Made by a program: the position numbers and the translations under genes. This document shows positions 1-64,000 of a stretch of DNA of 64,000 bases, one piece after another. The DNA is from Polyangiaceae bacterium. GTDB lineage: Bacteria; Myxococcota_A; Polyangia; Polyangiales; Polyangiaceae. How positions within the stretch are numbered: position 1 is the stretch's first letter; every line of letters starts with the position of its first letter. The notes beneath the pieces were generated by a model. It saw only the letters and a list, made by a program, of their open reading frames with translations. It made no database searches and was not told the origin of the DNA. The stretch covers positions 1 through 64,000 of the forward strand of contig JADLFU010000212.1 of NCBI GenBank assembly GCA_020849655.1, in the 5' to 3' direction.

Positions 1-104
1 GCGGCGCCGGGCGTGTCCGCGGGGTTGACAGCCCTCTCACCCTCGCTGCACGCAACGCCCAACAGGAGCGCAGTCGCCGTCACCAGAAGGAGCGAGGGGT
101 TCAC
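1..104 (-). CDS. Putative lipoprotein, N-terminal part only (runs off left edge)
   Basis: About 34 codons are visible from a GTG start at 104 to the window edge. The start VNPSLLLVTATALLLGVAC has a hydrophobic core followed by a lipobox-like GVAC, so the product should be a lipid-anchored exported protein. The GTG overlaps the TGA of the small gene upstream (GTGA), as at many junctions in this window, which supports translational coupling. The rest of the protein lies outside the window, so no function can be given. Confidence 0.5.
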   Translation of the reverse strand, partial: MNPSLLLVTATALLLGVACSEGERAVNPADTPGA

Positions 105-325
105 TGCTTGACCGTGGTAGTCACATGGGTACGCCCCAATTGGTCCGATGGAACGCCAAGGTCACGAAGGTACTCAATCATCAACGCACTCGATTGGTCG
201 GCACTGGGAACGTGTGCGGCGAGGCGAACGGTCGAGTTCGCGTTGGCGACGGCCAATGCTGCGCAGTCGAGGCCGGACAGAAGCAGGAGGGAGGCGAAGA
301 ACAGCTTGCTCATAGTGATCACCAT
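101..325 (-). CDS. Small exported protein of unknown function (74 aa)
   Basis: The product begins MVITMSKLFFASLLLLSGLD and continues with a plausible signal-peptidase site near CAALAVANA, leaving about 50 mature residues ending in THVTTTVKQ. ATG at 325 is preceded by GAGGGTG at good spacing; an internal ATG at 313 would give a cleaner signal peptide. It starts a few bases after the stop of the broken gene at 329 and overlaps the next lipoprotein start. Base composition is visibly less GC-rich than the rest of the window. I do not recognise the family. Confidence 0.55.
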   Translation of the reverse strand: MVITMSKLFFASLLLLSGLDCAALAVANANSTVRLAAHVPSADQSSALMIEYLRDLGVPSDQLGRTHVTTTVKQ

Positions 326-328
326 CGG

Positions 329-1397
329 TCACCCTCGGTCAATCGGGTAGGTGGCACAATCATGGTTGCAGTGGTACCAGTACTGAACGCAGCCGGTTCC
401 CGTCTTGTCGTTCGAGTCGGACTGCAGGCCGTAGCTGTTCTCGTAGGTGACAGTGTCGTAGGCGCTTGAGCAAGTGGCGCTGCTGGATGCCATGAGGCGG
501 CCCCCGCAGCCCCCGTTAGGCCCGCTCCCGCCGATGCCGTGCCCTCCGCCTATCCCCCAGGTTCCGCACGGTGTGCCCTCGGATGAAGGGATATCGTCCA
601 GAGCAAAGAGCCATGCATCCGTCACAACGCCGTAAGGGTTCGCATTCAGACGCAACGCGAACGCCCCGCCGCCAACAACCGTATCGACATGGTCGGCACC
701 GTAACCCGTCGGCATCACAACGACCCCTCCATTCGTGCCGGCGCCAGCCCACGATCCGGAAATTCGAACTCTCTCCAAACTTCACGGTTCCAGACACAGA
801 GTCGGGCAGATTGCCGTAGCTTGGCCCGACCATACATGTACCGATGCGGTGATCTGCGCCGTAGTAGCAGGTGCCGAAGCCGGTCGATCCCCAGATGCAC
901 TTGCCCGGGAGAGCCTGGCCACTGCCGGGTGCGCTGCACTGAGAGTGGGCAGAGCACAACACCTGGGGGTTCGAGAAGTCCGCCGAAGAGCCGTGGCCCG
1001 AAAAGTATGAAATCCCGTATCCGGGCTGATCGAAGTTCCACGTGTCACCGCCCGGGGAACTAGCCTGTGGATCAACAAAGTCTGTGTCGTAGACGCTACC
1101 CTCAGTCCAAAGAACCCCGGTTTGCCAGGCGCTCCCCGGCTTCGTGATCTCCGTGTAGAAACCTGGTCCGTTTGCCGTAGCGTTGGCCAGTTCCGGCCAT
1201 TGAGGTCACGCACCCCGGTTTGTGTAGTTGAGGGCTTCCGTACAAACTTTTCCGCCTGCGAGTCCGCTCGCCGAGACCGAGAAGAAAACGCCTACGACTC
1301 GACCGTTGATTGCATTTGGAAGCCAACTGCGCATGCGCCGACCGTAGCGCCCAGCAGACCGCCGCGCAAGAGGTTCCGAGGAGGTCGGGGACTTCAT
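329..1397 (-). pseudogene. Broken secreted-protein gene: in-frame TGA plus a frameshift
   Basis: One reading frame gives a coherent sequence from about 1397 to 770, containing KVCTEALNYTNRG, GPGFYTEITKPGSAW, then YFSGHGSSADF and LCSAHSQCSAP. It is interrupted by a TGA at 1206-1208. After about 770 the coherent sequence shifts by one base and continues (SGSWAGAGTNGGVVV, then HCNHDCATYPIDRG) to a stop at 329. Joined, it would be about 350 residues, Cys-rich and probably exported. The SGHGSS motif recalls uncharacterised secreted families such as DUF6345, but that is memory, not a search. ATG at 1397 overlaps the stop of the upstream gene (ATGA). Either a decayed gene or local sequence errors. 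Confidence 0.55.
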
Positions 1398-2197
1398 GCC
1401 GACCTCGGGATCTTCGTCCACGCCGCACTCCTCGTCTCGTCCGCGCGAGGCCGCTCGCCTGTCTCCGCGCGGTGGGCGGCGTGCTGGCCGTCTCCGCACA
1501 GGTTGACGGGGGCGCCGCCGGGCCCGCACGCCCACTGCGTGGGGTAGGTGCCTCCCGCCAGCGGTCCGAGCACGTCGCTCGGTCTGCGGCACGTGCCGTC
1601 GCAAGTCCAGGTTGGCAGCCCGGCGGCGCGCACGGGGCAGTCGGCCGCCGTGTCGCACGCGCTCGTGCAGGAGTTGACGATGAGCGGCGCCTCCGTGTCG
1701 CAGGCGGCCGGGACGACGCAGTCGCACGCGTCGACGTCGCACGCGGTTTGCGCCGCCCGGGCCTGCGCCCGCGCCTCCCTGGGAGGTCCCGGCGCCACCT
1801 TGCGCCGCGCCCGCGCCTCCCTGAGAGGCGCCTCCGCCGCCCGCGCCCGCCGCGGCGCCGCCGCTGCCACCCTTGCCGCCTGGCGCGCCGCCCTGGCCCG
1901 CCGAGGGAGCGCCGGCCTGACCGCCCTGACCCGCGCCGCCAGCGCCCCCACCTCCAGCGCCGGCCGCACCGTCAAAGTCGCATTTTTCTATCGCGTTGCA
2001 GGAGTAGCCCCTCGGGCAGTCGAGCGCCTCGTCCACGCAGTCGCGCGGCACGCGCCGTCGAGGCAGTAGCCCTGGTCGCAGTCGCTGTTGCGCTCGCAGG
2101 CGCCCGCGTCGCCGTTCGCGCAGCCGGTGGACACCGCGAGGGTGAGCAGCGACGCGGACACGAGCGCCCGGGCGGCGCGTCGAAGGGCGAGGAGCAT
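1394..2197 (-). pseudogene. Cys-rich lipoprotein with Gly/Ala linker, two apparent frameshifts
   Basis: Frame 1 (from ATG at 2197) gives a lipoprotein start, LLTLAVSTGC, then the motif CERNSDCDQGYC and DGACRA. Near 2045-2055 sense moves to a second frame: DCVDEALDCPRGYSCNAIEKC followed by a long Gly/Ala/Gln linker of GGAGAAQGG type. Near 1745-1752 sense moves to a third frame: TACDVDACDCVVPAACD, SACDTAADCPVR, TWTCDGTC, ending at TGA 1394. All three pieces have the style of myxobacterial surface lipoproteins and follow one another correctly, so they are one gene split by two indels. Whether these are real or assembly errors cannot be told from sequence. Confidence 0.6.
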
Positions 2198-2228
2198 GGC
2201 CCGACGCTACCGCACGAGGCGCCCGTGG

Positions 2229-2996
2229 TCAGCCTTCGAGCGCCCTCGCCTCGAGCCCCAGGCGCCGGAGCTGGGTCAGGATTGTGTGAAGCGCCTCGAC
2301 CCCCGCCGGCCGGACTCGCGCGCCCATGGCCGCGTCGTGCAGGAGCACGATGTCTCCCTCGCGCACGCGCCAGAGCGCCCTCCGGGCGACGTCGTCGGGG
2401 GCCGCGCGCGGCAGGCCGTCGCGGGTGCGCTTCGTCCAGGCGACCAGCTCGCGGCCGCGGGCGCGCGCGACCTCGACGACGGGCGGCGACGCGACGCCGA
2501 TCGGCGGTCGGAACAGCCTGGGCGCGCGGCCGAGGATCGCCCGGTGCGCGTCGTCCTCGCGGTCCATCGACGCCGACAGGCGCGCGCGTGAAGAGAGCGC
2601 GTACCAGGGATCGTGCGTCCAGCCGTGGGCGCCGACGGCGTGCCCCTCGGCGACGCCGCGCCGGGCGACGTCCGGGTGCGCGACGAGCCGCTCGCCGACG
2701 AGGAAGAACGTCGCGGTCGCGCCGTGCGCCGCGAGGGCGTCGAGCACGCGCGGGGTGAACTCGGGATCGGGCCCGTCGTCGAAGGTCAGCGCGACCCCGC
2801 GGGCGCTCTGCGTGACGGCGCGACCGAACGCCCCGAGCGACGGGGACGCGACGGCGAGGCCGACGAGCGCGGTGTGCGCGGCGAGCGCCGACGCGACGAG
2901 CGGGAGAGGCAGCGCGACGCCGGTGAGCGCCGCCCCGAGGGCCGTCGGGCCCGCGATCGACGAGGCCCACAGCGCGGCGCCGAGCGGGGACGTCAC
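2229..2996 (-). CDS. Membrane-anchored polysaccharide deacetylase (CE4/NodB domain)
   Basis: 255 residues. The first ~60 residues hold two hydrophobic segments, then a NodB domain: motif 1 [14 protein letters not shown] (catalytic base and metal Asp), motif 2 GAHGWTHD (HxxxH metal ligands), motif 3 LFRPPIG, and the final LLHD. Such enzymes remove acetyl groups from peptidoglycan, chitin-like or other acetylated glycans outside the cytoplasm. GTG at 2996 overlaps the TGA of the MalK-like gene (GTGA), and longer upstream reading would be antisense-like, so this start is favoured. It is the last gene of the maltodextrin operon; its link to that pathway is unclear. Confidence 0.85.
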
Positions 2997-4048
2997 GCTC
3001 GCAGCGACGCGCCGCCCTCGGCGTCGAACAGGTGGAGCCGCGCCGGGTCGAGGTGCACGCCGACCTCGTCGCCGACCCTCGCCGGCGCGCGGGGCGGGAG
3101 CTTCATCACGAGGCGGCCCCACGGCGCGGCGCCGTGCGCGAAGGTCTCGCTGCCGAGCGCCTCGACCACCTCGAGCCGCACGCGCAGCGGCGAGTCGTCG
3201 CGCAAGGACACGTCCTCCGCGCGCGCGCCGAGCTCGATCTCTCTCGCGCCCGCGCCGTGAAACCCGCTGACCGGGAGGCGCGCGCCGCCGAGCAGGACGG
3301 CGCCGCCGTCGAACGTCGCCTTGACGAACGACATCGTCGGGCTGCCGAGGAACCCCGCGACGAAGCGCGTCGCCGGCCTGTCGTAGATCTCGAGCGGCGC
3401 GCCGGCCTGCTCGATCCTGCCGCGGTTGAGCACCACCATCACGTCGGCGAGCGTCATCGCCTCGATCTGATCGTGCGTCACGTACACGCTCGTCGCCTGG
3501 AGCCGGTCGTGCAGCCGGCGGATCTCGACGCGGACCTCCGCGCGCAGCGCCGCGTCCAGGTTGCTCAGCGGCTCGTCGAACAGGAACAGGCGCGGCCGCC
3601 GCACGATCGCCCGCCCCATCGCCACGCGCTGGCGCTGCCCGCCGGAGAGCTGGCGAGGGAGCCGGTCGAGCAGCGGCGACAGCCCCAGCAGCTCGGCCGC
3701 CTCTGCGACCCGCCGCGCGATCTCGTCCCTCGGCGTCTTGCGCAGCGACAGCCCGAAGGCGAGGTTCTCGCGCACGGACAGGTGCGGGTAGAGCGCGTAG
3801 CTCTGGAACACCATCGCGATGTCGCGCTCCCGCGGCGAGAGGCGCGTCACGTCGACGCCGCCGATGCGGACGCTCCCCTGGTCGGGCTCCTCGAGGCCCG
3901 CGATGCACCGGAGGAGCGTCGACTTCCCGCAGCCGGACGGCCCGAGCAGCACGCAGAACCCGAGATCGGGCACGCGCAGATCGACGCCCCTCAGGATCGA
4001 CGCGTCCCCGAAGCCCTTCGTCAGCCCCTCGATCGAGAGCTCGGCCAC
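2993..4048 (-). CDS. Sugar ABC transporter ATPase, MalK/UgpC type
   Basis: 351 residues, the usual length. Walker [10 protein letters not shown] near residue 36, Q-loop in [14 protein letters not shown], signature [15 protein letters not shown], Walker [15 protein letters not shown]-loop [10 protein letters not shown], then a C-terminal OB-fold regulatory domain (from about 240). This is the subunit that energises uptake of maltodextrins, glycerol-phosphate or similar via partner permeases. Gene order behind a maltoporin-like porin and an amylase argues for maltodextrin. No permease or binding protein is in the window. GTG start, 2 nt after the amylase stop. Confidence 0.9.
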
Positions 4049-4050
4049 CG

Positions 4051-5922
4051 TCAGAGCCCGTCGCGGATCTGCGCCTCGGGGATGAACAGCCGCGCGCCCA
4101 TCGGCGGCACCTCGATCGTCAGCGCGCCCATCGCGCCGACCGTCACCGCCGGGCGCGCCGGATCGAGCACGTCGACGAGCACGGTGCCCGGCTGGAAATC
4201 GGTCTTCATCGGGGCGCCCTGGTGCTCGGTGTGGCTCGCGTGCGCGGCGTTCGTGTTCACGACGACGAGCGCCGCCTCCGCGCCCGCGTCGCCCTCTGCG
4301 CGCTGGAACGCGAGCATCCCGGCGTCCTCGTCCTCATCGCCCGTGCGCGTCGTCGAGTAGACGACCTTCTGGTCGCCCTTCGTCAGCGCCGGGTACCCCC
4401 TGCGCAGCCGCGCGAGCCGCGCGAGGTGCGTGAACAGCGCGCCGTCGGTCGCGTAGCCCGTGCTCCAGAGATCCTCGCGGTTCATCGGATCGTTGCCGCC
4501 GGAGAAGCCCTGCTCGGTGCCGTAGTACACGCAGGGGATGCCCTGCTCGGTCATCAGCAGCGTCAACGCCAGCGTCAGCGCCTGGGTGTCTGACTGTTGG
4601 TACAAGTACCTAGGCACGTCATGGTTGTCGAGGAAGTTGACCGGCAGCTTCGCCGGGGCGACGCCGACGCCGTCGGGCTGCGGCGCCGTGCCGTAGAGCT
4701 CGGCGCGCCCCGCCCAGAGCTCCTCGAACCGGCGGGTCGGCCCGTGGCGCTTCACGATGTCGTCGAAGACCTGGAACTTGTGCGCGAAGTTGAAGACGGC
4801 GTCGAGCTCGCCGGGCCGCGTGTACGAGCCGTTGCGCGCGTCGCTGCCGTCGAAGGACTCGCCGAAGAGGAGGAAGTTTCGCTTGCCGACGTCGCGCAGC
4901 CGCTGCCGGAGCGCGGGCGCGAACGTCTGCCAGAACCCGTGCTCGACGTGCTTGATCGTGTCGATGCGGTACCCGTCGATGTCGGTCTCGAGCACCCAGC
5001 GCGTGTAGACGTCGATCATGGCGAGGCGGACCTCGGGCAGCTCGGTGGCGACGTCCTTCAGCCCTCCGGGGAAGTCGCCGAGCTCGGTCTGCTCGTAGTA
5101 GTCGACGCACGCGTCGCCCGGGCAGTCTGCGCAGCCGCGGGTCGTGTCCGACGCGCAGCGCTTCACGGTGGCCTCGAAGTCGACGACGCGCCCCTTGCGG
5201 TGGTACGCGCGCGCCTCCTGGAAGATGGCGGGCATCGCCGGGAGCTTGTTGGCGTCTGGATCGTACGCGAACACGATCTGTGCGGGCCCCGACTCGCCGA
5301 GGCTGGTGCGCGCCTGGACGCCGCGCGGATCGAAGTCGGGATCGTACTCGGTGAGGTGCTTCACGGGCTTTGTGTGGCCCTGGCCGTCGACGCGCTCGCC
5401 CGACTCGGAGAGCTGCACGTCGGGCTGCCCGTTGCCGTTGATGTCGTAATAGAAGAGCTGGCCCATGTGGTTCGTCACGATGTCGACGATCACCTTCAGG
5501 CCGCGGGCGTGGCACGCGGCGACGAGCCTGCGGAGCGCCGCGAGATCGCCGAAGTGCGGGTTCACGCGGGTGAGATCCTGCGCCCAGTAGCCGTGGTAGC
5601 CGTCGACGCCGGCGTCGGTCTCGACGTTCTTCACGATGGGGCTGATCCACAGCGTGGTGACGCCGAGCGCCTCGATGTAGTCGAGCTTGCCCTCGAGCCC
5701 CGCCCAGTCGCCGCCGTGGTAGCGCGCGGGCACGCCGGGGCGCACGCCGACGTCGTTCGCGCCGTCGCCGTTCGCGAACCTGTCGACGAGCACCTGGTAG
5801 ATGATCTCCTCGCGCCAGTCGGCGACGTTGGTGTGCAGCTCGGGCCGCTCGCCGTCGGCGGGGCTGAGGCACGAGAGCGCCGTCGTGGCGGCGAGGGCGA
5901 AGAGGGCGAAGGGCTTCTTCAT
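4051..5922 (-). CDS. Exported GH13 alpha-amylase-type glycosidase
   Basis: About 623 residues. [18 protein letters not shown] looks like an exported, probably lipid-anchored N-terminus (lipobox ALSC is imperfect). The (beta/alpha)8 barrel shows the GH13 motifs: VDIVTNH, nucleophile Asp in GYRIDTIKH, acid/base Glu in LFGESFDG, and FLDNHDV. A Cys-rich insert ([19 protein letters not shown]) lies before the catalytic region and a beta-sandwich follows at the C-terminus. It should cleave alpha-1,4-glucans at the cell surface or in the periplasm, feeding the porin and ABC system. ATG at 5922 lies 5 nt after the porin stop. Confidence 0.9.
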
Positions 5923-5927
5923 CTCGG

Positions 5928-7427
5928 TCACCGGTACGAGGAGTTGAACCACCACTCGGCCTCGAGGCCGAAGAACTGCTCGACGTTGCGCCGCGCGTAC
6001 ACGTCGTCGGTCGCGTAGAGCTCGCGCGCGGCGTCGCTGCGGCGCGACAGGAGGAAGATCGCGCGGAGCTGCGGCCGACGGTACGAGCCGCGCCCCGAGG
6101 GGGAGAGGAACGGCACGACGCCGAAGCGGGTCATCGAGCCGCCCATCAGTCCGCCGCCGTCCGCGCGCAGGGCCGCGCGCTGCTGCGCCTGGTACGAGGC
6201 CTCGACGAACACGCCCGCGCGCTCGCCGAAGTAGAGGTGGGGCCGGACGACGAGGATGCCCTCGTCGAGGTGTGCGTAGTCGAACTTCTCCTTCGTCGCG
6301 GCGCGGAAGCTCCGCAGGTACCCCGCGACCTGCACGGCGACCGCGCCCGCCTCGAAGTTGCCCGAGATCGCGGCCACCGAGTCGGTCGCGCCCTTGGTGG
6401 TCTCGTCGAGGCGCAGCGCGTACGGCACCGCCAGATCGCCGCCGTACGCGGGCAGGCCGCGCGCGTGGCGGAAGAAGAGCGAGACGTGCGTGTCGCGCTC
6501 GCCGGTGAACCCCGTCACCTGCGCGCCGACGACGTAGCCCGAGTCCGACGGGAGCGCCTCGTAGCGCCCGGGCTGCGTCTCGCGCTGGCCCGACGGCAGC
6601 TGGTGCAGCTCCGAGTAGCCGACGAGCTTGACGCCGGCGCGCCCTCCCAGGCCGAAGATCTGCTCGACGCGGAGCGACTCGACGGTGCGCGGGCGATCGA
6701 GGATCAGCACGTCGGTCGCGCCGAGCTGGTTGCCTGGCAGCCCGCGGCGCGCCGTCTGCAGCTGGAAGGGATCGTCGAGGCGGTTCGCGCCGGCGTGGAG
6801 CGCGATCTGCGTGCGCGACCGCGGCAGATCGAGCCGCGCGCCGCCCCCGACGGTGTTGAGGTTGTCGAGCGGCCACCAGTTGAGCAGGTACGCGTCGTCG
6901 CCGCGGTACATGCGGCTGCCCGCCCAGAGCGCGAGGTCGGGCGACAGGAGGCCCTTCGCCTCGACGTACAGGTTGCGGACCGCGAGCGTCGCGTCGAACT
7001 TGCCCGAGCGGTGGAACAGCGGCTCGCCGATCGCGAGCGTCGCGACCATGCGCGTCGTCCACGGGTGCGCCTCGGAGGGGAGCTGGTACGAGTCCTCCCG
7101 GCGCAGCTCGAGCTCGGCGTAGCTGTCCTCGTCGAGGCGCGAGCCGTGCGCGACGAGGTCGGCGTCGCGCCCGCTGCGGCCTCGCCCATCGATCGCCGTC
7201 ATCACGCGCCCGTAGGATCCGAACGTGAAGCGCCCGGTGCGCCGCTCGCCGGAGGGCGTCGTCCACTCGGAAGGCGCCGTGCCGGGATCGTCGGCGCGCA
7301 CCGCCTTGACGAGCTGCATGGAGGGCGCGCGCTCGACGGGCGGGGGCGCGGCCTGCTCGGCCCCGGCGGGCAGCGAGAGGGTGGCGAGCGACAGCGCGAG
7401 CGCGGCGGCCCTGGACGGTCGAGACAC
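5928..7427 (-). CDS. Maltoporin-like (LamB family) outer-membrane porin
   Basis: 499 residues with a signal peptide (ALALSLATLSLPAGA). The body is rich in alternating beta strands and matches LamB layout: FGSYGRVMTAIDGRG near the N-terminus, YAELELRRED, an RMYRGDDAYLLNWWPLDN segment equivalent to the RFYQRHDVHMIDFYYWD region of LamB, and a C-terminal strand region FGLEAEWWF. Such trimeric porins pass maltodextrins across the outer membrane. First gene of the four-gene operon (porin, amylase, ATPase, deacetylase). GTG start. Identity rests on motif resemblance, so the substrate is inferred. Confidence 0.72.
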   Translation of the reverse strand: MSRPSRAAALALSLATLSLPAGAEQAAPPPVERAPSMQLVKAVRADDPGTAPSEWTTPSGERRTGRFTFGSYGRVMTAIDGRGRSGRDADLVAHGSRLDEDSYAELELRREDSYQLPSEAHPWTTRMVATLAIGEPLFHRSGKFDATLAVRNLYVEAKGLLSPDLALWAGSRMYRGDDAYLLNWWPLDNLNTVGGGARLDLPRSRTQIALHAGANRLDDPFQLQTARRGLPGNQLGATDVLILDRPRTVESLRVEQIFGLGGRAGVKLVGYSELHQLPSGQRETQPGRYEALPSDSGYVVGAQVTGFTGERDTHVSLFFRHARGLPAYGGDLAVPYALRLDETTKGATDSVAAISGNFEAGAVAVQVAGYLRSFRAATKEKFDYAHLDEGILVVRPHLYFGERAGVFVEASYQAQQRAALRADGGGLMGGSMTRFGVVPFLSPSGRGSYRRPQLRAIFLLSRRSDAARELYATDDVYARRNVEQFFGLEAEWWFNSSYR

Positions 7428-7460
7428 GGGGCGGGACTACATCACGGCTCGGCGTCGAGA

Positions 7461-7895
7461 TCACGGGCGGCGAGCGGCAGGTCGGGTGGGCCGCACGAGC
7501 GCGCGCGTCGCCGCGAGGTCGAGGCCGAGCTCGGCGGCGACCTCGGCGAGCGCGCGCGTCGACGGCCGCTGCCCGCGGGTGGGCGTGGCGAGGGCGCGCG
7601 ACAGCGCCGCGTGGTAGCGCGCGACGGGCTCGAGCCAGGGAGGCGGCCGCGACGCGACGTCGGGTCGACCGAGCGCGGCGACCCGCGCCCGGAGCTCGTC
7701 GTCGGTGAGCTGATCGAGCTCGCGCAAGGCGCCGGGGAACCTCGCCGCGAGCGCGCGCAGCCGCGGCCTGGGATCGGGCAGCGTCCCGTCGCGCGCGTGC
7801 TGGCGCAGCGCCGCGAGCTCGGCGTACTTCTCCCGCATCGCGCGGGCGGCGTCCGCGATCGAGAACGGGTCATTCTTCTCTTGCGTACAGGTCAC
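7461..7895 (-). CDS. Hypothetical cytoplasmic protein (144 aa)
   Basis: Starts from GTG at 7895 with TCTQEKNDPFSIADAARA. No signal peptide or membrane segment. The middle holds a helical stretch, LRELDQLTDDELRARVAAL, and the end is Arg/Pro-rich. I do not recognise a family. An internal ATG (MREKYAEL) is a possible alternative start. It stands alone between the maltodextrin operon and tRNA-Pro, on the opposite strand to the tRNA. Confidence 0.55.
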   Translation of the reverse strand: MTCTQEKNDPFSIADAARAMREKYAELAALRQHARDGTLPDPRPRLRALAARFPGALRELDQLTDDELRARVAALGRPDVASRPPPWLEPVARYHAALSRALATPTRGQRPSTRALAEVAAELGLDLAATRALVRPTRPAARRP

Positions 7896-7935
7896 GTTCG
7901 ACTAGGTTGCGCCCCGCTCAGAGCAGCGAGCGGCC

Positions 7936-8010
7936 CGGGGCGTAGCGCAGCCTGGTTAGCGCACCAGACTGGGGGTCTGGGGGTCGGGCGTTCGAATCGC
8001 CCCGCCCCGA
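7936..8010 (+). tRNA. tRNA-Pro (anticodon GGG)
   Basis: All four arms fold. Acceptor CGGGGCG (7936-7942) pairs CGCCCCG (8003-8009); D stem GCGC/GCGC; anticodon stem CCAGA/TCTGG enclosing loop CTGGGGG, anticodon GGG at 7971-7973; T stem GGGCG/CGCCC with loop TTCGAAT. The C1-G72 pair and A73 discriminator are the bacterial tRNA-Pro identity elements. CCA is not encoded. Confidence 0.97.
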
Positions 8011-8016
8011 CGGGAT

Positions 8017-8052
8017 GAGAGGCCGGCGACCAAGCGAGGTCGTCGGCCTCTC
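8017..8052. terminator. Hairpin between tRNA-Pro and the convergent pptase gene
   Basis: GAGAGGCCGGCGACC (8017-8031) pairs with GGTCGTCGGCCTCTC (8038-8052) through 15 base pairs including one G-T, around a 6-nt loop. It sits 6 nt after the tRNA and 26 nt after the stop of the oppositely oriented gene, so it could serve both. There is no long T run on either side. Confidence 0.5.
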
Positions 8053-8078
8053 GGTTGTCCCGGCGCGCGCGGCGTCGC

Positions 8079-8828
8079 TCACGCGAGCCACCCCGCGACG
8101 TCCACGTGCTCCACCTGCACGCGCAGGGCCTCGGCGTCGCGCGCGGCCACCGCCGCCGCGAGGTGCGGCCCGAGCTCGGGCCTCGCGAACCTCCAGCCCT
8201 CGGGCACGTCGCCGAACCCCGGCGCGAACGTGATGGAGGGCGACGCCGTGTCGACGTCGCTCATCGTGAAGCCGTCGAGCGGGAGCACGAGGCCCGCGCC
8301 GCGCGCCTTCAGGTACGCCTCCTTCAGCGTCCAGAGCGCGAAGAAGCGCGCCCGACGCGCCGCGCCCGATCTCGACCCGAGCCCGCGGAGCTCGCCCTCC
8401 GAGAACGACACGCGCGCCACCGCGTCGAGGTCGAGCGCTCTCGTGGTCTCCTCGACGTCGAGGCCGAGCTCGGCCGGCGCGCCGGTCACGCAGGCGACCG
8501 TGTCGCCCGAGTGCGCGACGTTGAAGCTCGGCGCGGGCCTCGGCGCCCACGGGCGGCCGTGCTCGCCGATCTCGAAGCGCCACGCGGCCGGATCGAGCGG
8601 GGCGACGCGTGACAGCGCGCGGCGGAGCAGCCCGCGGGAGACGAGCGCCCTCGCCGTCGTCGGCGCGTCGAGCCCGCGCGCGCGCACCCGATGCTCCTCG
8701 TCGCACAGGCACGCCGTCCACGGCTCCAGCAGGCCGGCGTCGACGACGTCGCGGATCCGCACGACCGCGAGAGACAGCAGCGTCAACCGGCGCTCCGCTC
8801 GCGAGGTCGCAGGGGAGCGCTCCGCCAT
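8079..8828 (-). CDS. 4'-phosphopantetheinyl transferase (Sfp type)
   Basis: 249 residues. Carries the family motifs: GRPW...FNVAHSGD, the Mg-binding LGLDVEE, and FFALWTLKEAYLKARG. The enzyme moves phosphopantetheine from CoA to a serine of carrier proteins. Sfp-type length suggests action on polyketide or peptide synthase carriers, common in myxobacteria, though fatty acid synthase ACP is also possible. ATG at 8828. Monocistronic in appearance; faces tRNA-Pro at its 3' end. Confidence 0.93.
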   Translation of the reverse strand: MAERSPATSRAERRLTLLSLAVVRIRDVVDAGLLEPWTACLCDEEHRVRARGLDAPTTARALVSRGLLRRALSRVAPLDPAAWRFEIGEHGRPWAPRPAPSFNVAHSGDTVACVTGAPAELGLDVEETTRALDLDAVARVSFSEGELRGLGSRSGAARRARFFALWTLKEAYLKARGAGLVLPLDGFTMSDVDTASPSITFAPGFGDVPEGWRFARPELGPHLAAAVAARDAEALRVQVEHVDVAGWLA

Positions 8829-8911
8829 GTCGGTGCGGGCGCGCTGGGTCGACGGTCCGCCATCGCGAGGAGGATACCCGGCCGCCGCGTCGACCGGTTA
8901 TCCTCGCGCCC

Positions 8912-10858
8912 ATGAGACGCTCCTCCTTGGTCACCGGCCTCGCCCTCGCCTCCTGGTTCGTCGCGTGCGGCGGCGGCGCGGACGACACCTCGGGCCCGAG
9001 CGCCACCGCGGGCGCCGGTGGCAAGAGCGGCGCCGGGGGGGCTCACGCGGGGCGCGGCGGCGCGGGCCAGGGCGGAGCCAGCGGCGCCGGGAAGGGCGGC
9101 AGCAACAGCGCTGGCGGCGCGGGCGCCAACAGCGCAGGTAACAACAACGCCGGGAGCGCAGGCAACAACAGCGCCGGTAGCAACAGCGCGGGCAACAACA
9201 GCGCGGGCAACAACAGCGCGGGCAACAACAGCGCGGGCAACAACAGCGCGGGCAACAACAGCGCGGGGAGCGGGGGCGCGGCTGGCAACGCGGCGGCCGG
9301 CAGCGCGGGCAAGGCGACCGCGGGCAGCGGCGGCGGCGCAGGCAAGGGCGGCGCCGCGGCCGCCACCTGCGCCCCGGCGCCGGGCGGAGGGAGCGTCACC
9401 GTCCAGGCCCCGACGTTGAAGACGACGCTGAAGGACCGCTGGCAGGAGGCGTGGCAGGCCTCGCCCGCGGTGGCGGACCTCGACGGCGACGGCGTGAGCG
9501 AGATCGTCGTCGCGCGGGCGGACGTCCTCGTCATCTGGTCGCCCTCCGGCGCCGTGAAGGCGAAGGTGCCGACCGGCGGCGGGCGGATCTGGTCGAGCCC
9601 GGTGGTCGCCGATCTGCGCCCGGAGCCCGGCCAGGAGGTCGCGTTCGCCGCCGGGAACAAGCTGTTCGTGGTCGACGCGAAGGGCGCCGTGATGTCCGGC
9701 TTCCCGGTCACGTGGGTGGGCGAGCTGCGCAGCCTGGCGGCCGGAGATCTCGACGGCGACGGCGCGCTCGAGCTGGTGGTGGCCCCGGCGGACGGCGGCG
9801 ACTCGGGCGACGTGATGAACGCCTGGCACGCGGCGGACGGATCGAAGGTCGCTGGGTTCCCCCCGAACGCGACCGGCACCTCCGGGTGCGATGCCAAGTG
9901 TTACGTCGCCGGCTGCTACGACCAGAACGTCGCGCTCGGCGATCTCGACGGCGACGGCAAGGCGGACGTGGTGGTGGGCCATGACAACGCGTACGCGAGC
10001 TTCCACCGCGGGGACGGCGTCGCGTTCGACGCGAACGCGATGTTCACGAAGGTGAAGAAGACGCCGGGCGTGCGCTACTTGCACGATCTCGCGCTCTCCA
10101 TCCAGGGCTACGCCGACGACGAGGACACGGCCCTGCAGGCGCACTTCACCAACTCCGCGCCGGCCATCGCGGACGTCGACGGTGACGGCAAGCAGGACGT
10201 GATCCTGCTCGGCAGCGTGCAGAACGCGGCGCAGTCCGACCGCCTGAAGGGCGTGGGCCTGTGGGTGCTCCACGCCGACGCGAGCCGCCTCGCCGCGTGG
10301 CAGACGCCGTTCCACGCGCCCGACTACCTGGCGGGTTTGTGGGATTTCGACGGGACGAACGTCGTCGGCGCGACCAACCAGGTGTCGGTCGCCGATCTGC
10401 ACCCGACGCCCGGCCCCGAGCTCGTGTTCGCCGGGTTCGACGGGCGCATCCACGCGGTGTCGGCCGCGCGGCAGGAGCTCTGGGCGACCACCTACACGAC
10501 GGATCCGAATGTGCTGACGGGGGGCGTCGCGCTGGCCGACCTGTCGGGCGACGGGCGCCCGGAGGTCGTGTTCGCGACCTACAGCACCGACGCGGGCAAG
10601 GGCGCGCTGTTCGTCCTCGACGCGGGCGGCGCCGTGCTGCACGAGCTTCCGCTGCCCAGGCGCGGCGGCATGCCCGTCCCGACGATCGCGGACGTCGATG
10701 GCGACGGCGCCCTCGAGATCGTCGTCTCGCTGAAGGACGCCGAGGACAAGGTCGAGAGCGTGCGCGTGTACGGCGTCGCGGGCTCGTCCACGAACTGCCT
10801 GCCCTGGCCCACCGGCCGCGGGAACCCGCTGCGAGACGGGCGCCCCCAGCAGCTCTGA
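8912..10858 (+). CDS. FG-GAP/VCBS repeat surface lipoprotein
   Basis: 648 residues. Lipoprotein signal ending ASWFVACGG, then a ~140-residue low-complexity linker of Gly, Ala, Ser and Asn, including repeated NNSAG units. From about residue 165 follow FG-GAP-type blades with Ca-binding DxDGDG loops: VADLDGDGVSEIVV, AGDLDGDGALELVV, LGDLDGDGKADVVV, IADVDGDGKQDVIL, LADLSGDGRPEVVF, IADVDGDGALEIVV. These should form a beta-propeller outside the cell, perhaps for binding or adhesion. ATG 8912 is preferred because it gives the lipoprotein signal. Confidence 0.85.
   Translation: MRRSSLVTGLALASWFVACGGGADDTSGPSATAGAGGKSGAGGAHAGRGGAGQGGASGAGKGGSNSAGGAGANSAGNNNAGSAGNNSAGSNSAGNNSAGNNSAGNNSAGNNSAGNNSAGSGGAAGNAAAGSAGKATAGSGGGAGKGGAAAATCAPAPGGGSVTVQAPTLKTTLKDRWQEAWQASPAVADLDGDGVSEIVVARADVLVIWSPSGAVKAKVPTGGGRIWSSPVVADLRPEPGQEVAFAAGNKLFVVDAKGAVMSGFPVTWVGELRSLAAGDLDGDGALELVVAPADGGDSGDVMNAWHAADGSKVAGFPPNATGTSGCDAKCYVAGCYDQNVALGDLDGDGKADVVVGHDNAYASFHRGDGVAFDANAMFTKVKKTPGVRYLHDLALSIQGYADDEDTALQAHFTNSAPAIADVDGDGKQDVILLGSVQNAAQSDRLKGVGLWVLHADASRLAAWQTPFHAPDYLAGLWDFDGTNVVGATNQVSVADLHPTPGPELVFAGFDGRIHAVSAARQELWATTYTTDPNVLTGGVALADLSGDGRPEVVFATYSTDAGKGALFVLDAGGAVLHELPLPRRGGMPVPTIADVDGDGALEIVVSLKDAEDKVESVRVYGVAGSSTNCLPWPTGRGNPLRDGRPQQL
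9181..9267 (+). repeat. 15-bp tandem repeat encoding NNSAG
   Basis: CAACAGCGCGGGCAA repeats perfectly five times from 9181 to 9255, with a partial sixth copy. Degenerate copies extend on both sides (about 9124-9280). The unit is a multiple of three, so copy-number change would alter linker length without breaking the frame. Confidence 0.95.
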
Positions 10859-10872
10859 CGACGTCAGGGGCG

Positions 10873-11952
10873 TCAGCGCTTCGCCCGGGCGAGGCGCCAC
10901 GCGCCCGACTCGCCCGCGGCCCACACCTCGCCGCCTCGGCCGAACACCTCGGCGAGCGGCCCGCTCGGGCCCTTCACGCGGGCCCACGCCGCGCCGTCGA
11001 ACCGCGCGACCCCGTCGGCGGTCGCGAGCCAGACATCGCTCGGCCCCGTGCCCCACATCCCGAGCGGCCGCGCGCCGGGCGCGTCATGCCGCGACCACGC
11101 GCCGTGCTTCAGGTGGTGGAGCGCGCCCGCGCCTGGCTCGCTCAGCCACAGCTCGTCGCCGGTCGCGAACACCCCGCCGATCTGCCCGACGGGGGAGGGT
11201 GGCGCGACGCGGGTCCAGGCCTTGTCGGCGTCGAGCCGGCCGACCGCGCCGTCGAGCAGCCCCCACGCGCGGCCGTCGTGCAGCTCGACGCGGAAGGGCG
11301 CGACGCTCGCGCGCAGCATTTTCCAGCCGGTGCGGCGCTTGATGATGCAGTCGTCGCCGACCTTGCACACGACCTCCGGGTCCGCGTGGCCGAGCAGGCC
11401 GAACAGCGCCGCGAGCGGCGGATCGGCGAGCTTCGCGAGCTCGTTCTTCTCCGCGATCCAGCGCCCGCCCTTCCAGCGGAGGTACAGCTGACGCGCGCCG
11501 CCGGCGTCCGTCCTCGCGCCCATGATGCGCGGCCAGTCATCGCGCCCGAAGTAGACGCGCGCGTCGTCGCGGACGCCGGGGGGAGGTCGGAGCGCCTCGG
11601 GCAGGGGGACGCGCCGCCACGCGCCGCCCTCGAGCAGCCAAGGATCACCCGCGAGCGCCGCGACGCGCGGCTCGCCGAGCGCGAGCGACGTCACGGGCGC
11701 CTCGAGCTCGCGCGTCCAGGCGCCGAGATCGAGCGGCGTCGGCGCGGCCGGCGTCGCCGCGCTCGCGCTGGCGGCCGGGGGAGGGGCAGCCGTCGCGCTC
11801 GGATCGATCACCGCGGACGACGGCGCGGGAGCGTCGGTCGGCGCCGCGGGCGAAGGGCGCGAGCCGCTCGTCGCAGGCGGGGCGGCGGCGCACGCGGCGA
11901 GGGACAACGCGCATGGGAGCACGGCGCGCGCGCGCCAGGATCGCGCGCTCAC
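10873..11952 (-). CDS. Lipoprotein with Pro/Ala linker and propeller-like domain
   Basis: 359 residues. N-terminus RAVLPCALSLAACAAAPP is a lipoprotein signal, followed by a Pro/Ala/Ser linker to about residue 75. The rest has repeated short motifs (GGAWRRVPL, GGRWIAEKN, DKAWTRVAPP, GTGPSDVWLATADGVARFDGAAW) typical of beta-propeller repeats in myxobacterial outer-surface proteins. Function unknown. GTG at 11952 overlaps the TGA of the kinase gene upstream (GTGA), so the three genes 13207-10873 probably form one operon. Confidence 0.75.
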   Translation of the reverse strand: MSARSWRARAVLPCALSLAACAAAPPATSGSRPSPAAPTDAPAPSSAVIDPSATAAPPPAASASAATPAAPTPLDLGAWTRELEAPVTSLALGEPRVAALAGDPWLLEGGAWRRVPLPEALRPPPGVRDDARVYFGRDDWPRIMGARTDAGGARQLYLRWKGGRWIAEKNELAKLADPPLAALFGLLGHADPEVVCKVGDDCIIKRRTGWKMLRASVAPFRVELHDGRAWGLLDGAVGRLDADKAWTRVAPPSPVGQIGGVFATGDELWLSEPGAGALHHLKHGAWSRHDAPGARPLGMWGTGPSDVWLATADGVARFDGAAWARVKGPSGPLAEVFGRGGEVWAAGESGAWRLARAKR

Positions 11953-12773
11953 CTCGGCACCGGCGCGCGGTCGAGGCCTATCGTGAGGGTGAGCGAAGGC
12001 GATCCCGCGCGGGCGCGCGCGAGGCCGGGCAGGTACGCGCGGTACGCCGGGAGGAACCGCTCGACGTAGTCGCGGGCGTCGTCGTCGGAGAGCGCGGGCT
12101 CCCCTCGCGCTCGGCGCGCGCGCTCCGCGTCGACGCGCCACGTGACGATGTCGTCGATCGAGGCCGGCGAGAGCGCGACGCGCCCGTCGAGCAGCGACGT
12201 CCACGCGTCGTACGCGCCGAGCAGCGCGTTCGGCGCGCGCAGCTCCCCGGGGACGCGATCCTCCGCCAGCGGCTCGAACCCCAGCATCCAGCCCTCGAGG
12301 ATCACGAGGTCGAGCGGCGGCTCGATCATGCGCCACGCCGTCACGGGCGCGCGATCGCCGCGGCCCGCGTGGGCCGACTTGTCGTACACTGGCGCGAGCG
12401 TCCGGCGTCCGTCGGCGAGCGCCGCGAGCGTGCGGCGACCGAGCTCGACGTCATGCGTCCCGGGGTAGCCGCGGTGCTCGAGCGTGCGGTCGCGCGGGTG
12501 GCGCGCGGCGAGCTCGAGCTGGGCGTCGCGCCTGAGGTAGAAATCGTCGATCGACAGATCGACCGCGCGCACGCCGATCACGTCGAGGGCGTCGACCAGG
12601 TGGCGCGCGAGAGAGCTCTTCCCGCAGCCCTGGGGGCCGTTGATCCCGATGATGACAGGGTGGCTCGCAGAGCGGTCTACGACGCCGAGGCAGAACTCCC
12701 CGACCTCCAGGTAGTACGCCGCGCGGACGGGATCGTCGATGCGCGCCGCGAGCGCGCGGCCGAGCTCGCTCAT
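11949..12773 (-). CDS. P-loop kinase, D-glycerate 3-kinase (GLYK/Tda10) family
   Basis: 274 residues. Walker A GINGPQGCGKSS near residue 45, then DLSIDDFYL, the loop RGYPGTHDVELG, YDKSAHAGRGDR and VILEGWMLGF, all hallmarks of the plant GLYK/yeast Tda10 family. Known members phosphorylate D-glycerate to 3-phosphoglycerate, but substrate in bacteria is not established for every branch. ATG at 12773 overlaps the stop of the EVE gene (ATGA). Confidence 0.82.
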   Translation of the reverse strand: MSELGRALAARIDDPVRAAYYLEVGEFCLGVVDRSASHPVIIGINGPQGCGKSSLARHLVDALDVIGVRAVDLSIDDFYLRRDAQLELAARHPRDRTLEHRGYPGTHDVELGRRTLAALADGRRTLAPVYDKSAHAGRGDRAPVTAWRMIEPPLDLVILEGWMLGFEPLAEDRVPGELRAPNALLGAYDAWTSLLDGRVALSPASIDDIVTWRVDAERARRARGEPALSDDDARDYVERFLPAYRAYLPGLARARAGSPSLTLTIGLDRAPVPR

Positions 12774-13207
12774 CGCCGCCGCGCCGCCTTCGGGAGCCTG
12801 GTGCGACCGAGCTTCAGGATGACGTCGACCTCCGGCCACGACACCTCGACGACCGACAGCCGCGAGCGTCGCAGGAGCGACATGCCCGCGAGCGCGGGCG
12901 TCGCCTTGATCGTCGCCAGGTTCACCGGCGCTGCGAGCGGCGCGAGCGGCGTGATCTCGACGGCGCTCCAGTCGTCGGTGGTGGTCGGATCCTGGTGCGC
13001 CTCCCGCGCCACCTGCGCGAGCCCGACGACCGCCTTGCCCTCGTTCGAGTGGTAGTAGAGGAGCAGATCCCCCGCGCGCATCGCCCGGAGGTTGTTGCGC
13101 GCCTCGTAGTTGCGCACGCCGTCCCAGGTGGCGCGGCCGTCGCGGACGAGGTCCGCGTACGAGTACTTGTACGGCTCGCTCTTCACGAGCCACGCCCGCT
13201 TCGACAC
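12770..13207 (-). CDS. EVE domain protein (PUA-like fold)
   Basis: 145 residues, a complete single EVE domain: WLVKSEPYKYSYADL, TWDGVRNYEARNNLRAM, GDLLLYYHSN and VVGLAQVAREA. EVE proteins, related to human THYN1, are thought to bind modified bases in DNA or RNA; the cellular role in most bacteria is unknown. GTG start at 13207. First gene of the EVE-kinase-lipoprotein operon. Confidence 0.92.
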   Translation of the reverse strand: MSKRAWLVKSEPYKYSYADLVRDGRATWDGVRNYEARNNLRAMRAGDLLLYYHSNEGKAVVGLAQVAREAHQDPTTTDDWSAVEITPLAPLAAPVNLATIKATPALAGMSLLRRSRLSVVEVSWPEVDVILKLGRTRLPKAARRR

Positions 13208-13280
13208 CGCGGCATCCTAGCGATCTTCGGACCGCGACGAACCGGTTTGTCGGCGCGCGGGGCCGTGGCAAGAGCGCGGG

Positions 13281-14740
13281 ATGCGCGCCTCTTCCCTCGC
13301 CCTCGCCCTGTTCACCTCGATCGCTGCGTGCGGCTCGGGCGACGACGACGACGGGGCCGCGCAGCCCGCGAGCCTCCCCCCGGCGACGGGCGTCGCGATC
13401 TCCGAGATCAGCCTCTACCAGGGCGTGCAGGTGCCGCTGATGCAGGGCGGCGCGGAGGCGGCGCACGTCGCGCCGGTCGTGGCCGGGCGCGCGGGCCTCC
13501 TGCGGGTGCACTTCGCGCCGACGGACGGCTTCACGCCGCGCGAGATCCTCGTGCGTCTCGAGGTCACCGCGGGCGACACGAAGCGCACCGTCGAGCAGCG
13601 CGGCACCGTCTCGGGTGACTCTCGCGTCGAGGATCTCGGCACGACCGCGAACCTCGCGCTCCCGGGCGAGCTGGTCGCCGAGGGCGCGTCGTACTCGCTG
13701 TCGCTGCTCGAGGTCGCGCCGGGCGCGTCGTACGACGGTGACTCCGCGGGCGCCCGCTGGCCTGCCGAGGGCGAGCAGCCGCTCGGCGCGGTCCGCACGA
13801 ACGACGTGCAGCGCGTCGTCATCGTGCCGATCGAGTACCACGGCGACGGCTCGGGGCGCCTGCCCGACACGAGCGACGCCGCGCTCGAGCGCCTGCGGGC
13901 GCAGATGTTCGCGCGCTACCCGACGCCCAGGGTCGAGCTGTCGGTCGGCGCGCCGCTGTCGTTCTCGACGAAGCTCGCGGCGACCAGCAGCGGCGGCTGG
14001 CAGGAGCTCACGAAGTCCGTCATCAAGCGACGCGCCGCCGACGCGCCCGACAGGGACGTCTACTACTACGGCCTCATCGCGCCCGCGCCCTCGTTCGCCG
14101 CGTTCTGCAGCGGCGGCTGCATCGCGGGGCTGACGGTGAACCAGGTCGGCTCGCAGCCCGCCGAGCTGCGCGTGAGCACCGGGCTCGGCTTCGGGGACGA
14201 GGGCAGCGCGGAGACGTTCGTCCACGAGCTCGGCCACGCGCACGGGCTGAAGCACGCGCCCTGCACGCAGTTCGGCGGCATAGCGGACGTCGACAAGCAG
14301 TACCCCCACCAGGGCGCCCACCTCGGCGTGTACGGGTACGATCTCGAGGCCGGTCAGCTCAAGCCGCCCTCCGCGTGGGTCGACATGATGAGCTACTGCG
14401 AGCCGACGTGGATCAGCGACTACCACTACGCGAAGCTCGCGACCGAGCTGCAGCGGGTCGCGGGCGGCGCCCGCCTGGTGCCGCCCTTGCCCGCGCCGCG
14501 GCGCTGGCGCCTCGTGTCGGTCGACGCCGGCGGCACGGCGTCGCTCGGCGCGTCGATCCCGGCCGTCGATCTGCCGACCGGCGAGCCCGTCGACGTGACG
14601 CTCCTCGGCGCGGACGGCGCGCCGCTGCGGGTGGTCACCGGCTACTCTCACGGCTGGGACCACGCGCCGGGCGCGCTCGTGCTCGTGCCGGACGCGGACG
14701 ACGCGGCCTCGGCACGCACCACGCCGCGCAGTCCCTTAGC
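13281..14740 (+). CDS. Lipoprotein zinc metalloprotease (metzincin-like); 3' end uncertain
   Basis: Lipoprotein signal LFTSIAACGSGDDDD, then a beta-rich N-terminal half, then the zinc motif FVHELGHAHGLKH (HExxHxxGxxH) near residue 314 with a later Met-turn-like DMMSYC. This is a secreted or surface peptidase of the metzincin type. The open frame does not stop near the end of meaningful sequence (about 14720) and runs to 15377 across the opposite-strand gene. One base out of frame there is a TAG at 14737-14739, four bases from the convergent stop. A 1-base indel near 14700-14735 is the likely explanation. End given is approximate. Confidence 0.8.
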
Positions 14741-16277
14741 GCAGCGACGCCACCGCGAGCCTGCCCGCCTGCCCGCCGGAGACCGCGCACGGGACGATCC
14801 CCGCGCCCATCGTCGAGGATCCACACAAGAACAACCCCTTCACGTCACCCTTCGCGCCGAAGCGGAGCGGGCCCATCTGATCGGGGGTGTACTCGGGCCC
14901 GTAGATCGCGCCGCGCGGCGACGCGGCGTAGGTCACGTTGGTGACGGGCGTCGCCACCTCGAGCGCCTTCACGTGGTCGCGGATCCCGGGCACGTAGCGC
15001 TCGACGCAGCCGAGGTAACGGTCGGCGAGGCGCGCCTTCAGCTCCTCGTACGCCGCGCCGCGCTTCATCGACTTCATGCCCTCCCACCCGGCGAACGGGT
15101 CGAACGGCGCGAGCGTGACGAGCTCGAGCGTGTGGTGCCCTGGCGGCGCCTTCGTCGGGTTGTCGGGATCCTTCAGCGACGGCGAGGACAGGAAGAAGAA
15201 GTCCGAGGCCGGCAGGCTCCCGCGCGCCATCACGTCGTAGAACCCGTCGAGATCGACCGACGGGTAGTGCCAGATGTTCGCCTCCGTCATCCCCGCCGCC
15301 GCGACGTCGAGATCGGTGCCGATGAACAGGCAGATCGACGCGAGCGACTGGCGCGTGCGGGCGGCCTTCCGCCGTGACGCCCGCGGCGCGTCGGGCTCGC
15401 GCAGCAGCTGCCCGTACGTCACCGTGGCGTCGACGTTGGAGATGACGGCGCGCGCGGAGAGCTCGACGCCGCAGCACTCCACGCCGATCGCGCGCCCCCG
15501 GTCGACGATGATGCGGTCGACGCGCGCGCTGCGACGGTGCTCGCCGCCGCGCTGCTCGAGCGCGGTGATCAGGCCGTCCCGGAGGGCCTTCGAGCCGCCG
15601 AGCGGGAAGTACGCGCCGCCGAGGTAGTGGTCGAGCACGCCGAGCCCGATCATCGCCGACGCGCGCCCGGGCGACAGCCCGTAGTCGCCGCCTTGCCCGG
15701 CGAGCACGGCGCGCAGCAGCGGATCCTTGATGAGCGGCGCCAGCAGCTCCGCGTACGTCGCCCGCGCGTACCTCACGAGCAGGGGGACGTGCGGCGCGAC
15801 GTCGAGCAGCGAGCGGACACCCTTCAGCCGCGCGAGCGCCGCGACCGCCTGGCGGAACTCCGCGAGCAGCGCGAAGAAGGCGTCGAGCCCCGCGCGCTCC
15901 GCGGGGAAGTCGCGCGCGAGCCTGTCGCGGTACACCTCCGCGCCCTTCGGCGTCTTCACCTCGTAGCCGGGGAACACGAGCCGGTCGAACCCGTCGGGAT
16001 CGAGCTCGCGGAACCGCAGCGTCTCCGCCAGCCCGAGGCGCTCGATCTGGCGCGTCAGCTGCTGCCCCGGCCCGCACTCGCCGACGTAGTGCAGGCCCGG
16101 ATCGAACGCGTATTTCCCGCGACGAAAGGGGTTCGTGTAGCCGCCGTGCTGCTTGCCGGCCTCGAGCAAGAGGACGCGCTTGCCCGCCGTCGCGGCCGTG
16201 ACCGCCGCGAACATCCCGCCGATGCCGCTGCCGATCACGATGACGTCGAACGCGCGAGTCTTCAGGGACGAGACCAT
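14736..16277 (-). CDS. FAD-dependent oxidoreductase, RetSat/CrtI (phytoene desaturase) type
   Basis: 513 residues. N-terminal dinucleotide fold VIVIGSGIGGMFAA and LLLEAGKQHGGYTNPF, the FDPGLHYVGE segment, and a C-terminal FAD-binding region LFLCGSSTMGAGIVPCAVSGG. This layout belongs to retinol saturases, carotenoid isomerases and CrtI desaturases (COG1233). Substrate is probably a polyene or lipid, but no carotenoid genes lie nearby. ATG 16277. Convergent with the metalloprotease gene. Confidence 0.85.
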   Translation of the reverse strand: MVSSLKTRAFDVIVIGSGIGGMFAAVTAATAGKRVLLLEAGKQHGGYTNPFRRGKYAFDPGLHYVGECGPGQQLTRQIERLGLAETLRFRELDPDGFDRLVFPGYEVKTPKGAEVYRDRLARDFPAERAGLDAFFALLAEFRQAVAALARLKGVRSLLDVAPHVPLLVRYARATYAELLAPLIKDPLLRAVLAGQGGDYGLSPGRASAMIGLGVLDHYLGGAYFPLGGSKALRDGLITALEQRGGEHRRSARVDRIIVDRGRAIGVECCGVELSARAVISNVDATVTYGQLLREPDAPRASRRKAARTRQSLASICLFIGTDLDVAAAGMTEANIWHYPSVDLDGFYDVMARGSLPASDFFFLSSPSLKDPDNPTKAPPGHHTLELVTLAPFDPFAGWEGMKSMKRGAAYEELKARLADRYLGCVERYVPGIRDHVKALEVATPVTNVTYAASPRGAIYGPEYTPDQMGPLRFGAKGDVKGLFLCGSSTMGAGIVPCAVSGGQAGRLAVASLR

Positions 16278-16311
16278 CTGCGCGCGAAGTCATCACCCCG
16301 GGGCCGCCACG

Positions 16312-18258
16312 TCAACGTGGGGCGCCGGGCAGCGCTCGGGAGGCGTGCGCGGGCACGTCGATCCCGCCGGCGGTCACGGCGTCGTCGCTCGAATTCCACG
16401 CGGTGCGCGCGCCGCTCGACGCGGTCCACACCAGCGGCACCCGCGCCGACGTCGAGCGCGCCACCAGATCGAGCACGGGGTTGGAGAGCGTCTCTGGCGG
16501 CGAGGCGAAGAGCACGTCGTCCGGCGCGGTGACGCGCCCCGACGTCGCCGCGGCGACGACGCCGGGATCGAGGCCCCACGCGAGCCGTGACGGATCGAGC
16601 TTGCGCAGATCGTCCGAGAGGAACAGCCCGCCCCCCGCGAACCCCACGAGCGCCGCGCCCGCCCTCACCTCGTCCTCGGAGAGCCGCCGGAGCAGGGGCG
16701 GATCGGCGTCGCAGAGGGTCGCCCGGCAGAAGGGCGTGCGCGCGGCGAGCGCGCGGGCCTCGTGCGCGACGAAGGTCCACGAGACGCTGGGCCCCTCGAG
16801 CGCGATGTCAGGGCCCACCCGCCACGCGTCGGCGTACGCGAGCGTGGGCAGCGGGGGCGCGCCGACGGCGACGATCAGCGTCTGCTCGCCGACGGCCGCC
16901 CGCACCAGCGAGAGCGCCCGCTCGTAGGCCTCTGCCCCCGTGACGCCCTCGCGGCGCGCGCCGTCCCACGTGCCGGCGAAGAGAAAATCGATCTTCACGA
17001 GCGACACACCCCACGCGACTAGCTGCTCCAGCGCCGCGGTCAGGTGCGCCGCCGCGCCGGGGTGCGTGACGTCGAGCACGCGCATGTCGCCGTGCTTCGG
17101 GTGTGGGTAGACGAGCCCCGGCACGAACCAGTCGGGGTGCGCCGCCCACACCTCGCTCTCGCCCGACGCGAGCAGCGGCGCCAGCCACACGCCGAGGCGC
17201 GCGCCGTCCGCGTCGAGGTCTCGCGCGAGGCCGTCGAGCCCGGAGGGGAACCTCGCCTCCGACGGGCGCCAGTCGCCCCACGCGCGCTGCCAGCCGTCGT
17301 CCACGACGACGAACGGGCGTTCGCCCGGCGGGATCACCGGCGCGAGGGCGGCCTTCGCGAGCCTCGCGTTGTCGCGGACCGCCGCCTCGTCGACCGAGTC
17401 CCAGAGCTCGTACCAGGAGTTCCAGCCGACCGGCGGCGCGACGGGGTGAGCCGCGCGGCGCGACGGGAGCCTGGCCGCGTACTGGTCGAATGGCAGGCCG
17501 GTCGAGACGAAGAACCGCTCGCCGAGGAGCGTCTCTCCGGCGCGCAACGCGACGCGCTCGCCGGTGCCGCCCGCCGCCGCGCGCAGGCGGACCTCGCCGT
17601 CGACGCCGCCGACCGCGATCCAAGGCTTCAGCCGGGACGACGTCGTCGCGCCGACGAACAGCGCGTGCTCGCGGCCTCCCACGTAGGTGAGCGTCCACGA
17701 CGGATCGCGCCCGTCGCGCAGCACCTCGGCGTCGCCCCGCCGCCCGAGCGCCTGATCGATCGCGCCGTCCGCGGGGAAGGGCCCGAGCGCGACGACCCCG
17801 CTCTGTGACCACGACTGGTAGCCGTTCGAGAGCCATCCGTCCGCGCCCGGCACGCGTCCCGCGCCGTCGAGCCCGAGGGCCTCCACGGTGACGTCGCGGC
17901 TCGCGAGGAGGCGGACCGACACCTCGCCGTCCACCACGCTCGCCTCGAGCTCGCCCGCGTCGGTCGCGCACGAGACACCGGCGGCGACGGCGCGACAGGG
18001 GCCCGACACCCAGCGCCCGTCGACGCGCGCGACCGGCGTGAGCGAGACCTCCACGCCGCAGCCGTCCGAGGCAGAGAGCGAGGCGCCGCGCACCACCACC
18101 CCACGCTGCGCGCAGCCCGGCGGCGCCCGGTCGGTCGCGCCGTCTCCCCCGCAGGCCGCGAGCCATGACAGCGAGATCGCCCCCGCGCGGGCGCGACCTC
18201 GCCGGATCAGTTGCAGCTCCAGCTGGAGCCGAACGGGAACCCTGACTTGCACACGCAC
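16312..18258 (-). CDS. Exported alpha-galactosidase-like glycoside hydrolase (GH36/clan GH-D)
   Basis: About 630-648 residues. N-terminal beta-sandwich with GWLSNGYQSWSQSG, then a barrel containing PPVGWNSWYELWDSV, FVVVDDGWQRAWGDW, the nucleophile Asp in LVKIDFLF and the acid/base Asp in RVGPDIAL. These fit melibiase-type enzymes releasing alpha-galactose or related sugars. The start is uncertain. SLSWLAACGGDG is a lipoprotein signal; GTG 18258 gives a 52-nt overlap with the preceding gene, while CTG at 18210 would start right at its stop codon. Confidence 0.8.
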   Translation of the reverse strand: MRVQVRVPVRLQLELQLIRRGRARAGAISLSWLAACGGDGATDRAPPGCAQRGVVVRGASLSASDGCGVEVSLTPVARVDGRWVSGPCRAVAAGVSCATDAGELEASVVDGEVSVRLLASRDVTVEALGLDGAGRVPGADGWLSNGYQSWSQSGVVALGPFPADGAIDQALGRRGDAEVLRDGRDPSWTLTYVGGREHALFVGATTSSRLKPWIAVGGVDGEVRLRAAAGGTGERVALRAGETLLGERFFVSTGLPFDQYAARLPSRRAAHPVAPPVGWNSWYELWDSVDEAAVRDNARLAKAALAPVIPPGERPFVVVDDGWQRAWGDWRPSEARFPSGLDGLARDLDADGARLGVWLAPLLASGESEVWAAHPDWFVPGLVYPHPKHGDMRVLDVTHPGAAAHLTAALEQLVAWGVSLVKIDFLFAGTWDGARREGVTGAEAYERALSLVRAAVGEQTLIVAVGAPPLPTLAYADAWRVGPDIALEGPSVSWTFVAHEARALAARTPFCRATLCDADPPLLRRLSEDEVRAGAALVGFAGGGLFLSDDLRKLDPSRLAWGLDPGVVAAATSGRVTAPDDVLFASPPETLSNPVLDLVARSTSARVPLVWTASSGARTAWNSSDDAVTAGGIDVPAHASRALPGAPR

Positions 18259-19154
18259 GAGCTGCCCGCGTAGTCGCAGGTCTGCCCGGTGGCCTCGCAG
18301 CCGCCCGAGGGCTTGTTGTCAGGGCACTTCGCGCAGTCCCAGCGCTTGGTGCCAAATGAATCACGGCACGCGCAGCTGGTCTGACCATAGCCGCACGCGA
18401 GGCCGCTCAGCGGGCAGGCGTCCTTGTCGGAGGGCTGGGCGCTCGGACACTCGGCGCAGTTCCACTTGGTGCCGATCGCGATGCCCTCGCACGCGCACTG
18501 GACGGCGCCGAAATCGCAGCGCGCGGGCTGTCCGAAGCCGTTCTGGCAGGCGTCTCCGTCCTTGGGCGGGCTGGCGGGGCAGGCGTTGCACGCCCAGACG
18601 CTGTTCGCGCAGGTACACTGTTGATCGCCGTAGCTGCAGGTGGTGCCGGGCACGCTGCACTGGCTGGGCGGCAGCGGCCCGGGCTGGGTCGCCGGGCAAC
18701 CAGGCGGGTTGCCGCCCGCGCCAGCCACGGAGCCGCCGGCGCCCGCGGTCGTCCCCCCGGCCCCTGCGCCCGTCCCGCCCGCGACAGCGCCGCCCGCGCC
18801 GCCCGCGCCCGCGAGGGAGCCGCCCGCGCCCGCGACGCCCGCGCCTGCCGAGGTGCCCGCGCTGCCCGAGACACCGGCTGCTCCGGCGCCTCCCGATCCC
18901 GCCGCGGCTCCTCCCGAGCCGGCCTTCGATCCCGCCGCTCCGGCCGAGACCCCGCCGGTGCCTGCCTTCGCGCCGCCCGCGCCTGCGGTCGCGCCTCCCG
19001 CGCCGCTCGCGCCTCCCGCGGAGCCGCCTGCCGCGCCGGCGCCGGTGCCCGCCTTGCCCGCGTTGCCGAAGGCGACGTCGCCGCCTCCTCCGCACGCCGC
19101 CGTCATCAAGGAGCCGACCACCGCGAGCGACGCGACGCGAGCCAAGCGCTTCAT
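18207..19154 (-). CDS. Cys-rich surface lipoprotein with AGG linker and four repeats
   Basis: 315 residues. Signal AVVGSLMTAACGGGG, then about 120 residues of Gly/Ala/Ser linker, then four Cys repeats of about 38-45 residues. Each repeat starts CP...P and contains a pattern like C.YG...C.C....W.C..CP (for instance TCSYGDQQCTCANSVWACNACP). Eight cysteines per repeat suggests disulfide-stabilised units. Function unknown; probably a surface or matrix protein. It precedes the alpha-galactosidase-like gene on the same strand and may be cotranscribed. Confidence 0.78.
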   Translation of the reverse strand: MKRLARVASLAVVGSLMTAACGGGGDVAFGNAGKAGTGAGAAGGSAGGASGAGGATAGAGGAKAGTGGVSAGAAGSKAGSGGAAAGSGGAGAAGVSGSAGTSAGAGVAGAGGSLAGAGGAGGAVAGGTGAGAGGTTAGAGGSVAGAGGNPPGCPATQPGPLPPSQCSVPGTTCSYGDQQCTCANSVWACNACPASPPKDGDACQNGFGQPARCDFGAVQCACEGIAIGTKWNCAECPSAQPSDKDACPLSGLACGYGQTSCACRDSFGTKRWDCAKCPDNKPSGGCEATGQTCDYAGSSCVCKSGFPFGSSWSCN

Positions 19155-19339
19155 GGGCTCGAGTGTCGTGTCGCCGAGCGCGGATCGTCAAGGCGCAGGC
19201 GCGAAGATCTCGGAGATACCAGCGCGAGCGGAACCCTTTGCCCCTGGCAGAACCTCCGCGCGGTCGACGTCGGCGCCAGGAGCGGGCGCACCCATTTCGC
19301 TTGTGAGCGTGGGAGCCGGCGCGTACGGTCCGACATAAT

Positions 19340-20632
19340 ATGTCGGGTGTCGGACGAGCGATGGGGCCGTCGTGCAGGAGGTGCGGGCTCGGCGCGTGGC
19401 TGGCGGTCGCGTCGGTCGCCGCACCGGCCGGGGCGGTCGACTACTCGGCGAAGGGGGCGCTGCCGACGACCAGCACGCAGCTGCCGCAGAGCGACACGGT
19501 CGCCTACCCGACGACGAGCGGGACGTACCCGTGGGTGGTCGTGGCGCACGACCAGCTCGCCCGCGCGAGCGATCTCGTGGCGCTCGGGCAGCACCTCGCG
19601 AGCCACGGCGTCGTCGCGGTCGTCGCGGAGCTCTGCCCGTCGCCCGGCAGCGGCTGCGCGCCGTCTGCGTCGACCCTGGCCAGCAAGGTCGCCGTTGCCA
19701 AGTCTGTGCTGTCGTCGGCCTTCCTGCCCGTGAAGGTGGACACCGAGAAGCTCGGGCTCGTCGGCCACGGCACCGGCGCCTACGTGATCGCGGACGCCGA
19801 CGTGGCGGGCGTGGTGACGCGCGTCCTGCTCGATCCGAGGCACGCGCTCGCGACGCCGATCGGGCCCGCGACCGTGATGGCGAAGCAGCAGGCGCCCGTT
19901 CTCTCGCTGTTCGCGCCGCCCAACGACTGCAACGCGCTGGGGGTCTGGGAGCCCGCTGGCGTGCAGACCGGCGCGAGCGTGAGCGCGCTCGCGGCGACGG
20001 TGGTGAAGGCGAGCCACTGCGACGCCGCGCCCGAGTGGAGCGATTGCCCGGCCAAGTGCGGGCAGACGCCGCTCGTCGCGCGCGCCGCGAAGTTCCGGGG
20101 TGCGATGACGGCGTGGCTGCTCGGCAGGCTGAAGGGCGACGCGGCCGCGACCTGCGCGGTCTCACCGGCCGCGCTGGAGGGAGATCTGGAGCTGACCAAC
20201 GTCCGCGCGAACTTCCCCGCGCCATCCTGCGGCGGCGGCGGATCGGGCGGGTCGAGCGGCGCCGCAGGCAAGGCCGGCGCCGCAGGCAAGTCAGGCGCGG
20301 GTGGCGCAGCGGGCAAGGCGGGCGCCTCCGGCAAGGGTGGTTCGGGCGGCGCGGGGCAGGCAGGATCCGGCGGCGCAGCGGCGAAGTCGGGCTCGGGATC
20401 GCCACCCGGCGCCGCGGGCGCACCACCCGGCGCGGGGGGCGCGGCAGGTGGGAACCCCGACGACGGACGCAACCAGTACTTCGAGCTCGAGCAGCTGAAG
20501 CACGAGGGGCTCGGCGACGCCGAGGCGGCCCCCGCGTGCTCCGTCCGAGGCACCGACGCGCGAGCGTTCGGCTGGCTCGCGCCGCTCGGGCTCGCGCTCG
20601 CGTGGCGCCGCCGCGCGCGAGGTCGCGCGTGA
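19340..20632 (+). CDS. Alpha/beta-hydrolase-like exported protein with MYXO-CTERM-type tail
   Basis: 430 residues. Signal peptide LAVASVAAPAGAVDYSA, then a dienelactone-hydrolase/chlorophyllase-like fold: YPWVVVAHDQL, HLASHGVVAVV, and LGLVGHGTGAYV where the nucleophile elbow GxSxG is expected. The Ser position is Gly, so classical hydrolase activity is doubtful. After about residue 290 come an AGK/AGG linker and a tail ACSVRG...[21 protein letters not shown], matching the Cys-hydrophobic-Arg pattern of MYXO-CTERM sorting signals. ATG 19340; ATG 19361 is an alternative. First gene of a four-gene operon. Confidence 0.75.
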   Translation: MSGVGRAMGPSCRRCGLGAWLAVASVAAPAGAVDYSAKGALPTTSTQLPQSDTVAYPTTSGTYPWVVVAHDQLARASDLVALGQHLASHGVVAVVAELCPSPGSGCAPSASTLASKVAVAKSVLSSAFLPVKVDTEKLGLVGHGTGAYVIADADVAGVVTRVLLDPRHALATPIGPATVMAKQQAPVLSLFAPPNDCNALGVWEPAGVQTGASVSALAATVVKASHCDAAPEWSDCPAKCGQTPLVARAAKFRGAMTAWLLGRLKGDAAATCAVSPAALEGDLELTNVRANFPAPSCGGGGSGGSSGAAGKAGAAGKSGAGGAAGKAGASGKGGSGGAGQAGSGGAAAKSGSGSPPGAAGAPPGAGGAAGGNPDDGRNQYFELEQLKHEGLGDAEAAPACSVRGTDARAFGWLAPLGLALAWRRRARGRA

Positions 20633-21936
20633 AGCGCCGCACGGTCGCGGCGGTCCTGGTCGTCTGTGCGTCGGGAGCGGTGGCCGTGGCGGCGGGCGCG
20701 CCCCCGGCCGCGAGGCCGCGCGACGTGCTGACGAAGATGCGGCTCGAGGCGGCGCGCAGGGAGTACGTCGCGGGCCGCGTGGACGCCGCCGCGAAGAAGC
20801 TCGAGGAGGCGCAGAGGCAGTGCGAGCCGGACTGGTGCTCGGTCCCCGTGAAGGCGGAGGTCCTGCGCGATCTCGCGATCGTCCGCTCGGGTGGCCAGAA
20901 GCGGCACGACGACGGCGTGAAGCTCTTCGCCGCCGCGCTCGTGCTCGACCCGAAGCTGACGCTCCCCGGCACGCTCGCGACGAAGGACGTGCAGGCAGCG
21001 TTCGACCAGGCGCAGGGGCAGCTCGCCGCGAAGGCCTCGGCCAGCGCCGCCGCGGCGGCGTCCTCCTCCGCGCCACCACCGCCTCCTCCTCCGCCCCCGC
21101 CCGAGCCGCGCCCGGTGTCGTCGATAGGCCCGGTGAAATGGGTGCCGAACGTCGGCTTCACGCAGGAGGCGAGCGGCGTCCTGCCGGCGATCGCCGCGCG
21201 TCCGACCTCGCCGATCGTCCTCGAGCGCCCCACCGAGCTCGACACGTCGACCCAGACCGTGCGCGTGGGCTACGCGAAGGCCGGGCTCGCCCCCAGCGTG
21301 AAGGGCTTCCAGCCGTGCGATGCGCTCGAGGTCCCGGGCGTGGCGATGGGCCTCGACGGCGACTTCCACACGCCAGGCGCGCTCGTCGGCAACCGGGTGA
21401 TGTTCGACTCGTTCATCGGCCTCAACGGCGAGCCGAAGACGCCGTGCGGCAAGCTCGACAAGGCCAGCCTGAACTCGATGTCGGTCGGCTACGGCCTCGA
21501 TCTGCACCCGCCGCTGCCCGGGGTGCTGAGCGGGCTGTCGCTCGGCCCGTTCGTGATGGTGCGCTTCGACACGTACCGCGCGACGGCGCCCACGACGAAG
21601 CCGGGCTCCTCCGGGAGCGGCGACGAGGACTCGTCCGCGATCGGTCTTGGCGGGCGCTGGGGCGCTCACGCCCGCTGGCGGTTCGGGCGCCCCGAGCGCG
21701 GCGCGCACCTGACGCTCGATCTCGCGCGCACGTCGCGCTGGGCGCCGAAGCATCGCTCCGACTTCCTGCACTACCAGGCCGCGCTCGGGTACCGCTGGTT
21801 CGGCGTCTACGCCAGCGTGGAGCAGCGGTTCCGCTCGGTCGGCGGCGATCCCGACGTCGGCGACTTCGCCAGGCTGTACGCCAAGAACAACGGGATCAAG
21901 TCGATCACCTCCGTGGGACTCTCTCTCGTCTTCTGA
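20629..21936 (+). CDS. Exported protein, TPR-like N-terminus and beta-rich C-terminus
   Basis: 435 residues. A signal peptide (VAAVLVVCASGAVAVAAGA) precedes a helical region typical of tetratricopeptide-like pieces (REYVAGRVDAAAKKLEEAQ, FAAALVLDPKLTLPG). A proline-rich spacer follows, then a C-terminal half rich in alternating aromatic and glycine residues and ending GLSLVF, as in outer-membrane barrel proteins. Function unknown. GTG overlaps the stop of the upstream gene (GTGA). Confidence 0.7.
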   Translation: MKRRTVAAVLVVCASGAVAVAAGAPPAARPRDVLTKMRLEAARREYVAGRVDAAAKKLEEAQRQCEPDWCSVPVKAEVLRDLAIVRSGGQKRHDDGVKLFAAALVLDPKLTLPGTLATKDVQAAFDQAQGQLAAKASASAAAAASSSAPPPPPPPPPPEPRPVSSIGPVKWVPNVGFTQEASGVLPAIAARPTSPIVLERPTELDTSTQTVRVGYAKAGLAPSVKGFQPCDALEVPGVAMGLDGDFHTPGALVGNRVMFDSFIGLNGEPKTPCGKLDKASLNSMSVGYGLDLHPPLPGVLSGLSLGPFVMVRFDTYRATAPTTKPGSSGSGDEDSSAIGLGGRWGAHARWRFGRPERGAHLTLDLARTSRWAPKHRSDFLHYQAALGYRWFGVYASVEQRFRSVGGDPDVGDFARLYAKNNGIKSITSVGLSLVF

Positions 21937-21944
21937 GGATCTCG

Positions 21945-24044
21945 ATGCAACCGCTCCTCCGCTCGCTCGCGCCCACGCTCTCGCTGCTCCTCGCGCTCCC
22001 GAGCTGCGCGTCGACGATGTCGCTCTCCACCTTCGAGGGCACGGCGGGCGTGTCGTGGCCTGCGCTGCGGCCTGGCAGCCGCGTCCTCGTGCACGCGGGG
22101 CCGTCGTGCGATCTGCGGCATGGCACGAGCCTCCCTGGGGCGCTCGGCGCCGACAAGGGCGCGCCGAAGCTCGAGGGCGGCACCTCGGGCGTCGGCACGG
22201 TCGGGCGCGCGCTCGTCGACCCCGGGGCGAAGCGCGTCGCGTTCGAGCTCACGGGCGACGGGCGCACCGACTTCGTATCGATGCCGTTCGACGGCGCCGG
22301 CTGCCTGTACCCGCCCGATCTGCCGGGCTACGCCGAGGCCAAGGCCGCGACGGGCAAGCGCTTCGTGTTCGCGCCGTGGAAGCTCTCGTGCGACACCGTG
22401 CTCGCGGTCGGGCGGAGCGCGAGCGGGATCCTCTTCGAGGGCGAGGGCGCCGAGGTCACCGCGTCCGGCGTCGGGGTCTTCGACGACTCGAAGGGCGTGC
22501 CGATGCCGTGGGTGACCTTCTCGGCGAAGTTCGCCGTCCCGATGCAGACGTTCGACGCGTGCTTCGAGGCGGTCGAGTCCGAGCTCGCGAAGGCGCCGAC
22601 CGATCTGCGGCGGCTGCTGCACCTCGAGGACAAGCAGTGCGCGTCGTCCGACTACAAGGGCAAGCCGCACCTCGAGTGCACGTCGTCGCTCGGCGTCTGG
22701 CAGGTCGAGATCGACGACGTCACGCTGAAGGCGACGCTCCGGCACCAGACGCTCGGCACGGCGCATTTCCTGGGCCCGCGGCTGATGGACGGCGAGGCGT
22801 TCGCGAAGGTCGTCGTCGGCCTCGAGCTCGGCCAGGCGACCGACGAGCGTCAGGGCGCGGTCGTCCTCGCGATGACCGAGGCCGTGCGCGCGACGCTGGC
22901 GAGCGAGGCGGGCGGCGCGCGCGTGACGACGAAGCACGATCCCGCCGCGACCGTCCAGGTGCGCCTCTCGCTCGCCGATCTCTCCGTCGGTGAGCTGCAG
23001 ACCACCGAGGAGCGCGAGACCGTCACCTACCGTGACCACGAGGAGGATGTCCCGAACCCGAAGAAGGCCGAGCGCGACGCGACGGCAGACGCCGCCGAGG
23101 CCGCGGTGCCCGTCGCCGAGCAGGCGCTGAAGGACGCGGAGGCCAGGTTCGAGGAGTCCAAGAAGACACGAGAGCGCATCGCCGACGAGTGCCGCGACCA
23201 GGCGAAGAAGGCCGGCACCTGGGGCGGTATCCTGGGGGGCGCGGCGTGCGGCGCGGCCACCGACGCGGCGGCCGACGTGCTGCTCGTCAGCAGCGCCCGC
23301 TCGCAGCTGCAGAAGGCCCGGGCCGACGCGTCGTCCGCGCGCACCGCGGCCAACGCCGAGCCCGCGACGACCAGGCGCTGGGTGATGCTCCCGTGGACCT
23401 ACACGAAGAAGGCGTACCGCCGCACCGTCTCGGTGAACGTCGATCTCACCGTCGCGCCGAAGGGCGGCGAGCCGACCCGCGCGAACGAGCCCCTGCGCCT
23501 CGACCTGACCGACTGGGAGGTGCAGGCGGACGCTCGCCACGGCGTGAAGGGTCACGCTCCCGATGAGAACCTCCTGCGGCGCCCCGACGCGCTCGCCGAC
23601 CGGATCGCGTCGCAGGTCTCGGGGCACGTCCAGGCGCGCCTGCGCGCGGTGCTGCTCGCGGAGGAGCGCCGCACGGCCGCCGACGCGCTCGCGACGGCCG
23701 GCATCGAGGTCACGCGCGAGGACAACGTCGTCGTCGACGCGGCCGCGTTCGCCGCGGTCGGGTCGCGCATCGTGAAGGCCGAGCGCCGCGGCACCGCGAA
23801 GGTGTCCTCGAGCCCGATCGTCATCGACGGCATCGATCTTCGAGAGGGCGAGTGCCTGCTCGCGGTCGCGGCCGCGGTCGCCCCGGCCGACGCGCCCGTC
23901 GTGCTGTGGGCCAAGGATCGCCGCGTCATCGACGAGCGCGCGCGCAGCTCGGCGTTCGTCGAGCTCTGCGGGCCACCGAGGCCGTTCACGCTGGAGCTGC
24001 CGCGAGGAGGGACCGCCCGATGGGCCGTGTACCGGGTCAAATGA
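21945..24044 (+). CDS. Large lipoprotein with central coiled coil
   Basis: 699 residues. Lipobox in LLLALPSCAS. Beta-rich halves flank a charged Ala/Glu/Lys segment (residues ~360-470, for example AEQALKDAEARFEESKKTRER) likely to form a coiled coil, interrupted by a glycine-rich stretch GTWGGILGGAACGAA resembling a glycine-zipper. I do not recognise the family. ATG 21945 has GAGG seven bases upstream, just after the previous stop. Part of the operon 19340-24613. Confidence 0.7.
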   Translation: MQPLLRSLAPTLSLLLALPSCASTMSLSTFEGTAGVSWPALRPGSRVLVHAGPSCDLRHGTSLPGALGADKGAPKLEGGTSGVGTVGRALVDPGAKRVAFELTGDGRTDFVSMPFDGAGCLYPPDLPGYAEAKAATGKRFVFAPWKLSCDTVLAVGRSASGILFEGEGAEVTASGVGVFDDSKGVPMPWVTFSAKFAVPMQTFDACFEAVESELAKAPTDLRRLLHLEDKQCASSDYKGKPHLECTSSLGVWQVEIDDVTLKATLRHQTLGTAHFLGPRLMDGEAFAKVVVGLELGQATDERQGAVVLAMTEAVRATLASEAGGARVTTKHDPAATVQVRLSLADLSVGELQTTEERETVTYRDHEEDVPNPKKAERDATADAAEAAVPVAEQALKDAEARFEESKKTRERIADECRDQAKKAGTWGGILGGAACGAATDAAADVLLVSSARSQLQKARADASSARTAANAEPATTRRWVMLPWTYTKKAYRRTVSVNVDLTVAPKGGEPTRANEPLRLDLTDWEVQADARHGVKGHAPDENLLRRPDALADRIASQVSGHVQARLRAVLLAEERRTAADALATAGIEVTREDNVVVDAAAFAAVGSRIVKAERRGTAKVSSSPIVIDGIDLREGECLLAVAAAVAPADAPVVLWAKDRRVIDERARSSAFVELCGPPRPFTLELPRGGTARWAVYRVK

Positions 24045-24613
24045 GCGCGCGGGCGCTGGTCGTCGTCGCTGTCGCGCTCGCGAGCTGCGCGGACGAGAGC
24101 ACGTTGCCGAGCCGGGCGCCGCGCGGGTTCTACACGGCCGACGGCGGGCTCCTCGGGCCCGGCGGCGCGACGGGCTCGGCCGGCGCTCCCGCGAAGGGCG
24201 GGGGCACCGCGAGCGCTGGCACCTCGCAGGCGTGCGCCGGAGACCCGGACGAAGGGACGTTCGGCGTGGTCGTCGACGCCGAGGAGGAGACCCGCTCCGG
24301 GCTCATCGTGGAGAAGGGGCAGCGCGTCGCCATCACGGCGTCGGGCACGTGGTGCTGGGGCAGCTCGCCGGGGTGCTCGGGGCCCGACGGGACGCCGGGG
24401 CGGCCGCTGCCCTCCGAGCTGCCGGTGATGGTGGAGGGGGCCTATCTCGGCCAGCTCTCGCTTCGGATCGGCGCCTCGACGCTGGCGGTGGGCAGCGCGC
24501 GCGAGCTGTTCGCGCCGGCCTGCGGAGAGCTCGTCTTCTTCATGAACGATCGCCCCGGGTACACAGCCGACAACTCCGGCGCGCTGAAGGTCACGGTCGA
24601 GCTAGGCGACTGA
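24041..24613 (+). CDS. Lipoprotein with LecA-like sugar-binding domain
   Basis: 190 residues. Signal LVVVAVALASCADES, short Gly/Ala linker, then from about residue 65 a beta-sandwich pattern: FGVVVDAEEETRSGLIVEKG, VAITASGTWCWG, GPDGTPG, LSLRIG, and FMNDRPGYTADNSGALKV. The series (thickened edge strand, GPDG loop, ND.P..Y.DNSG) resembles PA-IL/LecA-like galactose-binding domains. Role is inferred as carbohydrate binding at the surface. ATGA overlap with the preceding gene. Confidence 0.65.
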   Translation: MSARALVVVAVALASCADESTLPSRAPRGFYTADGGLLGPGGATGSAGAPAKGGGTASAGTSQACAGDPDEGTFGVVVDAEEETRSGLIVEKGQRVAITASGTWCWGSSPGCSGPDGTPGRPLPSELPVMVEGAYLGQLSLRIGASTLAVGSARELFAPACGELVFFMNDRPGYTADNSGALKVTVELGD

Positions 24614-24639
24614 CGTCCGGGCGCGCGCGCGGGACGCAG

Positions 24640-25725
24640 CTACCGTCCGCGACCCCGCTGCGAGGTCGGCGGCGGCTCGCGGGGCGGCTCGCGCATCTCG
24701 CGCACCCCGAGCTTCAGCCGCCGCATGACGGCCGCCCGCTGGCGCTCCTTGTACTTCGCGTGGGAGGCGTCGCCGAGCTCGTTCGACGCCTCGGTCTTCT
24801 GATCGACGAGCTGGAACTCGCACAGCACGAACGCCACCGGGCCGAGCGCTCGCGCCTCCGCAGGCGCGCGGTCGAGCACCGCGTCGGGCAGCCGCACCGG
24901 CATGTCGACGACGAAGTGCATCACGCGGTAGCTCTCGGCGCTGAAGGTGTTGTCGCTCGGCGTGTACTCGTCGTCGATCGTCCCCTGGAGCCCGCCGACG
25001 AACCGCGCGAGGTGCGGGTGCGCCTGGCAGTAGCTGCGAAAGTGGAAGATGGTGTTCACGCTCTGCCCCGGCACCGTGTAGCTGAACGGGAACAGGCGCT
25101 CCGTCAGGTACAGCAGCACCGGCAGCAGGTCGTCGACCGCGCGCGTGACGATGCGAAACCGGAGCTTGTCGTAGATCTGCGCCGCCGAGGTCTCCGACTT
25201 GGAGAGGAGCTTCGTGTAGAGCGAGTCCTTGTTCTTCCGGCCGCCGATGAACTCGATGATGGGGAACCGCTCGGCCAGCATCGCGCCGATGACGCGGAAC
25301 ACCTTGTCCTCCACGAGCTGGAACAGCTCCTGCGGCGAGATCGGCAGCGTGAACAGGAGCTCGCGCGCGTCGAGGTGGTGCATGATGTGGGTCGCCTTCA
25401 GGATCGAGCACGCGCACACTTGGCGGTGCCCCTTGCCCGACGCGAGCATCATCAGCTCCTCGACCGACGCGTGCTCGACCGGCTTCGGGATGGCGAGCTC
25501 GAAGTTGCGACGCAGGTAGGCGACCGCCTCGTCGCGCAGCGCGTTCATCCGCGCGCGGTCCCGCGGATCGCCGGGCTGGAACTCCTGCACCGTGAGCCAC
25601 GCCGCGATGTCCGCCTCGGACTCGAAGTTGAGCCGGTGCCAGTCGATCACCGAGTCTCCCCGCAGGATGAGGCGCAGGGCCTCCACGTCCGCGAGGGACA
25701 TCTCTCCCAGCTGCTTCAGCGCCAT
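24640..25725 (-). CDS. RelA/SpoT-like nucleotidyltransferase-related protein (divergent)
   Basis: 361 residues, soluble. The central segment GGRKNKDSLYTKLL, IYDKLRFRIVTRAVDDLLPVL aligns by eye with the RxKxxxS...K...i.D..g.Ri motif of (p)ppGpp synthetases. Flanking parts are unlike RelA: there is no HD, TGS or ACT domain. It could make alarmones, modify RNA like toxSAS enzymes, or be catalytically altered. ATG 25725. The C-terminus is Arg/Pro-rich. Family membership is my reading of a short motif only. Confidence 0.5.
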   Translation of the reverse strand: MALKQLGEMSLADVEALRLILRGDSVIDWHRLNFESEADIAAWLTVQEFQPGDPRDRARMNALRDEAVAYLRRNFELAIPKPVEHASVEELMMLASGKGHRQVCACSILKATHIMHHLDARELLFTLPISPQELFQLVEDKVFRVIGAMLAERFPIIEFIGGRKNKDSLYTKLLSKSETSAAQIYDKLRFRIVTRAVDDLLPVLLYLTERLFPFSYTVPGQSVNTIFHFRSYCQAHPHLARFVGGLQGTIDDEYTPSDNTFSAESYRVMHFVVDMPVRLPDAVLDRAPAEARALGPVAFVLCEFQLVDQKTEASNELGDASHAKYKERQRAAVMRRLKLGVREMREPPREPPPTSQRGRGR

Positions 25726-25737
25726 CGGGCGCCGAGC

Positions 25738-25989
25738 TTACACCTCGGGCCGCGTCGTCCACACGAGCGCGTCCGCGCTGAAGCTCCGCAGCACGTTCCG
25801 ACCGCAGACGCCGCACTGCCAGCCCACGTCGAACCTCGGCTCGGACGGGTGCATCGTGTGCGCCGGCGCGTGCTCCTGCTCACCGTCGGGCGTCCGCGCG
25901 TAGGCCTGGACGACGAGCCGCTGCTCGTCGAGCTCCGCGACGAGGGACGCCTGACACTCGCAACGGCTCTGCACGGTCGCTCTCTGCAT
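25738..25989 (-). CDS. Small putative zinc-ribbon protein (83 aa)
   Basis: Starts MQRATVQSRCECQASLVAEL and ends with GWQCGVCGRNVLRSF. The CxC and CxxC pairs could bind one zinc ion. No signal peptide. ATG at 25989 is favoured over longer reading, which would run into the ilv control region. Immediately upstream of the RelA-like gene on the same strand (12-nt gap), so probably cotranscribed. Function unknown. Confidence 0.55.
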   Translation of the reverse strand: MQRATVQSRCECQASLVAELDEQRLVVQAYARTPDGEQEHAPAHTMHPSEPRFDVGWQCGVCGRNVLRSFSADALVWTTRPEV

Positions 25990-26069
25990 GGTGCGACGCG
26001 CTCTAATCGAGCCGCGATCGCCCGAGAAGCCGCGTCGCAACCAAAATGTGACTCGCCGCGATATTTGTC

Positions 26070-26097
26070 TTGACGCGCGGCGCAACGCGGGTATCTT
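26070..26097 (+). promoter_or_regulatory. Predicted sigma-70 promoter of the ilv-leu operon
   Basis: TTGACG (26070-26075) and TATCTT (26092-26097) are separated by 16 bp, in an AT-richer patch. The expected start site is near 26103-26106, only a few bases before the leader ATG at 26110. Confidence 0.6.
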
Positions 26098-26109
26098 CGC
26101 CGCTCGAAG

Positions 26110-26247
26110 ATGACCCACGTCGTCGACGCAGCGATCCCCGGCACCACCCTCGGCGTGGTCGCGTCGGGCGTCGGCGTCGAGGGCGTCGTCGTCATTCGGG
26201 TCTCGCTCCTCGGGCTCCTTCTTGGGCTCGCTCGAGGGTGCGGATAG
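26110..26247 (+). CDS. ilv operon leader peptide (45 aa)
   Basis: ATG to TAG, 45 codons, of which 10 are Val, 7 Leu and 2 Ile. They cluster in [20 protein letters not shown] (codons 20-39), recalling the VVVIRV-like runs in enterobacterial ilv leaders. The peptide has no other role; ribosome stalling at branched-chain codons would set the fold of the RNA behind it. The last codons GGG TGC GGA are themselves the 5' arm of the antiterminator. The predicted promoter leaves almost no 5' untranslated region, so translation may be near-leaderless. Too short for routine annotation. Confidence 0.82.
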
Positions 26248-26288
26248 CCGACCAGGTCAGAAGAACCAGGAACACGGCCTCCGCACCC
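26236..26288 (+). promoter_or_regulatory. Antiterminator pairing of the ilv attenuator
   Basis: GGGTGCGGA (26236-26244, leader codons 43-45) is perfectly complementary to TCCGCACCC (26280-26288). Inside it GCCG (26247-26250) can pair with CGGC (26275-26278). The 3' arm is the 5' arm of the terminator, so the two structures exclude each other. Confidence 0.75.
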
Positions 26289-26320
26289 GGAAAGCGAACC
26301 CGGGTCCGGAGGTTTTTTTT
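26278..26320 (+). terminator. Intrinsic terminator (attenuator) before ilvD
   Basis: CCTCCGCACCCGG (26278-26290) pairs with CCGGGTCCGGAGG (26300-26312), 12 of 13 pairs, over a 9-nt loop, followed by eight T (26313-26320). It lies between the leader stop codon and ilvD, so it acts as an attenuator rather than a gene-end signal. Confidence 0.9.
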
Positions 26321-26342
26321 CGCACAGCGAAGGCCACCTCCC

Positions 26343-27989
26343 TTGAACAGCAAATCTCTCCTCGAAGGCGTCCACCGCGCGCCCGCCCGCGCGATGCTGA
26401 AGGGCGCCGGCTTCACGGACGAAGACCTCTCTCGCCCGCTCGTCGCCGTGGCCAACACCTGGACGGAGGTGATGCCGTGCAACATGCACCTGCGCACGCT
26501 CGCCGAGGCGGTGAAGGCAGGCGTCCGCGAGGCCGGGGGCACGCCCATCGAGTGCAACACCATCGCCGTCAGCGACGGCATCTCGATGGGCACGGAGGGC
26601 ATGCGCGGCTCGCTCGTGTCGCGCGAGGTCATCGCCGACTCGATCGAGCTGTTCACGTTCGCGCACTCGCTCGACGGCGTGGTCGCGCTCACCGGGTGCG
26701 ACAAGACGCTGCCGGGCACGGTGATGGCGCTGTGCCGCCTCGATCTGCCCGGGCTGATGCTGTACGGCGGCACGATCGAGCACGGCCGGTTCCAGGGCCG
26801 CAACGTCACCATCCAGGACGTGTTCGAGGCCGTCGGCGCGCACGCGGCCGGCAAGCTCTCGGAGGCCGACGTCCGCGCGCTCGAGGACAGCGCGTGCCCG
26901 GGCGCCGGCGCATGCGGCGGGCAGTACACGGCGAACACGATGGCGCTCGCGATCGATTTCCTCGGGCTCGCGCCGATCGGCTTCGGTGAGATCCCGGCGA
27001 CCGATCCCGCGAAGCTCGACGCCGCGCGCGAGGCCGGGCGCCTCGCGGTGGCGCTGGTGCGCGCCGGGCGCCGCCCTTCGCAGATCCTGTCGAAGGGCGC
27101 GATCGACAACGCGGTCGCGTCGGTCGCCGCGACGGCGGGCTCGACGAACGCCGTCCTGCACCTGCTCGCGATCGCGCGGGAGGCCGGGATCCCCTACTCG
27201 ATCGACGAGTTCGATCCGATCTCCACGCGCACGCCCGTCATCGCCGACCTGAAGCCCGGCGGGCGGTTCACGGCCGTCGAGATGACCCGCGCCGGCGGCA
27301 CGCGGGCGCTCGGGCGGCGGCTGCGCGACGCGGGCCTGATCACCGACCAGCCCACGTGCACGGGGCGCACGCTGTTCGAGGAGCTCGGCGAGGCGCCCGA
27401 GGGCGACGGCGCCGGCGAGGTCTTCGCGCCGGTCGAGCGGCCGCTGAAGCCTCGCGGCGGGTTCGCGATCCTGCGCGGGACGCTCGCCCCCGACGGCGCG
27501 GTCGTGAAGCTGGCGGGCCACGCGCGGCAGCGGCACGAGGGCCCGGCGCGCGTGTTCGACGGCGAGGAGGCCGCGTTCGACGCCGTCCAGGCGGGGCGCA
27601 TCCAGCCGGGCGACGTCGTCGTGATCCGCCACGAGGGTCCGAGGGGCGGGCCCGGCATGCGCGAGATGCTCGCGGTGACCGCGGCCATCGTGGGGCAGGG
27701 GCTCGGCGACTCGGTCGCGCTGATCACCGACGGGCGCTTCAGCGGCGCCACGGTCGGGTTCATGATCGGTCACGTCGCGCCCGAGGCCGCGGCGGGCGGC
27801 CCGATCGGCCTCGGGCGCGACGGCGACCTCGTCGTGATCGACGCCGGCACCCGCGCCCTCGACGTGCTCGCCGATCTCACCGGTCGGGTCGCGTCGGCTC
27901 CGCCCGCGCGCCCGCGCCGGGTCGTCCTGCAGAAGTACGCCGCGCTCGTCTCCTCCGCGTCGGAGGGGGCCACCACCATCGTCCGATGA
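26343..27989 (+). CDS. ilvD: Dihydroxy-acid dehydratase
   Basis: 548 residues. Makes the 2-keto acids of valine and isoleucine from dihydroxy acids, using an Fe-S cluster. Conserved segments: [44 protein letters not shown] (cluster Cys), [16 protein letters not shown] (cluster Cys), [16 protein letters not shown] and GHVAPEAA. Start is placed at TTG 26343, giving [17 protein letters not shown], with AAGG about 9 nt upstream; no ATG fits. First structural gene of the attenuated operon. Confidence 0.96.
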
Positions 27990-28003
27990 TCGAACCCGTG
28001 TCG

Positions 28004-28010
28004 AAAGGAG
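28004..28010 (+). promoter_or_regulatory. Ribosome binding site deciding the start of the ilvC-like gene
   Basis: AAAGGAG lies 5 nt before ATG 28016. It favours this start over the ATG at 27986 that overlaps the ilvD stop. Confidence 0.7.
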
Positions 28011-28015
28011 CTTTC

Positions 28016-28726
28016 ATGGTCCAAGAGGTCGTCCACGCTCAGAAGATCGCCATGCTCGGCTACGGCCCCGACGTCCGCGACGAGGCCATCCGCCTCCGCG
28101 CCGCCGGGATGTCGGTCACCGTCGCGGTGCGGCACGGCGGGATGAGCTGGCTGCGCGCCCTCGGCGACGGCTTTCGCCCCGTGTCGCACGAGGACGCGGT
28201 CGAGGGCGCGGACGCGGTGGTCGTGAAGATCCCCGAGCGCGAGCTGCCCGCGCTGTTCGCGCAGTCGGTCGCGCCCGTGATCCGCCCCGGCGCGCTCGTC
28301 GTGTTCGCGAAGGCGAGCCCGGTGCTCGCCGAGATCGTGGCGCTGCCGGAGCAGGTCGACGTCGCGCTCGTCGTCACCGCGCGCGGCACGGGCCGGGTCG
28401 CCGTGCACCAGGACGCGACGGGCTCCGCGCTCGCGCGGGCCACGCGCTACGCCGAGCTCGCGACGGGCGCGGCGCGCATCGTGACGACCACGTTCGCCGA
28501 CTGCATGGGCGAGGAGCTCGCGCGGCTCGTCGCGGAGGCGGGCGGCGTCGAGCAGGCGATCGCCCGCTGTGATCGCGTGCTCGAGAGCCCTGGGCACGAG
28601 CCTGACGAGGCCGTCCTCGTCTACTACGAGCACCTCCGCCAGGAGCTGCGGCAGGGGCGCGCGCCGTCGTCGCGACAGTCAGGATTGTTCGTGACCGAGC
28701 CTCCGTCGAAGCGGGGCGCGGCGTGA
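28016..28726 (+). CDS. Degenerate, truncated ketol-acid reductoisomerase paralogue
   Basis: 236 residues, against 338 for the true ilvC downstream. The alignment by eye is clear over the NADPH domain: KIAMLGYGPDVRDEA against [27 protein letters not shown] against [12 protein letters not shown], and VAVHQDATGSALARA against [15 protein letters not shown]. Key catalytic groups are lost: FAHG is FAKA, PKSPGH is absent, and [16 protein letters not shown] (metal-binding Asp, Glu) reads TTTFADCMGEELARLV. The knotted C-terminal domain is replaced by a short helical tail. Probably not an enzyme; perhaps regulatory or a subunit. ATG 28016 follows AAAGGAG. Confidence 0.8.
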   Translation: MVQEVVHAQKIAMLGYGPDVRDEAIRLRAAGMSVTVAVRHGGMSWLRALGDGFRPVSHEDAVEGADAVVVKIPERELPALFAQSVAPVIRPGALVVFAKASPVLAEIVALPEQVDVALVVTARGTGRVAVHQDATGSALARATRYAELATGAARIVTTTFADCMGEELARLVAEAGGVEQAIARCDRVLESPGHEPDEAVLVYYEHLRQELRQGRAPSSRQSGLFVTEPPSKRGAA

Positions 28727-30459
28727 ACGCGGCGAAGTCCACGAAGCAGACCGGCGCGGAGATCCTGTGGGACGCCCTCGTGCGCGAGGGGGTCGAGGTC
28801 GTGTTCGGCTACCCCGGCGGCGCGATCATGCCGGCGTACGACGCCTTGCCGAAGTTCCCGATCCGCCACGTGCTCGTGCGCCACGAGCAGGGCGCGTCGC
28901 ACATGGCCGACGGCTACGCGCGCGCGTCCGGCAAGGTGGGCGTGTGCGTCGCGACGAGCGGGCCCGGCGCGACGAACCTCGTGACCGGCATCGCGACCGC
29001 GATGCTCGACTCGGTGCCGCTGGTCGCGATCACGGGGCAGGTCGGCTCGAGGCTGATCGGCACCGACGCGTTCCAGGAGATCGACATCACGGGCGTCACC
29101 CTGCCGATCACGAAGCACAACTACCTCGTCACGCGCGTCGAGGATCTCGCGCCGACGCTGAAGGAGGCGTTCTACGTCGCGCGCTCGGGGCGGCCTGGGC
29201 CGGTGCTGGTCGACATCACGAAGGACGCGCAGCAGGCGTCGACGCGCGTGCGCTGGGACGACGGCGACGTCGAGCTGCCCGGGTATCGCCCGCGGCACCG
29301 CGCCGACGCGGAGCTGCTCCGGCGCGCCATCCGCATGATCGACGAGGCCGAGCGCCCGGTCGTCCTCGCGGGGCACGGCGTCGTCCGCGCGGGGGCCGGC
29401 GAGCTCGTCCGTCAGCTCGTCGAGCGCGGCAACATCCCCGTCGCCTCCACGCTGCTCGGGCTCGGAGGGTTCCCGGCGACCCACCCGCTCAGCATGGGCA
29501 TGATGGGCATGCACGGCGAGGCGTGGGTGAACCGCGCCATCCAGGAGGCCGATCTGTTGATCGCGCTCGGCATGAGGTTCGACGACCGGGTGACCGGCAA
29601 CCTCGCCAGCTACGCGAAGAAGGCCAGGAAGATTCACTTCGAGCTCGATCCGGCCGAGGTGAACAAGGTCGTGCCGGTCGACGTCGCGCTCGTCGGCGAT
29701 CTCGGCGAGTCGCTCGGCGAGGTCGCGCCCAACATCGCCCCTGCCCGCCGCGAGCCGTGGGCCGCGCGCGTCGCGGAGCTGCGCGGCGACACGGCCGTCC
29801 GCGACATCCAGCACCTGCCGCACGACGGGCGCCTGTTCGCCGCGCACGTGATGCACGATCTCTGGCGCATCACCGAGGGCAAGGCGCTCGTCGTCACCGA
29901 CGTCGGTCAGCACCAGATGTGGGAGGCGCAGTACTACAAGCACGACTACCCGCGCAGGCTGGTCACCTCGGGCGGCCTCGGGACGATGGGCTTCGCGCTG
30001 CCTGCGGCCATCGGCGCCAAGCTCGCGATGCCCGAGGAGGAGGTCTGGGTGATCGTCGGCGACGGAGGGTTCCAGATGACGGCGGCCGAGCTGTCGACCG
30101 CGGCCCAGGAGGGCGTGAAGCTGCACGTGGCGATCATCAACAACGGGTTCCTCGGGATGGTGCGGCAGTGGCAGCAGTTCTTCTACGAGGGGCGGTACGT
30201 CGCGACGCCGCTCGCGAACCCTGACTTCGTGAAGCTCGCCGAGGCGCACGGCCTGCTCGGGCTGCGCGTCACCTCGCGCGAGGAGCTCGCCGCCGCGGTC
30301 GCGACGGCCCGCGCGTCCGACAGGACGGTCGTCCTCGATTTCCGCGTCGAGCAGGAGGACTCGGTCTACCCGATGGTGCCCGCGGGCTCCGCGCTCGACG
30401 ACATGATCCGCAGGCCGAGCCCGATCGTCGAGACGGCCAGCGACGAGGAGGAGGCCTGA
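28723..30459 (+). CDS. ilvB: Acetolactate synthase, large catalytic subunit
   Basis: 578 residues. Condenses pyruvate with pyruvate or 2-ketobutyrate, the committed step to Val, Leu and Ile. Visible: FGYPGGAIMPAYDAL, HEQGASHMADGYARASGKVG (catalytic Glu), SGPGATNLVTGIA, GMRFDDRVTG, and the ThDP-binding GDGGFQMTAAEL...NNGFLGMVRQWQ. Usual length. GTG overlaps the TGA of the ilvC-like gene (GTGA). Followed by the regulatory subunit. Confidence 0.97.
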   Translation: MNAAKSTKQTGAEILWDALVREGVEVVFGYPGGAIMPAYDALPKFPIRHVLVRHEQGASHMADGYARASGKVGVCVATSGPGATNLVTGIATAMLDSVPLVAITGQVGSRLIGTDAFQEIDITGVTLPITKHNYLVTRVEDLAPTLKEAFYVARSGRPGPVLVDITKDAQQASTRVRWDDGDVELPGYRPRHRADAELLRRAIRMIDEAERPVVLAGHGVVRAGAGELVRQLVERGNIPVASTLLGLGGFPATHPLSMGMMGMHGEAWVNRAIQEADLLIALGMRFDDRVTGNLASYAKKARKIHFELDPAEVNKVVPVDVALVGDLGESLGEVAPNIAPARREPWAARVAELRGDTAVRDIQHLPHDGRLFAAHVMHDLWRITEGKALVVTDVGQHQMWEAQYYKHDYPRRLVTSGGLGTMGFALPAAIGAKLAMPEEEVWVIVGDGGFQMTAAELSTAAQEGVKLHVAIINNGFLGMVRQWQQFFYEGRYVATPLANPDFVKLAEAHGLLGLRVTSREELAAAVATARASDRTVVLDFRVEQEDSVYPMVPAGSALDDMIRRPSPIVETASDEEEA

Positions 30460-30460
30460 G

Positions 30461-31048
30461 ATGGGCGGCACCCGCATGCACAGGACGTTCATCGCGTACG
30501 TCGAGGATCTGCCCGGCGTGCTCGCGCGCGTCGTTTCGCTGTTCCGCCGGCGCGTGTACAACATCGACACCCTCACCGTCGGGCGGACGCACCGCGCCGG
30601 GATCTCGCGCCTGACCGTCGTCATCGAGGCCGACGACGACGAGGCGCGCCGCGTGGAGGCGAACCTCTACAAGCTCGTCAACGTCCTCTACGTCGAGGAC
30701 GCCTCGCGCGCGGCGACGGTCGAGCGCGAGCTCGTGCTGATCAAGGTGAAGGCCCCGCGCGCGGCGAGGGCCGAGGTGATGGCGCTCGTCGAGGTGTTCC
30801 GCGCGAAGGTCGTCGACGTCTCGCCCGACGGCGTGATCGTCGAGGTGACCGGCACGGGCGAGAAGATCGCGGGGCTCGTCGAGGTGCTCGCGCCGTTCGG
30901 CATCAGCGAGATGGTGCGCTCCGGCAAGGTGGCGATGATGCGGAGCGCCGCCGACACCGAGGCCCGCGAGGCGCGCCTCGCGAGCGGGGAGCAGCGGGTG
31001 GCCGGGCGCATCGCGCGCGCCGCCGATCGAGAGGACGTGGACGGCTGA
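30461..31048 (+). CDS. ilvN: Acetolactate synthase, small regulatory subunit
   Basis: 195 residues. N-terminal ACT domain [18 protein letters not shown]...[19 protein letters not shown] binds valine for feedback inhibition; the C-terminal domain follows from about residue 80 ([12 protein letters not shown]). A longer-than-usual charged tail ([20 protein letters not shown]) ends the protein. ATG 30461 is 1 nt after the ilvB stop. Confidence 0.95.
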
Positions 31049-31068
31049 GCCGGACCGAGGAGACAGAG

Positions 31069-32085
31069 ATGACGAAGATCTATTACGACAAGGACGCAGA
31101 CATCGAGCTCATCCGCGGCAAGAAGGTCGCGGTGCTGGGGTACGGCTCGCAGGGCCACGCGCACGCGCTCAACCTGAAGGACAGCGGCGTCGCCGTGAAG
31201 GTCGGCCTGCCCCCGACGAGCAGGAGCGTGGAGAAGGCGAGGGCCGCGGGGCTCGACGTGACGTCGCCCGGCGAGGCCGCGGCGTGGGCGGACGTGATCA
31301 TGGTGCTCGTCCCCGACACGTCGCAGGCGAAGCTCTATCAGGAGGCGATCCTGCCCTCGCTGACGCCGGGCAAGACGCTGATGTTCGCGCACGGCTTCAA
31401 CGTGAGGTTCGGGACGATCACGCCGCCGGCCGGCGTCGACGTGTCGCTCATCGCGCCGAAGAGCCCCGGGCACCGCGTGCGCGAGACGTACCAGCAGGGG
31501 CAGGGCGTGCCGGCGCTCGTCGCCGTGCACCAGGACGCGAGCGGGCAGGCGAGGGCCGTCGCGCTCGCGTACGGATCGGCCATCGGCTCCGGGCGCGCGG
31601 GCATCCTCGAGACGACGTTCGCCGAGGAGACGGAGACGGATCTGTTCGGTGAGCAGGCCGTCCTCTGTGGCGGGGCGGCGGCGCTCGTGAAGGCGGGCTT
31701 CGAGACGCTCGTCGACGCGGGTTACCAGCCGGAGATCGCGTACTTCGAGTGCCTGCACGAGCTGAAGCTCATCGTCGATCTCATGTACCAGGGCGGCCTG
31801 TCGTACATGCGCTACTCGATCAGCGACACCGCCGAGTACGGCGACTACACCGCGGGCCCGAGGGTCGTCGACGCGCACGTGAAGGAGGAGATGCAGAGGC
31901 TCCTCGCCGCGGTGAAGGACGGCTCGTTCGCGAAGCGCTGGATCGCCGAGAACGAGGCCGGGCGGCCCGAGTTCGCGAGGATGCGCGAGGCCGATCGGGA
32001 GCACCCGATCGAGGTCGTCGGCAAGAGGCTCCGCGCGATGATGCCGTTCCTCCCGCCCGTCCGCACCGACGCCGGCGGCGCCTGA
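31069..32085 (+). CDS. ilvC: Ketol-acid reductoisomerase (class I)
   Basis: 338 residues, standard class I length. NADPH fold [17 protein letters not shown], catalytic His in FAHGFNV, Lys in APKSPGH, metal ligands in [16 protein letters not shown], and the second pair in [15 protein letters not shown]. Converts acetolactate or acetohydroxybutyrate to the dihydroxy acid used by IlvD. RBS-like GAGGAGA lies upstream of ATG 31069. The intact enzyme makes the truncated paralogue at 28016 stand out. Confidence 0.97.
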
Positions 32086-32185
32086 GCCGCGCCGCACACA
32101 CAAACTCATCACCAACAAGTCTGACTGTCACGCGCGCCCCCGCTCCGGCGGGGTCGAGCGGTCGCCCGTTGCCTGGAGAGCCCCG

Positions 32186-33811
32186 ATGATCCCCGAGCCC
32201 GACTACGTCCGCATCTTCGACACCACGCTCCGTGACGGCGAGCAGTCGCCCGGCGCCACGATGACCTCCGCGGAGAAGCGCGAGGTCGCCGTCGCGCTCG
32301 CGCGACTCGGCGTCGACGTCATCGAGGCGGGGTTCCCCGCGGCCTCGCCCGACGATCTCGCCGCGGTGCAGATGATCTGCGAGAAGGTCGGCGGGGAGCG
32401 GGTGCCGGGCCGCGCGAGCGCCGAGCCGCCGATCATCTGCGGGCTCGCGCGCGCCGCGAAGGGCGACATCGACAAGACGTGGGAGGCGCTCCGCCCGGCG
32501 AAGCACCCGCGCATCCACACCTTCCTCGCGACGAGCGAGATCCACCTCCAGCACAAGCTCCGCATGACGCGCGACGAGGTGCTCGGGCGGGTCGGCGAGA
32601 TGGTCGCGTACGCGCGGTCACGCTGCCCCGACGTCGAATTCAGCCCGGAGGACGCGGGCCGCAGCGATCCCGAGTTCCTGTACCGGGTGCTGGAGGCGGC
32701 GATCCGCGCGGGCGCGACGACACTGAACATTCCTGACACGGTCGGGTACACGACGCCCGACGAGTTCGGCGCGCTGATCACGGGCATCCTCGAGCACGTG
32801 CCCGGCGCGCGCGGCGTCGTCATCAGCGTGCACTGCCACGACGATCTCGGCCTCGCGACGGCGAACTCGCTCGCCGGGCTGCGCGCCGGCGCGCGGCAGG
32901 CGGAGGTCACCATCAACGGCCTGGGCGAGCGCGCCGGCAACACGTCGCTCGAGGAGCTGGTGATGGCGCTCGAGACGCGCCGCGCGAAGTTCCGGCTGCG
33001 CACCGGCATCGACACGACGCAGCTCGTGCCGACGAGCCGCGTGGTCGTCACCTCGACGGGGATCGTCGTGCCGCCGAACAAGGCGATCGTGGGCGCGAAC
33101 GCGTTCGCGCACGAGTCGGGCATCCACCAGGACGGGATGCTGAAGCACGAGGAGACCTACGAGATCATGCGGCCCGAGACCGTCGGCGCGAGCGCGACGG
33201 AGCTCGTGCTCGGCAAGCACTCCGGGCGCGCGGCGCTCTCGGCGAGGCTGCGCGAGCTCGGGCACGAGCTGACGCCGGAGGGGCTCGACAAGCTGTTCGC
33301 GCGGTTCAAGTCGGTGGCCGAGAAGAAGAAGCACATCACGACGGCCGACCTCGAGGCGCTGCTCCACGACGAGGCGCCGACCGAGGCGGAGCTCTTCACG
33401 CTGGTCGGGCTGCAGGTCGCGTGCGGCACCTCGGGGATGCCGACGGCGACCGTGCGCGTCGCCGGGGCCGACGGGCAGGAGCGCACGCACGCGGCGGTGG
33501 GCACCGGGCCGGTCGACGCCGCGTTCAAGGCGGTGGACGCGATCGTCGGCGGGGCGTCGCGGCTGCTCGAGTTCAACGTGCACTCGGTCACCGAGGGGAT
33601 CGACGCCATCGGGCAGGTCAGCGTGCGCGTCGAGGAGGCCGTCGACCGCGAGCTGCGCAGCCCGACCCGCGACGGCGTCCGCGAGCGCCGCATCTACTCG
33701 GGGCACGGCGCCGACACCGACATCGTCGTCGCGAGCGTCAAGGCGTACCTGAAGGCGAAGAACCGCATGCTCACGGCGAGCGGCGCGGGGCGCCGGGCGG
33801 AGTGCGCGTGA
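32186..33811 (+). CDS. leuA: 2-isopropylmalate synthase
   Basis: 541 residues. Joins acetyl-CoA to 2-ketoisovalerate, first step to leucine. TIM barrel with [28 protein letters not shown] and [13 protein letters not shown]; then [12 protein letters not shown] and a C-terminal allosteric LeuA dimer domain (from about 390) that senses leucine. The ATG has GGAGAG upstream. The 100-nt gap from ilvC is the largest within the run and contains a small GC hairpin. Confidence 0.95.
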
Positions 33812-35223
33812 CCGGGCGCTCGCTCTTCGACAAGGTGTGGGACGCGCACGTCGTCACGGACGTGCCGGGCGGGCCGTCGGTGCTGTACGTCGATCTGCAC
33901 CTCGTGCACGAGGTGACGTCGCCGCAGGCCTTTGACGGCCTGCGCGCGCGCGGCCTGCCGGTGCGGAGGCCCGATCGGACGCTGGCGACGATGGACCACT
34001 CGACCCCGACGGCGCCGCGCCGCGCCGACGGGAGCCTGCCGTTCGTCGACGACGCGGCGCGCGCCCAGGTGGCGAAGCTCGAGCAGAGCTGCGCGGAGTT
34101 CGGCGTGACGCTCCACGCGCTCGGCTCCGCCGAGCAGGGGATCGTCCACGTCATCGGCCCTGAGCTCGGCGCGACGCAGCCCGGGATGACCGTGGTCTGC
34201 GGCGACAGCCACACGTCCACGCACGGGGCCTTCGGCGCGCTCGCGTTCGGCATCGGCACGAGCGAGGTCGAGCACGTCCTGGCGACGCAGTGCCTGCTGC
34301 AGCGCCGCCCTCGGACGATGCGCGTCACCGTCGAGGGTCGCCTCGGCCGGGGCGTCACGGCGAAGGATCTCGTGCTCGCGATCATCGCCGAGCTCGGCGT
34401 CGGCGGCGCGACCGGGCACGTGCTCGAGTACGCAGGCCCCGCGGTGCGCGCCCTCGGGATGGAGGGGCGGATGACAGTGTGCAACATGTCGATCGAGGCC
34501 GGCGCGCGCGCGGGGATGATCGCGCCGGACGCCACCACGTTCGCGTACCTCGAGGGGCGCCCGCGCGCGCCGCGCGGCGAGGCGTGGTCGCGCGCCGTCC
34601 TCGGGTGGCGGGCGCTCGCGTCGGACGCGGACGCGAGGTTCGATCGCGAGGTGAGCCTCGACGCGTCCCTCGTCGCCCCGCGCGTGACGTGGGGCACGAA
34701 CCCGGGCCTCGGCGTCGCCGTCGACGGCCTCGTGCCGACGGCCGACCAGGCGCCGGCGGGCGAGCGCGCGGCCTGGCAGAAGGCGCTCGACTACATGCGC
34801 CTCGAGCCCGGCAAGCCCATCGCCGGCGCGCCCGTCGACGTCGTCTTCGTCGGCTCGTGCACGAACTCGCGGCTCGACGATCTGCGCGACGCGGCGCGCG
34901 TCCTGCGAGGGCGCAAGGTGGCGGACGGCGTGCGGATGCTCGTCGTGGCGGGATCGCAGGCGATCAAGCGCGACGCAGAGGCCGAGGGGCTCGCCGAGGT
35001 GTTCCGCGCGGCGGGCGCGGAGTGGCGCGAGCCGGGGTGCTCGATGTGCATCGCGATGAACGGCGACGAGGTCGCCGCGGGCAAGCTGGCCGTCTCGACC
35101 TCCAACCGAAACTTCGAGGGCCGACAGGGCAGGGGCGCGCGCACGGTGCTCGCGTCCCCGCTCGTGGCCGCCGCGTCCGCCGTCGCGGGCCGCATCCAGG
35201 ATCCGAGGGAGCTGTTGCCATGA
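33808..35223 (+). CDS. leuC: 3-isopropylmalate dehydratase, large subunit
   Basis: 471 residues. Aconitase-family enzyme; 4Fe-4S ligands in [12 protein letters not shown] and [13 protein letters not shown]. Other marks: [43 protein letters not shown]. Works with LeuD to isomerise isopropylmalate. GTG overlaps the leuA stop (GTGA). Confidence 0.97.
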
Positions 35224-35783
35224 CCGACCGCGCGCCATTCACCTCCGTCACGTCCCGGCTCGCGAAGCTCGTGCGAGACGACGTCGACACGGATCAGATC
35301 ATCCCCGCGCGGTTCCTGAAGGCCACCGGCCGCGCGGGCTTCGGCGCGCACCTCTTCGCGGACTGGCGCGCGTCCGAGGCCGAGTTCCCGCTCGACAGCG
35401 GCGACGCGCGCGGCGCCTCGCTGCTGCTCGCGGGGCGCAACTTCGGGTGCGGCTCGTCGCGCGAGCACGCGCCCTGGGCGCTGCTCGGCGCGGGGTTTCG
35501 CGCCGTCGTCGCGCGGTCGTTCGGCGACATCTTTCGCCAGAATTCCCTGAAGAACGGGCTCTTGCCGGTCGCGATCGACGACGCGACGCACGCGGCGCTC
35601 GTCGCGTGGGAGGGGGAGGTGACAGCGGATCTCGTCGCGAGCGAGCTCCGGTTCGGCGAGCGGACGGCGCGCTTCGAGGTCGACGCGTTCTCGCGCGATT
35701 GCCTGATGCGCGGCGTGGACGAGCTCGGCGCGCTCCTGGCCCGCTTGCCCGAGATCGAGGCCTTCGAGCGGAGGCAGGCGTGA
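35220..35783 (+). CDS. leuD: 3-isopropylmalate dehydratase, small subunit
   Basis: 187 residues. Swivelling-domain subunit with [32 protein letters not shown] and [17 protein letters not shown]. Partner of LeuC. ATG overlaps the leuC stop (ATGA). Confidence 0.97.
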
Positions 35784-36826
35784 CGGCGCGCGTCCTGTCG
35801 CTGCCCGGCGACGGCATCGGCCCCGAGGTGGTCGCGTCGGCGCGGAGGGTGCTCGACGCGGCCGCCGGGAAGCTCGGCCTCGAGCTCGAGTGGGAGGAGG
35901 CGCTCATCGGCGGCGCGGCGATCGACGCGGAGGGCACGGCGCTGTCGCCGGAGACGCTCTCTCGCGCGCGCGCCGCCGACGCCGTGCTGCTCGGCGCGGT
36001 CGGGGGCCCGAGGTGGGACGATCCGTCCGCGCCGGTGCGCCCGGAGCAGGGGCTGCTCGGCCTCCGCAAGGCGCTCGGCCTCTACGCGAACCTCCGCCAC
36101 ATCGCGGCGCACCCCGCGCTCGCCGACGCCTCGCCGCTGCGACCCGAGCGCGTGCGCGGCGTCGACATCCTCTTCGTGCGGGAGCTGACGGGCGGCATCT
36201 ACTTCGGCGAGCCGCGCGTGCGGGAGCCGACGCGCGCCGTCGACACGCTCGTGTACACCGACGTCGAGGTGCGGCGCGTCGCGCGGCTCGCGTTCACGCT
36301 CGCGCGCGGGCGCAGGCGGCGGGTGACGTCCGTCGACAAGGCCAACGTGCTCGCGTCGTCGCGGCTGTGGCGCGACGTCGTGGTCGAGGTCGCGAGGGAG
36401 TTCCCCGACGTCGCGCTCGAGCACCAGCTGGTCGACTCCGCGGCGATGCGCCTCGTCACGCACGCGGCCTCCTTCGACGTCATCGTCACGGAGAACATGT
36501 TCGGCGACATCCTGACGGACGAGGCCGCGGTGCTGCCGGGATCGCTCGGCCTGTGCCCGAGCGCGTCGATCGGCGACGCGAAGGGCGGCCTGTACGAGCC
36601 CATCCACGGGTCGGCGCCCGACATCGCCGGCCAGGACGTCGCGAACCCGATCGGCACGATCGGGAGCGCCGCGCTGCTGTGCCGGCACTCGCTCGGGCGC
36701 GACGACGTGGCGGCGCTGATCGAGCAGGCGGTGAGCCGCGCGCTCCACGCGGGGGCGCGCACGCGCGATCTCGGCGGCGCGCTCGGCACGGCGGCGATGA
36801 CGGAGGCGGTGCTCGAGCACCTGTGA
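35780..36826 (+). CDS. leuB: 3-isopropylmalate dehydrogenase
   Basis: 348 residues. Oxidises and decarboxylates 3-isopropylmalate to the leucine keto acid. Motifs: LPGDGIGPEVVA, VRELTGGIYFGEPR, SVDKANVLASSRLWR, ENMFGDILTDEAA, EPIHGSAPDIAG. Length is normal. GTG overlaps the leuD stop (GTGA). Ends the leucine block. Confidence 0.97.
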   Translation: MTARVLSLPGDGIGPEVVASARRVLDAAAGKLGLELEWEEALIGGAAIDAEGTALSPETLSRARAADAVLLGAVGGPRWDDPSAPVRPEQGLLGLRKALGLYANLRHIAAHPALADASPLRPERVRGVDILFVRELTGGIYFGEPRVREPTRAVDTLVYTDVEVRRVARLAFTLARGRRRRVTSVDKANVLASSRLWRDVVVEVAREFPDVALEHQLVDSAAMRLVTHAASFDVIVTENMFGDILTDEAAVLPGSLGLCPSASIGDAKGGLYEPIHGSAPDIAGQDVANPIGTIGSAALLCRHSLGRDDVAALIEQAVSRALHAGARTRDLGGALGTAAMTEAVLEHL

Positions 36827-36841
36827 CGGAGACCTAGCGAG

Positions 36842-38545
36842 ATGACCATCAGCGAATACTTCGACGTGAAGCGCGCCGACGACGGCCGTGAGGTGATGGA
36901 GGTGTACCTCGACGGCATCGTGCTCCTGCGGCTCGCGATGACCAACAAGGGCACGGCGTTCTCGCACGAAGAGCGCGAGCGCCTGCGCCTCGAGGGCCTG
37001 TTGCCCCCGGAGGTGAGCACGCTCCCGCAGCAGGTCGATCGCGCGTACGGGAGGTTCTCCGCGATGGCGGACGACCTCGCGAAATACCAGTTCCTGCGCG
37101 GCCTGCAGGACAGGCAGGAGGTGCTGTTCTACGCGCTGCTCGGTCGTCACCTCGAGGAGATGCTGCCCATCGTCTACACGCCGACCGTGGGCGACGCGGT
37201 GCGGAACTTCCACCTCCTGTACCAGCACCCGCGCGGGCTCTCCCTCTGCCCCCGCAACATCGAGAGCGCGCGCGCCGTCACCGAGTTCTTCCCCTGGAAC
37301 GACGTGCGGATGATCGTGGCGACCGACGCCGCGGCCATCCTCGGCATCGGCGATCAGGGCTACGGCGGCCTCGCGATCTCGATCGGCAAGCTCGCGCTCT
37401 ACACCGCGGCGGGCGGGGTCAGCCCGATGCACGCGATGCCCGTCTCGCTCGACGTCGGCACCGACCGCGCGGATCTCCGCGACGACCCCCTGTACCTCGG
37501 CGTCAGGCGGCCGCGGATGCGAGGAGAGGAGTACATCGCGTTCGTCGATCGCTTCGTCGACGCCGTCCGGGCGCGCTGGCCGCGCGCGATCCTCCAGTGG
37601 GAAGATCTCTCGAAGGACACGGCCTTCGCGGTGCTCGAGCGCTACCGCGACGTGACGCCGTCGTTCAACGACGACATCCAGGGCACGGGCGCGGTCACCC
37701 TCGCGGGCCTCCTCGCCGCGTGCCGGCTGAACGGCGAGCGCCTCTCGGGGCAGACCGTCGTCGTGCACGGCGCGGGCGCGGGCGGCGTCGGCGTGGCGTG
37801 GGCGGTGCGCGAGGGCATGGTGCGCGAGGGGCTGACACGGGAGGAGGCGTCCGCGCGGATCTTCGTGCTCGACTCGCGCGGGCTGCTCACGACCGATCGC
37901 GCGATGGAGGACTACAAGCGCCCGTTCGCGCAGGATCGCGCGCGCCTCGAGGGGTGGGGCGGCGTCGATCTCCTGTCGACGGTCAGGCACGCGAGGGCGA
38001 CGGTGCTGCTCGGCCTCTCGGGCCAGCCGGGCGCGTTCGACGAGGCGGTCGTGCGTGCGGCCGCGGCGAACGCCGAGCGCCCCATCGTGTTCGCGCTCTC
38101 CAACCCGACGTCGTCGTGCGAGGCGCTCCCGAAGGACGTGTTCGCGTGGACGGACGGGCGCGCGCGCGTCGCCACCGGCTCGCCGTTCCCCGACGTCGAT
38201 CACGGCGGCAGATCGCACCCGGTGGGCCAGGGGAACAACGCGTTCATCTTCCCCGGGCTCGGCCAGGGCGCGCTCGTCGCCGGCGCGCGCAAGATCACGG
38301 ACGGCATGGTGCTCGAGGCGGCCTACGCGCTCGCCGATCTCATCGAGGCGGACGGCGGCGAGCGGATCTACCCGCCCGTCTCGGCGCTCCGCGACGCCGC
38401 GCGCGCGGTCGCGAGGCGCGTCGCGGAGGCGGCCATCCGCGACGGCGTCGCGACGATGACGGACGAGGCAGAGGTCGACGCGGCGGTCGACGCGGCGTTC
38501 TGGTCGCCGGAGTACCTGCCCGTCGTGCGCGGCGAGAGGCGCTGA
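36842..38545 (+). CDS. NAD-type malic enzyme (malate to pyruvate)
   Basis: 567 residues, the long malic-enzyme form. Motifs: [54 protein letters not shown], the Rossmann loop [13 protein letters not shown], and [12 protein letters not shown]. It yields pyruvate, the substrate of IlvB, which gives a sensible reason for its place 15 nt after leuB. Cofactor preference (NAD or NADP) cannot be read with certainty. Confidence 0.93.
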
Positions 38546-38601
38546 GCGTGGCCGAGGGCGCGGGCTCGCCGCGCGGCGGCATCTCGGCTACGCGCGGCCG
38601 C

Positions 38602-39897
38602 ATGGGAACCCCCGTGAAGGTCTCGCTCCTCGGCTGCGGCACCGTCGGCGGAGGGGTGCTGCGCCTGCTGCGCGAGAACGCGCGCTACCTCGAGTCGCGC
38701 GTCGGCGCGCCGCTCGTCGTCGACAAGGTGCTCGTGCGAGACGCCGACAAGCCTCGCGTCGCCGAGTGCGACCGCGCGTGGCTCACCACCGATCCCGAGG
38801 AGATCTTCCGCGGCGAGAGCGAGGTCATCGTCGAGGTGATGGGCGGCGAGCAGCCCGCGTTCGATCTCCTGCACCGGGCGCTCTCCGAGCGGCGCGGCGT
38901 CGTCACGGCGAACAAGCTCCTGCTCGCGAAGCGCGGCCCCGCGCTCGTCGATCTCGCGGTCGCGAACGGCGTCGATCTCGCGTTCGAGGCGTCGGTGGGC
39001 GGCGGCATCCCCATCGTGCGCACGCTGCGCGAGGCGTTCACGAGCGACTGGGTCGAGCGCCTCGTCGGCATCGTGAACGGCACCTGCAACTACGTGCTCA
39101 CGCGCATGCGCAGGGAGGGCAAGGGCTTCGAGGAGGTGCTCGTGGACGCGCAGCGCCTCGGGTACGCGGAGGCGGAGCCGTCGCTCGACGTCGACGGCCA
39201 CGACGCGTCGCAGAAGCTCGTCGTGCTCGCGATGCTCGCGTTCGGCGCGCGCGTCGACGCGGCCGCCGTGCCGACGTCGGGGATCCGCGCCATCGACCAG
39301 ACGGATCACCGCTTCGCGGAGCGTTTCGGGTTCACCGTGAAGCATCTGGCGGTCGGCCGCGACCACGGCGAGCGGGTGGAGCTGCGCGTGCACCCGGCGC
39401 TCGTCCCGTCGTCGAGCGTCCTCGCGAACGTGTCGGGCGTGCTGAACGCGATCAGCGTCCACGGGCGCGCGCTCGGCCCCTGCCTGCTCTCCGGTCGCGG
39501 CGCGGGAGACCTGCCGACGGCGGTCAGCGTGGTCGCCGATCTCGTCGACGTCGCGCGCGCGCGGCGCGAGGGGGCGGGCGGCCTCTCGACGCGGGGCGTG
39601 CAACTCGCCGACCGGCCGCTCTACCCGCTCGCCGAGGTGCACTCGCGGTTCTACCTGCGCTTCTTCGTCGCCGACCGGCCGGGCGTGCTCGCGGTGATCG
39701 CCGGCGCGCTCGGCGAGCACGGCGTCAGCATCGAGCAGATGGTGCAGGACGGCGGCGGAGAGCTCGCCGCGCCGGTCGACATCGTGATGATCACCCACCG
39801 CGCGAGCTGGGGCGGCGTGATGCGCGCGCTCGCCGACGTCGACGCGCGAGACTTCGTCACGAGGCCGTCGAAGCTGCTGCCCATCGAGGACGCGTGA
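38602..39897 (+). CDS. hom: Homoserine dehydrogenase
   Basis: 431 residues from ATG 38602. NAD(P) fold VSLLGCGTVGGGV, TANKLLLAKRG, EASVGGGIPIVRTL, GIVNGTCNYVLTRM, and a C-terminal ACT domain (DRPGVLAVIAGALGEHGVSIEQM) for threonine feedback. It supplies homoserine for threonine and hence isoleucine. GTG at 38548, three nt after the previous stop, would add 18 residues of low-quality sequence (AEGAGSPRGGISATRGR); the ATG matches family length better. Confidence 0.93.
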   Translation: MGTPVKVSLLGCGTVGGGVLRLLRENARYLESRVGAPLVVDKVLVRDADKPRVAECDRAWLTTDPEEIFRGESEVIVEVMGGEQPAFDLLHRALSERRGVVTANKLLLAKRGPALVDLAVANGVDLAFEASVGGGIPIVRTLREAFTSDWVERLVGIVNGTCNYVLTRMRREGKGFEEVLVDAQRLGYAEAEPSLDVDGHDASQKLVVLAMLAFGARVDAAAVPTSGIRAIDQTDHRFAERFGFTVKHLAVGRDHGERVELRVHPALVPSSSVLANVSGVLNAISVHGRALGPCLLSGRGAGDLPTAVSVVADLVDVARARREGAGGLSTRGVQLADRPLYPLAEVHSRFYLRFFVADRPGVLAVIAGALGEHGVSIEQMVQDGGGELAAPVDIVMITHRASWGGVMRALADVDARDFVTRPSKLLPIEDA

Positions 39898-40712
39898 CCG
39901 AGCTCCGCGCGCTGCCGCTCGGCGTCTTCGACAGCGGCCTCGGCGGGCTCACCGTCGTGCGCGCGCTGCGCGAGGCGCTGCCCGAGGAGTCCATCCTGTA
40001 CCTCGGCGACACCGCGCGCGTGCCCTACGGGACGCGCTCGGCCGAGACGGTGGTTCGCTACGCGCTCTCGTGCGCGAAGGTGCTCGTCGCCCGCGGCGTC
40101 AAGGCGATCGTCGTCGCGTGCGGCACCGTCAGCGCCGTCGCGATCGAGGCGCTGCGCGTCGAGCTCGATCTCCCCGTGCTCGGCGTGATCGAGCCCTCCG
40201 CGCGCGCCGCGGTCGAGCGCTGCGGCGGGCGACGGATCGGCGTGCTCGGCACACCGGGCACCGTCGCGTCGGGCGCGTACCCGCGGACCATCGTCACGCT
40301 CTCGACGCGCGCGGAGGTCGTGCAGCAGGCCGCGCCGCTCTTCGTGCCGCTCGCCGAGGAGGGCTGGCTCGACGGGGAGGTCCCGACCCTCGCCGCGCGC
40401 CGGTACCTCGCGCCGCTCATCGCGTCGGGCGCGCGCGTCGTCGTGCTCGGGTGCACGCACTACCCGCTGCTCGCGCCCGTCATCCAGGCCGAGGCGGATC
40501 GCCTCGCCGGCGAGCCCGTCGCCGTGATCGACACTGGCGCCGCCGTCGCGCGCGAGGTCGGGAGGTTCCTCGAGGAGCGCGGCCGGCGCGCGCCCCCCGG
40601 CCCCCGCGGCGCGCTCGAGGTGCGGGTCACCGATCTGCCGAAGAGCTTCGCCGAGGTCGCGTCGAGGTTCCTCGGCGAGCCCGTCCACGACGTCCGACAG
40701 ATCGATCTGTGA
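39894..40712 (+). CDS. murI: Glutamate racemase
   Basis: 272 residues. Provides D-glutamate for peptidoglycan. Motifs: LGVFDSGLGGLTVVRAL, YLGDTARVPYGTRS, and the second catalytic Cys in VVLGCTHYPLL. The first catalytic Cys sits in VVACGTVSA rather than the usual ACNTAS, so the cysteine is kept while the next Asn is Gly. GTG overlaps the hom stop (GTGA). Confidence 0.88.
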   Translation: MTELRALPLGVFDSGLGGLTVVRALREALPEESILYLGDTARVPYGTRSAETVVRYALSCAKVLVARGVKAIVVACGTVSAVAIEALRVELDLPVLGVIEPSARAAVERCGGRRIGVLGTPGTVASGAYPRTIVTLSTRAEVVQQAAPLFVPLAEEGWLDGEVPTLAARRYLAPLIASGARVVVLGCTHYPLLAPVIQAEADRLAGEPVAVIDTGAAVAREVGRFLEERGRRAPPGPRGALEVRVTDLPKSFAEVASRFLGEPVHDVRQIDL

Positions 40713-41353
40713 GCGGCGACCTCTCTTTCTCGCTCGCGGCGCTCGGCTCGGTCTTCTCCATCGTCGATCCGTTCGCAGCGCTGCCGATCTTCATCGGGCT
40801 GACGGGCGCGTCGGGCCCCGAGGCGCAGCGCCGCGCGGGGGCGCGGGCGGCGCTGACGTGCCTCATCGTGCTGTCGGTGTTCGCGACGGCGGGGAACCTC
40901 CTGTTCAAGTTCTTCGGCATCACGATCCCGGCGTTCCGCATCGCCGGCGGCATCCTCCTGTTCTTCGTCGCGCTGGAGATGCTCCGCGCCGAGCGCTCCC
41001 GCACGAAGACGACGAGCGAGGAGGAGCGGGACGCCGCGGCGCAGTCGGACGTCGGCATCGTCCCGCTCGGGATCCCGCTCCTCTCCGGGCCGGGCGCGAT
41101 CGCGACGGTGATGATGCTCTCCGGCTCGGCGGCGACGCCCGTCCAGCACGCCGCCGTCTACGTCGTGATCGTCGTCGTCGCGTTCGCGTCGTACGTGGTG
41201 TTCCGCTTCGCGGCGCGGACGGCGAGGTTCCTCGGGACGACGGGCATGCACCTCATCGGCCGCATCATGGGCCTCATCCTCGCGGCGCTCGCCGTGCAGT
41301 TCGTCCTCGACGGCGTGCTCGGCGCGCTCCCCGGCCTGGGCCGGGCGCCGTGA
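40709..41353 (+). CDS. MarC-family integral membrane protein
   Basis: 214 residues, about six membrane segments. Typical features: FSIVDPFAALPIFIGLT near the N-terminus, FFGITIPAFRIAGGILLFFVALEML, and VPLGIPLLSGPGAIATVMM. Family function is not settled; early links to multiple antibiotic resistance were not confirmed. GTGA overlap with murI. Confidence 0.92.
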   Translation: MSGDLSFSLAALGSVFSIVDPFAALPIFIGLTGASGPEAQRRAGARAALTCLIVLSVFATAGNLLFKFFGITIPAFRIAGGILLFFVALEMLRAERSRTKTTSEEERDAAAQSDVGIVPLGIPLLSGPGAIATVMMLSGSAATPVQHAAVYVVIVVVAFASYVVFRFAARTARFLGTTGMHLIGRIMGLILAALAVQFVLDGVLGALPGLGRAP

Positions 41354-42456
41354 TCAAGTACCTCGGCTCGAAGCGCCTGCTGCTCGACCAGCTGCTCGGG
41401 CTCGTGCGCCCGATGCGCGAGCTCCGCTCCGTGCTCGATCTCTTCTCCGGCACGAGCCGCGTCGGGCACGCGCTGAAGCGCGCGGGGTACCGCGTCGTCA
41501 GCAACGATCACAACGCCTACGCGCTCGCCCTCGCGCGCTGCTACGTCGCGGCCGATCGAGCGCGCGTCCTCCCCGCCGTGGAGCGCCTCGTCTGCGAGCT
41601 CGACGCCCTGCCGGGCGCCCCCGGCTATTTCACCGAGACGTTTTGCGAGCGCGCGCGCTTCTTCCAGCCGAAGAACGGCGCGCGCGTCGACGCCATCCGC
41701 GACGCGATCGCCAAGAAATCCCTCGATCCGCTGACGGAGGCCGTGCTGCTCGTGTCGCTGATGGAGGCGGCCGACAGGGTCGACTCGACCTGCGGGCTGC
41801 AGATGGCCTACCTGAAGGAGTGGGCGCCGCGCGCGCACAACGAGCTGCGCCTGCGGGTGCCCGACGTGCTCCCGGCGGTCGACGCGGGGCCGTGCGAGGC
41901 CCACCAGCTGGACGCCGAGGAGGCCGCGTCGCGCCTCCGCGCCGACGTCGCGTACCTCGATCCGCCCTACAACCAGCACAGCTACCTCTCGAACTACCAC
42001 GTGTGGGAGACGCTCGTGCGCTGGGACGCGCCCGCGCACTACGGCGTCGCGTGCAAGCGCGAGGACTGCCGCACGAGGAAGAGCGCGTTCAATCGCCGCG
42101 GCGAGAGCCTGGCGGCGCTCACGCGCGTCGTCGCGGCGGTCGACGCGCGCCTGCTCGTCGTGTCGTTCAACGACGAGGGGTTCCTGTCGCGCGAGCAGCT
42201 CGAGGCCCTGCTCGCGACGCGCGGGGACGTGCGCGTCCTCTGCCACGACTTCAAGCGCTACGTCGGCGCGCAGATCGGCGTGTTCAACCCGAAGGGCGAG
42301 CGCGTCGGCCGCGTGAGCCACCTGCGCAACCGCGAGCTCGTCTACGTCGTCGCGACCGAGCGCGCGCGGGAGACGCCCGCCGTGCGCGACGCGGTGCTCG
42401 CGCTCCAGGAGACAGCGCCGCGGCAGCTGGGGTTCAGCGGGTTCAGCGACGGATGA
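41350..42456 (+). CDS. D12-class DNA adenine N6-methyltransferase (Dam-like, orphan)
   Basis: 368 residues. N-terminal KYLGSKRLLLDQLL, SAM site LDLFSGTSRVGHALKRAGY, SNDHNAYA, and catalytic motif IV AYLDPPYNQHSYLSNYHVW. This is the Dam/D12 alpha class. No restriction endonuclease lies next to it, so it may be an orphan regulator or repair-marking enzyme. Recognition site unknown. GTGA overlap with marC. Its 3' end overlaps that of the convergent protease by 14 nt. Confidence 0.88.
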   Translation: MIKYLGSKRLLLDQLLGLVRPMRELRSVLDLFSGTSRVGHALKRAGYRVVSNDHNAYALALARCYVAADRARVLPAVERLVCELDALPGAPGYFTETFCERARFFQPKNGARVDAIRDAIAKKSLDPLTEAVLLVSLMEAADRVDSTCGLQMAYLKEWAPRAHNELRLRVPDVLPAVDAGPCEAHQLDAEEAASRLRADVAYLDPPYNQHSYLSNYHVWETLVRWDAPAHYGVACKREDCRTRKSAFNRRGESLAALTRVVAAVDARLLVVSFNDEGFLSREQLEALLATRGDVRVLCHDFKRYVGAQIGVFNPKGERVGRVSHLRNRELVYVVATERARETPAVRDAVLALQETAPRQLGFSGFSDG

Positions 42457-43801
42457 CCGTGTAGAACGTGCCGCCGCGGCGCCGGACGCGCACGAGCGCG
42501 TGGCCGTCGGCGAGCGAGCGCTGGACGACCTCCGCCGAGGGATCGAGGGTGCCGTCGGCCTCGACGATCAGATCCCCCACGCGCACGCCCGCGCGGTCGG
42601 CGGCCGAGCCGACGACGACCTGGACGATCTGGCAGACGGCGCTCGCCGGGTGACCGAGCGCCTGGGCCTGCTCGCCCGACAGATCGCGGATGCCGAGCCC
42701 GAGGCGGTCGGTCGTCACCGTCAGCTGCGCGGGGATGGGCGGCACCTGCGCCTCCATGCGCGCGGCCAGCTGGACGTGGCTGCCGTACTTCTTGCCGCCC
42801 CGCAGCACCTCGAGCGGAACGTTCGTTCCGACGTCGAGCGACAGCACCTCGCGGATGAAGTCCTGCGCACCGCGGATGGGCCGGCCGCTGACCGTGAGCA
42901 CGACGTCGCCGGGCTTCAGGTTCCCGCGGGCGCCGGGCGAGCCGGCGACGACGGTGTTCACGAGCGCCCCCATGCCCGCGACGACGTTCATCTCCTCGCC
43001 GAGCGCGGGCGTCACGTCCTGCACGCCGATGCCGACGAACGCCCGCTCGACCTTGCCCTTCGACAGGAGCTGGTTCGCCACCCGCCGGGCCATGTTGCTC
43101 GGCACCGCGAAGCCGATGCCGCTGCCCCGGCCGACGATCATCGTGTTGATGCCGAGCACCTCGCCGTCGAGGTTCGCGAGCGGGCCCCCCGAGTTGCCGG
43201 GGTTGATGCTCGCGTCGGTCTGCAGGTAGTCCTCGACGGTCGAGACGCCGAGGCTGCCGCGGCCCTTCGCGCTGACGACCCCGGTCGTCACCGTCTTGCC
43301 GAGGCCGAAGGGCGACCCGATCGCGACGACCCAGTCGCCGACGCGCGCGGCCTCGCTGTCGGCGAACTTCGCGGCGGGCAGATCCTTCGCGTCGACCTTG
43401 AGCACCGCGAGATCCGTCGCCGGATCGCGCGCGACGAGCTTCGCCGCGAGGATGCGGCCGTCCGAGATGCGCACGTTGATCGCGAGCGCCTGCTCGATCA
43501 CGTGGTTGTTCGTGAGGATCGCGCCGTCCGTCGAGATGATGACGCCCGACCCCATCCCGCGCGAGAAGCCGTCGCCCGGCCGGCCCTGCATCATGCCCAT
43601 CACCATCGCGTGCTCGTCGCGGTTCGTGACGTCGACCTGCACGACGCTCGGGCCCAGCTTGCCGACGACGGAGGTGAAAGCGTCGCCGAGGCGCCGCACC
43701 TCGGCCGTGCCCGTCGGGGGATCCTTCTTGACCTCGGCGCGGGCGGTGGGGGCGAGCAGGAGGGCGAAGACCGCCGCACCGACGGGGGCAGGAGCACGCA
43801 T
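42443..43801 (-). CDS. HtrA/DegP-type periplasmic serine protease
   Basis: 452 residues. Signal peptide [14 protein letters not shown]. Trypsin-like domain with His in LTNNHVIEQ, Asp in [11 protein letters not shown] and Ser in [15 protein letters not shown]; then two PDZ domains (about 250-350, 360-450). Acts in envelope protein quality control as protease or chaperone. ATG 43801. Divergent from glmM with a short shared upstream region. Confidence 0.95.
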
Positions 43802-43904
43802 GCGCGGCCATCGTAGCGCTCCCCTCGGCGCCGCGCGACCGTGGTACAGCGCGCCAGAGAAGATGGCAGCGAAGAGACGTCTCGGGGCCCCGGAGGCCGA
43901 GCCC

Positions 43905-45286
43905 ATGCACGCGCGCAAGCTGTTCGGCACCGACGGCATCCGCGGCGTCGCGAACGAGCCGCCGATGACCCCGGAGCTCGCGCTCTCGCTCGGGCGCGCC
44001 GTCGCGCACGTCGCCGGCCGAGGCAAGGGACGCCCGGCGCGCGTCGTCATCGGCAAGGACACGCGGCGCTCCGGCTACATGCTCGAGACGGCGCTCGCCG
44101 CGGGCATCTGCGCGATGGGCGGCAACGTGATGCTCTGCGGTCCCGTCCCGACGCCTGCGGTCGCGCACCTGACCGTCAGCATGCGCGCGGACGCGGGCGT
44201 CGTGATCAGCGCGAGTCACAATCCTTACTCAGACAACGGCATCAAGCTCTTCGGCGGCGACGGCTTCAAGCTCCCCGACGCGGAGGAGGCCGAGATCGAG
44301 CGCCTGCTCGAGTCCGACGCGCTGCACCGGGCGCGCGTGACCGGCGCCGACGTCGGGCGCGCCTCCCGCATCGAGGACGCGCGCGGGCGCTACACGGTCT
44401 TCTGCAAGAGCACCTTCCCGAAGCACCTGACGCTGGACGGGCTGCGCGTGGTCGTCGACGGCGCGCACGGCGCGGCGTACCGCGTCGCGCCCGCCGTGTT
44501 CACCGAGCTCGGCGCCGCGACGACATGCATCGGGGTCAAGCCGAACGGCCTCAACATCAACCTGGAGCGCGGCGCGCTCCACCCGGAGCGGCTCATCCAC
44601 GAGGTGCTCCAGCACCGCGCGCACCTCGGCGTCGCCCTCGACGGCGACGCTGACCGCGTCGCGCTCGTCGACGAGAAGGGGCACGTCGTCGACGGCGACG
44701 CGCTGATGGCGGTCTGCGCGAAGCGAATGCTCGCGCGCGGCGCGCTCGCGAAGCGCACCCTGGTCGCGACCGTGATGTCGAACCTCGGGCTCGAGCGCGC
44801 GATGATCGCCGCAGGGGGCAAGCTGCTGCGCACCGACGTCGGCGACAGGTACGTGGTCGAGGCGATGCGGGCGAGGGGCCTGAACCTCGGCGGCGAGCAG
44901 TCCGGGCACCTCGTGTTCCTCGATCACGCGCCGACGGGGGACGGCGTCGTCGCGGCGCTCCAGGTGCTGGCGGCGATGATCGAGGAGGGCGAGTCGCTCT
45001 CGTCGCTCTGGGAGGGCGCGATGCAGCGCGTGCCGCAGGTGCTGAAGAGCGCGCTGTTCCCGACGCGCCTCCCGCTCGAGTCGCTGCCGACGCTCGTGCG
45101 GCAGCGGGCGCAGGCCGAGAAGAAGCTCGGCGCCCGGGGCCGGGTGAACGTGAGGTGGAGCGGCACCGAGCCGAAGCTCCGCGTGATGATCGAGGGCGAG
45201 CGACCGGACGTCATCGCGCGCCTCGCCGACGAGCTGCTGGAGGCCGCCGCGCGCGACGTGCGCCTCGCCTCGGCGCGCGACGAGGC

Positions 45287-45290
<4 letters not shown>
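43905..45290 (+). CDS. glmM: Phosphoglucosamine mutase
   Basis: 461 residues from ATG 43905. Converts glucosamine-6-P to glucosamine-1-P for UDP-GlcNAc. Motifs: [14 protein letters not shown], the phospho-Ser loop [19 protein letters not shown], metal loop [22 protein letters not shown], and [20 protein letters not shown] eight nt upstream supports this ATG; ATG 43863 would add 14 residues. Confidence 0.95.
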
Positions 45291-45963
<673 letters not shown>

Positions 45964-45967
<4 letters not shown>

Positions 45968-47358
45968 CGCCCGGCGCCCTCGCGCTCCTCGTCCGGCGAG
46001 AGCTGTCGCGCTCCGGCGGCGCGCTCGCCACCGCGGGGTTCGGGATCCTCGCGGGGACGTTCGCGCTCGCGTTCTTCGTCGCGCTCGGCCTCGGCGCGCG
46101 CGCGGTCCTGCTGGGCGACGTGTTCCCGCTCGACCGCGTCGAGCTCGAGCCCGAGGCGCGCCCCGAGCCGGGGTTGCTGGCGCTCCTGACGGGTCGCGGC
46201 AAGGCGCCGCCCGGCATCGCCCCCGAGGCCGTCGAGCGGCTCTCCCGGCACCCGGGCGTCGCGGCGGCGTACCCGAAGCTGAAGTTCGCGTTCCCCTCCG
46301 GGGCGTTCGGCGGCAAGGAGATCATCGGCCGCGACGTCGGCACGCACGAGATGCTCGCGGACGGCGTCGCCCCCGCGCTCGTCGCCCCGGACATCAAGGG
46401 GCCGACGCCCTTCGAGGATCCGCTCGCGCGCGGGGGCGCCGCGTGCAGCGTCGACAGCGACTGCGCGTCGAGTGAGTATTGTGAGTTGCCATCCGACGCG
46501 GCGCGCGGGCAGTGCTCGGCGCCCGTGCCGGTGATCGTGAGCCCGTACCTGGTCGAGATCTTCAACAAGGGGATCGCGCCCGCGCACGGGCTGCCGCAGC
46601 TCGGGATGACGCTCGTGACGCGGGCGCAGGGGGTGACGTTCCGCCTGCAGCTCGGCGTCTCGATGATGGGCGCGGCGAAGCGCGGCAAGTCCCGTGACGT
46701 CAAGGCGCGCCTCGTCGGCGTGTCCCGCTCCGCGCTCGATCTCGGCGCGACGCTGCCGCTGCCGGTCGTGGAGCGGTGGAACCGCGAGTACTTCGGCCCG
46801 GAGGCGGCGACGCGCCCGTCGAGCCTGCTCCTGCGAACGAAGACCGCCGCCGACGTCGCGAGCGTCGTGCAGGCGGGCGCCGCCGAGGGGCTCGTCGCGA
46901 GAGACTCTCGCGCCCGGGACGTCTCCGTCCTCGTCACGAGCACGATCGCGCTCCTGTCGCTCGTCGCCGGCACGATGCTCGTCGTCGGCGCGACGAACAT
47001 CGCCCACACGTTCAGGATGCTGGTGAGCGAGCGGCGTCGAGAGATCGGCCTGTACCGCGCGCTCGGCGCCACGCCGGGCGACATCCGCGCGTGGGTGCTC
47101 GCGCTCGCGGTCGCGGTCGGCGTCGCGGGCGGGCTCGCCGGGGTCGGCCTCGCGCGCGTCGCCGCGTGGCTCGTCGATCTGCTCGCCGCGACGCACCTCC
47201 CCGATTTCCCGTTCAAGCCTGCGAGCTTCTTTCTGTTCCCGGCGTGGCTCGTCGTCGGCGCGGCGGCCTTCGGCGTCGGGTTCGCGGTCACGGGCGCCCT
47301 GTTCGCCGTCCGGCGCGCCGTGAAGATCGATCCGATGGAAGCGCTCGGCAGCGGCTGA
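45964..47358 (+). CDS. MacB/FtsX-type ABC permease with Cys-rich periplasmic insert
   Basis: 464 residues. One N-terminal membrane segment (ATAGFGILAGTFALAFFVAL), a large periplasmic domain (about 45-310), and three C-terminal segments after the FtsX motif ERRREIGLYRALGATPGDIRAW. Inside the periplasmic part is CSVDSDCASSEYCELPSDA followed by RGQC, a four-Cys motif like those in myxobacterial surface lipoproteins and unusual for this family. Exporter or lipoprotein-handling role is inferred from the fold. Confidence 0.9.
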
Positions 47359-47377
47359 CCTGAGGTACGAGAGAGAG

Positions 47378-47944
47378 ATGGCCGCGTGGGCGCTGATCTC
47401 GGGGAGCCGCGGCGTCGACAAGTCGCGCGTCGCCGCGGCGGTCGTGGCGGCGCTCACCGCGAGGGGCCTCACGGTGGGCGGCGTACTGCAGGCGCCGCTC
47501 GACCCGGCGGGGGCGAGACAGGGGCACGTGGCGGTGCGCGTCGGGAGCGCCGGCGAGCGCGTCGCGCTCGGTCGCCGCGGGGCTCCCATCGAGGGCTCAC
47601 GCCCCGGCGCCCGGCGAGACTTCTGCGGGTTCGTGTTCGACGACGACGCGTTCGCCGAGGCGCGCGGGTGGGTGCGCGAGGCGAGCCTGCGCGACGACGT
47701 GGTGCTGATCGACGAGGTGAGCAAGGTCGAGACCGCGCGCGCAGGGCACCACGACGCCGTGCAGGCGGCGCTCGCCGGGCGCGCGATCGTCGTCCTCGTC
47801 GTGCGCGCGGAGCAGCTGTTCGACGTGGTCGAGAGGTTCTCGCTCGGCGACGCGCTGGCGATCCTCGACGCGGAGGACGACGCCGCGCGCTCGGCGTTCG
47901 TCGACGCGGTCGCTCGTGCGGCGCGAGGGGACGGGACCACGTGA
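47378..47944 (+). CDS. P-loop NTPase, THEP1/DUF2478-like
   Basis: 188 residues. P-loop ISGSRGVDKSRVAAAVV (the usual Gly before Lys is Asp), GLTVGGVLQAPL, VGSAGERVALGRRG, and Walker B DDVVLIDEVSKVE. The order fits THEP1-like nucleoside triphosphatases or DUF2478 proteins. Substrate and role unknown. ATG 47378 follows GAGAGAGAG. Coupled to the next gene by GTGA. Confidence 0.65.
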   Translation: MAAWALISGSRGVDKSRVAAAVVAALTARGLTVGGVLQAPLDPAGARQGHVAVRVGSAGERVALGRRGAPIEGSRPGARRDFCGFVFDDDAFAEARGWVREASLRDDVVLIDEVSKVETARAGHHDAVQAALAGRAIVVLVVRAEQLFDVVERFSLGDALAILDAEDDAARSAFVDAVARAARGDGTT

Positions 47945-48741
47945 GCGGCGACTGGTCCGCGCGGTGGCGCGCGCTCCACGCGGCCGCCAGTCGAGACGAG
48001 CGGCAGGTCGACGATCGCTGGCGCGAGCGCGCCGCCAGGTTCGACAGGCTCGCGCGCACAGGCGATCCCGAGGGGCTCGACGCGCTCGGGGCGGGGCTCC
48101 TCGCGACGGACGCGCTGCTCGACGTCGGCGCCGGCACGGGCAGGCACGCCGTCCCGCTCGCGGCCCGCTGCGCGCGCGTCGTCGCCGTCGAGCCCTCCCG
48201 CGCGATGCGTGAGCGCCTGATGGCGCGCGTCGCCGAGGCGCGAGCGCCCGTCCAGATCGTCGAGGGCACGTGGCCGTGCGAGGTCGAGCGCGTCGACGTC
48301 GCGATCAGCTGCCACGTCCTGTACGGCGTCGCGGACGCGGCGCCCTTCCTCTCGGCGATGACGGCGGCGACCCGGCGCACCTGCAGGCTGCTGCTCGGGC
48401 TGCGGGCGCCGACGGACGCGCTCGCGCCGCTCTGGCGCGCCCTGCACGGCGTCGACCGCCCGCTCCGGCCGGCGGCGCGGGAGGCGCAGGCCTTGCTCCT
48501 CCACCTCGGGCACCCGGCCACCCTGCGCGTCCTGCCGTCCGACCGGCGCCTGAGTTTCGAGCGCAGCCCGGAGGATCTCGACGAGCTCTGTCGACGCACG
48601 CGCGTGGACGCGACCGCCGAAGGTCGCGCCCGGGTGACCGCGGCCCTCGACGCGCTGGGGGCCGAGCGATCGAGGGAGGGCGGCTGGGATCTCGGCCCGA
48701 CCGGAGACACCGCGCTCATCGAGTGGCCGGGCGCCGGCTGA
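47941..48741 (+). CDS. SAM-dependent methyltransferase
   Basis: 266 residues, class I fold: motif I LLDVGAGTGRHAVPLA, acidic motif II VVAVEPSRAMRERL, and DVAISCHVLYGVADAAPFL. The substrate is unknown. GTG overlaps the NTPase stop, so the pair is likely coexpressed. The Fur-type control region of the heme operon begins soon after its stop. Confidence 0.8.
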   Translation: MSGDWSARWRALHAAASRDERQVDDRWRERAARFDRLARTGDPEGLDALGAGLLATDALLDVGAGTGRHAVPLAARCARVVAVEPSRAMRERLMARVAEARAPVQIVEGTWPCEVERVDVAISCHVLYGVADAAPFLSAMTAATRRTCRLLLGLRAPTDALAPLWRALHGVDRPLRPAAREAQALLLHLGHPATLRVLPSDRRLSFERSPEDLDELCRRTRVDATAEGRARVTAALDALGAERSREGGWDLGPTGDTALIEWPGAG

Positions 48742-48781
48742 CGGGCCGAGGCGTCGAGGTGTAGCTGCCGGGAAAAACAGG

Positions 48782-48821
48782 TTGACACGAGCTTGTGGTT
48801 CATTCATGAAAACGATTATCA
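48782..48821 (+). promoter_or_regulatory. Promoter with Fur-box-like operator for the heme operon
   Basis: A consensus -35 TTGACA lies at 48782-48787. At 48807-48821 TGAAAACGATTATCA matches the 7-1-7 Fur core TGATAATNATTATCA at 12 of 14 defined positions and would cover the -10 region. This patch is much more AT-rich than its surroundings. Confidence 0.7.
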
Positions 48822-48947
48822 ATACCAGGAAGCGCGGCGACGCACGCTCGCCGCTCCCACACGCGCGGCGCCGTCGCGCAGGAGAGGCCCCAGGCCGGTC
48901 ATGGCCGATGATCACCGTTCCACCCAGCCTTGGCGGCAGCGCGCGCG

Positions 48948-50909
48948 ATGAAGGGGATCCGCCTCTCCGTCGCGGCGGCGCTGCTCGCGGGCGCGGCCTC
49001 GGGGGCCGACCCCGGAGACGTCGTCGTCACCGGCACGCGCACGCCCGAGGCGTCGCAGCGGGCCACCGTCAAGACTGACGTCGTGACGCGCGCGGAGGCG
49101 GAGCGTCGGGGAGCGACCACGGTGGCCGAGGCGCTGGCCTCCCAGCCGGGGGTGCAAGTGAACCCTGGCGCGTACGGGTACCTGGGCGGCATCAGCCCCA
49201 TCCAGATCCAGGGGTTCGACCTCGGCAGGGTGCTCATCCTCGAGGACGGTGAGCCAGTCATCGGTGACATCGGCGGGGCCATCGATCTGTCGACGATCCC
49301 CATCGGTGACGTGCAGCGAATCGAGATCGTGACGGGGCCGACCAGCGCGCTCTACGGCTCGAACGCCATCGGCGGGGTCATCAACATCATCACCGCGCGC
49401 CCGCGCGACGAGGGCTGGAGCGGGCGGGGCCGCGCGGAGGCGAGGAGCCGGCGCGGCGCGCTCCTCCAGGCCGCGACGGCCCTGCGCCGTGACAGGCGCT
49501 GGGTCGCCGTCGACGCGGGCCTGACGCGGCAGGACGGCGTCGTGGCGCGAGAGGGGCTGCCCGACCTCTCCGTGCCCGACAGCGCTCGCTCGCTCGTGGG
49601 GGTGCGCGCGGGCACCTCGCTGACGGACGACGCCGACGTCCAGGTGCGCGCGCGCTGGCTGCGCCAGAACCAGGAGGGCCTCCGCTCGCAGGAGTACCCA
49701 GGCCTCGGCCGCTACGTCATCTCGGAGCCGTCGACCACCGATCGAGTGGCGCTTCACTTGCAAGAGCTGGTGCGGTTCGGGCGGGGCTCGAGCCTGCGGC
49801 TGTCGCTGGGGCGCCAGTGGTCACGCCGCGTGTCGTCGAGCGCCCCAGAGGGCTCGCCGGTCGGGCAGGAGCAGCACAAGTCCCAGGGGCTGCAGAGCCT
49901 CGAGGCGACGATGACCCTGGCGGACGGCCCGAGGACCTGGGTCGCCGGCGCGAGGTTCCAGGCGCGTGACTTCTCCCAGCACCTCGTGCGGCGGGAGAGC
50001 GTGGGCGGGGAGCTCGTCACGCGCGACGAGGAGCAGATCGCCCCGGCCACCAGGGCGATCGCCGCGCTGTACGGGCAGCTGCAGTGGCGAGTCGGCGAGC
50101 GGCTGACGGTGTTGCCCGGTGTGCGCGGCGAGGCGCACGGGCGGCAGGGCAGCGTCGTCGCGCCCCGGCTGGCCGCGGCGCTCCGCCCGTCGGAGCGGTG
50201 GACGCTGCGCGCGTCGGCGGGGCGGGGGTTCCGCGCGCCGAGCGCGGAGGAGCTCGGGTTCAACTTCGATCACTCCATGTATGGATACAAAGTCGCGGGG
50301 AACCCGGACCTGGCACCCGAGCGCTCCTGGGGTGTCAACGGCGACGTGACGTGGCGGCCGGACGGGCGGACGACCCTGCGCGGCGGCGGCTTCATGACCT
50401 GGGTCGAGGATCTCATCGACGTCGACCTCGGCGCGGGCGCGGCCTCGGGCGCCGTGATCACCTACACGTACCGAAACTTCGAGCGGGTGCGGACGGTGGG
50501 CGCGCAGCTGGGCGCCACCTTCCGCGTGGCCGACGGGTTCCGCGCCGAGGTGACCTATGATCACCTCTGGACGCGGGACGACAGCGCGGGGCTGCCCCTG
50601 CCTGGGCGGCCACCTCACACTGTCACGAGCTCGCTCCGGTGGGAGGTGCCCTGGAGGCTCGAGCTCTACGCGCGCTCGCGCTACGTGAGCGACGCCTTCG
50701 TCGACCGCGCCACGCGCACGCCCGGCTACGAGACGATCGATCTGCGCGTCGGCCGCGCGATCTCGACGGACGGGCAGCTCTACGCGGGCGTCCTGAACCT
50801 GCTCGACGTGCGCCAGGAGCCTGGGCGCATCGGTGACATGCGGCCGCCGGCCGGGCGCGTCGTCTACCTCGGCGTCCGCGCCACCATCCACGGAGAAGAC
50901 AACCCATGA
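48948..50909 (+). CDS. TonB-dependent heme receptor (HmuR/HemR-like)
   Basis: 653 residues from ATG 48948. Signal SVAAALLAGAASGA, a TonB-box-like DVVVTGTRTPEASQ, a plug domain (VAEALASQPGVQV, RIEIVTGPTSALYGSNAIGGVINI), and a 22-strand barrel. Between FRAPSAEELGFNFDHSMYGY and NPDLAPERSW lies a His, the FRAP-His-NPDL arrangement of heme/hemoprotein receptors. It should take up heme across the outer membrane with TonB energy. First gene of the operon behind the Fur-like box; the HmuY-like gene follows with an ATGA overlap. Confidence 0.88.
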   Translation: MKGIRLSVAAALLAGAASGADPGDVVVTGTRTPEASQRATVKTDVVTRAEAERRGATTVAEALASQPGVQVNPGAYGYLGGISPIQIQGFDLGRVLILEDGEPVIGDIGGAIDLSTIPIGDVQRIEIVTGPTSALYGSNAIGGVINIITARPRDEGWSGRGRAEARSRRGALLQAATALRRDRRWVAVDAGLTRQDGVVAREGLPDLSVPDSARSLVGVRAGTSLTDDADVQVRARWLRQNQEGLRSQEYPGLGRYVISEPSTTDRVALHLQELVRFGRGSSLRLSLGRQWSRRVSSSAPEGSPVGQEQHKSQGLQSLEATMTLADGPRTWVAGARFQARDFSQHLVRRESVGGELVTRDEEQIAPATRAIAALYGQLQWRVGERLTVLPGVRGEAHGRQGSVVAPRLAAALRPSERWTLRASAGRGFRAPSAEELGFNFDHSMYGYKVAGNPDLAPERSWGVNGDVTWRPDGRTTLRGGGFMTWVEDLIDVDLGAGAASGAVITYTYRNFERVRTVGAQLGATFRVADGFRAEVTYDHLWTRDDSAGLPLPGRPPHTVTSSLRWEVPWRLELYARSRYVSDAFVDRATRTPGYETIDLRVGRAISTDGQLYAGVLNLLDVRQEPGRIGDMRPPAGRVVYLGVRATIHGEDNP

Positions 50910-52003
50910 AGCGTCATCACTGGTCTCCCATGCTGGCATCCTGCGTGTTCCTCGTGGCCTGCGGCGATGACCCCGGGGCCCCGCCCGGGGGCGCGACCGC
51001 GGCCGGGGGCGATCCGTTCGCCAGCGCCGCGTCCGTCTCTGTCGCGGTGCCGGAGACCGGGCGGCGCTACGTGCGGCTGTCGGACGCGTCCGTCGTCACG
51101 CCGCCCGACCCGTCGACGTCGAGGGACTGGGACCTCGCGCTCCAGGGCTACGAGGTGTTCACCAACAGCGGCCCGTCCGGGGCGGGGGAGGGCGCCGCGT
51201 TCGGCCCGCTCACGAAGCAGGAGTGCGCGGGCGACCGCGCGCCGGTCGTGCCGTTCCTCTGGGCCGATCGCACGGGCGGCGCGTTCCTGGACTGGTACGC
51301 GTACGACGGCGCCTCGCACCTCGTCTACAGCCGGCAGCACGTCTACGGCGTGCGCGCCGGGGACCGCGCCTGGAAGGTGCAAGTCATCGGCTACTACGGC
51401 GACCAGCACGGCGCGCCCACGCCGGCGCTGTACGGGGTGCGCTACGCCGAGCTGGGCGGCGGAGACGGCGCCGCGCGCACCGTGCAGGTGGACGGGACCG
51501 CGGGCGGCGTGTCGGCCGCGCCGGGCGCAGCGAGCGGGTGCCTCGACCTCGCGACCGGCGCCGTGGCGGCGCTCACGGAGGGGGAGGCCCAGGCGTCGAC
51601 CGGGTGGCACCTCTGCTTTCGTCGAGACGCCATCATCGTGAACGGCGAGGCGGGCGGGCCGGGCGGGGTGGTGGCGGCCGACCTCTCTCCGGGCGACGCG
51701 TCGACGGAGACGCTCGACCGTGTGAAGGCGCTCACCGCCGAGCAGCAGCTCGCGCGCTTCGACGCCGTCACCAGGGAGGACGTCGCCGCGGCCGCGATGC
51801 GCGGCGACCACGTCGTCAGCACGTTCGATCGGGAGGGGTGGGTCGACTGGACCCACGGCCCTCCGGCGCCGGCGGACGCGGGGTGGCTCGTGCTCGACGC
51901 GAGCGGTGGCAACAAATCCCTCGTCGCCTTCGGGGCGTTCGAGGGCAGCACGGCGTCGTCGCCCGGCACCGTCGCGCTGCGCATCAAGCCGGTTCGAGAC
52001 TGA
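50906..52003 (+). CDS. HmuY-like lipoprotein (putative heme-binding), first copy
   Basis: 365 residues. Lipobox FLVACGDD. The central region RRYVRLSDASVVTPPDPSTS, RDWDLALQGYEVFTNSGPS, FLDWYAYDGASHLVYS and WKVQVIGYYGD matches the HmuY pattern (Y..L....V......WDLA....V.TN.G.S). HmuY proteins of Bacteroidetes bind heme and pass it to HmuR. This one carries a C-terminal extension from about 225 that repeats parts of the pattern (VVSTFDREGWVDW). Heme ligands cannot be assigned by eye. Confidence 0.78.
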   Translation: MKRHHWSPMLASCVFLVACGDDPGAPPGGATAAGGDPFASAASVSVAVPETGRRYVRLSDASVVTPPDPSTSRDWDLALQGYEVFTNSGPSGAGEGAAFGPLTKQECAGDRAPVVPFLWADRTGGAFLDWYAYDGASHLVYSRQHVYGVRAGDRAWKVQVIGYYGDQHGAPTPALYGVRYAELGGGDGAARTVQVDGTAGGVSAAPGAASGCLDLATGAVAALTEGEAQASTGWHLCFRRDAIIVNGEAGGPGGVVAADLSPGDASTETLDRVKALTAEQQLARFDAVTREDVAAAAMRGDHVVSTFDREGWVDWTHGPPAPADAGWLVLDASGGNKSLVAFGAFEGSTASSPGTVALRIKPVRD

Positions 52004-52006
52004 CAG

Positions 52007-52744
52007 ATGAAGACCTTCCTCCTCCTCCTCCCTCCTCTCCTCTCGTTGTGTGCGTGCGGCGACGGTGACTCTGCCGGCCAGCAGCCCGGCGCTGCCGGCG
52101 CGGCCGGCGCGGCAGGCGCGAGCGCGGCGCGGTGCGCCTCCGAGCGCACGACGCTCCTCGGCTCCGTGGACGCCGTCGCGCCCACAGACGTCAAGGTCGT
52201 CAGCGCCCAGGGGGAGGTGAAGACCCTGTACGTGGACGCGTCCGCCGGGGGGCCGGCCGCCGGGGGCGGGGCCCCTGCCGCAGCTCCATGGGTGTACCTC
52301 GCGCTCGAGCGCGGCGAGAAGGCGCCCGTCACCGACGTGACCGCGCTCACCTCGACAGCCTGGGATCTCGCGCTCCGGCGCGCGAGCGTCTACGTCAACT
52401 CCGGTGACGGCGGGCCGGGGGTCGGCGGCGCCGTCCTGCTCACGAAGGACTTCGACGCGGTGACGAGCGCTGACGTGGCCGGCGCCACCTTCGCCACGGA
52501 GGCGTTCTTCGACGCGTCCTGCGCGCCCAAGGTCGACGGATCGGGCGCCGTGGAGACGACGCTGTCGGCCTGGTACAGCTACGATCCGGCGACGCACTCG
52601 GTGTCGCCTGCTCCAGGGACGTGGCTCGTGCGCGGCGCGACGGGAGGCCACTACAAAGTCAAGTTCGAGACCTACCACGGCACCCCCGAAGGCGGCGAGG
52701 GCACAGTGAACGGCAGGTACCTCTTGCGGGTGGGGGCGCTCTGA
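52007..52744 (+). CDS. HmuY-like lipoprotein, second copy
   Basis: 245 residues. Lipobox LLSLCACGDG, short Ala/Gly linker, then PWVYLALERGEKAPV, TAWDLALRRASVYVNSGDGG, LSAWYSYDPATHSVSP and YKVKFETYHG. Same family signature as the previous gene but shorter and clearly divergent, so an old duplication. ATG is 3 nt after the previous stop. Possibly a second hemophore with other affinity. Confidence 0.75.
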   Translation: MKTFLLLLPPLLSLCACGDGDSAGQQPGAAGAAGAAGASAARCASERTTLLGSVDAVAPTDVKVVSAQGEVKTLYVDASAGGPAAGGGAPAAAPWVYLALERGEKAPVTDVTALTSTAWDLALRRASVYVNSGDGGPGVGGAVLLTKDFDAVTSADVAGATFATEAFFDASCAPKVDGSGAVETTLSAWYSYDPATHSVSPAPGTWLVRGATGGHYKVKFETYHGTPEGGEGTVNGRYLLRVGAL

Positions 52745-53715
52745 TGGCCGCGCGACTGTGCGCTCCGCGCCTCGCCGTCCGCGCCGCCTGGATCGCGGCG
52801 CTCACGATGCTCCTCGCGATCGTGGGTTGCGCGAAGAAGCCGGCGCCCGCGGCGGAGGCCCCCGTCGCCGAGAAGAAGACGGGCGTCTTGCTCGTCAGTC
52901 ATGGCTCGCGCTCCGCGACGTGGCGCAAGGCGCTGGAGGAGCTCGGCGAGCGGGTGAGGGGGCCCATCCTGGCGGGGGGCAAGGTGAAGGAGGTGAAGTC
53001 AGCCTTCATGGAGTACACGGAGCCCTCCATCGCGACCCGGCTGAAGGAGTTCGACCGCGACGGGTTCTCGGACGTGGTGGTCGTGCCGGTGTTCCTGACC
53101 GTCAGCCCCCACCCCTTCGACGACATCCCCACCATCATGGGGCAGAAGACGGACCCGCAGTCGCTCGAGACCATCAAGGTCGAGGGGATCGAGCGCTACA
53201 CCCCGCGCGCGAGGGTGCACCTGACGCCGCTGCTCGACTTCACGGATCTGCTGCAGAAGAACATCCTCCGCCGCGTCAAGTCCCTGTCGACCGACGCGGC
53301 GAAGGAGGGGCTCGTCCTCGTCGCGTACGGCGACGAGACCTACGAGAAGGAGTGGACCAAGCTGCTCGAGAAGGTCGCCGCCCACGTGGGGGAGCAGACG
53401 GGCATCAAGACGAGCGCCCACGCCTGGTGCGGGCACATCGTCCGCTACGATCCGAAGAAGACGACGGCGGCCATCGAGCAGGTGCTGAAGACCCGCGAGC
53501 GCGCGCTGGTCATCCCGGTGCTGGTGGCGCACGACGAGCACTTCCAGGTGAAGATCATCGGGGACGGCATCGCGGCGGTCGCGGGGTCGAAGGAGAAGGT
53601 GGCGTACCGACCGGACGCCATCCTGCCGGACGACAACCTCGACCAGTGGGTCATCCGCGCGACGATGGAGCGCGCGACGTCGCTCGAGGCCGGGGGCGGC
53701 CTGGTGCAGCGGTGA
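52744..53715 (+). CDS. Exported lipoprotein chelatase, CbiK/CbiX superfamily
   Basis: 323 residues. Unusually for a tetrapyrrole chelatase it has a lipoprotein signal, LTMLLAIVGCAKKP. The chelatase fold follows in two halves: GVLLVSHGSRSATWRKAL (metal-binding His), VVVVPVFLTVSPHPFDDIP, then LVLVAYGDETYEKEW, AHAWCGHIVRYD and VIPVLVAHDEHFQV. Cytosolic relatives insert Co or Fe into sirohydrochlorin; an exported CbiK of Desulfovibrio binds heme. In a heme operon it may hold or demetallate tetrapyrroles outside the cytoplasm. ATG overlaps the previous stop (TGATG). Confidence 0.82.
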   Translation: MAARLCAPRLAVRAAWIAALTMLLAIVGCAKKPAPAAEAPVAEKKTGVLLVSHGSRSATWRKALEELGERVRGPILAGGKVKEVKSAFMEYTEPSIATRLKEFDRDGFSDVVVVPVFLTVSPHPFDDIPTIMGQKTDPQSLETIKVEGIERYTPRARVHLTPLLDFTDLLQKNILRRVKSLSTDAAKEGLVLVAYGDETYEKEWTKLLEKVAAHVGEQTGIKTSAHAWCGHIVRYDPKKTTAAIEQVLKTRERALVIPVLVAHDEHFQVKIIGDGIAAVAGSKEKVAYRPDAILPDDNLDQWVIRATMERATSLEAGGGLVQR

Positions 53716-54275
53716 GCGCGCGCGCTCTGGCGCTGCGGCGCCTCGTCATGGTCCTGCACAGGGACATCGGGTACCTGGTGACGTCCCTGTTGCTCGCCTA
53801 CTGCGTCTCGGGCCTCGCGCTGAACCACGCGGACCTCTGGAACCCTGACTTCGTCATCCAGAAGCGCGAGGTCGCGGTGCCGCGGCGCGACTCCTCCGCG
53901 GATCTCTCCAAGGAGGAGGTCGCCGCGCTCGATCGCCTCGTGGGAGAGGCGGAGCACCGCGTCGTCGACCGACCGACCGCGGATCAGGTGAAGGTCTACT
54001 ACGAGGGGGCGACGCTCCACGTCGACTACTCCGCCGGCAAGGGCCTGTACGAGCGAGTGTCGCGCAGACCCATCATTTACCAGGTCGACGTGCTGCACAA
54101 GAACAGCTTCAAGCCCTGGCGATGGGTGTCGGACGTGCTCGCGCTGGCGCTGATCGCCCTCTCGTTGACCGGGCTGTTCGTGCTGCGCGGGCCGAAGGGC
54201 CTCGGCGGGCGCGGGTGGCGGCTCGTGGCCCTCGGGACGGCGCCGGGCGTGATCGCGCTCGCGCTGCACGGGTGA
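53712..54275 (+). CDS. PepSY-type membrane protein
   Basis: 187 residues. N-terminal membrane helix (HRDIGYLVTSLLLAYCVSGLALNH), a periplasmic PepSY-like part (residues ~40-110), then two more helices (VSDVLALALIALSLTGLFVL and LVALGTAPGVIALALH). Small PepSY-TM proteins often travel with siderophore or heme uptake genes and some act as reductases. His residues HRD and NHAD near the first helix could bind heme; that is speculation. GTGA overlap with the chelatase gene; convergent with bcrD. Confidence 0.75.
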   Translation: MSARALALRRLVMVLHRDIGYLVTSLLLAYCVSGLALNHADLWNPDFVIQKREVAVPRRDSSADLSKEEVAALDRLVGEAEHRVVDRPTADQVKVYYEGATLHVDYSAGKGLYERVSRRPIIYQVDVLHKNSFKPWRWVSDVLALALIALSLTGLFVLRGPKGLGGRGWRLVALGTAPGVIALALHG

Positions 54276-54288
54276 CCGACGTGGCCCG

Positions 54289-55161
54289 TCAGCCGGCGCG
54301 CTCCTGTGACAGCGCGCCGAGCCTGCCGGCGCGTGACAGCTGCGTGTAGCGCTGCGCCGCGAGCGCGGCCGCGCCGATCGCGCCGGCGCACTGGGCGTCC
54401 GGCGGGGCGACCACCCGGAGCGACTTGAACTTGCCCTTCTCCTCGCTGACCAGCGACTCGAGCGCCCGCGCGATCCCGGCGTTCTGCGCGAGGCCGCCCG
54501 TCAGGACGACGGCGCCCTCCGCGCCGACGGATCGCAGGAGCTTCGCGAGGCGCCCCGCGATGCTCTCGTGGATGCCCGCGAGGATGTCGGCCGTCGTGAT
54601 CCCGCGGCTGACCATGTTGATGACGTCCGTCTCCGCGAGGACGGCGCAGATGCTGGAGACGTCCTCCGGCGCCTGGGCCGTCAGGGAGAGCGCGCCCACG
54701 TCCTCGATGGGGACGCCTAGGTAGCGGGCGATGTTCTCGAGGAACTGCCCGCTGCCGCTCGCGCACTGGCTGGTCATCCGGTGGCCGAGCACCTTGCCGC
54801 GCTCGTCGATCTTGATGGCCCGCGCGTGGAGCGCGCCGATGTCGAGCGCGGCGCGCGCCTCCGGGCAGAGGACGGCGCCGCCGCGCCCGTGCGAGGTGAT
54901 CCCGTAGAAGTGCCCGGTCGTGAGGCCGGGCGCCTCGCCCTCGCCCGTGCTCGCGACGTAACAAAGCTGACGTCGCGTGACGCCCGCCGCGCCGCACGCC
55001 TCGTCGAAGGCCGCGCTCGCCACCTCGTGCATCATCCTGCGGCGGATGCGCTGGACGGAGGTCGCGAGCACCTCGACCTCCTGGCCGGCGCGGCTGCGGA
55101 CGACGGCGACCTTGACGGCGCTGGAGCCGAGATCGATCCCGGCGCTGAGGAGCTGTGTCAT
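54289..55161 (-). CDS. bcrD: Benzoyl-CoA reductase subunit D (ASKHA ATPase/activator)
   Basis: 290 residues. ATP-binding fold AGIDLGSSAVKVAVV, then the cluster-binding cysteines in TSQCASGSGQFLENIA and SICAVLAETDVINMVSRG, and VVLTGGLAQNAGIA. Together with BcrA it should bind ATP and a bridging 4Fe-4S cluster and push electrons to the BcrBC active site. Alone it would look like a 2-hydroxyacyl-CoA dehydratase activator; the flanking dch, oah and had genes decide for benzoyl-CoA. Last gene of the operon. Confidence 0.9.
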   Translation of the reverse strand: MTQLLSAGIDLGSSAVKVAVVRSRAGQEVEVLATSVQRIRRRMMHEVASAAFDEACGAAGVTRRQLCYVASTGEGEAPGLTTGHFYGITSHGRGGAVLCPEARAALDIGALHARAIKIDERGKVLGHRMTSQCASGSGQFLENIARYLGVPIEDVGALSLTAQAPEDVSSICAVLAETDVINMVSRGITTADILAGIHESIAGRLAKLLRSVGAEGAVVLTGGLAQNAGIARALESLVSEEKGKFKSLRVVAPPDAQCAGAIGAAALAAQRYTQLSRAGRLGALSQERAG

Positions 55162-55175
55162 CGTGGCTCTCCTTG

Positions 55176-56543
55176 CTAGCTTGCCTCCCGCGCGAACGCG
55201 GGCGTGACGAGGTTGACGCCGGCGCGCAGATCATCGAGCGCGAACAGCGCGGCGCCGAGCGCCCCCATGTAGATTGAGTTGGGATCGGTGTTGATGGTCA
55301 CCCCGGCGCCGTAGTTCTCGGCGACGAGCTCGCGCAGCACCTTCACCGCCATCGGGTTGTTGCATACGCCGCCCGTGAAGGTGAACTCGTCGAACACCCC
55401 GCCCGAGCGCGCCAGGAGCGACATCGCGCGCACCATGATCGCGCGGTGCAGGCCGGCGAGGATGTCCTCCCGCTTCTGCCCGAGCGCGAGGCGCTCGCGG
55501 AGCTCGGCGCTCGCGAACACCGTGCAGGTCGAGCAGACCTTCACGGTGCGCGTCGACTGCAAGGCGAGCGGGCCGAGCTCGTGGAGCCCCAAGCTGAGCT
55601 CGTCCGCGATGTAGCCGAGGTAGCGCCCGCAGCCGGCGGCGCAGCGGTCGTTCATCTGGAAGGAGGTGACGACCCCGCCAGCGTCGACCTGGATCGCCTT
55701 GGTGTCCTGCCCGCCGATGTCGAGCACCGTGCGCGTGCCGGGGCAGACCCGGTGCGCGCCGCGGCCGTGGCACAGGATCTCGCTGCGCACCGCCTCCTTC
55801 GGGAAGGGCAGGGTCTGGCGGCCGTAGCCGGTGCCGACGAACACGATCTCCTCGAGCGTCTCGGCGCTCGCGCTCTCGACGACGCGGTCGAGGGCGCGAC
55901 GGAGCGGCAGGCCCGCGCCCTCGTCTCGCTGCCAGACGCGGGCGCTCGCCCTGCGGAGCAGATCGGGGATGTCGCGCGAGAGGCGCCGCGTCTCGACGTC
56001 GAGGATCGCGCGGTCGAAGACCCCGACCAGCTGCTCGAACGGCGGCCCGCCCTCCCGCGCCCGCGCCTCCGCGCCGGCGACGAAGGCGGCGCCCGCGAGG
56101 TCCCGGAAAAAGTCGCTCTTGCGCGCGGCGCCCGGCAGGAAGTCCGCGGGCGCGCGCTCCCTGATGCCGTCGACGATGGCGCCGATGGCAGGCGCGAGCT
56201 CCGCGCGGCGCTCGCGGTGGACGAAGCTGCGCGACAGGGACGCGTGCATCGTCACGCGGAGCGCCTCCAGCTCCGCGAGGAACAGCTCGAGCCGGAACGC
56301 GCCGTGGAGCTCGTCGAGCTTCTGGCGCGCCAGCTCCGCGCCGGGGCCGTCGAGCGCCTGGGCGGCGCGCTCGACGAACGCGAAGCGCGCCGCGGTGTGG
56401 GCCTCGTCCCGCGCGACGGCGCACGCCACCTCGTAGTTGCTGCGGCTGTTGGTGATCCCCCTGCCGACGACGACGCCCTCCTCGTCGAGCATGACGGCCT
56501 TCGTGGTGGTCGATCCGAGATCGATGCCGACGACGCACCTCAT
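55176..56543 (-). CDS. bcrA: Benzoyl-CoA reductase subunit A (ASKHA ATPase)
   Basis: 455 residues. VVGIDLGSTTTKAVMLDEEG at the N-terminus, a ~150-residue insertion typical of BcrA/BadF relative to BcrD, then VLDIGGQDTKAIQVD, cluster Cys in NDRCAAGCGRYLGYIADEL and VCSTCTVFASAEL, and TFTGGVCNNPMA. ATP hydrolysis here powers the very low-potential electron transfer. ATG 56543 overlaps the bcrB stop (ATGA). Confidence 0.92.
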   Translation of the reverse strand: MRCVVGIDLGSTTTKAVMLDEEGVVVGRGITNSRSNYEVACAVARDEAHTAARFAFVERAAQALDGPGAELARQKLDELHGAFRLELFLAELEALRVTMHASLSRSFVHRERRAELAPAIGAIVDGIRERAPADFLPGAARKSDFFRDLAGAAFVAGAEARAREGGPPFEQLVGVFDRAILDVETRRLSRDIPDLLRRASARVWQRDEGAGLPLRRALDRVVESASAETLEEIVFVGTGYGRQTLPFPKEAVRSEILCHGRGAHRVCPGTRTVLDIGGQDTKAIQVDAGGVVTSFQMNDRCAAGCGRYLGYIADELSLGLHELGPLALQSTRTVKVCSTCTVFASAELRERLALGQKREDILAGLHRAIMVRAMSLLARSGGVFDEFTFTGGVCNNPMAVKVLRELVAENYGAGVTINTDPNSIYMGALGAALFALDDLRAGVNLVTPAFAREAS

Positions 56544-57835
56544 GACGCGCTCCGCTGGCGGCGCGCGTCGAGCATCTGCAGGAAGCTCTGCACGCGGTTC
56601 TCGATGTTGGCCTTGCCGAAGTACCGCGGATCGACGAGATCGGACTCGACGAACCCCCCGGCGACGCCCGTGCGCTCCTCCAGCTGCCGCAGCATCAGCA
56701 GCTGACCGACGCTGAACGAGTTGCAGGACTTGACGCTGTTGATCATGAACCCGTCGGCGTCGTACTCGCGGACGTAGCGCTCGAGGAGCTCGACGCGCTT
56801 CGGCAGGCTGAGGTTCGTGTAACAGCCGAGGCAGTAGTCGGCGAGGCTCTCGAGCGGTCGCTCGGGGTCGTGGCGAAACCCGCCGTCGTACAGGCCGCCG
56901 ACGCGCGTGTACGTGCTGGCGACGACGGTCGCGCCCTCGCGCGCGAACATGCGCCAGAAGTCGAAGAAGTGCGTCCAGCTCGGCGGGCCCTCGACGACCA
57001 GCCGGTAGCGCTCCTTGGCGCTCGGGCCGTCCGGCGTCACGGGGCCCTCCCCGGAGGCCATGCGCGCCTCGACCTCCGAGCGGAGCTCCCGGTAGTAGGC
57101 GACCGCGTCCTCGCCGCCGCGGAACGCGGAGAAGATCGGGCCGACGTAGTACACCCCGCCGAAGTAGCCGTCGATCGGCGAGGGGCGGTGCTTCGCGGAC
57201 TCCCACACCTTGACGAGATCGTGCTCGGCCTCGCGCGAGCGCGCGAGCGTGTCGGCGAGCACCGTGGGATCGAGCTTCTTGCCCGCGACGGCCTCGAGCG
57301 CCGGGATGACGGTGTCGACGAGCTGGCGCACCACGTAGGCGCGCATCTCCTCGGTGATCTCGCCGTTCGACTGGTAGGGGACGTGGAGCATCACCACAGG
57401 GCACTTGTAGTGTTGCTTCAGGAGCTCGAACCACTTCATGAAGGTGAAGCACCCCGTGTACGACAGCAGCAGCAGATCGGGCTCCGGCAGCGGCAGGCCG
57501 GTCGGCCCGATGTTGCCCTTCTTCATCATGCCGATGTCGCACTTGACGTAGGCGCAGACGTCCTCGGAGTGCCCGCCGCGCTCGGCCTCGTTGATGAAGC
57601 CGCCCGACAGCTTGCGCATGCCGGACTGCAGCGCGTTGATCTCGGGGAGCACGGGCAGCATCCCGAGGCTCGTGATGAGCTCGACCAGGTTGCCGGGGAC
57701 GAAGGTGTACACGACCTTCTTCCCCTCCTCCTTGGCCCTCGACAGCTTGTCGAAGTGCCCCGCGATCATGCGCTTCTGGCGGTCCTGGCTGGCGTCCTTG
57801 GCGGCCTTGTTCTCGCTGGGTTTGGTCTGGCTCAT
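56540..57835 (-). CDS. bcrB: Benzoyl-CoA reductase subunit B (catalytic)
   Basis: 431 residues. Member of the 2-hydroxyacyl-CoA dehydratase/BcrB family: VVYTFVPGNLVELITSLGM, CDIGMMKKGNIGP, LLSYTGCFTFMKWFELL (cluster Cys), VVMLHVPYQ, DYCLGCYTNLSLPKR and INSVKSCNSFSVGQLLM. With BcrC it binds benzoyl-CoA and the active-site cluster. ATG 57835 overlaps the bcrC stop (ATGA). Confidence 0.92.
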   Translation of the reverse strand: MSQTKPSENKAAKDASQDRQKRMIAGHFDKLSRAKEEGKKVVYTFVPGNLVELITSLGMLPVLPEINALQSGMRKLSGGFINEAERGGHSEDVCAYVKCDIGMMKKGNIGPTGLPLPEPDLLLLSYTGCFTFMKWFELLKQHYKCPVVMLHVPYQSNGEITEEMRAYVVRQLVDTVIPALEAVAGKKLDPTVLADTLARSREAEHDLVKVWESAKHRPSPIDGYFGGVYYVGPIFSAFRGGEDAVAYYRELRSEVEARMASGEGPVTPDGPSAKERYRLVVEGPPSWTHFFDFWRMFAREGATVVASTYTRVGGLYDGGFRHDPERPLESLADYCLGCYTNLSLPKRVELLERYVREYDADGFMINSVKSCNSFSVGQLLMLRQLEERTGVAGGFVESDLVDPRYFGKANIENRVQSFLQMLDARRQRSAS

Positions 57836-59022
57836 GCTGCACCCCACAGTTTGACGGAGTCGGAGAAGGCGCCCGCTTGCTCGCGGATCACCTGGAACTG
57901 ACCTGTGTTCTCTGCGAACTTGAAGCTCGTGAAGGGGACGCCCGCGGCCCCGAGCGCGGCCTCCAGCATCGGCTGGTCGAGGAGCGCCGGATCGCAGAAC
58001 GACGCCGCGGCGAACACGACGCCGTCGGCGCGACAGTCCTTCACCTTCTGCAGGAGCGCGGCGCCGTTCTCCCCTGCGCCGATGTAGCGCGACGCGGTGG
58101 CGGCCCCGCGCTCGAGGTACGCGGCCGCGAGCGCGTCGAGCAGATCGCCCGACGGGCGCTCCTCGTCGATGTCGCCCTCGATCATGCGCAGGCCGAGCAT
58201 GAAGTCGTCGTCGACGATGTCGCAGCCGGCCTTCTCGAGCGCGACGATGAGGTCGAGCGGCGGCTGCTCACAGAACGATCCGGTGACGACCACCCGGACG
58301 TTGTCATAGGGCTGGGCGTCGCGCTCCTTGACCCTCGCGACGAGCTCCTGGAGGAGCGCCGTGTGCTCCCGCGCGAGCATCAGCCCGCCCGCGCGCGCGG
58401 CGACGTACGCCTCCGAGGCGCGGATGAGCCACGGGGTCTCGACGCGCACCTCGTCGAGGGCCCGGAGCGCGGCGCGGCGCGCGTTCTCGTCGCGGATGGC
58501 GTCGCGGAGGCGCGCCTGATCGAGGGCCGAGGCGCCGCGCGCCGTGAGCTCGCCCGCGATGCGGCGGAGCTCCTGCGCGTAGAACCGGCCGCCGACGGCC
58601 ATGTCGAAGTTCTGTGGCAGATCGAGGTACGCCGAGTACTTCTCGGGGAAGAGCATCTGCCACATCCCGCCGAGGTTGCGGATGACGTCGCAGATGGAGG
58701 GGAAGAGCATCCCGTCGAACGCGTCGAGGCGGCCCGAGACCGCGAGCTCGATGGTGCTGCGCGGAATGTGACAAATGTAGGATTGGAAGTAGGAGTCCCC
58801 GCGGATGATCTCGAGCTGATCGCCGCCGCCGTGGATCGCGATGGGCAGGCAACCGAGCGCCTCGAGCAGCGGGCGGGGGCTGTAGATCGGCATGTGGCCG
58901 ATGACGAGGCGACCGGGGTTCGCGCCCTTCCAGGCGCGCACCTCCGCGAACGTCATGTCCTCGCACAGGGCGCGGGCGCGCGCGAGGACGGCGCCCGCCG
59001 GATCGTCGTGGGGGTGTGACAT
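57832..59022 (-). CDS. bcrC: Benzoyl-CoA reductase subunit C (catalytic)
   Basis: 396 residues. Same fold family as BcrB: VIGHMPIYSPRPLLEALGCLPI, YICHIPRSTIELAVSG, MLFPSICDVIRNLGGMW, FDMAVGGRFYAQELRRIA, VVVTGSFCEQPPLDLIVALE and FAAASFCDPALLDQ. Gene order C-B-A-D equals that of Thauera-type bcr operons. ATG 59022 overlaps the tetR stop and has a strong AAGGAGGA site. Confidence 0.92.
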   Translation of the reverse strand: MSHPHDDPAGAVLARARALCEDMTFAEVRAWKGANPGRLVIGHMPIYSPRPLLEALGCLPIAIHGGGDQLEIIRGDSYFQSYICHIPRSTIELAVSGRLDAFDGMLFPSICDVIRNLGGMWQMLFPEKYSAYLDLPQNFDMAVGGRFYAQELRRIAGELTARGASALDQARLRDAIRDENARRAALRALDEVRVETPWLIRASEAYVAARAGGLMLAREHTALLQELVARVKERDAQPYDNVRVVVTGSFCEQPPLDLIVALEKAGCDIVDDDFMLGLRMIEGDIDEERPSGDLLDALAAAYLERGAATASRYIGAGENGAALLQKVKDCRADGVVFAAASFCDPALLDQPMLEAALGAAGVPFTSFKFAENTGQFQVIREQAGAFSDSVKLWGAA

Positions 59023-59735
59023 CAGAGATCTCCTCCTTGGGGTGGTCGGAGCGGGGGGGGACGGTGGAGCGAGGTGGAGAGCGTCTCGGCGCGCAGCAGC
59101 GCGCGCCGGTCGGGGCAGCGCGCGACCAGCCCGCAGAGCGTCAGCCGGTGGACGCTGCGCGCGACGTCGGCGGCCGAGCCGTGCGTGGGCGCGTGGTGCC
59201 AGCTGTAGATCCAGTTGAGCATCCCGAAGAGGTTGTAGGTGGCGAGCTCGAGCTCGGCGTCGGCCACCTCCCCGAGCGCGCTCGCCGCGGGCGCGCCGCA
59301 GCCCTCGCGCGCGAGCGCCTGGAGCACGTCGCGCGCGACGGCGAAGTACGCCTCCTTCAGCTTGCGGATCTTCTTGCGGCGCTGGGGCGGGAGCGCGCCC
59401 GCCTCGTGCACGAGCACGCGCATCACGTCGCGGTGCTCGAGCACGTAGTGCACGTGGCTCGAGATGAACAAGTAGAGCTGCGTCGCCGCGTCGGGCGCCT
59501 GCGTGACGGCCTCGCTCGCGGAGCGGATGAGCGTGTCGAAGGCGTCGCGCTGCAGCTCGAAGAGCACGTCCTCCTTGGACTCGAAGTGGCTGTAGAACGT
59601 CGCGAGGCCCTTGCCCGTCGCGCGCGCGAGATCGCGCATCGTCATCCCGAAGTAGCCGTCGCGGGCGATCGCGGCCGCGGCCGCCTCGAGGATCTCGACG
59701 CGGCTCTGGGCGCCGCGGGCCGCGCGCGCGTTCAC
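59022..59735 (-). CDS. TetR-family regulator of the benzoyl-CoA operon
   Basis: 237 residues. N-terminal helix-turn-helix: RVEILEAAAAAIARDGYFGM, TMRDLARATGKGLATFYSHF, ESKEDVLFEL. The C-terminal ligand domain is typical of fatty-acyl or aromatic-CoA responsive members, and the end is Pro/Arg-rich. It lies between dch and bcrC within the operon; GTG overlaps the dch stop. The twin palindromes before had (62762-62808) are the natural operator, giving a self-controlled repressor. The inducer is perhaps benzoyl-CoA or a later intermediate. Confidence 0.88.
   Translation of the reverse strand: MNARAARGAQSRVEILEAAAAAIARDGYFGMTMRDLARATGKGLATFYSHFESKEDVLFELQRDAFDTLIRSASEAVTQAPDAATQLYLFISSHVHYVLEHRDVMRVLVHEAGALPPQRRKKIRKLKEAYFAVARDVLQALAREGCGAPAASALGEVADAELELATYNLFGMLNWIYSWHHAPTHGSAADVARSVHRLTLCGLVARCPDRRALLRAETLSTSLHRPPPLRPPQGGDL
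59031..59038 (-). promoter_or_regulatory. Strong ribosome binding site of bcrC
   Basis: AAGGAGGA on the minus strand, 8 nt before ATG 59022, inside the 3' end of tetR. It is stronger than most sites in the window and could raise reductase translation relative to the regulator. Confidence 0.7.
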
Positions 59736-60523
59736 CGGTCCTCCCAGCGGGGTGCGCGCTTCTCGAGGAAGGCGCGCACGCCCTCCGCGCCGTCATGGCT
59801 GGTGATGAACTCGTCCACGTACTGGCGGTGGAGCGCGTCGAGCACGTCCCCGACCGCCTGCTCCGCGCCGCCGGCGCGCCTCGCCGCCCGGGTCGCCTGG
59901 CGGAGCGCGAACGCGGACAGCCCCGCGAGGCGCGTGTCGTGCAAGTGCGCCGCGGCGCCGTCGACGTCGCCCGTCACGCGCTCCGCGAAGCCGCACGCGA
60001 CGGCGCGGTCGGCGGACAGCTCCTGTCCGGTGAGCAGCAGGCGCTCCGTGAGCGCGCCCCCGAGGCGCAGCGGGCCGAGCGCCGCGAGCACCGGGGGGAA
60101 GGCGCCGAGCTTGATCTCGGGGCACGCGAACACTGCCCTCTCCGTGACGAGGACGAAGTGGCAAGCGAGCGCGACCTCGAACGCCCCGCCGAGGCACTTG
60201 CCGTCGACCACCGCGACGACGGGCACCGGGTAGTGGACGAGCTCGCGGATGAGCGCGTGGAACCCGTCCAGCATCGCGGGCGCCTCCTGGGGTGTGTGCT
60301 CCGCGACGGAGGCCCCGAACGAGAAGTGCTCGCCCGCGCCGCGGAGGGCGACCAGGCGCAGGCGCGACGACTCGCGGTGGGCGGCGAGCGCCTGGCGCAG
60401 CTCGGCCATCATCGCCCCGGTGAGCACGTTGGCCTTGGGGCGATCGAGCGTCAGCGTCAGCAGCCGCTCGTCCGGATCGAGCGAGACGCGGACGAGCGGG
60501 GACAGGGGCGTCTCCGCCGTCAC
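59732..60523 (-). CDS. dch: Cyclohexa-1,5-diene-1-carbonyl-CoA hydratase
   Basis: 263 residues, crotonase fold. Segments HFSFGASVAEHTP, VVAVVDGKCLGGAFEVALAC (oxyanion-hole region) and ACPEIKLGAFPPVLAALGP are the Dch form of enoyl-CoA hydratases. It adds water to the dienoyl-CoA produced by Bcr. Family alone would allow other hydratases; the neighbours set the substrate. GTG overlaps the oah stop (GTGA). Confidence 0.87.
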   Translation of the reverse strand: MTAETPLSPLVRVSLDPDERLLTLTLDRPKANVLTGAMMAELRQALAAHRESSRLRLVALRGAGEHFSFGASVAEHTPQEAPAMLDGFHALIRELVHYPVPVVAVVDGKCLGGAFEVALACHFVLVTERAVFACPEIKLGAFPPVLAALGPLRLGGALTERLLLTGQELSADRAVACGFAERVTGDVDGAAAHLHDTRLAGLSAFALRQATRAARRAGGAEQAVGDVLDALHRQYVDEFITSHDGAEGVRAFLEKRAPRWEDR

Positions 60524-61629
60524 CCGAAGGCCTTGTCGCGGGCCGAGGGGGGCAGGACGCTGCGGATCAGCTCCTGGTCGAACGCCGCGCCCTCGGCGAT
60601 GGCGCGGCGCAGCTTGATGAAGTCGATCTCTCGCTCGTCCCTGGCGCCGAACTGGAAGGCGGGGAAGCCGGCCGCGGCCTCGGCGTTCATGTTGAGCGCC
60701 AGCCAGGCGCGGTTCGTCTCGCTGTTCTGGTACCAGTGCGCGAGCTTCTTCTTGCGCAGGCTCTCGATCGTCTTTCTGGCGCACTCCGGGAAGGTGTAGA
60801 GCAGCTTCGTCGCGAGCCGCTCGACCGCCTCGTCGAGGCGTGACAGGTCAATCGTGCACGTGGCGGCCAGCGCCTTCGCGGCCGCGGCGTCGTCGCCGGT
60901 CTTGTACTCGCCGTGGACGACGCGACCGAGGTCGTCCGTCCACCTGTCGGTCACGACGAACGGGTTGGCGATGAACGCCCCCTCCGCCGTGCGGTACACC
61001 GGGGCGGTGTCGTTGACGACGCCGAGGCGCATCGCCTTGTGCGCGGACCAGGGCTCGCAGAGGACGAGGGACTCCGCCGCGCGCCCGACGCCCACGAAGA
61101 GATCGAGGAAGTCCGTCGACCCGCCGTCGGGCGCGGAGCCGTGCACCGGGCCCGCCTGGCCGAACCGCGCGTGGTCGCCCGCGACCGTGTAGTCGCACGC
61201 CATGCCGATCTCCTGCCCGCCGGCGATGCGCATGCCGTTGACGCGGCATATGACGGGCTTGTCGCAGAGGAGGATGCCCGTCACCATGTCGTTGAAGAGG
61301 CGCATGTACTGCAGGTACTCGTGCGGCCTGTGGCGGTAGTAGGTGGCGTACTCCTCGGTGTTGCCGCCGGTGCAGAACGCGCGGTCGCCCGTCGCGGTGA
61401 ACACGACACAGGTCGCCGCGCGGTCGGCGCTCGCGCGGCGAAACGCCAGGATGACCTCGCGGACGGCGGCCGTCGTGTAGGAGTTGAGCTGCGCCGGGTT
61501 GTCGAGCGAGATCCACGTCTGGTGCAGGCCGTCGACCTCCTGCCCGGCCCTGTCCCTCACGGGGCGCTCCTCGTAGCGGATCGAGCGGAACTCGTAGTCG
61601 GGGACCAGCTCATGGTTCTTCAGTTGCAT
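60520..61629 (-). CDS. oah: 6-oxocyclohex-1-ene-1-carbonyl-CoA hydrolase (ring-opening)
   Basis: 369 residues from ATG 61629. Crotonase-like, longer than usual, with the Oah/BamA marks NHELVPDYEFRSIRYEERP, WISLDNPAQLNSYTT, DRAFCTGGNTEEYATYY, CRVNGMRIAGGQEIGMACDY and GPVHGSAPDGGSTDFL. It hydrates and opens the ring to 3-hydroxypimelyl-CoA. AGGAG seven nt before ATG 61629 rules out the ATG at 61656. Confidence 0.92.
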   Translation of the reverse strand: MQLKNHELVPDYEFRSIRYEERPVRDRAGQEVDGLHQTWISLDNPAQLNSYTTAAVREVILAFRRASADRAATCVVFTATGDRAFCTGGNTEEYATYYRHRPHEYLQYMRLFNDMVTGILLCDKPVICRVNGMRIAGGQEIGMACDYTVAGDHARFGQAGPVHGSAPDGGSTDFLDLFVGVGRAAESLVLCEPWSAHKAMRLGVVNDTAPVYRTAEGAFIANPFVVTDRWTDDLGRVVHGEYKTGDDAAAAKALAATCTIDLSRLDEAVERLATKLLYTFPECARKTIESLRKKKLAHWYQNSETNRAWLALNMNAEAAAGFPAFQFGARDEREIDFIKLRRAIAEGAAFDQELIRSVLPPSARDKAFG

Positions 61630-61678
61630 ATCGGGCTCCTGTGGGGTGAGTGACATGGATCGCGAGACCCATGGTGAG

Positions 61679-62746
61679 TCAGGGGGTGAGCACCATCCGC
61701 TGCTCGAGCCTGTGGTGCGCCATGTCGTCGAGCAGCTCGTTCAGCCGCGACATGGGCGCGACCTCGACGAAGGGGGCGACGGCGACCTCACCCTTCGCAA
61801 TCAGCCCGAGCACCGCCGCGTACGCCTCGGGCGGGCAGCCCCACGAGCCGTGCACGGTCGCGTCGTGCGCCATCAGGTTGGAGAGGCGCAGCTCGACGGC
61901 CTGCGGTGTGTAGCCCACCTGCACGAGCGTGGACGCGCGCCCGAGGAGGGCGAACGCGAGCTGTTGCCCCTGGGGCGTCCCGCTGCACTCGAAGATCTTG
62001 TGCCTGTGGCTCGGGGCGGAGGCGTCCTTGACGATCCCTCCGATCTCCTTGCGGAGCTCCTTCACGCCGCGGCCGTCGACGGCGACGCGTCGGTCGACGC
62101 CGAACCCCGCGAGCTTGTCCAGGCGCTGTCGGCTCACGTCGACGGCGACGACGGACGCGCCCAGCGCGCGGGCGATCTGCGCCACGTAGCCCCCCACGCC
62201 TCCCGCGCCGACGACGATCGCCACGTCGCCAGCCAACAGCTCAGCCCTCCGTGTCGCCTGGTACGCGGTCGAGACGGCGTCCGCGACGACGGCGAGGCTG
62301 AGGAGATCCTTCTCTTCGGGCGGCGGATCGATCGCCACGAGCGGGGCGGCGGCGACGAGCACGTGCCCGGCGAAGCCGCCGTGCGCGTCGTTTCCGGGCA
62401 TCGTCTGGCGCGTGCACGCGTTGCCGCGCCCGCGCGCGCACAGCTCGCAGGCGCCGCACGGCAGGACGGCCGGCACGATGACCGTCCGCCTGAGCAGCGG
62501 CGAGGCAGGGTCGCCCGCGGCCACGACGTCGCCGACGATCTCGTGCCCGAGCACGAGCGGCAGCGCGTGGCGAGGCGGGGTCTCGCCGGACGCGAACCCG
62601 AGATCCGTGTGGCAGAGGCCGCAGCCGCGCACGCGGACGACGACCTCCGTGGGGCTGGGGGCCGGAAGGACGAGCTCGCGCTGCACGAGCGGCGCCCCGG
62701 GCGTCTCGAGGAACCAGCCGAAGGTCGTGGTCGTGGTCGTGGTCAT
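61679..62746 (-). CDS. had: 6-hydroxycyclohex-1-ene-1-carbonyl-CoA dehydrogenase
   Basis: 355 residues. Zinc alcohol dehydrogenase family: RGCGLCHTDLGFASGE (catalytic Zn), LVLGHEIVGDVVAAG, structural Zn cysteines in CGACELCARGRGNAC, and NAD fold VVGAGGVGGYVAQIARALG. It oxidises the hydroxy-enoyl-CoA made by Dch. ATG 62746 begins MTTTTTTTFGW, coded by a short ACCACG-type repeat. First gene of the operon behind the twin palindromes. Confidence 0.88.
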   Translation of the reverse strand: MTTTTTTTFGWFLETPGAPLVQRELVLPAPSPTEVVVRVRGCGLCHTDLGFASGETPPRHALPLVLGHEIVGDVVAAGDPASPLLRRTVIVPAVLPCGACELCARGRGNACTRQTMPGNDAHGGFAGHVLVAAAPLVAIDPPPEEKDLLSLAVVADAVSTAYQATRRAELLAGDVAIVVGAGGVGGYVAQIARALGASVVAVDVSRQRLDKLAGFGVDRRVAVDGRGVKELRKEIGGIVKDASAPSHRHKIFECSGTPQGQQLAFALLGRASTLVQVGYTPQAVELRLSNLMAHDATVHGSWGCPPEAYAAVLGLIAKGEVAVAPFVEVAPMSRLNELLDDMAHHRLEQRMVLTP

Positions 62747-62761
62747 GTCGTGGTGCCTCGC

Positions 62762-62775
62762 CGAACGATCGTTCG
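62762..62775. promoter_or_regulatory. TetR-type operator 1 upstream of had
   Basis: Perfect palindrome CGAACGATCGTTCG, 16 nt before the had start codon, expected to cover the transcription start. It repeats the core of operator 2 with centres 32 bp (about three helical turns) apart. Confidence 0.8.
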
Positions 62776-62792
62776 CTGAGCAAAGGTGAAAG

Positions 62793-62808
62793 CCGAACGA
62801 TCGTTCGG
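62793..62808. promoter_or_regulatory. TetR-type operator 2, between -35 and -10 of had
   Basis: Perfect 16-bp palindrome CCGAACGATCGTTCGG. On the minus strand a -35-like TTGACC occupies 62812-62807, so a bound repressor would block RNA polymerase. The -10 element is weak to the eye. Confidence 0.8.
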
Positions 62809-63044
62809 TCAAGCGCAATGTTCGCGCGTCGACGCGCTGCGGGTGGGGAGGCGTCCTCGCGCGGAGCGGGGGAGCGTCGTGCGCGGCCGCGTCATGCGAC
62901 GAGGCGGACGGCGCTCCGCGGTGCGGTGGTTGACTCACCGGGGGGCTCGTTGTTGAAGCGCCCCAGGTTCTGTCGGGGCCGATCCCTCCCCCGTGGCGAT
63001 GCTCCCACGGGCGACCGCGGCCTCGATCCTTCGAGGAGATCCCC

Positions 63045-64000
63045 ATGACCACCCGCACGCCGCTCACCGCCCTCACCGCGCTGCTGCTCGTCGCCCCGTC
63101 GGCGCTCGGCGCGCCCGTGGTCTCGGCCCCCCTCGACGTCGCGCCGCGGCGCTTCGTCCCGTCGACCTACACCTCGGAGCCCATCACGTCGTTCGCCGCC
63201 GGCGGCGGGGCGATCGCGGTGCTCACGGCCGGTGGCAAGCTCACGCTGCTCCACGAGGATCTGTCGTTCATCGGCGAGCCGCAGGAGCGGGCGGTGGGCG
63301 CGGTGAGCGTCGGGTACGACGGCGCCAACTTCCTCCTCGCGCGCCTCTCGGGGCAGCCTCCGCAGGGCAACAAGACGTACCTCGCGGCGCTCCAGCTGCA
63401 GCGCGTCGCGCCGGACGGCGCGGTGGTCGACGCCGCGATCACGCTCGGCGACGTGCACGAGAGCGGGGTGTTCGACGCGCCGGTCGCGATCGCGTGCAAG
63501 GCGGTCGGAGACTGTCTCGTCGCCTACTCGCTGCGCCTCTACGGCAGCGGCGGGACGACCGAGAAGGATCTCTGGGTCGCGCCAGTGAAGGACGGCAAGC
63601 CCGGCGCGTCGGTGAGGCTCACCACCGCCGCGAGCGACCAGATCACGCCGTCGATCGCGTGGGACGGCGCGAGCTGGATCGTGGCCTGGGTGGATCTGCG
63701 GTTCGCGAGCTACGACGCGCCCGACTACAAGGGCACGCAGCTCTACGGCGCCCGCGTGAGCCCGGAGGGCGCGGCGCTCGATCCCATCGGCGTGCCGCTC
63801 GCGACCTACGCCGAGGTGGCCGACAACCCGAGCGTCACGGCGTCGACGCGTCTCCCCCGGGGGCTCGCGCTCGCGAACAGCGGAGGCACGACGCTGCTCG
63901 CGTGGCGCGGCTCGAGCTCGCAGCGGGTGGTCGGCAGGCGGCTCGCCGGAGATCTGTCGTCGCCCGACGCGGCGCCGATCGTGCTCGCCACCCCGGGCCC
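63045..64000 (+). CDS. Exported beta-propeller-like protein, N-terminal part (runs off right edge)
   Basis: 318 codons are open from ATG 63045 to the window end, with GAGGAGAT upstream. Signal peptide LTALLLVAPSALGAPVV. The body has repeats of the type WDGASWIVAWVDLR, SVGYDGANFLLARLSG, and GTTLLAWRGSS, separated by 50-60 residues, as in many myxobacterial secreted propeller proteins. Function unknown. It is divergent from the benzoyl-CoA operon, with about 300 nt between. Confidence 0.8.
   Translation, partial: MTTRTPLTALTALLLVAPSALGAPVVSAPLDVAPRRFVPSTYTSEPITSFAAGGGAIAVLTAGGKLTLLHEDLSFIGEPQERAVGAVSVGYDGANFLLARLSGQPPQGNKTYLAALQLQRVAPDGAVVDAAITLGDVHESGVFDAPVAIACKAVGDCLVAYSLRLYGSGGTTEKDLWVAPVKDGKPGASVRLTTAASDQITPSIAWDGASWIVAWVDLRFASYDAPDYKGTQLYGARVSPEGAALDPIGVPLATYAEVADNPSVTASTRLPRGLALANSGGTTLLAWRGSSSQRVVGRRLAGDLSSPDAAPIVLATPG

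Follow-up and report, generated by a model that had tools for sequence, protein, structure and literature searches.

A CbiX/SirB-type lipoprotein chelatase paired with a putative membrane electron carrier in a predicted heme-uptake operon of a Polyangiaceae bacterium

In a predicted heme-uptake operon of a Polyangiaceae bacterium, the gene for an exported class II chelatase is followed directly by one for a small membrane protein, and among the relatives of this chelatase a membrane redox protein, rather than HmuY, is the constant partner. We propose, with about even confidence, that the two genes constitute a portable module whose products would carry out reductive de-chelation of heme, or of a closely related metallo-tetrapyrrole, outside the cytoplasm. 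The window analyzed here is the whole 64,000-nucleotide stretch of DNA (contig JADLFU010000212.1). The original prediction made from it described a lipoprotein chelatase of the CbiK/CbiX kind at 52744-53715, located behind a heme receptor and two HmuY-like proteins, and proposed that it handles heme extracytoplasmically. Absent from that prediction were both the PepSY_TM-like fifth gene of the operon and the analogy to IhtB/FetB of P. gingivalis.

The operon is an overlapping run of five plus-strand genes (window positions 48948-54275). The first (48948..50909) encodes a TonB-dependent outer-membrane receptor of 653 aa (Pfam TonB barrel 4.6e-42, Plug 8.8e-24), whose FRAP...H...NPDL region is FRAPSAEELGFNFDHSMYGYKVAGNPDL and whose top NCBIfam model is TonB-hemin, at 152 bits and under the cut-off of 317. 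The receptor stop overlaps by 4 bases with the start of the gene for a HmuY-family lipoprotein (50906..52003, 365 aa, lipobox LVAC, PF14064 3.5e-8), which is followed by a second (52007..52744, 245 aa, lipobox LCAC, PF14064 3.3e-11). Both exceed the PF14064 cut-off, and for the second there are also matches to solved HmuY structures (3h8t/6ewm and 8b6a; phmmer 1.3e-12 for 8b6a and 6.2e-8 for 3h8t). The chelatase gene (52744..53715, 323 aa) shares one base of its start codon with the stop codon of the second HmuY gene and overlaps by 4 bases at its 3′ end with the gene for the PepSY_TM-like membrane protein (53712..54275, 187 aa, PF16357 6.2e-16, PF03929 8.5e-8), which places it within a tight plus-strand run. 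The gene order of the original prediction was thus borne out. The genes beyond the PepSY_TM-like gene are convergent, and no ABC importer of the IhtC-E type is present among the window ORFs from 48948 to 54275. A promoter and terminator scan returned no promoter and a single terminator at chance level. Farther along, on the minus strand at 54289-63076, the ORF list contains genes that by eye resemble a BadF/BcrA-type activator, HgdB-type dehydratase/reductase subunits, enoyl-CoA hydratases and a zinc alcohol dehydrogenase, and these are possibly an anaerobic benzoyl-CoA degradation cluster.

The chelatase ORF lies exactly at the predicted location, and its N-terminus, MAARLCAPRLAVRAAWIAALTMLLAIVGC followed by AKK, is by inspection a type II signal with an IVG-C lipobox at Cys29 (plus strand, 52828..52830). 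The protein matches Pfam CbiX (PF01903) with E=1.5e-14 and 54.6 bits against a cut-off of 22. The CbiK model PF06180 gave no match to the chelatase in the Pfam scan or in the genome search, so that of the CbiK/CbiX assignment only the CbiX/SirB-type, two-domain part stands; the CobN/Mg-chelatase domain PF02514 was also absent in the Pfam scan. An AlphaFold2 model built from 60 relatives (mean pLDDT 88.4) has SirB as its top solved fold (Z 19.3 over 246 residues, rmsd 3.4), with further matches to coproporphyrin ferrochelatase CpfC (Z 17.7), the periplasmic CbiK of Desulfovibrio vulgaris (Z 16.5) and P. gingivalis FetB (Z 15.6). The predicted structure confirms a full class II, two-domain, SirB-like fold. 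In a profile search, His53 of the HGSR motif (52900..52902) and His123 (53110..53112) aligned to His9 and His75 of M. jannaschii CfbA, its catalytic His pair. Both residues are invariant among the 60 relatives, as are W228 and the C229-G230-H231 motif in the C-terminal half (plus strand, 53428..53436). The alignment shows that the CfbA/SirB catalytic pair is intact, and the two His sites that had been expected of the structure are found. The HemH of the same genome gave no useful alignment to the chelatase profile. SirB/CbiX and CfbA have the nearest fold and the same catalytic pair, but they are cytosolic biosynthetic enzymes, whereas the family described here is exported and paired with redox and heme-uptake genes.

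For that family, a single genome scan gave 80 loci; the counts below are on 79. Relatives occur in 12 phyla: Bacteroidota, Myxococcota, Planctomycetota, Verrucomicrobiota, Nitrospirota, Chlorobiota, Hydrogenedentota, Eiseniibacteriota, Spirochaetota, Pseudomonadota, Chloroflexota and Ignavibacteriota. By a crude script, 72 of the 79 are exported (lipobox in 40, a signal or TM segment in 32). Among the seven scored as having none, the score of L023 is an artefact of the script, L073 and L079 could be read either way, and L046, L050, L051 and L053 make up one clade from Chloroflexota and Ignavibacteriota (support 100). The expectation that the signal peptide is conserved therefore stands for most of the family and fails in this four-member clade. 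A PepSY_TM-like homologue adjoins the chelatase at 61 of the 79 loci. At 14 others the slot is filled by an unrelated membrane protein with FMN_bind and Fer4_5 domains, a count that rests on Pfam and omits the matches to TonB ORFs that a profile of this protein gave because of the double ORF of L070. No locus of the 79 carries both types, and the four that carry neither are the same four that lack the signal peptide. The filling of one slot by two unrelated redox proteins, and the loss of this slot together with export, argue for a requirement of the exported chelatase for electrons supplied by the membrane.

The tree of the family supports the same view. The FMN_bind/Fer4_5 partner is confined to one clade (SH-aLRT 99), and partner type changes twice on the tree, compared to 13.3 times with shuffled labels. 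With one clade each, the swap of the redox protein and the joint loss of export and partner would each be a single event. Copies from Myxococcota, Eiseniibacteriota, Planctomycetota and Nitrospirota are interspersed among those of Bacteroidota, which suggests that the chelatase-PepSY pair has spread horizontally. Two variations on the arrangement were also observed. At L042 (7890-10449), L029 (863-3138) and L079 (6809-9664) two chelatase copies flank one redox gene, and at L070 (8929-12597) a single ORF of 1223 aa joins FMN_bind/Fer4_5 domains to a TonB receptor, as either a gene fusion or an assembly or frame artefact.

We consider the PepSY_TM-like protein a putative electron carrier. His16, His39 and His129 are invariant in its family, and a fold search with its model (pTM 0.59) returned no significant PDB match and no heme-reductase structure. 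It shares the PepSY_TM Pfam domain and conserved membrane-edge His residues with the metal reductases FoxB, FpvG, FsrB and CrpH, but it is small, with about three TM helices as opposed to four or more in FoxB, and its own reductase activity is putative. The window genome has a second PF16357 gene, located directly 3′ of a molybdopterin oxidoreductase gene, a position that also fits electron transfer. This pair (PF00174 and PF16357; L137 1456-3461, contig C133) resembles MsrP/MsrQ.

IhtB/FetB is a published case of a lipoprotein chelatase encoded in a heme system, so in general outline the idea has a precedent. It is likewise a lipoprotein with a class II chelatase fold that shares its operon with a TonB receptor, and it is proposed to strip iron from heme extracytoplasmically (PMC10913741, PMC6460266, PMC13227078). 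A structural alignment of the window chelatase to the FetB structure 9b86 covers 233 residues with 11% identity. FetB is CbiK-like, whereas the window protein is CbiX/SirB-like, and in the IhtB operon the ABC importer IhtC-E comes next, rather than a membrane redox partner or HmuY. The periplasmic CbiK of D. vulgaris (2xvx-2xvz) is also an exported class II chelatase (17% identity), but it too is of the CbiK type. We know of no PepSY or HmuY linkage for it. What is new in the window family relative to IhtB/FetB and CbiK is the CbiX/SirB type, the constant redox partner, the HmuY linkage and the spread. In an open-licence library we found no paper linking PepSY to CbiX or sirohydrochlorin.

The likeness to FetB also invites the reading that the lipoprotein binds or stores heme without catalysis, taking it from HmuY or the receptor and handing it on intact. 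FetB/IhtB is called a putative heme-binding lipoprotein (PMC10913741), and 9b86, which has the related fold, is an apo structure whose title reads 'without heme group'. We regard this as unlikely, since the catalytic His pair and its surroundings are invariant in the 60 relatives and storage needs no constant membrane redox partner. Chelatases are reversible in principle, and this counts for a reaction in which another metal would be exchanged or inserted into imported porphyrin, as for FetB with Mn-PPIX. In one review, FetB is credited with a metal exchange that yields MnPPIX, and iron removal is given only as 'FetB?' (PMC13402209). We give metal exchange or insertion a low probability, because the neighbour tallies of the chelatase loci show no recurrent family of metal transporters and the redox partner suits iron removal more than insertion of a divalent metal. 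Reductive removal of iron remains the reading that we prefer.

For heme as the likely substrate, the argument comes from the genes around the chelatase. A HmuY gene lies within 5 kb at 32 of the 79 loci and a TonB receptor at 47. HmuY density is 62 hits/Mb within 5 kb (44 in 708 kb) versus 17/Mb at 5-8.5 kb (7 in 415 kb), and HmuY is the immediate upstream gene at 13 of 54 loci. Sampled hits are Pfam-confirmed, except L076 10109-11524, which gave a type IX secretion tail alone; such tails are often present on the Bacteroidota HmuY proteins at these loci. Genes for B12 or siroheme synthesis, the linkage that would have pointed away from heme uptake, were not seen in the immediate-neighbour tallies. 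On the other side, about 30 of the 79 loci have neither TonB nor HmuY within 5 kb, and the chelatase-linked receptors all score under every curated heme-receptor cut-off, so heme is not established as a universal substrate. The idea of extracytoplasmic heme handling is supported in part by the export and linkage counts, but HmuY is not the constant partner. We also considered a dedicated heme-receptor motif and rejected it: the window receptor has FRAP-H-NPDL, as do some homologues, yet most of the linked receptors do not fit strict patterns. Near TonB receptors in Nitrospira (L013 3866-5743, L023 4009-5811) there is a second, apparently exported ORF of about 600 aa, and similar ORFs are present in L012, L019, L020, L024, L031 and L040. 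The Nitrospira ORFs have weak CbiX and ferrochelatase similarity and seemingly tandem chelatase domains; the one at L013 matches CbiX at 2e-5, over the Pfam cut-off.

Known PepSY_TM proteins bear on a further possibility, namely that the iron removed by the module is bound to a siderophore or a different metallophore instead of heme, with the PepSY partner acting as an ordinary reductase of ferrisiderophores. Where the role of PepSY_TM proteins is known, they are periplasmic, contain heme and reduce ferrisiderophores (PMC13038864), and the upstream neighbours of the chelatase loci include FUR and DtxR-type regulators. Nevertheless, planar tetrapyrroles are the ligands of chelatase folds and the linkage to HmuY and HmuS favours heme, which makes a siderophore substrate improbable.

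The linkage to HmuS comes from one locus. At L022 the chelatase-PepSY pair is followed directly by a true, full HmuS (1401 bits to 9d26), the sole such locus. TonB and HmuY genes occupy the other strand there (5728-14103), so that class I and class II chelatases occur in one heme locus. The window genome has no HmuS/CobN (PF02514), which is consistent with the proposal that the chelatase replaces HmuS in this organism, but L022 argues against replacement as a general rule.

Within the lineage of the window, the pair and the HmuY operon come apart. Strong chelatase matches were found in 3 of 144 related genomes, the window genome included, and 109 gave no match at E<=0.001, compared to HmuY in 71 of the 144. 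The congener G001 has a TonB-HmuY-HmuY operon that lacks the chelatase and carries its chelatase-PepSY pair on other contigs; four further family members have the same operon, again lacking the chelatase, and G094 (locus L002) has a five-gene order identical to the window. The expected co-occurrence with HmuY genes holds as proximity at some of the loci, but HmuY as an obligatory partner is rejected. The HmuY operons that lack the chelatase make the pair look like a cassette that joined a pre-existing heme-uptake operon. A third HmuY-family protein of the window genome (L131 6961-8268, contig C91) has no chelatase, PepSY or TonB homologue within the 14 kb examined.

The window genome contains HemH, a SUMT-HemD fusion and a precorrin-2 dehydrogenase-type gene. 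The organism probably makes its own heme, in which case heme uptake would serve iron. It is very improbable that the protein is an ordinary siroheme (SirB) or B12 chelatase with an incidental signal peptide: although the fusion and the dehydrogenase-type gene are present and the absence of a second CbiX leaves the siroheme ferrochelatase step with no other candidate in the genome, the signal is conserved across ten phyla, sirohydrochlorin synthesis is cytosolic, tetrapyrrole-synthesis genes are missing from the neighbour tallies, only two TP_methylase hits occur in the genome and hence no full B12 route, and most of the related genomes have no match to the chelatase.

For the de-chelation module, we hypothesize the following sequence of steps, in which heme as the ligand, the flow of electrons and the direction of the reaction are inferred. 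The TonB receptor and HmuY would bring heme to the periplasm, where the chelatase lipoprotein would hold it between its two halves. Electrons would cross the membrane via the partner and reduce Fe(III) to Fe(II), and Fe2+ would then be extracted by His53 and His123. A ferrous importer would take up the iron, leaving the porphyrin behind. This would be HmuS-type chemistry on a different scaffold, with the electron route encoded next door. In hmuYRSTUV operons HmuS, too, has HmuY and a TonB receptor as neighbours; its NADH-dependent reaction frees PPIX from heme and requires that the heme be reduced, by a route that is unknown (PMC12583661). We propose the same reaction here. HmuS is, though, a class I, CobN/ChlH-like protein of about 1460 aa with no sequence relation to the window chelatase. 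We more tentatively suggest, at somewhat less than even confidence, that the module adds a third mechanism of heme-iron release to those of HmuS and the radical-SAM (anaerobilin) route. This would be a reversed, extracytoplasmic class II chelatase with its own transmembrane electron supply, carried as a two-gene cassette in at least 10 phyla, and an unrelated flavin/iron-sulfur protein would have come to replace the cytochrome-like donor.

It is disputed whether class II chelatases remove heme iron in nature, and for HmuS, the proven de-chelatase, the source of electrons is unknown. With the chelatase and its likely donor side by side, both questions come within reach using two genes, and the arrangement is found in many cultured bacteria, among them Runella, Flammeovirga, Reichenbachiella and Marichromatium. 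If the proposal is true, many proteins that are likely now called sirohydrochlorin cobaltochelatase would need re-annotation, and the module would explain how many environmental bacteria beyond the gut Bacteroidota acquire iron from heme.

Follow-up and report, generated by a model that had tools for sequence, protein, structure and literature searches.

Twin palindromes upstream of a class I benzoyl-CoA reductase operon in a Polyangiaceae bacterium as the very probable operators of the operon's own TetR-family regulator

The window analysed here is a stretch of 64,000 bp from a Polyangiaceae bacterium of the phylum Myxococcota_A (contig JADLFU010000212.1 of assembly GCA_020849655.1), in which an operon for benzoyl-CoA reduction is preceded by two copies of one palindrome. 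Which protein docks on these palindromes, and what does it control? What is known of how bacteria regulate the anaerobic breakdown of aromatic compounds comes, to our knowledge, from a few cultivated species. Judging from sequence comparison, the palindromes are very probably the docking site of the TetR-family regulator encoded within the operon, and with it the on/off switch of that operon.

The operon, had-oah-dch-tetR-bcrCBAD, lies on the minus strand and, according to the NCBIfam models, encodes an ATP-dependent (class I) benzoyl-CoA reductase. All genes expected of a Thauera-type operon (bcrA, bcrB, bcrC and bcrD together with dch, oah and had) were recovered as best NCBIfam matches; had, oah, bcrC and bcrB score above the curated cut-offs, and dch, bcrA and bcrD are best matches below them (Table 1). 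As the original prediction had it, a gene for a TetR protein of 237 residues is part of the operon. Neighbouring genes mostly overlap by a few bases, which places tetR within the transcription unit presumed to be controlled by the operators, so that the repressor would limit its own synthesis.

Table 1. Positions of the operon genes and putative control elements in the window, and of the related operon in genome G059
Feature	Position	Strand	Basis and remarks
Operator 1 (farther from had), CGAACGATCGTTCG	62794..62807		Exact match; 16-bp palindrome 62793-62808; in the presumed -35/-10 spacer; kept with the TetR gene
Operator 2, identical 14-mer	62762..62775		At the presumed transcription start; 15 nt to the had start codon
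-35-like hexamer TTGACC	62807..62812	-	Sequence; overlaps operator 1
Presumed -10-like hexamer TCACCT	62784..62789	-	Presumed from sequence; 17 nt after TTGACC, between the operators; weak, 3/6 to TATAAT
had, 6-hydroxycyclohex-1-ene-1-carbonyl-CoA dehydrogenase	61679..62746	-	TIGR03201, 389 bits, over cut-off
oah, 6-oxocyclohex-1-ene-1-carbonyl-CoA hydratase	60520..61656	-	TIGR03200, 519 bits, over cut-off
dch, cyclohexa-1,5-dienecarbonyl-CoA hydratase	59732..60523	-	TIGR03189 best match, 221 bits, below cut-off 292.5; operon position
TetR-family regulator, 237 aa	59022..59735	-	TetR_N + TetR_C_24; overlaps dch by 4 bases and bcrC by 1; model pLDDT 89
bcrC, class I benzoyl-CoA reductase subunit C	57832..59022	-	TIGR02263, 440 bits, over cut-off
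bcrB, class I benzoyl-CoA reductase subunit B	56540..57835	-	TIGR02260, 664 bits, over cut-off
bcrA, class I benzoyl-CoA reductase ATPase subunit A	55176..56543	-	TIGR02259 best match, 537 bits, below cut-off 578
bcrD, class I benzoyl-CoA reductase ATPase subunit D	54289..55161	-	TIGR02261 best match, 307 bits, just below cut-off 312.85
tetR-bamB-bamC-bamD-like operon (G059)	L150 5968-10388	-	Operator ~15 bp before tetR

Between had, which starts at 62746 on the minus strand, and an unrelated plus-strand gene beginning at 63045 lies the intergenic region 62747-63044. Within 46 bp of this region, upstream of had, the 14-mer CGAACGATCGTTCG occurs twice without a mismatch. Both copies are perfect palindromes, of 14 bp and, with one more base pair on either side, of 16 bp, and the direct repeat GCCGAACGATCGTTCG recurs there at the same spacing of 32 bp that separates their centres, or about 3.05 helical turns of 10.5 bp. 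The predicted doubling of the word, its extension to 16 bp at one site, the distance of three helical turns and the overlap of the upstream palindrome with a -35-like TTGACC were thus all borne out. Reading toward had on the minus strand, the order is TTGACC, 17 nt that include operator 1, TCACCT, operator 2, 15 nt and the ATG. A simple sigma-70 scan of the had upstream region returned no promoter with 9 of 12 matches, so the -35 and -10 names given to TTGACC and TCACCT are presumptive.

Regarding the rest of the genome (6.56 Mb), the 14-mer has ten exact copies against 0.12-0.75 expected under Markov models of orders 1-5, and 67 places lie within two mismatches against four for a reversed control. 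The eight copies outside the had promoter comprise six within predicted open reading frames, four of which read Glu-Arg-Ser-Phe, and two in intergenic DNA; no other pair among the ten shares a contig. The word is also over-represented in the reading frames themselves, with six coding copies where fewer than one would be expected in all. Since it is commoner than simple models predict, a single copy means little, and what distinguishes the finding is the tight pair at one promoter together with its conservation. The original prediction had named frequency across the genome as a point that would count against it; the eight further copies do so weakly, but they are mostly coding. Its proposal to find the whole regulon by scanning with the 14-mer did not succeed, as these copies mark no aromatic regulon: the two intergenic ones adjoin TauE/Sel1 and competence/PAP2 genes, neighbours without known aromatic function. 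One coding copy (L017) stands 43 bp upstream of a crotonase-like gene and might conceivably be functional. The contig of the best benzoate-CoA ligase candidate, C141, has no site within one mismatch and none among the two-mismatch places listed, so not all pathway genes would belong to the regulon.

In order to see whether the palindrome goes with the regulator gene or with the reductase genes, relatives of TetR were drawn from named genomes and from relatives of the window, BcrB was drawn from 377 genomes of the phylum (profile thresholds of E up to 1e-30 for TetR and up to 1e-60 for BcrB), and 56 stretches around TetR or BcrB genes were read. TetR was found in 24 of the 377 genomes and BcrB in 59, the latter including G399 and G219, which at 33-34% identity are probably not BcrB. 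All TetR genomes except one also have BcrB (23 of 24; Fisher 8.9e-20 over the 377 genomes, kinship uncorrected). In the 450 bp upstream of had, 18 of 18 bcr operons with the TetR gene have a site that matches at 11 or more of 12 positions, against 1 of 28 without it (Fisher 6.7e-12; five of the 18 belong to one genus and three to another). Within 200 bp of had the same test gives 17/18 against 1/28, and a looser consensus allowing one mismatch gives 18/18 against 3/28. Six operons that lack TetR have a BcrB 73-77% identical to that of the window, as close as those of operons with TetR, and none of the six reaches 11/12. Overall, the comparison supports the view that the presence of the palindrome follows the tetR gene and not the bcr genes, and it lends the predicted role of the palindromes as operators of this TetR its comparative support. 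It also bears on the idea that a genome rich in G+C, in which CGA/TCG words are frequent, produces the 14-mer by itself. The excess over expectation and the mostly coding, often Glu-Arg-Ser-Phe-encoding copies do indicate that simple models underestimate its frequency; the pairing of two copies in 46 bp of intergenic DNA, and a site at the corresponding place in 18 of 18 operons with a TetR of the window type, nevertheless make such an artefact of chance or composition extremely unlikely.

Several loci stand outside this 18/28 comparison: L094, L114 and L147 (TetR-bearing contigs that stop short of the promoter), L118, L101 (which has the site but no detected had), L120 (the other promoter of G165, with its sites), L077 and the beta-proteobacterial loci (which have sites but were outside the draw), L071-L075 (judged to be the same genomes as L109, L103, L106, L105 and L108), the distant L098 and L150, and the TetR-lacking contigs L112, L115, L126, L144, L152 and L153, which have no usable had upstream region. 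G001, of the same genus as the window, has no close homologue of the window's TetR (best E 1.8e-8). In G124, the TetR gene (L118) lies beside genes that read as ABC-transporter-like and hydroxyacyl-CoA dehydrogenase-like, and no operator was found at that locus. In G114, two sites away from the operon (L156, L164) are flanked by genes of no evident aromatic function.

The doubling of the site is less widespread than the site. A second strong site at +32 was found at three promoters, that of the window and the had and bcrC promoters of G165 (L120, L121), a genome of another family; each G165 pair consists of one form-B and one form-A site (the forms are defined below), and in L121 a third, weaker one is found at +66. 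A weaker second site lies at +17 to +21 in L076, and the remaining promoters have one main site each. As most promoters are single-site, the 32-bp twinning is lineage-specific, and two phased sites are not essential to the system. It is therefore conceivable that one palindrome of the window is the working operator and the other a spare, the 32-bp phasing being without function. The single-site relatives speak for this; the recurrence of the exact spacing at two promoters in another family, and the perfect symmetry of both window sites, speak against it, and we regard a spare second site as possible but rather unlikely. The bcrC operon and the tetR gene of G165 are on different contigs and both promoters have the twin sites; the sites at the bcrC operon, off the tetR contig, fit a repressor acting in trans.

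The operator occurs in two forms. Form A, CGAACG-NN-CGTTCG, is that of the window and of five beta-proteobacterial loci, with the centre AT in four of these and CT in L069. Form B has ACGAACGTTCGT at its centre, is often lengthened to CGAACGAACGTTCGTTCG, and occurs at most loci of Myxococcota as well as in L076 and L078. The 18-bp form B holds two form-A sites offset by 4 bp and might, on that account, take two staggered dimers. Within one mismatch, the 18-bp form is present in 8 of 26 genomes, all with TetR (8/19 with TetR, 0/7 without), and in the five genomes of genus g95 it is exact and single genome-wide, at the had promoter in all five. A covariation of the recognition helix with the operator, in which Gly-Leu-Ala-Thr-Phe-Tyr accompanies an AT-centred operator in all six loci having it, comes from few lineages and was left uncounted. 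Other placements were seen in single genomes. In G088, a one-mismatch operator (L155, contig C31, 1501-1518) precedes the gene of an acyl-CoA dehydrogenase by 38 bp; the cluster also includes a benzoate-CoA-ligase-like gene, and this operator is possibly a second target of the regulator. In L097, an extra operator (10118-10135) with its own FNR-like box directly before tetR, inside the had-bcr operon, suggests an internal promoter. In L077, the operator and promoter-like elements (6886-6925) are so near the had ATG that the had mRNA could be leaderless.

The site is not confined to operons of the class I reductase. In four of seven beta-proteobacterial loci the exact 14-mer precedes tetR-bamB, and a variant does so in the other three. 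The protein after TetR in one of them (L068) matches the benzoyl-CoA reductase of PDB 4z3w, which we take to be BamB of Geobacter, with 1094 bits; iron-sulfur, HdrA-like and NuoF-like proteins follow, as in bam clusters, and in the other loci the proteins stand in the same order, judging by their first residues, as far as the contig reaches. Within the 377 genomes, G059 is the only TetR genome without BcrB, and there tetR is followed by three proteins reading as BamB, BamC and BamD (Table 1). Its BamB matches 4z3w with 1103 bits, and its TetR is only 27% identical to that of the window. A further distant TetR (28-31%), in G017, adjoins 4-hydroxybenzoyl-CoA reductase-like and BcrB-like genes and has a form-B-like site. 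As the operator is found with tetR at both bcr and bam genes, it goes with the regulator and not with one enzyme. One putative TetR repressor-operator pair, probably responsive to aryl-CoA, is common to two unrelated reductase classes. These loci also help to weigh whether the palindromes bind a different regulator, be it another TetR or a global factor, while the tetR of the operon acts elsewhere. With 20 TetR_N matches in the genome another TetR is conceivable, and the eight further exact copies of the 14-mer could be counted in its favour. However, the site is tied to the operon's tetR and not to the bcr genes (18/18 with tetR, 1/28 without), and it remains with tetR where that gene adjoins bam genes; we consider a different regulator improbable. 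The operon's own TetR is retained as the candidate in what follows.

The protein itself has the hallmarks of its family: PF00440 (42.8 bits) and PF17932 (65.1 bits) both score over their cut-offs, and the AlphaFold model, computed from a 19-row alignment (pLDDT 89), is all-helical. The nearest solved structures include 3ccy, PfmR, 3him, BkaR, AibR with isovaleryl-CoA, KstR2 and FadR with stearoyl-CoA, and since several of these bind acyl-CoA, the model is compatible with an aryl-CoA ligand. PfmR of Thermus thermophilus (3vpr) matches by sequence with E 9.5e-18 and by structure with Z 20.5 (rmsd 2.3, 183 aligned). PfmR, AibR, FadR and BkaR differ from the window's TetR, to which they are about 31% identical or less, in operators and ligands.

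Among described regulators, the closest in operator is PaaR (TTHA0973) of Thermus thermophilus HB8, which is described as a TetR repressor of phenylacetate genes with phenylacetyl-CoA as effector and with two operator consensuses, CNAACGNNCGTTNG derived from its promoters and AACNAACGTTNGTT obtained by in-vitro selection (PMC6651687). The window sites fit CNAACGNNCGTTNG, the form-B variant fits AACNAACGTTNGTT, and the relatives fit either of these consensuses. The two systems share the TetR family, the operator match, an aromatic-CoA pathway and a regulator gene inside its own operon. They differ in that the PaaR pathway is phenylacetate degradation with an oxygenase, whereas here the operon encodes a class I benzoyl-CoA reductase, and in relatives a class II enzyme; a paa gene neighbourhood of the PaaR type was not found at the locus, where the genes are those of had-oah-dch-tetR-bcrCBAD. 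MbdR of Azoarcus sp. CIB is described as a TetR repressor of anaerobic 3-methylbenzoate genes with 3-methylbenzoyl-CoA as inducer and operators that span promoter elements (PMC4424350), and is thus like the present regulator in family and in serving an anaerobic benzoyl-CoA-type pathway. The MbdR operator ATACN10GTAT has no place within one mismatch in the window. Its structure (4uds) aligns with the TetR model at Z 16.1 (rmsd 2.8, 181 aligned, 14% identity) and is not among the best 60 of 64 sequence matches of the window's TetR. BamVW, which also regulates a benzoyl-CoA pathway, belongs to another family than TetR. BzdR and BoxR serve the same or related pathways but are of the XRE type (PMC4424350), and BadR is a benzoyl-CoA pathway regulator but of the MarR type, with the operator CAAN4TTG (PMC9795900). 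In the open-licence papers searched, the 12-mer and 14-mer operator words were not found in print. Benzoyl-CoA reductase and Myxococcota came together there in a single paper, on magnetosomes to judge by its title, and searching these papers for TetR with benzoyl-CoA reductase, bam or bcr yielded MbdR and otherwise work that does not appear to treat the window's regulator (PMC5109826, PMC11887813, PMC9795900).

A second kind of element accompanies the operator at many promoters. An FNR/CRP-like box, TTGAY-N4-RTCAA with at least 9 of 10 matches, lies upstream of the operator in 16 of the 31 promoters examined, a score that shuffles attain in 0-7% per promoter. Its distance from the operator centre is -19 in L066-L070 and L101, -36 to -41 in L095, L096, L097 (two promoters), L099, L110, L113 and L122, and -48 and -52 in L116 and L111, respectively. 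The same scan of 31 promoters found no box at the window, in G165 or in genus g95. Anaerobic benzoate genes elsewhere are under FNR-type control (AadR, AcpR), and the separate box could report anoxia. The tie that the original prediction drew between the twin sites and the oxygen sensitivity or ATP cost of the enzyme is speculation.

Taken as a whole, we propose that one repressor dimer, on operator 1, would cover the -35/-10 region of the had promoter and another, on operator 2, the transcription start, so that the entire had-oah-dch-tetR-bcrCBAD unit would be held low, the repressor gene included (negative autoregulation). An aryl-CoA, most likely benzoyl-CoA or a ring-reduced thioester derived from it, would bind the C-terminal domain of TetR; the ligand-bound protein would leave the DNA, and the operon would run. 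With sites 32 bp apart, both dimers would sit on the same face of the helix and may cooperate. Binding, repression, promoter elements, ligand and cooperativity are what we infer from the letters and their conservation, and we hold it highly likely that TetR, on both palindromes, represses the operon and itself and is released by aryl-CoA. A broader reading, to which we give about an even chance, is that of a portable aryl-CoA switch whose DNA letters are almost unchanged between the ATP-driven class I reductase of Myxococcota and the tungsten class II reductase of Rhodocyclales-type bacteria and G059. About half of the promoters would add the FNR/CRP-like box and could thereby respond to substrate and anoxia jointly, and promoters like those of the window and G165, without the box, would use two phased operators instead.

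For Myxococcota known mostly from metagenomes, these results provide a concrete candidate regulator, operator and ligand class. The pair occurs, notably, in two phyla and beside two classes of reductase. One regulator appears to have been put to use again for a different reductase chemistry, and the operator may be used as a search tag for new aromatic-CoA operons.
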